Below are positions 1 through 35,847 of a DNA stretch of 35,847 nt, one piece after another. The stretch lies in contig JACABE010000020.1 in NCBI GenBank assembly GCA_013377005.1, positions 33,475 through 69,321 on the forward strand, read 5' to 3'. The DNA comes from Bacteroidota bacterium. GTDB lineage: Bacteria; Bacteroidota; Bacteroidia; Bacteroidales; JACABE01. Under the pieces are notes generated by a model. It was not told where the DNA came from. It worked only from the letters and a program-made list of their open reading frames with translations, and made no database searches. Within the stretch, counting starts at the first letter, position 1; the number at the start of each line of letters is the position of its first letter. Position numbers and translations under genes: made by a program.

Positions 1-200
1 CACACTTGTGCAGAGACCATCTTAAGCTTAATTTATGAGTTGCATGCTCGTGCAATGACTATCTTAAGCGTAAGTTATAAGTTGCACACTTGTGCAGAGA
101 CTATCTTAAGCGTAATTTATGAGTTGCACACTTGTGCAGAGACCATCTTAAGCTTAATTTATGAGTTGCATGCTCGTGCAAAAGCTATCATAGTCGTACT
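1..200. repeat. Tandem array of a 42-bp palindromic repeat
   Basis: Four full 42-bp units (1-42, 43-84, 85-126, 127-168) and a decaying fifth (from 169) stand head to tail, and the array runs off the left edge. Each unit has a 14-bp inverted repeat spanning the unit junction, followed by CTTAAGC(T/G)TAA. Two palindrome versions occur: TGCACACTTGTGCA and TGCATGCTCGTGCA. The unit length is a multiple of three and leaves one frame open, but the translation is low-complexity and probably not a gene. Function is unknown. Confidence 0.9.
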
Positions 201-286
201 GAAACGATACATTTTATCCGCATTTGCTGCAAAAATTATTTTTAAATACAGCATATTCGCAACAGCTTATGTAAAATAATTATTAA

Positions 287-445
287 TTTAGCCAAACAGA
301 ATAGAAATTCTTGAATTATAAGACCAAGATATCGGACTTAAGTTATCGTAATGAATATTTCTTCTGGGAAATTATATGGTATGTCTATAATTACCCTCTT
401 GAATTTATTAGCAGAGGTGTGAGTAATACAAGGGTTTTTCAGTAA
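287..445 (+). pseudogene. Decayed secreted-protein remnant, copy 1
   Basis: One frame encodes about 50 residues (FSQTE, then KFLNYKTKISDLSYRNEY, ending RGVSNTRVFQ and stop). It is interrupted by TAG at 302-304, preceded by TAA at 284-286, and lacks a start codon. Copy 2 (2384-2581) keeps the same frame without the internal stop and is preceded by a signal-peptide-like end (KAQDVNFSFY). The shared codons and the EY motif in a third, shorter relative at 1808-1917 suggest that a real secreted-protein gene has decayed here. The family is not recognised. Confidence 0.5.
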
Positions 446-461
446 TAAAATAGTTAATAGT

Positions 462-932
462 ATGTATAAAACAAATTATGATGGTCAGCTAAGGAATAAA
501 TATGTATCTAGAAATTTTATTCAAATTTTAATATTTGTTCCTATTATTCATTTTTTTATTGTATGGCTTTTGTATTTGAGTGTTGGGACAAAATCAATAC
601 TATTTTTTTATTCAGTATTAGTTTATGTTATAGTCTTTTTAATGTTTTCTTTTTTTTCAACATTCAGACAATTGAATAAACAAAGTAGAACCATTTCTGA
701 AATAGATATTATTAAAGATATTATTTTTATTAAAACTGATAAAATCTTATGGATAAAGGCAAGAGAATATAGGATAGAGAAATCAAAAATACATTTTAAA
801 AACAGGAAATTTGATTTTTATAATAAGAATGCTGTTAATGAAGGATTATCAGTTTTTGTAAATAATATTGAATTGTATCTAGTAAAGGATTACTTTGATA
901 ATTATGAAGATATTATTAATTTACTTAAATAA
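462..932 (+). CDS. Two-TM membrane protein with possible PH-like C-terminal domain
   Basis: A 156-residue protein with two hydrophobic segments at about residues 19-41 and 46-70, followed by a soluble part of alternating beta-like stretches ending in an amphipathic helix (LVKDYFDNYEDIINLLK). Two TM helices, a beta-rich region and a final helix are the layout of bacterial PH-like (YcxB/bPH type) membrane proteins, but no diagnostic motif is visible, so this is a fold guess. It is the first gene of the duplicated cassette and is followed by a lipoprotein and a three-TM protein. Its paralogue at 2598-3068 has the same length. Residues 1-21 and the last 30 or so are nearly identical between them, while the middle is heavily substituted. 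Confidence 0.75.
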   Translation: MYKTNYDGQLRNKYVSRNFIQILIFVPIIHFFIVWLLYLSVGTKSILFFYSVLVYVIVFLMFSFFSTFRQLNKQSRTISEIDIIKDIIFIKTDKILWIKAREYRIEKSKIHFKNRKFDFYNKNAVNEGLSVFVNNIELYLVKDYFDNYEDIINLLK

Positions 933-1018
933 ATTTCTGTAATTAACTGCGGATAAGCATTGCAGATGCAGCTTCGAAGGATTAAATATTATAAAGTTTT
1001 AATTTTAAAAAAATAAGT

Positions 1019-1348
1019 ATGCGTAAAATAAAATATAGTTTAGGAATAGCAAGCTTAGTGTTATTTGCATATTCTTGTACAAATGTTTGTCAAGAATGTT
1101 TGGAAAAAAAATTTCGTCCATTAGAATATAATATGGTTGTTACCGGTAAATATATTGATGTAAAATTTTACAAAGCTATTGGACGTGAAGCTTCAGGGAA
1201 AATTGATACTACTGAAGAATCTGCTCTCTTTCAAGATATTTATAATATTATTGAAATTGGTGATACTCTTCGCAAAGAAAAAGGTAAGCTGGATGTCTAT
1301 ATTATTAAGAAAGATACAACTTATGTATTTCCTTATTTTTGCAACTAA
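1019..1348 (+). CDS. Small lipoprotein of the duplicated cassette
   Basis: A 109-residue protein with a type II signal peptide: MRKIK, a hydrophobic core, then a lipobox ending AYSC with the lipidated cysteine at residue 20. The mature part is short, contains GKYIDVKFYKA and GDTLRKEKGKLDVYIIKK, and ends in a cysteine (FCN). It is probably anchored in the inner or outer membrane facing the periplasm. The function is not recognised, though the GD(S/T)-hydrophobic-KK-G pattern resembles many small uncharacterised Bacteroidetes lipoproteins. Its paralogue at 3155-3484 differs at scattered positions. A GC-richer block (about 946-981), also conserved upstream of copy 2, precedes it. Confidence 0.8.
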   Translation: MRKIKYSLGIASLVLFAYSCTNVCQECLEKKFRPLEYNMVVTGKYIDVKFYKAIGREASGKIDTTEESALFQDIYNIIEIGDTLRKEKGKLDVYIIKKDTTYVFPYFCN

Positions 1349-1407
1349 ATTAAATGAGCACCATATCAATATCATGGTTTTAATTACTAACTTTTAACAT
1401 CCACTTT

Positions 1408-1791
1408 ATGAAATATTTATTTTTTAAACTTTGGCAAGATTTTGTTGGTAAAGATGGATTTAATAAAGAGTCGAATGCTTTCCCTTCTTTGCTTTGGTTG
1501 TCAATTATTCATGTATCGAATATAGCAAGTATACAATTATTAGTACAACATTTTTTTAAAATTAAAAATTTTTTACATACAAGAATTGAGATAAAAATAT
1601 TTGCTGCAATGATATGTATTATATTATTTTCAATAAACTACTATTTTATATATAATAAAAGAAATGAAATTTTTGATTTATACATTAATGAAAATAAGAA
1701 TAAATCAATTATTGGAAAAATAATTTTATACCTATATATGTTAGGTTCTTTTTTTATTATTTATTTTATATCAAAGAAAATAAAAATTTAA
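1408..1791 (+). CDS. Three-TM small membrane protein, cassette copy 1
   Basis: A 127-residue protein with hydrophobic segments near residues 26-48, 62-82 and 103-122. A positively charged loop (YNKRNEIFDLYINENKNK) lies between the second and third. It is not a recognised family. It is the third gene of the cassette and has a near-identical paralogue at 3545-3928 that differs mainly in the first two TM segments. The neighbour at 1943-2302 is a more distant member of the same family, with the same layout and a matching loop pattern (Y-x-K-R-x-x-I-F-x-x-Y). Serial duplicates with variable centres are often seen among immunity or surface-defence proteins, but nothing here proves that role. Confidence 0.75.
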   Translation: MKYLFFKLWQDFVGKDGFNKESNAFPSLLWLSIIHVSNIASIQLLVQHFFKIKNFLHTRIEIKIFAAMICIILFSINYYFIYNKRNEIFDLYINENKNKSIIGKIILYLYMLGSFFIIYFISKKIKI

Positions 1792-1807
1792 TTCATAAGC
1801 AAAAAAT

Positions 1808-1917
1808 ATGAAAACAATAAACATAGTAATACTAATTATGTTATCACAAAAACAATAAAAGCACAGGATGTAAATTATACTTATTAATTTAAACCAAAAG
1901 AATACAATACCTTATAA
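1808..1917 (+). pseudogene. Signal-peptide remnant upstream of 1943 gene
   Basis: ATG at 1808 opens a signal-peptide-like stretch (MKTINIVILIMLSQ). A one-base frame change then gives KAQDVNYTY, stop, FKPKEYNTL, stop. The KAQDVN part and the FxxxEY pattern match the remnants at 287-445 and 2384-2581. In the duplicate at 3945 the ATG has become ACG. It appears to be a dead gene start carried in the repeat unit. Confidence 0.45.
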
Positions 1918-1942
1918 TTATCCATATTAATTTATTTATAAT

Positions 1943-2302
1943 ATGATATACGAAATTTATTATTGGTTTTACTATTATATAAAAAAATTAAATTGGGCTA
2001 AAAGTCCCGATTTTAGAGCTTTTATATTATATAGTATGTTTTTAGGTGTAAACATTGCAATTGTTTTTAAATTAATAAATATGTTATCCAATAATTTTTT
2101 TATATTAAGTAAATCATTTTTAAAAGAAGGTAGTTTAATAATATCAATCACTTTTTTAATAAGTATGTATTTTGTTCTTTACAGAAAAAGACATAAGATT
2201 TTTCAGAAATATGAAAACATGCTCCCAAAAAGAAGAATAAAAGGAAAACTTTTTTTTTGGTTATATGTATTTATCACTTCTTTTTCTTTATATCACTTAT
2301 GA
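1943..2302 (+). CDS. Three-TM small membrane protein, divergent paralogue
   Basis: A 119-residue protein with hydrophobic segments near residues 27-48, 63-83 and 101-118. A basic loop (YRKRHKIFQKYENMLPKRR) between the last two aligns with the loop of the 127-residue proteins at 1408 and 3545, marking it as a distant paralogue. The aromatic N-terminus ([15 protein letters not shown]) is notable. Its duplicate in copy 2 survives only as about 50 bp (4080-4129) with a stop at codon 3, so this is the only intact member of its type here. The function is not recognised. Confidence 0.7.
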   Translation: MIYEIYYWFYYYIKKLNWAKSPDFRAFILYSMFLGVNIAIVFKLINMLSNNFFILSKSFLKEGSLIISITFLISMYFVLYRKRHKIFQKYENMLPKRRIKGKLFFWLYVFITSFSLYHL

Positions 2303-2383
2303 TTGCTAATAGATTTAATACAACCAGCAACGAAACCAACAAAACCAATCACACTTAAAATATTACTTATACTACTACAAAAA

Positions 2384-2581
2384 GCAATAAAAGCACAGGA
2401 TGTAAACTTTAGTTTTTATTAATTTAGCCAAACAGAATACAAATTCTTGAATTATAAGACCAAGATATCGGACTTAAGTTATTGTAATGAATATTTCTTC
2501 TGGGAAATTATATGGTATGTCTATAATTACCCTCTTGAATTTATTAGCAGAGGTGTGAGTAATACAAGGGTTTTTCAGTAA
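2384..2581 (+). pseudogene. Decayed secreted-protein remnant, copy 2
   Basis: This is the best preserved copy. A signal-peptide-like end (AIKAQDVNFSFY, from 2384) is followed by TAA at 2420-2422, then 52 uninterrupted codons (2423-2578) ending VSNTRVFQ and TAA. The protein-like pattern is aromatic-rich (NEYFFWEIIWYVYNYPLEF). There is no start codon in frame. The stop at the same position in every copy shows the inactivation predates the duplication. Confidence 0.5.
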
Positions 2582-2597
2582 TAAAATAGTTAATAGT

Positions 2598-3068
2598 ATG
2601 TATAAAACAAATTATGATGGTCAGTTAAGATATAAATATGTATCTAGAAATTTTATTCAATCATTAATAATAGAACCTATTGTTTATTGTTTTATTATTA
2701 TTCTCATGTATTTAAGTGTTGGAACAAAGTCAATTTTATATTTTTATTTAATGCTATGTTTTTTGATAGCCTGGTATATTATAGGAATGTATGCTACATA
2801 TAAAATGGTATTAAGACAAAACAGAACTATATGTGAAATAGATTTTATAAACGAAGATATAGTTATTAGAACGGATAAATTACTATGGCTAAAATCAAGA
2901 GAATATAAGGTTGGCAAATCAAAGGTTCAATCAAAAACCAGAACGTTTGAAAATTATGGAAAAAATACGATAAAAGAAGGATTATCAGTTTTTGTAAATA
3001 ATATTGAATTGTATTTAGTAAAGGATTACTTTGATAATTATGAAGATATTATTAAATTACTTACATAA
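2598..3068 (+). CDS. Two-TM membrane protein with possible PH-like domain, copy 2
   Basis: A 156-residue paralogue of the 462-932 product, collinear without gaps. Two TM segments lie at about residues 19-41 and 46-70, followed by a beta-rich soluble part and a closing helix. The stretch from EGLSVF to NYEDII is unchanged from copy 1 and its DNA differs at about one silent base, whereas residues 22-125 differ at roughly half of positions by eye. Such mosaic divergence points to selection on the membrane and proximal soluble part, or to gene conversion of the ends. The specific function is unknown. Confidence 0.75.
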   Translation: MYKTNYDGQLRYKYVSRNFIQSLIIEPIVYCFIIILMYLSVGTKSILYFYLMLCFLIAWYIIGMYATYKMVLRQNRTICEIDFINEDIVIRTDKLLWLKSREYKVGKSKVQSKTRTFENYGKNTIKEGLSVFVNNIELYLVKDYFDNYEDIIKLLT

Positions 3069-3154
3069 ATTCCTGTAATTACCTGCGGATAAGCATTGCA
3101 AATGCAGCTTCGAAGGATTAAATATTATAAAGTTTTAATTTTAAAAAAATAAGT

Positions 3155-3484
3155 ATGCGTAAAATAAAATATAGTTTAGGAATAGTAAGCTTAGTGTTAT
3201 TTGTATATTCTTGTACTAATGTTTGTCAGGAATGGTTAGAAAAACAATTTCGTCCGTTAGAATATAATATGGTTGTTACCGGTAAATATATTGATGTGAA
3301 ATTTTACAAAGCTATTGGACGTGAAGTATCAGGAAAAATAGATACTACTGAAGAATGTGTTTTAAATGAAGACGAATATAAAATTATTGAAATTGGCGAT
3401 ACTTTTCGCAAGGAAAAAGGCAAACTGGATATTTATATTATTAAAAAGGATACAACTTATGTAATTCCTAGTTTTTGCAACTAA
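3155..3484 (+). CDS. Small lipoprotein of the duplicated cassette, copy 2
   Basis: A 109-residue lipoprotein paralogous to 1019-1348. The lipobox ends VYSC (lipid cysteine 20). CQEC of copy 1 is CQEW here, so the third cysteine is not required, while the C-terminal FCN is kept. Changes concentrate around residues 68-80 (EECVLNEDEYK). The 87 bp upstream are nearly identical to copy 1, so expression control is probably shared. Confidence 0.78.
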   Translation: MRKIKYSLGIVSLVLFVYSCTNVCQEWLEKQFRPLEYNMVVTGKYIDVKFYKAIGREVSGKIDTTEECVLNEDEYKIIEIGDTFRKEKGKLDIYIIKKDTTYVIPSFCN

Positions 3485-3544
3485 GTTAAATGAGCACCAT
3501 ATCAATATCATGGGTTTAATTACTAACTTTTAACATCCACTTTT

Positions 3545-3928
3545 ATGAAATATTTATTTTTTAAACTCTGGCAAGATTTTGTTGGTAAAGATAGATTTAA
3601 TAAAGAGTCGAATGCTTTCCCATCTTTAATTTGGTTAATAGTTATTCAATCAACAAATATTGCAAGTTTACAATTATTATTACAGCATTTTTTTAAAATT
3701 AAAGATTTTTTACATACAAAAATTGAGATAAAAATATTTGCAGCATTGCTGTTTATTATAATATTTTTAATTAACTACTATTTTATATATAATAGAAGAA
3801 ATGAAATTTTTGATTTATACATTAATGAAAATAAGAATAAATCAATTATTGGAAAAATAATTTTATACTTATATATGTTAGGTTCTTTTTTTATTATTTA
3901 TTTTATATCAAAGAAAATAAATATTTAA
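3545..3928 (+). CDS. Three-TM small membrane protein, cassette copy 2
   Basis: A 127-residue paralogue of 1408-1791. The last 45 or so residues, including the basic loop RRNEIFDLYINENKNK and the third TM segment, are almost unchanged. Substitutions cluster in TM1 (WLIVIQSTNIASLQ) and TM2 (ALLFIIIFLINYY). The layout and cassette position are the same as in copy 1. The family is not recognised. Confidence 0.75.
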   Translation: MKYLFFKLWQDFVGKDRFNKESNAFPSLIWLIVIQSTNIASLQLLLQHFFKIKDFLHTKIEIKIFAALLFIIIFLINYYFIYNRRNEIFDLYINENKNKSIIGKIILYLYMLGSFFIIYFISKKINI

Positions 3929-3944
3929 TTCATAAGCAAAAAAT

Positions 3945-5737
<1,793 letters not shown>

Positions 5738-5786
5738 TTAAAAAAGTGTTATTTATGTGATTGAATTTTGCTATTTTTAGCGTGTG

Positions 5787-5794
5787 CAAAGGTA
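5787..5794 (-). promoter_or_regulatory. Bacteroidetes -7 box for ABC-F gene
   Basis: The minus strand reads TACCTTTG, matching TAnnTTTG, about 50 bp upstream of the ATG at 5737. The remaining gap 5795-5923 holds no further feature that I can support. Confidence 0.55.
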
Positions 5795-5923
5795 AGAAAA
5801 GCTTTGAGAATAAAAGATTTATTTACGCTTTAAAAACAAAAACCACATGAAACATTAAATTAAATGCTTCTTTCTCGATAGAAAATAAAGATAATGATAA
5901 ACAATAATTAAATAAGCGTAGTA

Positions 5924-6877
5924 TTATTTATTTAAGTTTAACATGATGCCCTGCCCGTTGCCAAGCATATAAGTAGGAAGTGCTCCATCCCATTTGTTTA
6001 TCCATTCGAGTTCAATAATTTTGGGATTGCTTGCTATTGATGAGCCTTTAATCTGTAACGATTTGGCTTCACCTTCGGCTTGTTGAATCGCAATATCCTT
6101 ATTAATACTTGCCTGTTTGAGGAGTTCTTCTTTTTGTCTGGTTACATCCACCAAACGAAGTGCTTCCTGCTCAGCCAGTTTTTTATTATTGATTGCAGTT
6201 TCATATTCCGAGTTGTAATATACCTCACGAATATCAACCTGATCGATAATTAAATGATATTTGCTGATTTCTTTTCTGATTCTGCTGATAACATCATTTT
6301 GTATAAACTCTCTTTTTGTACTGTAAACTTCAATTGGAGAGTAATTGCTAACACTTAACGCAAGTGTTGATTTTAGTTTTGTGCGGATTACGTTTTCTTC
6401 CAGCCACATATATCTTCCATTGGTTCCACCATCGTTCTCGGTAACGTTCTGATAAATCCACGAAGCCATGTCAGGATCTATTCGCCACGAAACAGAGACA
6501 TCTAAACCCATTTTTATCCCGTCTCTTGTAGGAGCCCAAATGGCATCAGCATGATTTTTGGCACCTTCGCCTTTTGAGTTGGTACATGTATATACCCAAA
6601 CGGTTTTGTCCATTTTATGTACATCATTCCATGGCATAACCAAATGCCAGCCTGTATGCAATTCTTCATCGCTAACACCCGAAGGTCTTACTAAAACACC
6701 TACTTGTTGTGCATCTATGCGCACAATGATAGAAGAAATACTGAAAAGTAATATTCCAACAATTATCGAAGGTATCCAGTTTTTGATATCTAAAGGTTTT
6801 TCGAGCTTTGTTGAAATAAATCCAAATATACCATATAAGATAAGAAGGATTGAAAGAATAATTAAAATTGTGATCAT
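5924..6877 (-). CDS. SPFH/band-7 (prohibitin-like) membrane protein
   Basis: The protein starts with two hydrophobic segments (about residues 2-20 and 36-52). A prohibitin/stomatin/HflC-type domain follows (VRIDAQQVGVLVRPSG, GWHLVMPWND, RDGIKMGLDVSVSWRI). Next is an Ala/Glu/Lys/Gln-rich coiled coil (NKKLAEQEALRLVDVTRQKEE) and a short tail. Such proteins oligomerise on the membrane and scaffold proteases or microdomains; no partner gene is adjacent. I chose the ATG at 6877 (MITILIILS, 317 residues), because the upstream ATG at 6937 adds 20 polar residues before the first TM segment. It stands alone on the minus strand. Confidence 0.88.
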   Translation of the reverse strand: MITILIILSILLILYGIFGFISTKLEKPLDIKNWIPSIIVGILLFSISSIIVRIDAQQVGVLVRPSGVSDEELHTGWHLVMPWNDVHKMDKTVWVYTCTNSKGEGAKNHADAIWAPTRDGIKMGLDVSVSWRIDPDMASWIYQNVTENDGGTNGRYMWLEENVIRTKLKSTLALSVSNYSPIEVYSTKREFIQNDVISRIRKEISKYHLIIDQVDIREVYYNSEYETAINNKKLAEQEALRLVDVTRQKEELLKQASINKDIAIQQAEGEAKSLQIKGSSIASNPKIIELEWINKWDGALPTYMLGNGQGIMLNLNK

Positions 6878-7105
6878 TTTGTTTAATATTAAAGGTTTAT
6901 AATTATGTAGTATTTGTTTATTTACTAAGAACGGCAATCTTGTTTACTAACTATTTTTCATAAGCATCTCATATTCTAAAATCGCAAAGAAAGTATTCAA
7001 ATATTTTATTTTCATACGTTGGGTTTTAAATTTGTTGATTGTGAACCAAAGCTTCATATCAACAAATAAAACAGGCAAATATCGTATATTAGTGGTATTT
7101 ATTCA

Positions 7106-7579
7106 TTATAAATCATATAATTCTATTTCTTCATTTTTGAATAATCCCCAAATTTTAGATTTATCAATACTTATTTTTACAATATGAGTTTCACCTTTTA
7201 ATTTTAAAGTTTTTCTATCAATAATATGATAATATAATTTAAAATCAATGGATTTTTCATTTAATTGAAAAATTTTAAAATATAATATTTTTACAATATT
7301 ATCATTATTTCTGCAACTACAATAATCTATAAACCTAAGCTGTTCTTTACAAAAACCAATTGTTTCGTGAAAATTATTTTTGCATATTAATTCATTACCT
7401 TTTAATTGAATTTCAATACTATCATCTTTTATACATATTTGAAATTTCTGATTTTTATTTCGGTTTGTTAAAGCATTTCCAATTTCATCAATATATTTAA
7501 TTTTTATCGGACATTCATCTTGTCCCTTTAAATTTATAGAAATAGTAAAAAGTAAAAATATGAAAAATAACAGTTTCAT
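7106..7579 (-). CDS. Secreted protein of unknown function
   Basis: A 157-residue protein with a signal peptide (MKLLFFIFLLFTISINLKGQ, cleavage near residue 20). The mature part of about 137 residues has six cysteines (including DECP, CIKD, ELICK, GFCKEQ, YCSC), which could form disulfides in the periplasm or outside. There is no lipobox and no recognised domain. The strand-like pattern (IKYIDEIGN, FKLYYHIID, THIVKISI) suggests an all-beta fold. It stands alone between the SPFH gene and the cytochrome operon, with about 270 bp free upstream. Confidence 0.7.
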   Translation of the reverse strand: MKLLFFIFLLFTISINLKGQDECPIKIKYIDEIGNALTNRNKNQKFQICIKDDSIEIQLKGNELICKNNFHETIGFCKEQLRFIDYCSCRNNDNIVKILYFKIFQLNEKSIDFKLYYHIIDRKTLKLKGETHIVKISIDKSKIWGLFKNEEIELYDL

Positions 7580-7779
7580 TTAGTATATTATGATTTGACT
7601 TTTGTCACTAATTTGAATAAATGTATGATAAAGTCATACAAAACACTCCGCGTTGAGCATATAGTCCTGACAAATGTCATCTTTATTTCCGACAAATGTA
7701 ATAATTAAAACTTACAAATCATCAAAATTTGTATAGTAAAAAAAGGTGGTTTTATCGGTGAGTAATTGAAAAGGAATCA

Positions 7780-7810
7780 AAAAGCCAATAGTATGTTACT
7801 ATCGGCTTTT
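7780..7810 (-). terminator. Rho-independent terminator of cytochrome/YedE operon
   Basis: Inverted repeat AAAAGCCAATAGTA / TACTATCGGCTTTT with a 3-base loop and one mismatch. On the minus strand it ends GGCTTTTT, giving a short U tract, and lies 43 bp beyond the stop of the operon's last gene at 7853. The rest of 7580-7852 shows no gene. Confidence 0.6.
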
Positions 7811-7852
7811 GGGAATATAATTAGTTGTCTTATAATAAATCAGGACTATTCA

Positions 7853-9739
7853 CTAACTAATGAATGTATAAATTATCAATAAAGCTAAAATCAAACCTGT
7901 AAGTACAGCCAACAAGCCAAATACACGCATGGCAATTTCCCAGATAATCGGAGTGGGTTTATGCACTTCGAAGTCTTTTGTAATGCCTTGTTCTTGATAA
8001 CGCTCCCATTGTTCAGTACGCTCATGTACCATTTCTTCCAAGGTCACCTGACCATTGAAAATAACAAAGTCCATCGGGAACTTCTCGAAACGGAAGTGGG
8101 TGTTGAAGAAATGGATGGTAAAGATGAAACCTACAGCCAACAAAGCCTCATCGGAATGAATAATCGTTGCAATGTTAAAAAACCATCCCGGTAAGAATTT
8201 ACCAAAGAACTCAGGAAACCAAAGAAGTAATCCACTGGATCCAATAACTGCTACTCCCCAGAATACTGCTAAGAAATCAAACTTTTCCCAATAAGTCCAT
8301 TTATCAAATTTAGGTTTTGGTCCACGGAAAAAGAACCAGCGAAACATTGCTTTGATATCACGAAAATCCTTACGATTAGGGAAAAGTGAATCGAAACCAA
8401 AAAGTCGTTGGAAAAAGCTTTGATTTGATATTTTTTTAGAAAATAAAAAGCGGATACTCATCACAAGAGCTACAAATAAGTAGCCAAATGTTATAATGGC
8501 GCATATACGGTGAATAATACCTGCATTGTCGGTTCCACCGTAAAAGTCCATTAAAGCTTTACCCCATTTAGTATTATTAAATTTCAATGGCAGACCTGTT
8601 AAAGCCAATCCAAGGAAACTTGTAACAACAAAAAGGTGCATTACAATATGGTAAGTTTTGAAACGCCTGTAAACTTTCTGTATTTTTTCATTTCTATTAT
8701 CATTAGGTGCAGAATTTGAGAATAATGCAGCATTGCGGGCTTGTTTCTTTTCGATAAAGCCTCGGAATGCCCACAGTAAAGAATGAATCCAGAAAAACAG
8801 AAATACGCTTATCAGCAGAATATTCATGCTAAGAGTAACCCAGAACAGCATTGGAAATTTGTTATGATTGGTGGGCTCTGCATGAGCAATAAACTTTGCA
8901 AACCTATTATTTGCACCTGTGTGACATTGTTTGCAAGTATTGGCTAAGTGAACTGAATTTACAGTTGAATTTGTATCTTTTTCCGGAAGAATATTATGTG
9001 AACTGTGGCAATCAGAGCAGCCGGCAACCTTTTCAGGATAGCCTAATCTTATATTTTTACCATGATAGCTCTCAAAATAAGTTTCCGGTGCAATCGTTGT
9101 CACTTTGTTACGTGCCATCATCTTCGCATCAGCATGACACTTCAAACATGCTTGTGTATGGAATGATCGCCCCTGAGCATCGTTATCAATTTTATTAATG
9201 GCATGAAGACCATGACAGTCAGAGCAAGTAGGAGCATCATTATTTCCTTTAACAAGTGCCTGATAGTGTATCGATTTAAAATAAGCTGATTGTTTCTGAT
9301 GACATTGTCCACATAGCTTGGCGGAAGCTATTTTATCATTTTTAATAGAGGTTATATTATGGATGTCAGCATGGCATTTTGAACATGTAACAGGAAGTCG
9401 TTTACCATTGTGAATACTTTTTTCGTGTTCTTTAACCATTGAATTGTGGCAACTACTACAATCCATCGACTTATAAGAAACAACACATACCTTTTTCCCC
9501 ATTATTTCCTTAGCAAAAGGCTTTTTAGTTTCATCTTTTATGTGACATGCAGTACACATAAGCGAATGATGAACAGAAGTATTATATAAATGAGTAGAAA
9601 TATTTTTTTCGTGACAGCTTATACACTCCGAATTTGATGGAGTGAATATTGAAGAAGTTTGTGCTGTTGCAACCGAAATTACCAATCTAATGATTAGTAA
9701 AAGGCTAATTATTTTGAATGTTGAAGATAATTTATTCAT
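7853..9739 (-). CDS. CbcL-like nonaheme cytochrome c / cytochrome b fusion
   Basis: A 628-residue protein with a signal peptide (cleavage near AQ, residue 26). The periplasmic domain has nine CxxCH heme motifs, at residues 39, 62, 94, 119, 143, 172, 198, 241 and 269. From about residue 297 come TM segments of a formate-dehydrogenase-gamma/HydC-like cytochrome b, with candidate heme-b histidines in YHIVMH, IIHRI, IIHSD and TIHFFNTHF. Nine c-hemes fused to a diheme b domain is the layout of Geobacter CbcL, an inner-membrane quinol dehydrogenase. Here it is the last gene of an operon with an octaheme reductase and YeeE/YedE proteins, so passing menaquinol electrons to the periplasmic octaheme protein is the simplest reading. 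It starts 15 bp after the stop of the upstream gene. Electron flow in the reverse direction cannot be excluded. Confidence 0.85.
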   Translation of the reverse strand: MNKLSSTFKIISLLLIIRLVISVATAQTSSIFTPSNSECISCHEKNISTHLYNTSVHHSLMCTACHIKDETKKPFAKEIMGKKVCVVSYKSMDCSSCHNSMVKEHEKSIHNGKRLPVTCSKCHADIHNITSIKNDKIASAKLCGQCHQKQSAYFKSIHYQALVKGNNDAPTCSDCHGLHAINKIDNDAQGRSFHTQACLKCHADAKMMARNKVTTIAPETYFESYHGKNIRLGYPEKVAGCSDCHSSHNILPEKDTNSTVNSVHLANTCKQCHTGANNRFAKFIAHAEPTNHNKFPMLFWVTLSMNILLISVFLFFWIHSLLWAFRGFIEKKQARNAALFSNSAPNDNRNEKIQKVYRRFKTYHIVMHLFVVTSFLGLALTGLPLKFNNTKWGKALMDFYGGTDNAGIIHRICAIITFGYLFVALVMSIRFLFSKKISNQSFFQRLFGFDSLFPNRKDFRDIKAMFRWFFFRGPKPKFDKWTYWEKFDFLAVFWGVAVIGSSGLLLWFPEFFGKFLPGWFFNIATIIHSDEALLAVGFIFTIHFFNTHFRFEKFPMDFVIFNGQVTLEEMVHERTEQWERYQEQGITKDFEVHKPTPIIWEIAMRVFGLLAVLTGLILALLIIYTFIS

Positions 9740-9754
9740 AAGATTTAATAAAAT

Positions 9755-10951
9755 TTAGCTGCAAAGTCCTCCAGCGCGTTTCTTTGAACCTATTTTGATT
9801 TTGGGTATATATGCGTTTTTTGGGAATAATTGAAGTACTTCTGCCGGAGGAGAAGCAAGATTGATTGCCTTCTCATGAATTTGTTTATCAGCAAAAAGAT
9901 TGTTCCAATTATGTAAACCGTTTTCGAGTATATATAAATTTACTACTCCCTGAACTTTCAGATATTGCCATGCTTTGATGGAGATAGAATCGTTATCAGC
10001 CAATAGCACCACAACACCCTGAGGTGGAAGCTGTGCAAGTGGAGCCACAAACTTTGCATCTAAAAGGTCTTCTATTTTAACATTTTCTGAGCCTTTTAGA
10101 TGAAATATTTCAAAATCTTTGTTCGGGCGTAAATCCAGCGTGATAAGTTTAATTGTTGATTCGCTATTTGTTTTTACATATTCCAATGGATGAATAAATA
10201 CAGCTCTTGTTGCAAGCTGACCAGCATACTTTTTTTCCATAATTTTCCATTTGCGAATCGGATCAGGTTGTCCAACTGACCAAATCAATGCTGCAACAGC
10301 AATTAATATTCCAGCACCATACAGATAAGGACGCTTTGTAATTTTCCATGACCATGTTTTATTTGTGTCTTTAAATTTAAAAAACTCTTCCACTTTTTCA
10401 GCAATGTAAAACATCACTAATGCAAATATTGTAACAATAAATACTGTGGCACCAATTGATAATCCCAACCAATCGGAGACCAGAAAACGGTCGGTGAAAG
10501 AAGAATTCCAGAAATTTTCAAACCCAGGTAAGGATTCCCCAAACAGACCAGCACCTATAATTGTTCCGACTAGAAAGAAAAGTCCATCGATTTTAAAACT
10601 TGCAGTTGCCACAAGCGAAGTTCCGGGACAATAACCACCAACAATGAAGCCAACACCCATAATGAATCCTCCAACAATACCAGGCCATAAGAAAGTTTGG
10701 TTTACGGCAAGTTGAGAGAAATCAAGCAATCCCAATCCTGATGAAAGGAAAATTAAAAGACAAGCAACAAGAATACCTGTAAACATTGTCTTTAAGACTG
10801 TCATATCTTTTAAATAGAATTGAGCGGCAAGCCGACGTGAGTCGCCAAATCCGGCTAATTCTAAAGCAATACCGAAACCGGCACCTATAAGGAAAAACAC
10901 CGCATATCCGCCGGCTTTTCCAAGTTCTGTAATAATATCAACAGGTAACAT
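9755..10951 (-). CDS. YeeE/YedE sulfur transporter fused to rhodanese-like domain
   Basis: A 398-residue protein. Residues 1-230 hold multiple TM segments of the YeeE/YedE (sulfur transport) family, with the conserved GGYCPGTS loop (residues 105-112, Cys108) inside paired pore helices. Residues about 250-355 are a rhodanese-like domain (TLDLRPNKDFEIFHLKGSENV, then NGLHNWNNL). Where the catalytic CxxGxR loop should be it reads LLADNDSIS, with no cysteine, so it cannot form a persulfide in the usual way. The tail ends GGLCS with a cysteine second from the end. YeeE relatives such as TsuA take up thiosulfate through cysteine relays. The gene lies 23 bp after the smaller YedE gene, and the two probably form one transporter. 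The direction and the substrate are inferred. Confidence 0.85.
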   Translation of the reverse strand: MLPVDIITELGKAGGYAVFFLIGAGFGIALELAGFGDSRRLAAQFYLKDMTVLKTMFTGILVACLLIFLSSGLGLLDFSQLAVNQTFLWPGIVGGFIMGVGFIVGGYCPGTSLVATASFKIDGLFFLVGTIIGAGLFGESLPGFENFWNSSFTDRFLVSDWLGLSIGATVFIVTIFALVMFYIAEKVEEFFKFKDTNKTWSWKITKRPYLYGAGILIAVAALIWSVGQPDPIRKWKIMEKKYAGQLATRAVFIHPLEYVKTNSESTIKLITLDLRPNKDFEIFHLKGSENVKIEDLLDAKFVAPLAQLPPQGVVVLLADNDSISIKAWQYLKVQGVVNLYILENGLHNWNNLFADKQIHEKAINLASPPAEVLQLFPKNAYIPKIKIGSKKRAGGLCS

Positions 10952-10974
10952 AGTAAATTTCTCCTTTTTATAAA

Positions 10975-11496
10975 TTAATCAGCCCAAAGATGTCGAACAA
11001 AATATGCAACAGCATAACCTCCTAAAAATACACTGAACATAAATGCCCAGCTTCCCAATGAAAGAACCGCACCCCCTGATAATGCCTGTCCTGATGTACA
11101 ACCACGTGCAAAGCGTGCACCATATCCCATTATTATTCCTCCTAAAAGTGCAAAGAAAAGACGTTGATAGTTTGTTATTTTCGGACCTTTAAATATTTCG
11201 ATTTTCAAACGACCATTTAACCATGCAGAAATCAATCCTCCGGCAAATGTTCCAATTAGGAGAAACAAACTGGGATGATCCAGCGCATTGCGTTCACCTG
11301 CACCCATAGCAGCAAATGTACCGACACGATCAACATGTGATGACCAAACCAATTTTGTAAGTGCAACCTGAATACGACTAATTGCTCCAGAGGCTCCCAA
11401 ACCACTATGAGTTAATGCAAAAGCAGAAAAAAGAACCACACCGAGAATTGTTCCAGCGAAGTAAGGGTTTTTGAATGGTTTTGGTATTTTTTTCAT
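10975..11496 (-). CDS. YeeE/YedE family membrane protein (second half-transporter)
   Basis: A 173-residue membrane protein with about four TM segments. It carries the family motif GYGARFARGCTSGQALSGG followed by LSLGSW; the cysteine in RGCTSG corresponds to the pore cysteine of thiosulfate-transporting relatives. An N-terminal hydrophobic stretch (AGTILGVVLFSAFALTHSG) serves as the first TM. Split YeeE pairs, one short and one long as here, are common in sulfur-metabolising bacteria. Its ATG directly follows the stop of a possible 44-codon ORF (TAGATG), and the octaheme cytochrome gene lies upstream. The family assignment is firm, and the transported sulfur species is not known. Confidence 0.85.
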   Translation of the reverse strand: MKKIPKPFKNPYFAGTILGVVLFSAFALTHSGLGASGAISRIQVALTKLVWSSHVDRVGTFAAMGAGERNALDHPSLFLLIGTFAGGLISAWLNGRLKIEIFKGPKITNYQRLFFALLGGIIMGYGARFARGCTSGQALSGGAVLSLGSWAFMFSVFLGGYAVAYFVRHLWAD

Positions 11497-11631
11497 CTAT
11501 TTATATTTTATTAAATTGCTGAAAAGATTATTGTTAAATTGTGTAAGTTTATTAATACTATTCAAATTTCGCCGATGGAATGCCCTTGATATAATCATCT
11601 CTTTTGCGTCTTTAGAACCAGGACATTTCAT
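11497..11631 (-). CDS. Possible 44-residue ORF between octaheme cytochrome and YedE
   Basis: ATG at 11631, 24 bp after the octaheme gene, opens MKCPGSKDAKEMIISR and runs to a TAG that abuts the YedE ATG. A second frame reads RRKRDDYIKGIPSAKFE and stop, which looks more like a protein tail, so this may be a frameshifted gene remnant. Its position fits an operon member but there is no homology to support it. Confidence 0.2.
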   Translation of the reverse strand: MKCPGSKDAKEMIISRAFHRRNLNSINKLTQFNNNLFSNLIKYK

Positions 11632-11655
11632 TGTACAATTTCTTTAATATTGTGA

Positions 11656-13092
11656 TTATTTCTTTACTACCTGAACAGGATCATGATCATATCCGAGTTC
11701 TTTCCAGTTCAAACGACCTTTAGGAGAATGACATTGTTGACAACTTAGAGCATTCTTTTTAGTGGTGACCATATGGGTAATCGGCCAATACATTTTTGTA
11801 TTCGTAAATCCATATTTGCCACTATATGGTAAACCATTGATTTCTGCTCCTTTCTTTATTGCATAAGCCCAATTGAACTTAGTCCAATAGCCACCTTCTC
11901 CACTTGTTAATGGTGGTAGAATTATGTTATTAACCGGATCATAAGGTTGGTTAGCATGATGTACTTTAAAAGGCCATATTTTAGCCTTGGTATCATTACG
12001 AGAACCTATCGGACGATTCATATAATGTTCAGCTTCTGAGTCGAGTTTGTCTCCAAGAACGTAACGATCCATTTTTCCGGTATACCAGGCGTAGGTAGGA
12101 ACAACATCTTCCTCATAATGGAATTCACCTTTAATCTTCAGGTATTCGTGTGGGCTGTCTTTCCTGTTTGAATCACCTGCTTTCGACCAATCCCAGGTCA
12201 TTTTTGTAGGGAACTTTCTTGCAAACTCAGGAATATGGCAGGTCTGACAGGCTATCCGCACTGCATGCTCATTAAGTCGATGATCTTTATGTGGTTTCTC
12301 TGAATGACAATTCTCACAACCAAAACGAATTGCCTTTGTCTTTTCAGAATAAGTAGTATTTAGTTTACCAGAAACAACATGATTATGCGTTTTATGGCAG
12401 TCAATACATTGAAAATTGAGCTTTCCCATGTGATAATCTAGTTCCTGATTAGCATTCAGTAAAGATTCGTCAAGGTCGCCATGTTTTACACCCATACCTC
12501 CTCCCCCATTGAAATGACAGATGCCACAGTTTTCACGAAAAGGACGGCGAACACTTCCAGCGACTAAACGTAAATCAACATTTTTATTTGGCATACCCAG
12601 TTTTGTTTTTGAATAGGTTCCTGAGCCATCATGACATACGATACAATCGACATTCTCTTCTTTTGTAAAGTCGAAACTCATATCCCCCCAGCCGTAACCG
12701 GCATGACATATTACACAGGAACCCCAATTACCAACTACGCTAATACAAAAGTTATTTATCTGATTTCGCTTTCCAAGAAAAACAGTTTTCCCATTTCGTT
12801 CGACATCACCACTGATCCATGTCCAATGTGCTGTTTGCATTACTTCCTTAGAACTATTCGGATGACATTTAATGCACATACGGGTGACTTTCTGCGGTGA
12901 ATCAATTGAATCTTTGAAATAGGCACTATGATCTAAGTGAGGCAATAAGCGTCCTGTAAGTGGATTTTCAGGTACTTGCCCAAATTCATTATTGGTTTTG
13001 GAGCCATTGTTGCACGAAGTTGCTACTAATATCAATAGTAAAGCTATTCCGACAAGACGAAGCACAAAGTGTAAAAACTTAAAAATTCTCAT
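11656..13092 (-). CDS. Octaheme tetrathionate-reductase-type cytochrome c (lipoprotein)
   Basis: A 478-residue protein with a lipoprotein signal (lipobox VATSC, Cys27) and eight CxxCH motifs at residues 73, 126, 150, 189, 229, 259, 282 and 451. The long gap before the last heme and the MTWDWSKAGD segment are characteristic of the octaheme tetrathionate reductase (OTR, Shewanella SO4144) family. That enzyme reduces tetrathionate, nitrite and hydroxylamine in vitro; its natural substrate is unsettled. As the first gene of an operon with two YeeE/YedE proteins and a CbcL-like quinol dehydrogenase, a sulfur-oxyanion reductase is favoured over a nitrogen role. The protein would be anchored in a membrane facing the periplasm. 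A -7 box lies at 13166-13173. Confidence 0.9.
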   Translation of the reverse strand: MRIFKFLHFVLRLVGIALLLILVATSCNNGSKTNNEFGQVPENPLTGRLLPHLDHSAYFKDSIDSPQKVTRMCIKCHPNSSKEVMQTAHWTWISGDVERNGKTVFLGKRNQINNFCISVVGNWGSCVICHAGYGWGDMSFDFTKEENVDCIVCHDGSGTYSKTKLGMPNKNVDLRLVAGSVRRPFRENCGICHFNGGGGMGVKHGDLDESLLNANQELDYHMGKLNFQCIDCHKTHNHVVSGKLNTTYSEKTKAIRFGCENCHSEKPHKDHRLNEHAVRIACQTCHIPEFARKFPTKMTWDWSKAGDSNRKDSPHEYLKIKGEFHYEEDVVPTYAWYTGKMDRYVLGDKLDSEAEHYMNRPIGSRNDTKAKIWPFKVHHANQPYDPVNNIILPPLTSGEGGYWTKFNWAYAIKKGAEINGLPYSGKYGFTNTKMYWPITHMVTTKKNALSCQQCHSPKGRLNWKELGYDHDPVQVVKK

Positions 13093-13165
13093 AATTTCTT
13101 ATTTGAATGTGTTATTGAGCAGTCTAATAAACACAAATATTAATTTTTATTAAAAATAATATTTG

Positions 13166-13173
13166 CAAATATA
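13166..13173 (-). promoter_or_regulatory. Promoter of octaheme cytochrome operon
   Basis: The minus strand has TATATTTG (TAnnTTTG) with a TTG 19 bp upstream (13193-13195), the normal Bacteroidetes -33/-7 spacing. It lies about 75 bp before the ATG at 13092. Confidence 0.55.
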
Positions 13174-13205
13174 TGTCTTGTTAATTGAAAAACAATAAAA
13201 ATACT

Positions 13206-13243
13206 TGTGCGTTTTTGTAAATTTAAATGTGATATAACGCACA
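13206..13243. promoter_or_regulatory. Candidate operator: inverted TGTGCGTT half-sites
   Basis: TGTGCGTT (13206-13213) and AACGCACA (13236-13243) are perfect 8-bp inverted arms, centres 30 bp apart. They sit between the divergent octaheme operon and the Crp/Fnr gene, upstream of both -7 boxes. This is a natural place for binding by the adjacent Crp/Fnr protein, though the half-site is not a classical FNR or CRP sequence. Confidence 0.5.
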
Positions 13244-13251
13244 TTTTCCAT

Positions 13252-13259
13252 TATCTTTG
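13252..13259 (+). promoter_or_regulatory. -7 box for Crp/Fnr regulator gene
   Basis: TATCTTTG matches TAnnTTTG, 28 bp upstream of the ATG at 13288 and 8 bp beyond the right arm of the inverted repeat, so binding there could autoregulate the gene. Confidence 0.55.
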
Positions 13260-13287
13260 CAATCAGTTATATTAATAAATATCCAAT

Positions 13288-13968
13288 ATGGACAAGACTA
13301 TCTGTCAGTTATGCAAATCAAAATCATCTGCTGCACAAAAACTTAGTGAAGCTGAATTATGTATGCTTGGTGAAAATTGCGCTGAAACTTATTTCCAACC
13401 CGGTGATATTATTATCAAACAAGACGCACATTCAACCAATGTGGCTTATCTTAAATCCGGTTTGGTTAAGATTCATTTTGATGGAACTATTAAAGATAAA
13501 ATCATTAAAATAACAAAAGCTCCAGCCTATCTTTGTCTTCCAAGTAATTTTGGTGATAAAATAAATCATTTCTCAGCAACTGCACTCGAGCCGACTACTG
13601 TTTGTTTTATTAATGTGAATATGTTTAAAAAGTTAATTTATGAAAATGGGGATTTTGCTTATCAGATTATATTAGATATGAGTAAAAACGAACTTCAGAA
13701 TTTTCATAATTGCCTTAACAATGCCCAAAAACAAAACATTGGGAAAGTTGCAGATGTTATTTTGTTTTTTGCCAATACAATTTATAATTCCATTACTTTC
13801 AGATTACCGGTTACCAGAGAGGAGTTAGCTGCTTTAGCTGGTATCACTCGCGAAAGTTGCAGCCGTATATTTACAGAATTTAACAATGATAAAATTCTGG
13901 AAGTAAATGGCCGTCATATAAAAATTTTAAACGAAAAACTTCTCAGACAGATAAGCGAAAAGGGTTAG
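13288..13968 (+). CDS. Crp/Fnr family regulator, cysteine-rich N-terminus
   Basis: A 226-residue protein. The N-terminus carries Cys6, Cys9, Cys25 and Cys31, recalling the cluster-ligating cysteines of FNR, although the spacing differs. A cyclic-nucleotide-binding-like beta barrel follows (residues about 30-120, YFQPGDIIIKQ), then a dimer helix and a winged helix (LPVTREELAALAGITRESCSRIF). The recognition helix has E-x-x-S-R (ESCSR), the residue set FNR uses to read TTGA-type half-sites. It is divergent from the octaheme operon with a 195-bp shared control region, so it very probably regulates it. Sensing of oxygen, NO or reactive sulfur through the cysteines is inferred. Confidence 0.88.
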   Translation: MDKTICQLCKSKSSAAQKLSEAELCMLGENCAETYFQPGDIIIKQDAHSTNVAYLKSGLVKIHFDGTIKDKIIKITKAPAYLCLPSNFGDKINHFSATALEPTTVCFINVNMFKKLIYENGDFAYQIILDMSKNELQNFHNCLNNAQKQNIGKVADVILFFANTIYNSITFRLPVTREELAALAGITRESCSRIFTEFNNDKILEVNGRHIKILNEKLLRQISEKG

Positions 13969-14022
13969 GGGGATAATGTAAATCAAAAAATAATCAATTA
14001 TATTTTAAACACTAAGAAAAAG

Positions 14023-14427
14023 CTAAACCATTTGGAACGAATATTCCTCAATATTAATTCTTGTAGGATTATTAAACTCATTGATAGCAGCAAATGTAAA
14101 AAATGCTTCAACCGCTTTTTCTCTTTTATCAGTATACATTTCTTCAATATATATTTCAACTTTAATTTCAATTTTAACATTCCTTACTCTAAGAACTTTA
14201 CCAATAATTTCAGCAATAGTCCCTGCTTTAATAGGTAATAAGAATTGAATATTGTCAGCTGAAACTGTAACCATTTTTTGTTTTGTAAAACGAATAGCTG
14301 TAAGGTAAGCAACTTCATCCATCCATTGCATGGCTGTGCCACCAAATAAGGTATCATGCTCGTTTAGTGTGCATGGAAATATAGCTTTAAACTGTCTGGT
14401 TACTGAGTTTAAAATTCTTTTTTGCAT
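14023..14427 (-). CDS. Acyl-CoA thioesterase, hotdog fold
   Basis: A 134-residue protein of the YciA/BFIT acyl-CoA hydrolase type: the segment NEHDTLFGGTAMQWMDEVAYLTA contains the family's N-x-x-x-x-x-F-G-G and MDE signature with the catalytic aspartate on the hot-dog helix, followed by beta strands (MVTVSADNIQFLLPIKAG). It hydrolyses cytosolic acyl-CoA to free acid and CoA; the chain preference cannot be read. It is convergent with the Crp/Fnr gene and divergent from the NifX-like gene. The length is normal for single-hotdog members. Confidence 0.87.
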   Translation of the reverse strand: MQKRILNSVTRQFKAIFPCTLNEHDTLFGGTAMQWMDEVAYLTAIRFTKQKMVTVSADNIQFLLPIKAGTIAEIIGKVLRVRNVKIEIKVEIYIEEMYTDKREKAVEAFFTFAAINEFNNPTRINIEEYSFQMV

Positions 14428-14470
14428 TATGATTAATTTTTTCGCAAAAGCACAATATATATTTTGATTA

Positions 14471-14484
14471 TGAACGTATGTTCA
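14471..14484. promoter_or_regulatory. Palindromic operator TGAAC-N4-GTTCA
   Basis: TGAACGTATGTTCA (six-base arms ATGAAC/GTTCAT when extended) lies one base upstream of the -7 box of the 14571 gene, so binding would block RNA polymerase. The form resembles TetR-family or 5-N4-5 Crp/Fnr-type sites. The divergent thioesterase gene starts 44 bp away and may be co-regulated. Confidence 0.5.
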
Positions 14485-14485
14485 T

Positions 14486-14493
14486 TAACTTTG
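14486..14493 (+). promoter_or_regulatory. -7 box for NifX-like gene
   Basis: TAACTTTG matches TAnnTTTG. The 77-bp leader to the ATG at 14571 has no obvious structure. Confidence 0.55.
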
Positions 14494-14570
14494 CAAAAAA
14501 AATAATAATTTTAATATCCTAAAATTACATTTTTAATGAAGACAAATTAATAATCATAAATTTTAAAAAT

Positions 14571-14939
14571 ATGAAAATAGCAGTTCCAACAAGAGGAAAC
14601 GTAGTGGACAATCATTTCGGACATTGCGAAATGTATTCAATTTTCACCATTAATGATGGTAAAATTATAAACACAGAAGTTCTACCATCACCACAAGGTT
14701 GTGGATGCAAATCGAATATTGCTTCTGTTCTCCGTGAAAAAGGTGTTAGCATTATGTTAGCAGGCAATATAGGCGAAGGTGCCATGAATGTAATGAATAT
14801 GCATAATATAGAAGTCGTCAGAGGTTGTTCCGGTGATGTTAATGCAGTTGTAGAAGATTATATTAATGGAAATGTCAGCGATTCAGGTATTGGCTGCAGT
14901 CATCATGAAAATGATGGAGAACATCAGTGTAACCATTAA
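14571..14939 (+). CDS. NifX/NifB-type dinitrogenase cofactor-binding domain protein
   Basis: A 122-residue single-domain protein of the MTH1175/NifX family (dinitrogenase iron-molybdenum cofactor biosynthesis). It opens MKIAVPTRGNVVDNHFGHC, with the conserved H-F-G-H and Cys19. A GCGCKSN loop (Cys44, Cys46) and the closing IGEGAMNVM/GCSGDVNAVVEDY segments are also typical. A Cys/His tail (GCSHHENDGEHQCNH) could bind metal. Stand-alone members occur in many anaerobes that lack nitrogenase and are thought to carry Fe-S or Mo clusters. No nif gene is nearby. It stands alone behind its own promoter and operator. Confidence 0.88.
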   Translation: MKIAVPTRGNVVDNHFGHCEMYSIFTINDGKIINTEVLPSPQGCGCKSNIASVLREKGVSIMLAGNIGEGAMNVMNMHNIEVVRGCSGDVNAVVEDYINGNVSDSGIGCSHHENDGEHQCNH

Positions 14940-14964
14940 ATATTGAAAGAATTCTGAATAGAAT

Positions 14965-14989
14965 TCCGTTTTGCATATTGTAAAACGGA
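14965..14989 (+). terminator. Likely terminator hairpin after NifX-like gene
   Basis: TCCGTTTT / AAAACGGA arms with a 9-base loop begin 26 bp after the stop codon. The downstream U tract is poor, so strength is uncertain. Confidence 0.4.
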
Positions 14990-15065
14990 CATATTATTCA
15001 TATAAGTTCTTTAAAGTTATAGGATTTAGAGTTTTAACATAACCTATATAGAAAAAGAATAAAAA

Positions 15066-15097
15066 AAGAGGCTGTTTCAAATTTGAAACAGCCTCTT
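15066..15097 (-). terminator. Strong palindromic terminator of small secreted-protein gene
   Basis: A perfect 32-bp palindrome with 16-bp arms (AAGAGGCTGTTTCAAA and its complement). On the minus strand it is followed by seven or more T, the classical Rho-independent form, 28 bp beyond the stop of the gene at 15126. Confidence 0.85.
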
Positions 15098-15125
15098 ACA
15101 TATAATCGTTTAGGTTTTGTCAGAA

Positions 15126-15506
15126 CTATTCCGTTTTGGCAGCATTTCTACAACCATTTCCATTGCCTTGCCCACATCCATGACTGTGTTGAAAACCGTT
15201 TCCATTTCCATTTCCACTGCAATTTCCATTTCCTTTACCACCTCTTTTGCAATTTTTTCCTTTGTTATCGCAAATGCCATCTCCATTTTTATCAACAAAA
15301 TTTGCACCTTTGCCAGTTTTCATTTTAGTTTCGCGATTGTCACAAACACCATTATTATTTTTATCAGTAAACTGACCAGGACTTGCTTTGGTTTGTTCTG
15401 TTTTAACCGTAGCTTTGTCGGTTTTTTCCTGTGTTTGTGCCAATAAATTATTCGTTGTTAATGCAAAAGCGAATAATACCACTGTTAGCATAATTAATTT
15501 TTTCAT
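15126..15506 (-). CDS. Secreted small protein with DxNxDGxCD repeats and Gly/Asn-rich tail
   Basis: A 126-residue protein with a signal peptide (cleavage near LLAQ, residue 24). Two copies of F-(T/V)-D-K-N-N/G-(N/D)-G-(V/I)-C-D-N (about residues 46-57 and 69-80) look like EF-hand or dockerin-type calcium loops carrying a cysteine. The tail is low complexity (GNGNGNG) with CSG, HSHGCG and GCRN that may hold metal. It probably binds a cation in the periplasm or outside. Such D-x-N-x-D-G-x-C-D proteins recur in Bacteroidetes, but their role is not established. The gene stands alone with a strong terminator. Confidence 0.75.
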   Translation of the reverse strand: MKKLIMLTVVLFAFALTTNNLLAQTQEKTDKATVKTEQTKASPGQFTDKNNNGVCDNRETKMKTGKGANFVDKNGDGICDNKGKNCKRGGKGNGNCSGNGNGNGFQHSHGCGQGNGNGCRNAAKTE

Positions 15507-15664
15507 GTTTTTTGTTTTTAAACGTTTATAAATAAATTTTTTATACTTTTAAGACACTTAAAGTTTAAAAAACTTGTACTGAATAAAAAAATATTCTGAA
15601 AATGATGAACATTTATGGCTTTTTTACTGAATTACCATAAGTTCAAGATAAGTTTTACAATATA

Positions 15665-16360
15665 CTATCCCTTCCTGCTTATCTCATTTAAAGTATTATA
15701 ATCTATTAGTTGTATATCCTTTTCATGAAGTGCTATTAAATTATCTTTTTCAAAAGATTTTAGCAATTTAACTGCGCTTTCAGTTGATATTCCAGCAAAA
15801 TCAGCAATATCTTTACGGGAAAGCAACTGAAATATTTCAGGTGTCTGATTTTTAAGACTGTCTAAATATAATAAAGTATCTGCAATACGTCCGTTCATTT
15901 GTTTATACGTCATATTCCTCAAAGTATCGAAAAGGTTTACATTTTGCTCACAATACCTTTTTATAATATTAAATCCAAACATTCCATTTTGTTGTACAAT
16001 ATTTGCTATTGATACTTTTTCAATCAAATACACCTGACAATCAGTGATTGCAACCGAAGAATAATTGAATTTATTTTTTGTAAATACGGCTGAAAGACCC
16101 ACAAATTCGCCTGGTTTAATAATCCTAAGATTTAAGCTCTTTGAACTGTCACCCTCAATGTATTGTTTTGCCAATCCAGTAATAACAAACAAAACATAAG
16201 AAGCGAATGCTCCCTGTTTGGTCAGATTATCTCCTTTACGGAAGGAAACCTGTGTTTTTGCTGCTCTAATCAGTTCAACTTCTTCAGGTGATAACATCTG
16301 AAAACATGGAGCATTAATGTTGCAAATAAAGTCTTGGTCAGTTTCGAGTATAGTTTTCAT
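15665..16360 (-). CDS. Crp/Fnr family regulator (second)
   Basis: A 231-residue regulator with an N-terminal effector barrel (about residues 20-130, FRKGDNLTKQGAFASYVLFV), a dimer helix and a winged helix (LSRKDIADFAGISTESAVKLL). The recognition helix reads S-T-E-S-A-V-K and lacks the E-x-x-S-R set, so its DNA site should differ from that of the regulator at 13288. Cys13 and Cys19 lie near the N-terminus. It is divergent from the thiol/sulfur redox operon starting at 16538, with a 177-bp control region between, making it the likely regulator of that operon. Confidence 0.87.
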   Translation of the reverse strand: MKTILETDQDFICNINAPCFQMLSPEEVELIRAAKTQVSFRKGDNLTKQGAFASYVLFVITGLAKQYIEGDSSKSLNLRIIKPGEFVGLSAVFTKNKFNYSSVAITDCQVYLIEKVSIANIVQQNGMFGFNIIKRYCEQNVNLFDTLRNMTYKQMNGRIADTLLYLDSLKNQTPEIFQLLSRKDIADFAGISTESAVKLLKSFEKDNLIALHEKDIQLIDYNTLNEISRKG

Positions 16361-16385
16361 GCACTTATATCTAAGTATGATTTTG

Positions 16386-16393
16386 CAAAACTA
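16386..16393 (-). promoter_or_regulatory. -7 box for second Crp/Fnr gene
   Basis: The minus strand has TAGTTTTG, matching TAnnTTTG, 25 bp before the ATG at 16360. Confidence 0.5.
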
Positions 16394-16444
16394 ATTAAAA
16401 TCAACATAAGAATGTTTTAAATCAATAAATAAGTTGTTTTATTT

Positions 16445-16458
16445 CAAGCATAAGCTTG
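16445..16458. promoter_or_regulatory. Candidate Crp/Fnr-type site CAAGC-N4-GCTTG
   Basis: CAAGCATAAGCTTG has 5-bp perfect arms with a 4-bp spacer, the geometry of Crp/Fnr operators. Its centre lies about 55 bp upstream of the TACTTTTG -7 box, close to a class I activator position, in the control region shared with the second Crp/Fnr gene. Confidence 0.4.
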
Positions 16459-16502
16459 TGGCAGTATAAGGCAAAATCGATAAAGTAAAACATTTTATAA
16501 TA

Positions 16503-16510
16503 TACTTTTG
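16503..16510 (+). promoter_or_regulatory. -7 box of thiol/sulfur redox operon
   Basis: TACTTTTG matches TAnnTTTG and lies 28 bp before the ATG at 16538. It overlaps a possible TTG start at 16508, which argues against that longer reading. Confidence 0.6.
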
Positions 16511-16537
16511 CTTTATAAATATTTTAAAAAAATAATT

Positions 16538-16894
16538 ATGTTGTACACTAATTTAAAACACATAGAAACATCTGCTAATCACGCTAAAATTATCAGTGAA
16601 AATAAAAATGTTATGGTAATTTGTGGACGAATGGACCCTATGTGTATTCCTGTTTACCAAATAGCAGAAGAAATAGAGAATGAATATTCTCATGTTCAGT
16701 TTTATGATATGGAATTTGACAATCCTGAATCTAATGTAATTCGTAGTTTACCCGAAGTAGAAGGATTTATGGGAATTCCATTTACTATTTATTATAAAAA
16801 TGGCAAAGTTGCAAAAGCAACTTCAAGTATACAAACTAAAGAAGTAATAAAAAATATATTAGATAAAGAATATGCTTTAACAGTAGAAGTATAA
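16538..16894 (+). CDS. Thioredoxin-fold protein with single active-site cysteine
   Basis: A 118-residue protein with the thioredoxin pattern: a strand (NVMVICG), an active-site loop (RMDPMCIPVYQIAEEIENEY), a strand (VQFYDMEFDNPE) and a cis-Pro region (GIPFTIYYKNGKVAKA). Where thioredoxin has WCGPC the loop reads DPMC, so only the second cysteine position is filled. An extra Cys lies just before the loop (ICGR). It may act as a monothiol carrier of persulfide or as a binding protein rather than a disulfide reductase. It is the first gene of the redox operon. The ATG at 16538 is preferred over TTG 16508, which sits in the promoter. Confidence 0.8.
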   Translation: MLYTNLKHIETSANHAKIISENKNVMVICGRMDPMCIPVYQIAEEIENEYSHVQFYDMEFDNPESNVIRSLPEVEGFMGIPFTIYYKNGKVAKATSSIQTKEVIKNILDKEYALTVEV

Positions 16895-16916
16895 ATTATT
16901 TTTTCAAAGTTTTATT

Positions 16917-17328
16917 ATGAATGAAAAACAGATTTATGTTGAATTTGTAAGTCCTTTTGATGTGGGAACAACAATAGAGAAACTTACAGCAGCTTCTATC
17001 CAAAAAGAATGGATGAAATATGATGTTCATAATCTTCAGCAATCCATTGCAAAATCAGGAAAAGAAATGAAGACCCATACAAGTTATAGAGATTTGTAAA
17101 CCTGATTACTCTGGTTATATGCTGGAGAAAGATAACGAAAGGATAGCTTCAATAATCATGATGCCATGTAGGATTTCTGTTTATGAGAAAGAAGATGGTA
17201 AAACCTATATTTCCTTATTAAATATGGCAGCAATGATAACAGGATTGTCAGAATCAGCTGATAAAGTTATACGTGAAGCTTCAAAAGAAACCTTTGAAAT
17301 TGTAGAATCTATTATAGGAACAATTTAA
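16917..17328 (+). pseudogene. DUF302 family protein, frameshifted
   Basis: Two frames together make one DUF302 protein of about 136 residues. The first (16917-17099) begins MNEKQIYVEFVSPFDVGTTIE and runs off at THTSYRDL. Removing one base near 17073 continues it as KPIQVIEICKPDYSGYMLE into the second frame, which carries the family core IIMMPCRISVYE. The joined pattern (Cys in ICKPD, MPCRISVYE) is normal for DUF302, whose members accompany sulfur and redox operons and bind small ligands or metals of unknown identity. It is either a sequence error or a true inactivation. Two further frameshifts follow in the next two genes. Confidence 0.75.
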
Positions 17329-17351
17329 ACTTTTTATTAAATATCATTAAA

Positions 17352-18520
17352 ATGAAAAAAAAGTATTAATCTTAGGTGGAGGATTTGCAGGAATACAAAC
17401 CGCCATTGAATTACAGAAACAAGGTAAGTTTGACATTACTTTGGTTTCGGATAGAGATTATTTATACATCTATCCGATTTCAATTTGGATTCCTTTTCAT
17501 ATTAAGAATTTTGACGATGTTAAAGTGCCTTTGGCAGATATTCAAAAGAAATATAAATTCAATGTAATTATTGATAAGGTTATAGAAATTCATGCTTTTG
17601 AAAATAAAGTTATTTGCGAAAAACAAACAATTTCTTTTGATTATTTAGTAGTTGCAATTGGTGCAGAGAAAATGCAACATAAAGGTATTTCTAATACTTT
17701 ATCTATTTGCGGGAAACCCGAAATGGCTGTTTCTATCCGAAATAAAATGGATGAATTAATTGCTAAAGGGAGTGGTAAAATAGCTATTGGCTTTGGTGGA
17801 AATCCCAAAGATAAATCAGCTGTTCGTGGTGGTCCTGCTTTTGAATTAATATTTAATATTCATAACTTTCTAAAAAAGAAAAAGCTTAGAGATAAGTTTG
17901 AACTAACCTTTTTTGCTCCTATGGAAGAACCCGGAGCGAGGATGGGTAAAGCTTCATTGGCAATGCTGGATACTATGTTTACAAAATATAATATTAATAA
18001 ACATTTTGGTAAAAAGATAAAAGAATTTATAGCCGATGGAGTTATTTTTGAAGATGATTCAAAGCTAGATGCCGACTTTACTATGTTTATCCCTGCTGCC
18101 AATGGTCACAGATCTTTGAATAATTCAGATTTACCTTTATCAGAAGGTGGTTTTATTAATATTGACGACACAGGTCTTGTTAATGGATTTACTAATGTTT
18201 TTGCAATTGGAGATATTGCAGCATTGCAAGGGCCTGAATGGGTTGCAAAGCAAGGTCATATTGCAGAAATAATGGGTAGAAATGCAGCTTTTAATATCAC
18301 AGAAATAGAAAAAGACAGTAGTATCAGAAAAGGTTATCAAGAGCATTTAAGCATATTATGCGTTATGGATACAGGTGATGGTGCAGCTTTTGTTTTTAGA
18401 AATACTAAAAAAGCAATTATGATTCCTTTACCTTTTGTTGGGCATTGGATGAAAAAGGGATGGGGTGTATATTCAAAATTAACTAAATTAGGTAAATTCC
18501 CACGGTTACCGGGAATGTAA
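17352..18520 (+). pseudogene. Sulfide:quinone oxidoreductase-like flavoprotein, 5-prime frameshift
   Basis: The intact frame gives V-L-I-L-G-G-G-F-A-G-I-Q-T-A (FAD dinucleotide-binding motif), DYLVVAIGAE, and the second FAD segment TNVFAIGDIAAL, over about 385 residues. These match the sulfide:quinone oxidoreductase/NADH dehydrogenase flavoprotein superfamily. The amphipathic C-terminus (HWMKKGWGVYSKLTKLG) fits membrane docking. Cysteines occur at SICGKPE and ILCVMDTGD, but the full three-cysteine SQR set is not obvious. The ATG at 17352 is followed by eight A residues and then a stop in its own frame; loss of two A or gain of one restores the flavoprotein. No alternative start lies before the FAD motif. 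It probably passes electrons from a sulfur compound to quinone. Confidence 0.75.
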
Positions 18521-18584
18521 ATATTTTTAATCTATATTATAATTTCATTAAAAAATAAATTTCAAATCAATATTATTTATCAAA

Positions 18585-19078
18585 ATGCGAAAAGTTTTAA
18601 AAGTACTTGTTGACAAAAGATTTGCAATACTAGCAGTTTCCGGGGCTACTCTATATTTTGTAATAACTCAATATCATATCTCACTTTGGTGGTGCAGTTC
18701 AGTATTGTAAGCGGGCTTATATTTGGTAAAGTATTCTGCCGTTGGGTGTGTCCAATGGGATTGATTATGAAAATAATGATGAGCTTGAATAAAGATGGTA
18801 AGATAAAACAGATGTATCAATACCATAAATTAGGATGTCCTATTGCATGGGTTTCAGATTGGTTAAACAAGTTTTCATTATTCAAAATAAAACTTAATAC
18901 AGATAGTTGCTTGAGTTGTGGTGCATGTGATAAGAAATGCTATATAGTTGCTATGGAACCTGCAAAATACAGTTTGTATAAACCAGCAACAGAAAAGCCT
19001 GGTAATAGTTATACTTGTTCCAAATGTTTGGAATGTGTAGCGGTTTGTCCAAATGGCAGTTTAACTTACAAAGTTTAA
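18585..19078 (+). pseudogene. NapH-like membrane 4Fe-4S ferredoxin, frameshifted
   Basis: ATG at 18585 opens MRKVLKVLVDKRFAILAVSG, a TM start, but hits a stop at TTG TAA near 18707. A one-base shift at about 18670-18690 continues as VVQFSIVSGLIFGKVFCRWVCPMG. The motif CRWVCPMG is that of NapH/CcoG-type membrane ferredoxins. Two 4Fe-4S motifs follow: CLSCGACDKKC and CSKCLECVAVCP. The joined protein of about 164 residues would exchange electrons with menaquinol at the inner membrane. With the flavoprotein upstream it suggests a quinone-linked electron module. This is the third frameshift in a row. Confidence 0.72.
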
Positions 19079-19096
19079 CATTTAAACACAAAGAAA

Positions 19097-19396
19097 ATGA
19101 AAGCTAATTTTAATACAATAATAAACGAAAACAAACCAGTAATTGTAGATTTCCATGCTGTATGGTGCGGTCCATGTAAAACTCAATCTCCTATTTTAAA
19201 AGAAATAGCTTCAGAACTTGGCGATAAAGTTAAAGTAATTAAAATAGACGTTGATGAGAATAGAGAAATAGCAAGCCGTTATCAAATTCAGAGTGTGCCT
19301 ACAATAATGATTTTTAAAAATGGGAATGTTATTTACAAACAACCTGGTGTACACTCAAAAACTCAATTAATGAATATTATAAACAATAATCTATAA
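19097..19396 (+). CDS. trxA: Thioredoxin, cytoplasmic
   Basis: A 99-residue canonical thioredoxin: FHAVWCGPCKTQSPIL holds the WCGPC active site (Cys24, Cys27) and SVPTIM the cis-proline. It has no signal peptide, so it is cytoplasmic. It begins 19 bp after the ferredoxin gene. A rhodanese-thioredoxin fusion with a signal peptide follows 13 bp downstream, so the cluster holds both a cytoplasmic and an exported thioredoxin. A role in reducing persulfides or disulfides made by the sulfur pathway is inferred from this context. Confidence 0.93.
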   Translation: MKANFNTIINENKPVIVDFHAVWCGPCKTQSPILKEIASELGDKVKVIKIDVDENREIASRYQIQSVPTIMIFKNGNVIYKQPGVHSKTQLMNIINNNL

Positions 19397-19408
19397 ATAA
19401 AAAAAACA

Positions 19409-20137
19409 ATGAAAAGAATTCAAAAAATAAGAAGTAACAAATCAATTTCCCTATTATTTTTATCAATATCATTAATAATTGGATTAAATTCATTTGGACA
19501 GAATTTAAATCCTGCTGACTTTCAGAAAAAGATGAATGAATTGACCAAAGCTCCAATAATAGATGTACGTACTCCAAATGAGTTCAATCAAGGTCATCTA
19601 AAAAATGCAATTAATATAAATATCAATGATGTTAATTTCTCCAATCTCATTAATAAACTGGATAAAAATAAGCCTGTATTTGTATATTGTTTAAGCGGTG
19701 CCAGAAGCACAAATGCTCTTAATCAAATGCACAATCAAGGATTTAATGTTATATACAATCTAGCAGGTGGAATGATGAAATGGCGTGCAGCCGGATTGCC
19801 TGAAACAACTGTAAATACAACGGCAAAAGCTGAAATGAGTCTTACTCAATTCAACAAAATGACTAATACAGATAAGATAGTTGTTGTTGATTACTATGCT
19901 GAATGGTGTGCACCATGCAAAAAACAAGCTCCAATTTTAAAAGAAATTGAAGCTGAAATGAAGGATAAAGTGACAATATTAAAAATAGATGTCGATCAAA
20001 ACAAGGAGATTGTAAGAATAAATAAAATTACTAGTGTACCAACAATACTGATTTATAAAGGTACTAAAGTTTTACACAAAAAACAAGGAGCACTAACAAA
20101 AGCTGAATTAATGAAAATAATTAATAAGAATCTTTAA
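19409..20137 (+). CDS. Exported rhodanese-thioredoxin fusion protein
   Basis: A 242-residue protein with an N-terminal signal (hydrophobic core LLFLSISLIIGLNSF, about residues 15-29, then GQ). The rhodanese domain (about 33-130) has IDVRTPNEFNQGHL and the active loop YCLSGARS (Cys94). The thioredoxin domain (about 145-242) has WCAPC (Cys167, Cys170) and SVPTIL. Fusing a persulfide-forming domain to a disulfide reductase suggests sulfane sulfur is bound at Cys94 and released or relayed by the thioredoxin half, in the periplasm. The thioredoxin half resembles the adjacent trxA product (KEI and KIDVD blocks), hinting at local duplication. Confidence 0.9.
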   Translation: MKRIQKIRSNKSISLLFLSISLIIGLNSFGQNLNPADFQKKMNELTKAPIIDVRTPNEFNQGHLKNAINININDVNFSNLINKLDKNKPVFVYCLSGARSTNALNQMHNQGFNVIYNLAGGMMKWRAAGLPETTVNTTAKAEMSLTQFNKMTNTDKIVVVDYYAEWCAPCKKQAPILKEIEAEMKDKVTILKIDVDQNKEIVRINKITSVPTILIYKGTKVLHKKQGALTKAELMKIINKNL

Positions 20138-20148
20138 ATAAATACAAA

Positions 20149-20334
20149 ATGGCTTTAACAATTAGTCCTATGTCATGCCCTCAAAATCATCGTTGTCCAC
20201 TTTTACAGGTTTGCAATGTTGGGGCAATTTCTCAGAACAGTTATGGTTTACCTGTAATTGATGAGGAAAAATGTATTGAATGTGGCAAATGTATTAAGTA
20301 CTGCCCAACAAGAGCAGTGCAGATAAAAAATTAA
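20149..20334 (+). CDS. 4Fe-4S ferredoxin with unusual first cysteine set
   Basis: A 61-residue protein. The C-terminal motif CIECGKCIKYCPTRAV (Cys42, 45, 48, 52) binds one 4Fe-4S cluster. The N-terminal part has CPQNHRCPLLQVCNVGAI (Cys10, 16, 22) with C-x5-C-x5-C spacing and N in place of the usual P after the last Cys, so a second cluster may be complete, partial or of another type. It starts 12 bp after the rhodanese-thioredoxin gene and ends 7 bp before the DUF1847 gene, a tight operon. It is likely the soluble electron carrier of the cluster. Confidence 0.88.
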   Translation: MALTISPMSCPQNHRCPLLQVCNVGAISQNSYGLPVIDEEKCIECGKCIKYCPTRAVQIKN

Positions 20335-20340
20335 AAATAA

Positions 20341-20805
20341 ATGGAAGACAAAATATTGTACAATAGTTCTGATATTGAAGTGATGAAAATAGCCGAAAAT
20401 GCACTTTCAATGGGTAAAGACAGAATTGTTGAAATTAGGAATTATGCTAAGTTAGCAGGTTTTAAACGAATTGGAATTGCTAACTGTATTTCTTTACAGA
20501 AAGAAACCTATCAACTAAAAGAAATGCTATCCGACGATTTTGAAGTTTATACTATTGATTGCAGATGTGGCAGGTTACCAGCAAACGAGTTTTTAGGTGA
20601 TGATGCAAAAGGAGTAATGTGCAATCCTGCCGGGCAGGCTAAGTATTTGGAAGAAAATAATACAGAACTCAACATTGTGATGGGCTTATGTATTGGTCAT
20701 GACATGATGTTTACATCTAAATCAATAGCGCCTTCTACTACTTTAATTGTCAAAGATAGAAAACACAAATACAATCCTATAGAGATTTTTAATAACTTAA
20801 AATAA
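20341..20805 (+). CDS. DUF1847 family metal-binding protein
   Basis: A 154-residue protein with the DUF1847 pattern: IGIANCISL, a CRCGRLP segment, VMCNPAGQAKYLEE, NIVMGLCIGHDMMF and IVKDRKHKYNP. The spread cysteines (CRCG, MCNP, GLCIGHD with a His) look like a metal or Fe-S site. The family occurs in anaerobes and is functionally uncharacterised. It lies 6 bp after the ferredoxin gene and is the last member of the operon. Family N-terminal cysteines that are sometimes on the same chain appear here on the adjoining ferredoxin, so the two proteins may act together. Confidence 0.85.
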   Translation: MEDKILYNSSDIEVMKIAENALSMGKDRIVEIRNYAKLAGFKRIGIANCISLQKETYQLKEMLSDDFEVYTIDCRCGRLPANEFLGDDAKGVMCNPAGQAKYLEENNTELNIVMGLCIGHDMMFTSKSIAPSTTLIVKDRKHKYNPIEIFNNLK

Positions 20806-21100
20806 TACAATAAAAAATAAAAGTTAAATCATAATCATAATAATTTTGTTATTCTATTCAGTAATTACAATTATTGCTCATAACAGATGTTCATTCAACT
20901 AGAGTTAACAAACTCGATAAAAAAGCAAAATATATTGTATTTTGACAAACTAATCACTGAAGTAATAAAACTGTTGATAATAAGACACAAAATGGAATCT
21001 AATTATTTTTATCAAATATCAGATAACTTCTCAATATTGAGTCAGAATAGTTTTGTAATTCAAAAACAATATTTTTTCACATTTAAAATACATATTAATT
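20806..21100. other. Intergenic region without a supported gene
   Basis: An AT-rich spacer. An open frame at 20887-21108 has no recognisable domain, RBS or composition of a gene and overlaps the next start. TAGTTTTG at 21048-21055 is a plausible -7 box for the methyltransferase gene, and TCAATATTGA (21031-21040) is a perfect short palindrome just upstream. Confidence 0.5.
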
Positions 21101-21700
21101 ATGAGTGAATTTGATGCTCGTGCCCGTGAATGGGACAAAGACCAGATACATATAGAACGTTCAGCTGCCATAGCTGCTGAACTTCAGAAAATGATACCTC
21201 TTAGACCTTCAATGAGAGCAATGGAATATGGTGCAGGTACTGCAATTCTTAGTTTTCTGTTGAAAGATAAGTTTAAGGAAATTACCCTGATGGATAATTC
21301 CAGAGAAATGATCAAGGTTTGTGAAGAAAAAACCGAGTTTTATCAAACAAGTCACATTTTTCCACTTTGGTTTGACCTTGAACATAATGATTTTGAAGGT
21401 AAATTTGACATTGTTTACAATCAAATGGTATTGCATCATGTAAAGGATATTGAGTTTATTCTGAAGAAATTTTACACCATGCTGAATCAGGGAGGATACC
21501 TCGCAATAGCCGACTTATACCCCGAAGATGGCTCATTTCATGGTGTTGATGTTGATGTACATTTAGGTTTTGATCCTGAAAATATTAGTAAAATTCTAAA
21601 AAGAATTGGGTTTATTGAAATTGAATACAAAACTTGTTTTCAAATAAAACGGGATAATGGCAAAGTTTATTCCATTTTCTTATTAACAGCAAAAAAATAA
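21101..21700 (+). CDS. Class I SAM-dependent methyltransferase
   Basis: A 199-residue protein with a methyltransferase (UbiE/SmtA-like) fold: motif I AMEYGAGTAILSF, acidic loop ITLMDNSREMI, motif II FDIVYNQMVLHHV, and GGYLAIADLYPEDGSFH. It has no TM segment or signal. The substrate is unknown. It lies downstream of the sulfur redox operon and 30 bp upstream of the LysR gene on the same strand. A thiol or small-metabolite methylating role fits the setting but is not shown. Confidence 0.88.
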   Translation: MSEFDARAREWDKDQIHIERSAAIAAELQKMIPLRPSMRAMEYGAGTAILSFLLKDKFKEITLMDNSREMIKVCEEKTEFYQTSHIFPLWFDLEHNDFEGKFDIVYNQMVLHHVKDIEFILKKFYTMLNQGGYLAIADLYPEDGSFHGVDVDVHLGFDPENISKILKRIGFIEIEYKTCFQIKRDNGKVYSIFLLTAKK

Positions 21701-21730
21701 ATAAGTTTTAATGTAATACAACAAATCAAG

Positions 21731-22624
21731 ATGTTAGATTTTAGGTTAAAAGTATTTCAAAGTGTTGCTCACAACCTGAGTTTTACCAAAGCTTCAAATG
21801 AGTTGTTTATAACTCAGCCAGCTGTTACGAAACATATTAAAGAACTTGAATCTGAATTTGAAGTAAAGCTTTTTAACCGGATTGGAAATAAAATTTCACT
21901 TACAAAAGCTGGAATTATTTTATTTTCATATGTCAATCATATTTTCTCGCTTCATAACGAATTAAAATTTGAATTAAGTCTGCTTAAAGAGAATCCGGAA
22001 GGAAATTTACGAATTGGAGCAAGTACTACTATAAACCAATATGTAATTCCTTCGGTTTTAGCTAAATTCAATCAATCCTTTCCTGAAATAAAACTTTCAC
22101 TCACAAATGGGAATACAGAATATATTGAACAACTTCTATTAAACAACGAAATTGATTTTGGGGTAGTGGAAGGCAAACCTATAAACGCTGATATTCGTTA
22201 TACTCCATTTTTGAATGATGAATTGTTGGTTTTTACTGCTATACAAAATACTAATGTTCCAATAACTGCCTCTAATAAAGAGTTAATAAACCTCCCTTTA
22301 GTATTACGGGAACGAGGTTCAGGAACATTAGAAATAATAGAAAAGAATCTGCAACATTTCAAAATTAATCCTAAACAGCTGAATATTTTAATGTTTTTGG
22401 GAAGTACAGAAGCCATTAAATCGTTTATCAAAACAGGCAATGGTGTCGGCATAGTCTCCCGTTTTGCTATTGAGCAGGAAATCTCTAATAATATCTTCAG
22501 ACTTATTAATACTCCGGAACTGAAATTTTATCGTCAATTTTATTTTATTTCAACCAAGGGTCCTGAACCTATCGGACTTGTAAAGATATTCCTTGATTTC
22601 GTTAAAAATCATTATAACTTATAG
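21731..22624 (+). CDS. LysR-type regulator, YeiE-like by context
   Basis: A 297-residue LysR-type regulator. The winged helix is at residues 1-60 (VFQSVAHNLSFTKASNELFITQPAVTKHIKELE) and a periplasmic-binding-like effector domain at about 90-290 (LRIGASTTINQYVIPSVL, DFGVVEGKP, GVGIVSRFA). It is followed in the same direction by a yeiH-type gene. The yeiE-yeiH pair is known from enterobacteria, where YeiE responds to sulfite. A sulfite or related effector is inferred here. The 75-bp gap holds a palindrome inside the yeiH promoter. Confidence 0.9.
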   Translation: MLDFRLKVFQSVAHNLSFTKASNELFITQPAVTKHIKELESEFEVKLFNRIGNKISLTKAGIILFSYVNHIFSLHNELKFELSLLKENPEGNLRIGASTTINQYVIPSVLAKFNQSFPEIKLSLTNGNTEYIEQLLLNNEIDFGVVEGKPINADIRYTPFLNDELLVFTAIQNTNVPITASNKELINLPLVLRERGSGTLEIIEKNLQHFKINPKQLNILMFLGSTEAIKSFIKTGNGVGIVSRFAIEQEISNNIFRLINTPELKFYRQFYFISTKGPEPIGLVKIFLDFVKNHYNL

Positions 22625-22651
22625 TTATCGGGTATCAATTTTTATGATTTG

Positions 22652-22672
22652 ACTGCTATTTGCTTTAGCAGT
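22652..22672. promoter_or_regulatory. Operator in yeiH promoter: ACTGCTA-N7-TAGCAGT
   Basis: A perfect 7-bp inverted repeat with a 7-bp spacer. It contains a T-N11-A core of the LysR type. It fills the spacer between TTG (22649-22651) and the -7 box TACGTTTG (22672-22679). A protein bound here would overlap RNA polymerase, and the LysR protein encoded just upstream is the natural candidate. Confidence 0.6.
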
Positions 22673-22679
22673 ACGTTTG
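22672..22679 (+). promoter_or_regulatory. -7 box of yeiH-type gene
   Basis: TACGTTTG matches TAnnTTTG with TTG 20 bp upstream (22649-22651), the expected spacing. It fixes the start of the next gene downstream at 22700. Confidence 0.6.
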
Positions 22680-22699
22680 CATTTTTAAATTATCTAAAA

Positions 22700-23623
22700 A
22701 TGCAAACATCAAAAATAATTTACATTGCAGCCATTATATCTTGCACACTTCCTTTTGTTGATACTCCTATTGCTTTATTCATTGGGATTATACTGGCACA
22801 AACCGTACAACATCCATTTCCAAAAATAAGTAAAAAACTTACTCATATTTTATTACAAGTTTCAGTAGTTGGTTTAGGATTTGGGATGAATACATGGGAA
22901 GCTTTTGATGCTGGAAAACAAGGACTTGTGTTTACCATTTTTTCTATCACAATAACAATGATAATGGGTTTATCTATAGGTAAACGTTTAAAAATAGAAA
23001 AAAATACATCCTACCTTATATCATCAGGAACAGCTATTTGCGGAGGAAGCGCTATAGCTGCCATTTCATCAATTATAAAATCAAACGAAAAACAAATTTC
23101 AACAGCATTGGGTACTGTTTTTATTCTGAATTCTGTTGCATTGTTCTTATTCCCATGGTTGGGGCATTTGCTGCATTTATCACAATATCAATTTGGTGTC
23201 TGGGCTGCCATTGCCATTCACGATACAAGTTCGGTAGTGGGTGCAGCCAGTAAATATGGAGCCGAAGCCTTACAAATAGCTACAACCATAAAACTCGAAA
23301 GAGCATTGTGGATTATTCCACTCGCTTTTGTCTCAATGTTTATTTTTAAAACCGAGTCAAAAAAAATTAAAATCCCTTGGTTCATCTTTTTATTTGTAAT
23401 GGCAATGCTCATGAATACATTTATACCAGCCATACAAACCGAAACAAAGTATATTGTGATGCTGGCAAAAATCGGATTGAAAATTACACTTTTTCTGATT
23501 GGCTCAGGTCTTTCAAAAGAACTCATTGTATCGGTAGGTATAAAACCCTTTTTGCAAGGAGTACTAATCTGGACTTTTATTTCAATACTATCCCTGATAG
23601 TTATTCTGACAACTATTGTGTAA
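22700..23623 (+). CDS. yeiH: YeiH/UPF0324 family putative sulfate/sulfonate exporter
   Basis: About 307 residues, roughly ten TM segments. Family landmarks are SVVGLGFGMN, the GTAICGGSAIAA loop, IAIHDTSSVVGAA and KIGLKITLFLIGSGLS. Members have been proposed to export sulfate or sulfite-related anions and often follow a LysR gene, as here. I start it at 22700 because the promoter lies inside the longer reading from 22649. It converges with the lipoprotein gene, with 7 bp between stops. Confidence 0.88.
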   Translation: MQTSKIIYIAAIISCTLPFVDTPIALFIGIILAQTVQHPFPKISKKLTHILLQVSVVGLGFGMNTWEAFDAGKQGLVFTIFSITITMIMGLSIGKRLKIEKNTSYLISSGTAICGGSAIAAISSIIKSNEKQISTALGTVFILNSVALFLFPWLGHLLHLSQYQFGVWAAIAIHDTSSVVGAASKYGAEALQIATTIKLERALWIIPLAFVSMFIFKTESKKIKIPWFIFLFVMAMLMNTFIPAIQTETKYIVMLAKIGLKITLFLIGSGLSKELIVSVGIKPFLQGVLIWTFISILSLIVILTTIV

Positions 23624-23630
23624 ATTATAA

Positions 23631-24410
23631 TTATTTTGCCAAATCTACTTTAAACCAAAATTCAACAGATGTACTCATTGAAGCCATATTCGGTTCATCA
23701 TCAGGTCTGTCAGAATCTTGCATACCACCTTGACGACCTCTTCCATTAGGTGGTGTTCCTCCTTGCATACCACCAGGGCTACCCCCCTCTTGCATACCTT
23801 CGTGTTTACTGCCAGTTTTTGTATGCATTTCAAGTTTTTCTGATACAATTCCTATTGATAAATTAGATAATGCAGGGGTTCCATTTGCAGAAATCTTAGT
23901 AAAAGGGATAGAAAGTTCATACGTTATTTCCGAATTATTTAAAGCTTCAACATTAACCCTGATTTCTGAATTTGGTGATAAAACAGAAATTTCTTCGGTT
24001 TTATCATTTGAAACAAAAACACCTATTTTTGATGCCTTCACCAACATGCCTTTTATATCCATTTCAGGACGTTGTCCTTTTAGAAATTCTGGTCTCTCAG
24101 GAGCAACAGACATTTGTCCGTTATGAGCTATAGGATATTGAAAATATACTTTGGTTTGTTTTTTCCCATTTACATCAAAATAAAATGTAAGTCCTGACCT
24201 TAATATTTTCATAATTGTAGGGATTTCTACAGTATTTAATCTGATGATTAAGTTTTTCTCTTCATTTGTTATTTGGTATCGAATCTTACTATTTGCATCG
24301 TAAAAACGATAATCATTTTTTGTAACTGCATTTTCGGGTAAGCTCGTAAATAATTCTAACGATGAACAACCGCAAAAGAAAATTAAGGAAAAGAAAATTA
24401 AGCGTCTCAT
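23631..24410 (-). CDS. Lipoprotein of unknown function with Gly/Met/Gln-rich segment
   Basis: About 259 residues from ATG 24410. Signal MRRLIFFSLIFFCGCSS has lipobox FCGC (Cys15 in this numbering). The 24434 start would only add a short polar leader. The main part has beta-like strands (YRFYDANSKIRYQITNEE, TFYFDVNGKKQTKVYFQYP, ITYELSIPFTKI). It is followed by a low-complexity stretch of GGMQ/GGTPP/GRGRQGGMQ repeats before a final strand (SMSTSVEFWFKVDLA). No known domain is recognised. It is divergent from the RND operon and convergent with yeiH. Confidence 0.7.
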   Translation of the reverse strand: MRRLIFFSLIFFCGCSSLELFTSLPENAVTKNDYRFYDANSKIRYQITNEEKNLIIRLNTVEIPTIMKILRSGLTFYFDVNGKKQTKVYFQYPIAHNGQMSVAPERPEFLKGQRPEMDIKGMLVKASKIGVFVSNDKTEEISVLSPNSEIRVNVEALNNSEITYELSIPFTKISANGTPALSNLSIGIVSEKLEMHTKTGSKHEGMQEGGSPGGMQGGTPPNGRGRQGGMQDSDRPDDEPNMASMSTSVEFWFKVDLAK

Positions 24411-24589
24411 AAATTTATTTTTATTTTGCAACAACGTAAATATATCTATTCTATTATTTCTATTGCAAAAAAATAAATTGCCCGAAAGTATTCAAAATAT
24501 TTGTTGTCTATATAATTATTGTGAATATTATGAGTTTTAATTTATTCAAAATAAAATTAAGTTTCATTTTTTTACATTTAATAAACAAT

Positions 24590-24597
24590 TACTTTTG
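24590..24597 (+). promoter_or_regulatory. -7 box of RND efflux operon
   Basis: TACTTTTG matches TAnnTTTG, 42 bp upstream of the ATG at 24640. No clear -33 TTG at the right spacing was found. Confidence 0.45.
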
Positions 24598-24639
24598 CAT
24601 GTAATTATTAGCTTTTTACTTTAACCAATACTATACGGA

Positions 24640-25701
24640 ATGAAAAAGAGTGTAAAATGGGCTTCCTTGCTCGTTGTGTTAACATTATTTACTTTTTTTG
24701 GTTGTAAATCTAAAGACAAAGAGAACAGTTCAAAATCAAAAGAGAAGCCACAAACCAAAGTAAGTGGATTTGTAGTAAGTCCTTCTTTATTAATAAATGA
24801 AATCTCTGTTTCAGGTTCAATATTGCCTAATGAATCTGTAGCACTGATGAATGAAATAGCAGGAAGAGTTGTTCAGCTTAACTTACCTGAAGGTAAATTT
24901 GTAAAAAAAGGAACTTTGCTTGTTAAACTTTATGATGACGATTTACAGGCAAATCTTAAAAAGATGCAAACACAATTGGCAATACAGGAAAAAACTTTCA
25001 AACGTCAAACAGAATTGTTTAAAGTAAATGGAATTAGCCAGTATGATTATGACCAAACTTATCTGCAACTCAATTCAATTAAAGCGGATATTGAAGTTCA
25101 AAAAAGCATGATTCGAAAAACTGAAGTTATTGCTCCGTTTGATGGAACCATAGGCTTACGTAATATAAGTATGGGTGCTTATATAGCTTCATCTTCACTT
25201 TTAGCTACAATTCGTATGGAAGATAAATTAAAATTAGATTTTAGCATTCCCGAAAAATATAGTGGTGAAATAAAAGCCGGTTTAAAAGTAAAATTTAATG
25301 TTCATGGAGATGATAAACAATATGATGCCACAGTAATGGCCACTGAAGGCGGTGTTGATGCTAATACTCGGAATTTAAAAGTAAGAGCAATTATAAATAA
25401 CAAATCTAATGAATTAGCACCCGGGAGTTTTGCAAATGTACAACTTACTTTGGGTGAAAACAAAAATGCCATTCTAATTCCCACCCAGGCAATTATTCCT
25501 CAAGAAAGAAACAAAAGTGTAATTGTAACTAAAGATGGGAAAGCTCATTTTGTAATTGTTCGCACAGGCATAAGAAAAGCTTCTTTAATTGAGATTTCTG
25601 ATGGTCTTCATATAGGTGATACAATTGTTACAACAGGTCTTCTGTTTTTGAAAGAAGGTGCAAAATTGTCATTTTCAAATGTAAAAACTAATTCCAAATG
25701 A
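24640..25701 (+). CDS. RND efflux periplasmic adaptor (membrane fusion protein)
   Basis: A 353-residue lipoprotein adaptor with lipobox FFGC (Cys22). The order is lipoyl/barrel-sandwich half (VALMNEIAGRVVQLNLPEGKFVKKG), alpha-hairpin coiled coil (about residues 100-150), second half (VIAPFDGTIGLRNISMG), beta barrel (LKLDFSIPEKY) and membrane-proximal domain (AILIPTQAIIPQE). It joins the inner-membrane pump to the outer-membrane channel. Its stop overlaps the start of the RND gene (ATGA), so translation is coupled. The substrate is unknown. Confidence 0.93.
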   Translation: MKKSVKWASLLVVLTLFTFFGCKSKDKENSSKSKEKPQTKVSGFVVSPSLLINEISVSGSILPNESVALMNEIAGRVVQLNLPEGKFVKKGTLLVKLYDDDLQANLKKMQTQLAIQEKTFKRQTELFKVNGISQYDYDQTYLQLNSIKADIEVQKSMIRKTEVIAPFDGTIGLRNISMGAYIASSSLLATIRMEDKLKLDFSIPEKYSGEIKAGLKVKFNVHGDDKQYDATVMATEGGVDANTRNLKVRAIINNKSNELAPGSFANVQLTLGENKNAILIPTQAIIPQERNKSVIVTKDGKAHFVIVRTGIRKASLIEISDGLHIGDTIVTTGLLFLKEGAKLSFSNVKTNSK

Positions 25702-28700
25702 TAATTTCCGATATTGCATTAAAGCGCCCGGTAGGTTCAGTAGTACTAAGTCTTACAATTATTCTTTTAGGTATAGTTGGATATAGTTTTTTGGGCGTAC
25801 GTTTATATCCGGCCATCGATCCTCCTATAATAACGGTTCAAACATCTTATACCGGAGCAAATTCAGAAATTATAGAATCACAGATTACTGAACCTTTAGA
25901 AAAATCTATCAATGGAATTGAAGGGGTTAAATCTATTTCTTCCTCTTCATCTATTGGTTCCAGTAACATTACTGTTGAGTTCAATCTTGATGCAGATTTA
26001 GAGAAAGCTGCCAATGATGTGAGAGACAAAGTTTCGCAAGCATCAAAAAACCTTCCTCAGGATATCGATGCACAACCTACCGTAACAAAATCTGATGCAA
26101 ACAGCGATCCTATCATCATGTTGATAGTACGAAGTTCTTCAATGAACGCACTTGAGCTAAGTGATTATGCAGAAAATGTACTTATGGAAAAATTCCAAAC
26201 CATTCCGGGAATTAGTTCTGTAGCTATTTACGGTCAACAAAAACCAGCCATGCGCTTATGGCTTGATCCTGAAAAAATGGCTGCTATGTCCATTACAGCA
26301 TCAGATGTAAGCACAGCACTTACCAAGGAAAATGTTGAAATGCCGGGAGGAAAATTAAAAGGCAATTCAACTGAACTTATTGTGAAAACTTATGGAAGAT
26401 TAACGACCGAAGAAGATTTTAATAATCTTATCATAAAGCAAATAAACAATCAGGTTGTTAGATTCAGTGATATCGGTGAAGCTGTTTTAGGTCCGCAAAA
26501 TGAAGAATCCGGCGCAAGTATTAATGGTGCCACAGGACTTTCCTTGGCTCTGATTCCACTACCTGGTGCAAATAGTATAGATATTTCAACTGAATTCTAC
26601 AAACGACTGGATCAGGTAAAGAAAACGCTTCCCAAAGGTGTTAACTTAGATATTGGACGTGATAAATCAGTTTTTGTAAAACAATCTGTAAATGATGTTA
26701 TTGAAACTTTAGCTATTGCTATTTTTCTGGTAGTACTTATTATCTTTTTATTTTTCAGGAATTGGATTATTGCGCTAAGACCTCTTATTGACATCCCCGT
26801 TTCGCTGATAGGAACCTTTTTTGTGATGTATATTTTAGGTTATTCAGTAAATGTACTTACATTACTCGGAATTGTATTGGCTACAGGTTTAGTTGTGGAT
26901 GACGGAATTGTTGTTACTGAGAATATATTTAAGAGAATTGAGAAAGGAATGGACAAGTGGCAGGCTGCTTTTGAAGGCACCCGCGAAATATTTTTCGCCG
27001 TTATTTCTACATCACTAACGCTGGCAATTGTTTTTATTCCGGTTGTATTTTTACAAGGTTTTACAGGACGATTGTTTAGGGAATTTGGTATCGTAGTTGC
27101 TTCGGCTGTATTGATTTCTGCATTGGTATCGCTAACTCTTACACCTGTTTTAAATGTTTTTTTAGGTGGTTCATCTTCTCATCATTCCCGTTTTTATTTA
27201 TCAACCGAAAAATTTTATGTAAATCTAGAGAATGGATACCGACGTATTCTTAGCTTTTTCATTGTTAAAAAATGGATATCAGGTGCAATAATAATTGCAT
27301 GTATAGGTATTTTATTACTTTTCTTTTTATTAGATATTTTAAAATCAGAGCTTGCACCTTTGGAAGATCATAGCTATATCCGAACTTCGATTACTGCACC
27401 CGAAGGAACTGAATTTAGCAGTACTCAGAATATATTAGATAAAATTGCAAGAAAACAAATGGATTCTATTCCAGATGCATCCTTTGTATTAGCCCGATAT
27501 GGTGGTGGAATGGGTGGCAATTCAAGTGCTAATACAGGAAATGTAATCACTTTTCTTAAGGATCCAGGGGAACGAAAAGTTACTCAACAGCAAGTGTATG
27601 ACAAATTATCGGCAATGTATAAAAAAATTCCTGACGCCCGTATTATTGCAAGTCAGGAAGCTACCATTTCTACTTCATCTGCAGGTGGAGGATTACCGGT
27701 TCAGTTTGTTTTGCAGAATCTTGATTTTAATAAATTAAAGGAAGTATTACCAAAATTTTTGGATGAAGCTCAAAATAGTCCGATATTTAGTAATGTGGAT
27801 GTAAACCTTAAGTTTAATAAACCCGAATTAAACATAACGGTAGATCGTTTGAAGGCTACTAGTTTGGGAGTAAACGAAAAAGATGTTTCCGATGCACTGA
27901 ATTACGCATTTAGTGGAGGAAGAATCGGTTACTTTTTAAGAAACAATAAACAATATTATATCATTGCACAAGTTGACAGAGAAAACAGAAACAAACCTGC
28001 TGATATTTCTTCCTTATATGTAAGGAACAATGCTGGAGCAATGATTCAATTAGACAATCTGGTAAAAATGGAAGAAAACAGCAATCCTCCTTCTTTGTAT
28101 CATTACAATCGATATAAATCGGCAATTGTTTCGGCAAACCTTGCTACCGGAAAAACGATAGGTGAAGGTTTGGACGAAATGAAGAGAATAGCATCAAAAC
28201 TTTTAGATGAATCATTTAGCACAGACCTTGCTGGTCCATCCAGAGATTTTGCAGAAAGCAACTCAAATATATCTTTTTCACTTGTATTGGCACTGTTGAT
28301 GATATTTTTGATACTTGCTGCTCAGTTCGAAAGTTTTATCGATCCATTAATTATTATGTTTACTGTACCTATGGCAATAACTGGTGCAATGCTTTCACTA
28401 TGGATTTTTGGGCAAACATTGAATATTTTTTCTGAAATTGGTATGATTCTTCTTATAGGAATTGTAACCAAAAACGGAATATTAATCGTAGAGTTTGCTA
28501 ATCAGAAGCGTAAAGATGGGCTTTCTAAAAGAGTTGCTGCTTTTGAAGCTGCTTCTGCTCGTTTTCGTCCAATTTTAATGACTTCGCTGGCTACAATTTG
28601 TGGTGCTTTACCTATTGCATTTGCATTGGGGTCGGGTGCTCAAAGCAGGGTTTCGTTGGGTATTGTTGTAGTAGGTGGATTACTTTTTGCGTTGATACTT

Positions 28701-28763
28701 ACCTTGTTTGTTATTCCTGTTACTTATATTGTTCTATCAGGTAAAAAAGCTAAATCTAATTAG
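25698..28763 (+). CDS. RND multidrug efflux permease (AcrB/HAE1 type)
   Basis: A 1021-residue protein of normal length for AcrB/MexB relatives: a first TM helix (PVGSVVLSLTIILLGIVGY), two large periplasmic loops and twelve TM helices. TM4 has the proton-relay aspartates in GLVVDDGIVVTENIF. TM10 has the matching lysine in GIVTKNGILIVEFANQ. Porter motifs include EPLEKSINGIEGVKSI and FQTIPGISSVAIYG. With the adaptor upstream and the TolC-type channel downstream it makes a tripartite pump. An S23-type gene lies between permease and channel. Confidence 0.95.
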   Translation: MIISDIALKRPVGSVVLSLTIILLGIVGYSFLGVRLYPAIDPPIITVQTSYTGANSEIIESQITEPLEKSINGIEGVKSISSSSSIGSSNITVEFNLDADLEKAANDVRDKVSQASKNLPQDIDAQPTVTKSDANSDPIIMLIVRSSSMNALELSDYAENVLMEKFQTIPGISSVAIYGQQKPAMRLWLDPEKMAAMSITASDVSTALTKENVEMPGGKLKGNSTELIVKTYGRLTTEEDFNNLIIKQINNQVVRFSDIGEAVLGPQNEESGASINGATGLSLALIPLPGANSIDISTEFYKRLDQVKKTLPKGVNLDIGRDKSVFVKQSVNDVIETLAIAIFLVVLIIFLFFRNWIIALRPLIDIPVSLIGTFFVMYILGYSVNVLTLLGIVLATGLVVDDGIVVTENIFKRIEKGMDKWQAAFEGTREIFFAVISTSLTLAIVFIPVVFLQGFTGRLFREFGIVVASAVLISALVSLTLTPVLNVFLGGSSSHHSRFYLSTEKFYVNLENGYRRILSFFIVKKWISGAIIIACIGILLLFFLLDILKSELAPLEDHSYIRTSITAPEGTEFSSTQNILDKIARKQMDSIPDASFVLARYGGGMGGNSSANTGNVITFLKDPGERKVTQQQVYDKLSAMYKKIPDARIIASQEATISTSSAGGGLPVQFVLQNLDFNKLKEVLPKFLDEAQNSPIFSNVDVNLKFNKPELNITVDRLKATSLGVNEKDVSDALNYAFSGGRIGYFLRNNKQYYIIAQVDRENRNKPADISSLYVRNNAGAMIQLDNLVKMEENSNPPSLYHYNRYKSAIVSANLATGKTIGEGLDEMKRIASKLLDESFSTDLAGPSRDFAESNSNISFSLVLALLMIFLILAAQFESFIDPLIIMFTVPMAITGAMLSLWIFGQTLNIFSEIGMILLIGIVTKNGILIVEFANQKRKDGLSKRVAAFEAASARFRPILMTSLATICGALPIAFALGSGAQSRVSLGIVVVGGLLFALILTLFVIPVTYIVLSGKKAKSN

Positions 28764-28789
28764 GAATTAAAAATTAGGAATTAGGAATA
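28758..28789. repeat. Left inverted flank of S23 gene (ATTAGGAA units)
   Basis: Repeats of AATTAGGA from 28758 to the ATG, inverted relative to the TTCCTAAT units at 29163-29200. The two could pair as a long AU-rich stem enclosing the S23 gene. The RND stop codon overlaps the left edge. Confidence 0.75.
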
Positions 28790-29142
28790 TGAGGAGTGAT
28801 AATATAATACAGGAGAAAACTTATGTTTTTGCAATACGAATAGTACAGGCATATAAGTATTTGGCGGAAGAAAAAAAAGAATATGTTCTTTCCAAACAAT
28901 TATTGCGAAGCGGCACTTCTATTGGTGCAAATACAGAAGAAGCTATCGGTGGTCAAACAGAAAAAGATTTTTATGCTAAACTAAATATTGTATATAAAGA
29001 AGCTCGTGAAACGCATTATTGGATAAGACTTTTGAAAGATACAAACTTCTTTGACGAACATCAGGCTCAATCATTATTAAACGATTGTGAAGAAATATTA
29101 AAAATTACAGGTTCAATTATTAAAACAATGAAACATAAATGA
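28789..29142 (+). CDS. Four-helix bundle protein, S23/23S rRNA IVP family
   Basis: A 117-residue protein of the 23S-rRNA-intervening-sequence/four-helix bundle family: FAIRIVQAYKYLAEEKKEYVLSKQLLRSGTSIGANTEEA with the L-R-(S/A)-x-x-S-I-x-x-N-x-x-E signature, then KDFYAKLNIVYKEARETHYWI and DCEEILKITGSIIKTMKH. It forms pentamers in solved members, and its function is unknown. It has no connection to efflux and interrupts the order permease-to-channel. The TTCCTAAT-type repeats in inverted orientation on both sides suggest insertion as a unit. Confidence 0.92.
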   Translation: MRSDNIIQEKTYVFAIRIVQAYKYLAEEKKEYVLSKQLLRSGTSIGANTEEAIGGQTEKDFYAKLNIVYKEARETHYWIRLLKDTNFFDEHQAQSLLNDCEEILKITGSIIKTMKHK

Positions 29143-29162
29143 ATTGGCAATTGGTATCAACA

Positions 29163-29200
29163 TTCCTAATTCCTAATTCCTAATTCCTAATTTCTAATTC
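29163..29200. repeat. Right inverted flank of S23 gene (TTCCTAAT units)
   Basis: Four to five head-to-tail copies of the octamer TTCCTAAT, ending immediately before the TolC-type ATG (29202). It is the inverted counterpart of 28758-28789. Confidence 0.8.
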
Positions 29201-29201
29201 T

Positions 29202-30494
29202 ATGAAATCATTTCTAATCATATCATTATTATGTCTATTTTCAATAGCAGATGCTCAAACTATTCTGACGGTGGACGATGCAGTAAAAATTGCGTTGAAA
29301 AACAATTACGGCATATTAGTAGCACGTAACGATGCGGCTATTTCCAAAACTAATAATACCATGGGCAATGCAGGGATGTTGCCCAATGTGTCGGTTTTTG
29401 GAAATGGAACTTATGAGGTGAATACGGTAAACCAAAGCTATTCGACAGGAAGCGAGAGCAATTATTCAGGATTATCAACAAAATTATACAATGCCGGAAC
29501 TGAGCTTTCGTGGACTATATTTAATGGTGGCAAAATGTTTATCACCAAAAACAAACTTACAGAAATGGAAGCCTTAGGTGAAATGCAGTTTAAGGATAAA
29601 GTACTGCAAACTCAATACGATGTAATTGCAGCATACTACGAGGTAGTACGACAGAAACAACAATTAATTTCAATCAATGAAATTATAAATTACAATAATG
29701 AATTAGTAAAGATTTTGCAGGTTTCGTACGATAATGGTTCATTGTTGAAAACCAATCTCCTTCAGGCTAAAATCGATCTGAATGTGTATATGGAAAATTC
29801 CATTAACCAGGAATATACAATTGATGCGGCCAAAAAGAATTTGAATCAGCTCATCGGTGCAAATACTGATAACTTATTTGAAGTGATTGATTCCATTCCG
29901 CTCGCATACAGCATCGACAAAGCTGAATTAAGCAAAAAACTGAATGCATCCAATACTACCATATTATCGTTTCAGAAACAAATAGATATTGCCCGTCTGA
30001 ATATAAGCGAATACAACAGAATGCGGTATCCGCTCATCAATGTAAAGGCTGGTTATTATGTATCGCATACCGATAATTCGGCAGGAAGTTTGCTGAAAAG
30101 CCAATCGTACGGACCACAGTTTGGGGGCAGCATTTCTATTCCTCTTTTTCAATCGGGAAATATTAACCGACAGGTTTCTATTGCAAAATTAGAAGCTTCA
30201 TCAGCATCATTTAATCTGGAAAATATAAAACTTGAAGTAAATAAAGAGCTACAGAATGCCATTGCTACTTTCGAAAACCAGCAACGTTTGCTTAACATTG
30301 AAACTACCAATAATGAGTTTACCAAAGAAATGCTCGAAATAAGCATACAACGCCTGAAATTAGGACAAACTACTTCTCTGGAAATGCATCAGGCGCAGGA
30401 AAACTACGTACAATCTTCTACCCGACTGATTAATTTTAAATACACCCTGAAAATTGCCGAAACCAAGTTGAAACAATTAATGGCTATATTGTGA
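29202..30494 (+). CDS. TolC-family outer-membrane efflux channel
   Basis: A 430-residue protein with a signal peptide (MKSFLIISLLCLFSIADAQ) and the TolC repeat (LTVDDAVKIALKNNYGILVARND; LRLGQ-like QRLKLGQTTSLEMHQAQENYVQS). Long coiled helices alternate with beta strands (GYYVSHTDN, SISIPLFQSGN). It is the outer-membrane exit duct for the adaptor and permease upstream. It retains the operon direction despite the S23 insertion. Confidence 0.92.
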   Translation: MKSFLIISLLCLFSIADAQTILTVDDAVKIALKNNYGILVARNDAAISKTNNTMGNAGMLPNVSVFGNGTYEVNTVNQSYSTGSESNYSGLSTKLYNAGTELSWTIFNGGKMFITKNKLTEMEALGEMQFKDKVLQTQYDVIAAYYEVVRQKQQLISINEIINYNNELVKILQVSYDNGSLLKTNLLQAKIDLNVYMENSINQEYTIDAAKKNLNQLIGANTDNLFEVIDSIPLAYSIDKAELSKKLNASNTTILSFQKQIDIARLNISEYNRMRYPLINVKAGYYVSHTDNSAGSLLKSQSYGPQFGGSISIPLFQSGNINRQVSIAKLEASSASFNLENIKLEVNKELQNAIATFENQQRLLNIETTNNEFTKEMLEISIQRLKLGQTTSLEMHQAQENYVQSSTRLINFKYTLKIAETKLKQLMAIL

Positions 30495-30500
30495 AAATTT

Positions 30501-30521
30501 AAAAGTAAAGAATAGACTTTT
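30501..30521. terminator. Weak hairpin between convergent genes
   Basis: AAAAGT / ACTTTT arms with a 9-base AT-rich loop between the TolC and T9SS-cargo stops. It may act as a weak terminator on either strand. Pairing energy would be low. Confidence 0.25.
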
Positions 30522-33500
30522 ATTGCCTGATTACACTCAGTATTCTAACAATTTTCACATCATCAATATTTACTTTTAGCAAATAGAGACCGGAAGTTAA
30601 ATTGTGTATTAATTCATAATGTCTTGTATTATTTTCAATATTCTTATGTATAAAGGTTTTTCCTTCCAAATTTTGAATTTCCAGTGAAATATGCTTTGTA
30701 TTATTTTCAAAATCAATACATATCAAATTATTACAAGGGTTAGGATAAATGATTAACTTTTTAATTTCAATATCATTAATACCTGTACAGTTAACAACTT
30801 CCATTGTGTCTAATACTGTTTTACCGCAATTTGTTGTCATATTAGTATATGTATAAGAAATAGGATAACTCCCAACACCCAAAGCAGAAGGATTAAAAAT
30901 GCCATTGTTTATCCCTGAACCGTTATAAATCCCTCCTGTCGGATTTCCTCCGGATAAGATATAATTAGAAACATTATCGCAAAGTGTATCATAAAGTGTT
31001 GGTATCGTAAAACTTACATTTGGCAAAGGATTAACTACTAAAGTAATCGTATTAGAAGAAGGATTATTTGGAGTGGCACAAAGTGCATTTGATGTTAACT
31101 GACATTTAATTGTATTTGCATTTTGCGGGATATAGCTAAATATAGAATCATTGCTGCCAATATTACTTCCACTTTTTTTCCACTGAAAAATGGGATTATT
31201 CCCTTCATTTGAAAAATTTGCTCTAAATCTAACAGTATCAGCCGGAGCACATTGAGGATTATTTCCTGCATACATCGTTATCGATATATTCGGTACAACA
31301 ATGGGATTTACAATAATTGTATCAAAATTAGAATATTTCTCAGGACAAACACCACTTTTAACTCTGGCTCTGTAATATTGACTTGCATTCAAAATTGGAG
31401 ATGTATAAGGTGATGAATTGTAATTTGTTCCGGATATTACATCCTGCCAATTTATAGTATCAGTGGATTCCTGCCATTGAATTTGTCCAACAAAATAGAA
31501 TAGATAACATTTTGTTGTCAAGCCTGCGCAAACAGGAGATGTAACACTTGCAGTCCCAGCCTGAGTTAATGGATGAATAAGAATTGTATCAGGCAATGAA
31601 TAAACAAGTGGGCAACATCCATTTTTAACATTAGCTCTATATAAGTATGTAGAGTTTAGTGCAGGTGTATTTAATAATGGAGTATTTACACCTGAATAAG
31701 AGTTACTTACATTACTCCAGCTAGTACTCCAATTACTGGACATCTGCCATTGAATATTTCCCTTAAAATTGTATAAATAAACTTGAGAAGAATCTCCTTT
31801 ACAAATAGGAGAATTAGCTGTAACACTTCCTCCTTGTGACAAAGAATCTATAAAAACAGTAAAAACCTGTGAAGTATCCATCGGACAAACTCCATTCTGA
31901 ACAATAACTCTGAATTTTGTGGTTTCATTTATAGATGAAGCAATCAATGTATCAATTGAGAAAATGCCGTTGTAATGATTCCAGATTTGATTATTAGTGG
32001 CAAATTGCCAGTTTGCATTTCCAAGATTGCCATTTAGTTTTAATTTAGTTGAATTTCCCTGACAGATTAAATTAATACCAGTTATTATTCCTGCATTCGA
32101 ATTATCATAAACAACGACTGTATCTATATTTGAATATATTGATGGGCAAATTGAATTAGAAACTTTAACACGTACTAATGATAAAGTCTGTAATGTATTT
32201 GTATAGGTCTGTAATTGTTGATTCTCAGACATATCAGACCAGGTAAGAGCAGTAAATGGTTTAATTTGCCATAGAATATTTGCTGTGGATCCTGTTAAAG
32301 TTAATAAAGCAGAATCCCCAGTGCATATGGGGGCAACAACATTCAATATTCCGGCCGACGGATAAGCTGTAATTTCAACAGAATCAATATTTGATTGTGA
32401 AGAAGGGCAATTATTACTACTTATACTTGCTTTGAAAAACGTCTTGGAATTGATCGATGTTGTTGTAAAAATTGAATCATTTTTATTTGAATTTCCAATT
32501 ATTTGCCAATTAGAAAAACCATTATCAGATTGTAACCATTCAATATTGGCATTATGACCCGACAGTCTTAATTGAGCAGGAAAACCGATACAAACAGTAG
32601 AATCAGCAAACAAAGTACCTGCAACCGACTGTGGATTAACTATTACCGTTTTTGATTCAGAATACTTTTCCTCACAAAATGTTGCAGAAGCTTTGGTGCG
32701 AAAAGTTTTATTTGCAATTAAATCAGTTGGTTGATATATTATATTATTTGCATTTTGAACATCAATCCATTGTTGATTATCATACACTTGCCATTGAATA
32801 TTTCCTGATGAGTTTGATGTATGAAGCGTTACACCTGAATGATAACATATCGGAAGTAAACTATCAATATTGCCAGCCGAAATTGCAGGTAAAACATTAA
32901 CAAATAAACTATCCGATGATTTACAGCCATTTATGTCAGTTACCTCAACTTTATAATATGCCTGATTAATTGCTGAAAAATATTCATTTTGAGTTACGTT
33001 ATGATCCCATTGGTATTTTATTCCGCCACTTGCATTTAATTTTATAGAGTCTCCATAACATTTCGTAATATCATTGCCGGCATTTGCAATTGGCAAATCA
33101 TTTACAATAACTGTTAGCATTCTCCATGTAGTATCTCCATTAAACAATAAACAACGTGCAGAATATAATGTATTTTGCAGCGGACTGACTGTTTGAGATA
33201 AAAAATTTCCACTTTTTAGCGAGAAATCAAAAGGTTGTGAAGTCCAACTTACATTTGTATAGTTATCTGAAAGTTGAAAACTTAATGAATCATTCTTACA
33301 AATTTCAGGATTTACTGATTCGAAAACTAAACAACTGCTATCCTTTGTGTTGTCGGGGTTGAAAACCATAATTTTAATAGAATCTATTCCCACCCAATAA
33401 TCATAAGGTCTATTGATTGTAAGTAGCTGATTGGTATCAAGCTGATAAATTAATTGAGAATTTTGGGTATAAAGTTGAATATTAACATTCTGAATTGAAC

Positions 33501-35172
33501 ACAATGAATCTATAATCAATTGATTTAAAGGAATTGAATCAAATTGTTCAATAGCTGTTTTCTTTTGATAAACTGATTTCTGTATTTTTATTTTTGATAT
33601 TTTTCTGAGTTCAAATCCACTTATCTTAACTATACCTGAATTATAATTCGATACACTAAAATTAAAGCTAGCGTAATTCACACTATCTGGTATATTAAGA
33701 ACAAAACTATAAGGAGTCCAATTGACTTGATTTGCAGGAATTTTCTTATTAATAGTAATCAGATATTCAGGAAAAGTAATTTTAATTAAAATTGAATCTC
33801 CCGGACTTCCTTTGGTAAATAATGAAAACATGTTATTCCCTTTTTCTAATCCGGCTAGTTTCTGAACATCACAAATTGATCCTGCCAAACTTCTTGAATA
33901 AGATACATATCCTGAAATTGCTACACCATCGTTGTTTGTTAAATTTGCATTACTTAAATATCCATCAGGGACTCCATTTTCATCTAAATCAATATTTGGT
34001 TGTGGGAAAATATTAATATATGGATTCGGAATGCTGTCAAAAAGATAAGATGTCCATTGACGGTAAGTTTTCACAGGTATATTATTAGTTTGCAACCAGC
34101 TTAATAAAGTATCCATACGCTCTAAATAACCGCTCCAGTTATTGGTTAAATTGATAAAATGACTTTGCCCTAAAACTAAATAATGTTTAGCAATACCATC
34201 TGCAATTTTATTCTTTATTGCTGGCATTGTCCAGTTTTCTTCAATAAAATCACCCCACATTAACCCAAATCTTTTTTCATTAAATGGATCGTATTCATTG
34301 TAACATTTTAACGATGGCTGCATGTGAGTTGTTGCTGAATTATAGTTATATAAATCGCCCCACGTTTCTTTAACTTCATCTTTAGTAAACAATGGAAATG
34401 AACCACCCGGTTGCACCCATGTGGTAGGAATGGGTAAGTTATATTGATTGCAAAGATGGATAGTTCTGTCAGCGAGTAGTTTTCTTGATCCAAATGGAAT
34501 CTTAACATCGTATTGCGTAACTTTATAAAATGCAAGATTTTGTGCATCTGACAATGTAATTATTTCATCCCAATACGATTTTAATTTCATAGTATCAGGA
34601 TCACTGGGATTTAGATTTTGCAAATCATAATATATATAAATACCATTTAAAGAGGGAATATATATCCCAAAATAAAAAGTAAAACCATTCATATTTGCAA
34701 AACCACCATTATTTCTGCTGATAATTGTATTACCGTTTACAACATCTAACAATCCGGTTTGAACACCAGTATTAATTGTATCACTATACTTTATACAAAT
34801 CTTCTTACCGTTAATATGATGAACGAAGGGATTACCTGAATAGGCAATAGTGTCAGAATAATTTTGAACTTTTAAATAAACAGTCGTATGTGATGGAGTA
34901 TGATCCATATATTCGTGTCCGGTTGCCACAAAATTCCGGATCATATTTAAAAAAGTAGTATCCCAAACATTTGCATCCAGGCATTGACTCAAGCAAAAAT
35001 TATAACCATAATGACTAAAAACATTAGCATACTCAACCCATTTTTGATTTTGTTGAGTATCATCTACCCTGAAACAAACACCTCCTCTTTTCAAAGCAGA
35101 AATCTGTGAATGAGCATTTATTGAAAAACAAATTATTACAATTAACAGAATAGATTTTATCAGTTGTTTCAT
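30520..35172 (-). CDS. T9SS-secreted multidomain protein: NodB-like plus Ig-like repeats
   Basis: A 1550-residue protein with a signal peptide (cleavage near SINAHSQ, residue 23). Residues about 28-385 have a polysaccharide-deacetylase-like (NodB fold) pattern: GVCFRVDDT with paired Asp, HEYMDHTPSH giving a His-x4-His-like site, and TWVQPGGSFPLF. Then come a carbohydrate-binding-like segment (about 385-520) and about six Ig-like repeats of 85-95 residues, each with an IQWQ-type strand and a paired C-P motif near its end. Two more domains follow. The last 85 or so residues are a type A T9SS sorting domain (IYPNPCNNLICIDF, GLYLLKVN). It is exported and probably anchored at the cell surface. A -7 box TAAATTTG lies at 35210-35217. 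Confidence 0.85.
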   Translation of the reverse strand: MKQLIKSILLIVIICFSINAHSQISALKRGGVCFRVDDTQQNQKWVEYANVFSHYGYNFCLSQCLDANVWDTTFLNMIRNFVATGHEYMDHTPSHTTVYLKVQNYSDTIAYSGNPFVHHINGKKICIKYSDTINTGVQTGLLDVVNGNTIISRNNGGFANMNGFTFYFGIYIPSLNGIYIYYDLQNLNPSDPDTMKLKSYWDEIITLSDAQNLAFYKVTQYDVKIPFGSRKLLADRTIHLCNQYNLPIPTTWVQPGGSFPLFTKDEVKETWGDLYNYNSATTHMQPSLKCYNEYDPFNEKRFGLMWGDFIEENWTMPAIKNKIADGIAKHYLVLGQSHFINLTNNWSGYLERMDTLLSWLQTNNIPVKTYRQWTSYLFDSIPNPYINIFPQPNIDLDENGVPDGYLSNANLTNNDGVAISGYVSYSRSLAGSICDVQKLAGLEKGNNMFSLFTKGSPGDSILIKITFPEYLITINKKIPANQVNWTPYSFVLNIPDSVNYASFNFSVSNYNSGIVKISGFELRKISKIKIQKSVYQKKTAIEQFDSIPLNQLIIDSLCSIQNVNIQLYTQNSQLIYQLDTNQLLTINRPYDYWVGIDSIKIMVFNPDNTKDSSCLVFESVNPEICKNDSLSFQLSDNYTNVSWTSQPFDFSLKSGNFLSQTVSPLQNTLYSARCLLFNGDTTWRMLTVIVNDLPIANAGNDITKCYGDSIKLNASGGIKYQWDHNVTQNEYFSAINQAYYKVEVTDINGCKSSDSLFVNVLPAISAGNIDSLLPICYHSGVTLHTSNSSGNIQWQVYDNQQWIDVQNANNIIYQPTDLIANKTFRTKASATFCEEKYSESKTVIVNPQSVAGTLFADSTVCIGFPAQLRLSGHNANIEWLQSDNGFSNWQIIGNSNKNDSIFTTTSINSKTFFKASISSNNCPSSQSNIDSVEITAYPSAGILNVVAPICTGDSALLTLTGSTANILWQIKPFTALTWSDMSENQQLQTYTNTLQTLSLVRVKVSNSICPSIYSNIDTVVVYDNSNAGIITGINLICQGNSTKLKLNGNLGNANWQFATNNQIWNHYNGIFSIDTLIASSINETTKFRVIVQNGVCPMDTSQVFTVFIDSLSQGGSVTANSPICKGDSSQVYLYNFKGNIQWQMSSNWSTSWSNVSNSYSGVNTPLLNTPALNSTYLYRANVKNGCCPLVYSLPDTILIHPLTQAGTASVTSPVCAGLTTKCYLFYFVGQIQWQESTDTINWQDVISGTNYNSSPYTSPILNASQYYRARVKSGVCPEKYSNFDTIIVNPIVVPNISITMYAGNNPQCAPADTVRFRANFSNEGNNPIFQWKKSGSNIGSNDSIFSYIPQNANTIKCQLTSNALCATPNNPSSNTITLVVNPLPNVSFTIPTLYDTLCDNVSNYILSGGNPTGGIYNGSGINNGIFNPSALGVGSYPISYTYTNMTTNCGKTVLDTMEVVNCTGINDIEIKKLIIYPNPCNNLICIDFENNTKHISLEIQNLEGKTFIHKNIENNTRHYELIHNLTSGLYLLKVNIDDVKIVRILSVIRQ

Positions 35173-35485
35173 AAGTTAATTTCAAAACAGGGATTAAGTT
35201 TTAACTTGCCAAATTTAAACATTATTATCAACAATTGTTAAAAACTGTCAAAATTTAATATAAATAAAAGAACATAATAGAAATAACAAATAAATAACTA
35301 ATTATCAAGTTTTTGAAACACAAATCCTTCTTATATTTTTAAAAATCAAATACATAAATAGAAAAAAAGCAACATTAGTAATAGTAAGTAGAATAAAATA
35401 CTAACAAATGAATAACCCCGATGCAGAGCATCGAGGAATTCTTTAAATTAAATGATAAACAGAAGCAAAAACATACTTTAAGAGA
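35173..35485. other. Intergenic region with REP-like hairpin
   Basis: No gene is seen. The minus-strand TAAATTTG at 35210-35217 is a -7 box for the T9SS cargo gene. CGATGC-AGA-GCATCG (about 35418-35432) forms a GC-rich hairpin in an otherwise AT-rich spacer, and resembles REP-type palindromes scattered in Bacteroidetes genomes. Confidence 0.45.
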
Positions 35486-35630
35486 AACTCTGTTTTGCCA
35501 AAAAAGCAGATAGTTGAAAGAATATTTACTTGGTTTGAAAAATATCGTAAATTAAGCAAAAGTTTTTGAATTTATTACTAAATCAAGTCGGGGTATTTCT
35601 CAGTTTGATATGATTAGAGTTAAGTACTAA
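35486..35630 (+). pseudogene. IS5-type transposase C-terminal remnant
   Basis: The frame at 35492-35566 reads VLPKKQIVERIFTWFEKYRK then LSKSF. After a one-base shift at the T run (35563-35567) it continues EFITKSSRGISQFDMIRVKY and stop (35628). This matches the C-terminal end of IS5-family DDE transposases (R-W-x-V-E-R-T-F-A-W, then R-R-L-x-x-D-Y-E). There is no start, no upstream domain and no second inverted repeat. It is a decayed fragment. Confidence 0.65.
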
Positions 35631-35847
35631 GAATCATTTATTTTCATATTTAAAATATAGCATTTATTTTTCATGAACACGGATGACACATACTCCTCAG
35701 AGAAACGCTGATAAAACGGATTATTAATATAACCCGTTGTGCATTTAGGAAAGATTTACTTTTAGATTGTTGATAGGTCTAAAAAAGATGATTTTATTAA
35801 GAAACTGAATCATTGTAATAGAAGTTATTTTAGATAAAATTCTGGTT
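35631..35847. other. Intergenic tail without a recognised gene
   Basis: AT-rich. The stretch around 35675-35725 contains degenerate CACGGATGACAC and AAACGCTGATAAAACGGAT words, which look like remains of interspersed repeats. Nothing else is supported to the window edge. Confidence 0.35.

Follow-up and report, generated by a model that had tools for sequence, protein, structure and literature searches.

In type I sulfide quinone enzymes (SQRs), such as those of Aquifex aeolicus and Acidithiobacillus, the cysteine of the SCFGPAYE motif is a further catalytic cysteine. Type VI SQRs (SqrF), represented by TrSqrF of Thiocapsa and CT1087 of C. tepidum, share the SQR fold with a short C-terminal domain, in which a single helix stands in place of two (PMC9666304, accessible text), and the described type VI enzymes oxidise sulfide according to the accessible parts of PMC9666304 and PMC4584964. 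The same portion of PMC9666304 gives C121 and C332 as the working cysteines of TrSqrF and calls this an unusual pattern. Here, we analysed a stretch of 35,847 nucleotides from a Bacteroidota bacterium (assembly GCA_013377005.1, contig JACABE010000020.1; hereafter the window), in which an SQR-like flavoprotein lies in an island of thioredoxin, DUF302 and NapH-like genes. A preliminary description had reported eight genes in tight order. All eight are present on the plus strand at 16538-20805 with gaps of 6-64 nt, but the DUF302, SQR-like and NapH-like genes are frame-broken. The features of the window are as follows.

7853..9739, minus strand: fusion of a nine-CxxCH cytochrome c with a cytochrome b561-like membrane domain
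9755..10951, minus strand: YeeE/YedE-type protein with a C-terminal rhodanese domain
10975..11496, minus strand: YeeE/YedE-type sulfur transport protein
11656..13092, minus strand: octaheme cytochrome, tetrathionate reductase family, 8 CxxCH
13288..13968, plus strand: second Crp/Fnr-type regulator, divergent from the octaheme operon
15665..16360, minus strand: Crp/Fnr-type regulator, divergent; C19 invariant in 18/18 aligned orthologues
16434..16447, no strand: FNR-type box TTGTTTTATTTCAA (TTG-N8-CAA) between Crp and trxL
16538..16894, plus strand: trxL, thioredoxin-fold protein; CGRM...MC motif, invariant C29, without canonical CxxC
16917..17328, plus strand: DUF302 gene; frame break in the assembly, located between about 17065 and 17104
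17352..18520, plus strand: SQR-like FAD protein, type VI (SqrF)-like pattern; readable frame from 17360
18585..19078, plus strand: small membrane Fe-S protein, NapH-like; Fer4_5 and two 4Fe-4S motifs; frame broken near 18690
19097..19396, plus strand: cytoplasmic thioredoxin, CGPC
19409..20137, plus strand: rhodanese-thioredoxin; signal-like N terminus (by eye), C94 in CLSGAR loop, CAPC in the Trx domain
20149..20334, plus strand: small ferredoxin, 61 aa, 7 Cys; rare partner elsewhere
20341..20805, plus strand: DUF1847, short form; four family-invariant Cys (C49, C74, C94, C117)
21101..21700, plus strand: SAM methyltransferase; recurs beside DUF1847/NapH-like in some loci
22649..23623, plus strand: YeiH-family (PF03601) membrane protein; a relative is likewise 3' of DUF1847 in genome G004

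The island is a new arrangement of parts that are mostly known already, and a literature search, with subscription papers mostly outside its coverage, returned no paper joining a sulfide quinone enzyme, Bacteroidetes, thioredoxin, rhodanese and a gene cluster.

The flavoprotein carries a Pyr_redox_2 domain and has the SQR fold with an N-terminal FAD-binding Rossmann motif. In the sequence search, Aquifex SQR scored 104 bits and type II NADH dehydrogenases, members of the same superfamily, came next with 47-56 bits; in Foldseek, the first eleven matches of the model (pLDDT 93.9) were SQRs (TM 0.85-0.88), followed by type II NADH dehydrogenases (TM about 0.78). SQRs thus score higher than these dehydrogenases in both searches, and two invariant cysteines also fit an SQR. 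These residues, C117 and C334 (43/43 aligned SQR-like proteins), align with the cysteines of SICT and SAICIADFG in Aquifex SQR, to which the fold and overall sequence are alike. In contrast to the type I enzymes, the window protein has R156, also invariant in 43/43, at the position of the SCFGPAYE cysteine. The argument that this arginine excludes an SQR was rejected, since C121 and C332 are the working cysteines according to the type VI paper (PMC9666304, accessible text). Set beside the published description of TrSqrF, the window protein has cysteines at both named positions and apolar and aromatic residues at the putative quinone site: C334 is flanked by L333 and V335, W368 (+34) and Y371 (+37) are invariant in 43/43, and spacing and character are those of V331, I333, F366 and W369 of TrSqrF, with other residues. 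The model shows only one C-terminal helix (361-376). The flavoprotein is probably an SQR with a type VI-like cysteine pattern, its equivalence to TrSqrF being one of position, not of alignment. Type VI SQRs probably have no third cysteine. The quinone-linked flavoprotein of the preliminary description is supported by the SQR sequence match, the C-terminal helix and the SQR-like fold found by Foldseek. A type VI-like SQR is now seen in an operon-like island of Bacteroidota, and the thioredoxin/NapH-like/DUF302 setting distinguishes the window protein from the described SqrF enzymes. Sulfurimonas and Sulfurovum are among its relatives, in agreement with the type VI occurrence published in the accessible part of PMC4584964. 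In the SQR tree, one branch (support 99/98) splits 21 island-labelled SQRs from the labelled others; the tree holds ten rows without label (including L147, L151 and L132) and is built without reference SqrF sequences, and one island-labelled row, L129, has DUF1847 as its sole partner class and is identical to the unlabelled L065.

The recurrence of the grouping was surveyed in 80 of 257 relatives, the remaining 177 lying outside the survey. After 23 loci were dropped for short flanks, 57 were kept and grouped by record title into 50 Bacteroidota-type loci, 6 from Campylobacterota and one (L148) in neither group. The 50 loci stand for fewer than 50 genomes, with L081 and L082 from the same MAG, as are L095 and L104. 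Of the 50 loci, 47 have members of one or more of six partner classes inside 6 kb of the SQR and 30 have members of three or more, while none of 53 control windows, which overlap one another and come from genomes G000 (the window genome) and G043 only, carries any. Campylobacterota relatives have the SQR with partner classes in 0/6. Persulfide-type partners are frequent among the 50 loci (Trx in 39, TrxR in 23, CoADR-rhodanese in 22). The grouping therefore recurs beyond chance, and the neighbourhood survey that had been proposed as its check found it widely, in the window's own genus and partly again in its own genome. The exact set of eight is not supported as a unit: it was matched in no other locus, and all six classes together occur in 0/50. 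The ferredoxin was rejected as a recurrent part of the set, being a partner in 1/50 loci with a 61-aa query of low sensitivity.

The divergent Crp/Fnr gene and the FNR-type box belong to the island. TTG-N8-CAA occurs in 20/25 regions upstream of the Crp gene (19/24 distinct, L031 and L085 being one contig), compared with 2-8 of 25 for other spacings and a mean of 5.8 and a maximum of 12 of 25 in Markov sequences; this spacing was spotted by eye in the same promoters in which it was later counted, and was thus chosen on its own data. The regions were defined by the Crp gene, and trxL is not always the gene directly opposite: Crp is placed downstream of the cluster in L077, and a gene other than trxL stands first in L078, L088, L090, L095, L104 and L118. 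The regions without the box are those of L077, L088, L090, L095 and L104. A free palindrome search of the promoters gave no clear excess over shuffles.

The octaheme cytochrome scores 547 bits against TIGR04315 (cut-off 375) and, with its eight haem motifs, is a member of the octaheme tetrathionate reductase family, from which it differs in its partners, namely two YeeE-type proteins plus a b561-multihaem fusion. Its operon adjoins the island in 4/5 genomes of the window's family. Within 6 kb of the SQR, an octaheme cytochrome was found in 1/50 loci and YeeE in 4/50, and outside the window's family just two of the 80 loci, L093 and L104, have the operon near the SQR, with a looser association in L147. 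The cytochrome is above the cut-off in 15/59 relatives, 12 of which are without the window-type SQR; with these counts, a tie between the operon and the SQR was rejected. An outer frame, consisting of the octaheme operon, Crp and trxL on one side and the NapH-like protein, Trx, rhodanese-Trx and DUF1847 on the other, is common to G000, G001, G002 and G004, and the middle is swapped between these close relatives. No orthologue-level SQR match was found in G001-G004 (drafts of 50-780 contigs), where trxL and much of the remainder are nevertheless retained; sulfide oxidation by itself therefore cannot be the function that these islands have in common. The SQR is an optional, exchangeable cassette and not a fixed centre; in the window genome, the cassette consists of the SQR with DUF302. 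Other cassettes hold an ArsM-like methyltransferase, a radical SAM protein, a TonB receptor, or TehA-like or TerC proteins. The window genome has a further, incomplete cluster on a different contig, and contig C43 of this genome carries an ArsM-like methyltransferase and a radical SAM protein too. Such a chassis with an exchangeable middle is a warning against inferring function from one genome.

The three frame breaks, overlooked in the preliminary description, are of one base each and fall in adjacent genes within about 1.7 kb in total. DUF302 is split into 16917-17099 and a remainder in another frame up to 17328, the ATG of the SQR-like gene at 17352 is one base out of phase with the body at an A8 run, and the break in the NapH-like gene falls near 18690. 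With its three central genes frame-broken in the assembly, the window copy may not work. Elsewhere, an uninterrupted SQR ORF of 371-409 aa is present in 70/80 fetched loci, the other ten, pooled from two causes, being cut by contig ends or interrupted; 21 of the 80 loci hold DUF302-class ORFs and 28 hold NapH-class ones, and G001, G002 and G004 each have an unbroken NapH-like gene. A decaying middle, with the three genes as pseudogenes of the window genome, is a tentative reading that we consider possible rather than likely, and it is compatible with any function in relatives. The clustering of the breaks in neighbouring genes fits it, as do the eleven flanking genes, which differ from those of G001 by just 0-9 residues in length, and a second, whole DUF302 copy (L202) on contig C43. 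However, the frames are otherwise open and conserved (the SQR is 80% identical to that of L075), so decay, if real, must be very recent, and the breaks are explained equally well by the A8 run and by local assembly error. Two composition-based frameshift scans of the window and 20 regions of its genome missed most of the window breaks and therefore yield no error rate: the first detected none of them, and the second only the SQR break, at its loosest setting, together with four other window calls.

Among the remaining proteins, trxL has no Pfam match and a thioredoxin fold in its predicted structure, and is distinct from canonical thioredoxins (20.6 of 96.8 bits against TIGR01068; no CxxC active site). 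The earlier term 'monothiol' is about right for trxL, as C29 is invariant in 24/24, although a second cysteine, C36, exists (absent in L105, L112, L115 and L123). DUF302 (PF03625) was matched with 29.6 bits on the C-terminal fragment (Pfam cut-off 23) and DUF1847 (PF08901) with 120 bits (cut-off 25); a literature search on DUF1847, again with subscription papers mostly outside its coverage, found nothing. These two families and the unnamed monothiol thioredoxin family gain a firm thiol/sulfur context and a common promoter signal. The NapH-like fragment is below curated cut-offs (TIGR02163, 44 of 213 bits; PRK09477, 33 of 234; profiles 255 and 286 positions long), and three whole relatives of 162-165 aa reach 35-42 of 213 bits and match just the last third of the 255-position NapH profile, so that the suggested electron transfer across the membrane by this protein stays hypothetical. 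The overall interpretation in the preliminary description is thus partly supported: the recurrence and the quinone-linked flavoprotein find support, the exact eight-gene set and NapH-type electron transfer do not.

We consider an FNR-type-regulated module handling sulfide and sulfane sulfur to be the best explanation, with a probability of roughly 0.56. It rests on the gene content, the recurrence, the common promoter box, the SQR fold with type VI-like cysteines and the swapped middle; from these we infer the substrate, the direction of flow, the carriers and the roles of DUF302, DUF1847, trxL, the NapH-like protein and the ferredoxin. The membrane-bound type VI-like SQR would oxidise excess sulfide to zero-valent sulfur and pass electrons to menaquinone. 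As carriers, the thioredoxins, the rhodanese and, probably, trxL and DUF302 would store the sulfur or hand it on as persulfide and then return it to the reduced state, and the exported rhodanese-thioredoxin would do the same sulfur job on the outside. In the window's family, the adjoining octaheme cytochrome/YeeE operon may reduce and import oxidised sulfur (tetrathionate or thiosulfate). The ArsM-like, radical SAM, TonB receptor, TehA-like and TerC cassettes are unexplained by sulfide handling and count against this explanation, as do the SQR without partners in Campylobacterota and the proximity of SQR and octaheme cytochrome in just 1/50 loci. Moreover, tolerance need not mean oxidation, since anaerobes that tolerate sulfide, with no sulfide oxidation seen in culture, are described in the accessible part of PMC11129491.

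A narrower form of sulfide handling, which seems unlikely to us, is a dedicated relay from sulfide to persulfide on a protein acceptor. Zero-valent sulfur from the SQR would pass to trxL (as persulfide on its invariant cysteine) or to DUF302 (conserved cysteine) without polysulfide release, the Crp/Fnr-type regulator would sense persulfide through its single invariant C19, and lineages would insert different enzymes into the middle as a plug-in slot on the common thiol chassis. Defined candidates for the sulfur acceptor of a type VI-like SQR are now available for testing.

We also regard as improbable a detoxification of metalloid or chalcogen oxyanions (arsenic, selenium, tellurium), in which Trx/TrxR would be the reductant, methyltransferases and transporters would clear the product and the SQR would be a passenger. 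An ArsM-like methyltransferase in 11/50 loci and a radical SAM protein in 16/50, with a Trx-TrxR fusion, point that way, as do both genes on contig C43, the loci of G041 and G058 with their TehA-like (SLAC1) proteins, and that of G031 with TerC. However, the ArsM-like protein reaches 193.5 of 263 bits, under the arsenite methyltransferase cut-off, the window copy has none of the ArsM-like, radical SAM, TehA-like and TerC genes, partners related to thiols and sulfur are found more often across loci, and the window's cytochrome fusion matches ExtN/ExtO with about 23 of 200 bits.

No better are the prospects of a reductive direction, with electrons from quinol or NADH turning polysulfide or persulfide into sulfide as an aid to sulfur respiration and the SQR-like protein running backwards or acting as a persulfide reductase. 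The step from quinol to polysulfide is energetically uphill, and in the window genome CoADR-rhodanese is represented by weak matches only. The octaheme operon adjoining the island in the window's family favours this direction, as do CoADR-rhodanese as a frequent SQR neighbour (22/50 loci) and the role in sulfur respiration proposed for an NADH-dependent persulfide reductase in the accessible part of PMC7969121, but the type VI enzymes described in PMC9666304 and PMC4584964, as far as their accessible text goes, work oxidatively.

Least probable is that an anaerobe here defends itself against oxidative or thiol stress in general, sulfur compounds being involved only incidentally, which would suit the FNR-type box and the co-regulation under oxygen of a CoADR-rhodanese-TusA-DsrE protein, DoxDA and an exported thioredoxin in Bacteroides fragilis (PMC6158253, accessible text), but the SQR and YeeE-type proteins point to sulfur and no peroxidase or superoxide enzyme was recognised, mostly by eye, among the 45 most frequent neighbour clusters, apart from an OsmC-like protein in 7 loci. 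The BmoR-controlled thiol genes of B. fragilis (CoADR-Rhd-TusA-DsrE and DoxDA-TrxP) likewise combine an exported thioredoxin with a rhodanese-flavoprotein in an anaerobic member of the Bacteroidota, but according to the accessible text of PMC6158253 they have a MarR-type regulator, and DoxDA as the quinone enzyme.

The preliminary description had proposed eight genes in tight order, and this arrangement was borne out, with all eight on the plus strand and spaced by 6-64 nt. The elements of the region are as follows, in window numbering:
15665-16360, minus strand: Crp/Fnr-type regulator gene (Crp), divergent from the first island gene, trxL
16434-16447: TTG-N8-CAA motif upstream of the Crp gene
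16503-16510: TAnnTTTG motif, which we take to be the Bacteroidetes promoter element
16538-20805, plus strand: the island (trxL, DUF302, SQR-like, NapH-like, thioredoxin (Trx), rhodanese-thioredoxin, ferredoxin and DUF1847 genes)
17352: ATG of the SQR-like gene, out of phase with its body, the site being an A8 run

Domain searches also agreed with the proposed identities, finding DUF302, an SQR-like Pyr_redox_2 protein, a membrane Fe-S protein, a thioredoxin, a rhodanese-thioredoxin with a signal-like N terminus, a small ferredoxin and DUF1847; trxL excepted, the island parts are known or named families. A description of the island was not found in the open-access literature searched. The genome (G000) comprises 3.69 Mb in 92 contigs, and among the matches listed the closest named loci were Bacteroidales or Bacteroidetes MAGs, so we take the genome to belong to Bacteroidota. 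In the window assembly, the three adjacent DUF302, SQR-like and NapH-like genes each carry a one-base frame change. An SQR frame of 371-409 aa is present in 70 of 80 loci of relatives, the NapH-like gene is unbroken in three genomes of the same family (G001, G002 and G004), and eleven flanking window genes lie within 0-9 residues of the lengths of their G001 counterparts. The breaks may reflect assembly error, recent decay or slippage at the A8 run, which composition-based scans are too weak to separate; local decay of the window copy is a rival on a separate axis from the readings of function.

The closest solved relatives of the flavoprotein are sulfide:quinone oxidoreductases (SQRs), as had been proposed (Aquifex, 104 bits; Foldseek TM 0.88), with type II NADH dehydrogenases ranking next. 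C117 and C334 are the sole invariant cysteines of the family (43/43 aligned members), and R156 replaces the cysteine of the Aquifex SCFGPAYE motif in all 43. For type VI SQR, published work names the cysteines C121 and C332 along with a single helix at the C terminus, and V331, I333, F366 and W369 as quinone residues (PMC9666304); the window protein has one terminal helix in its predicted structure (361-376), with L333/V335, W368 and Y371 in place of the quinone residues. W368 and Y371 lie +34 and +37 from the second cysteine, a spacing equal to that of F366 and W369. Type VI SQR is reported in all sequenced Sulfurimonas except one and also in C. tepidum, whose enzyme, CT1087, is associated with high sulfide (PMC4584964). 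Among the best 80 of 257 relatives, Sulfurimonas and Sulfurovum proteins belong to the window SQR family. Because of the cysteine pattern, the single helix and these members, we regard the flavoprotein as probably type VI-like, by comparison with the published description of type VI.

Failure of the grouping to recur in other genomes had been named as what would refute the proposal. An orthologue-level SQR match was found in 2 of the 58 other genomes nearest G000 (G043, 75%; G053, 53-56%, in two pieces), and a profile search (E up to 1e-60) found the family in 44 of 395 phylum genomes, 39 of which belong to one family, f73, with genomes of 2-3 Mb. A GTDB genome scan gave 257 relatives, of which the best 80 were analysed as loci; 57 of these retained 8 kb or more of the 12 kb flank, comprising 50 Bacteroidota-type loci (set by title, Ignavibacteria included), six Campylobacterota and L148. 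Near the SQR in the 50 loci we found Trx (39), trxL (23), TrxR (23), CoADR-rhodanese (22), NapH-like (19), Crp (19), DUF1847 (18), radical SAM (16), YgaP-type TM (14), DUF302 (12), ArsM-like methyltransferase (11), rhodanese (6), methyltransferase (5), YeeE (4), NifX-like (3) and hotdog (3) genes, one each of octaheme cytochrome, ferredoxin, LysR and YeiH, and no cytochrome b-c fusion. The grouping does recur. Scored for six partner classes (trxL, DUF302, NapH-like, Trx, rhodanese or CoADR, DUF1847), 47/50 loci had one or more and 30/50 had at least three; all six together occurred in 0/50, and L147, L151 and L154 had none. Every partner class was absent from the six Campylobacterota loci, and 53 overlapping 13.2-kb control windows from G000 and G043 gave 0 for all classes except Crp (1). 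The 21 island-labelled SQRs among 43 tree rows all fall on one side of a single branch (support 99/98).

Within the family, the middle of the island is exchanged. It is DUF302-SQR in G000, TrxR-Trx-YgaP-TonB receptor-DUF4249 in G001 and G002 (DUF4249 by Pfam in G002 only) and Trx-ArsM-like-radical SAM-Trx/TrxR-DUF302 in G004; no orthologue-level SQR was found in G001-G004, where the best listed matches had 23-36% identity. The TonB receptor is broken across two frames in G001 (L230, 9511-11799) and whole in G002. The distal genes (NapH-like, Trx, rhodanese-Trx, DUF1847) are conserved in G001 and, with no separate Trx called, in G002. G004 retains them to the extent that its contigs reveal; DUF1847 there sits on a second contig, with a YeiH relative after it. 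On its minus strand the window carries an operon for an octaheme cytochrome (547 bits, eight CxxCH), a pair of YeeE-type proteins, of which one has a rhodanese domain, and a nine-CxxCH/b561 fusion. It adjoins Crp-trxL in four of five family genomes examined (G000, G001, G002, G004); G003 has trxL and no octaheme match. Outside the family, octaheme and YeeE genes were seen close to the SQR island in L093 and L104; in L147, where a NifX-like gene accompanies them, the association is looser. The octaheme link outside the family is thin.

trxL has a modelled thioredoxin fold without CxxC; C29 is invariant (24/24) and C36 is missing in four. It was found in 20/395 phylum genomes and in 21/59 nearest genomes, G000-G004 among them, and is therefore commoner than SQR near home. 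The solved relatives of the island DUF302, 1j3m and 1q9u, were deposited as hypothetical or uncharacterised, and a cysteine is conserved in alignment rows spanning its position; in Acidithiobacillia, DUF302 is reported to adjoin sox genes, with no function assigned (PMC5037610). DUF1847, found in 14/59 nearest genomes, has four invariant cysteines (14/14), and no solved relative was found at E up to 0.1. In L069, an f73 locus, DUF1847 lies about 8 kb from the SQR homologue, and a related methyltransferase adjoins that homologue (1770-2447, 9312-9980).

TTG-N8-CAA, whose spacing we take to be that of the FNR box, was observed upstream of the Crp gene in 20/25 regions (19/24 distinct contigs), having been chosen by eye from part of the data later counted; other spacings gave 2-8/25, and 500 Markov controls a mean of 5.8 and a maximum of 12. 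C19 is the only invariant cysteine of the regulator (18/18). Between the two Crp genes of the window lies a small exported-looking Gly/Asn/Lys-rich protein (15126-15506), 84% conserved in G001.

Sulfide/sulfane-sulfur handling is, with a probability slightly above one half (about 0.56), the best explanation of the island. Gene content, recurrence, the promoter box, the fold with its cysteine pattern and the exchanged middle are observed, and the working described next is inferred. The SQR would relieve high sulfide and pass electrons to menaquinone, the thiol carriers would hold sulfur, and the octaheme/YeeE operon, where present, may handle oxidised sulfur species outside and import sulfur. 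Relatives retain the chassis without SQR, and therefore the common function must be wider, covering sulfane-sulfur and thiol handling. Metalloid detoxification, operation in the reductive direction and general thiol stress are rival readings ranked behind it.

A second, partly paralogous cluster in G000 (L202, contig C43, 2623-11046) has the order trxL-Trx-YgaP-TonB-type receptor-lipoprotein-DUF6132-like-ArsM-like-radical SAM-Trx/TrxR-DUF302, near that of G003; its receptor, lipoprotein and DUF6132-like protein were named by similarity to L231 and L075 proteins, its Trx-TrxR fusion is 89% identical to L080, and its DUF302 is whole. The radical SAM/SPASM-type protein of L121 (5285-6718), whose top NCBIfam score is 133 of 525 bits, and its relatives recurrently adjoin an ArsM-like methyltransferase and a Trx-TrxR fusion. 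Elsewhere in the window, a GC-poor region (462-3928; 0.22-0.27) holds pairs seen by eye as paralogous (462-932/2598-3068 and 1408-1791/3545-3928), which suggests that some 2.1 kb has been duplicated.
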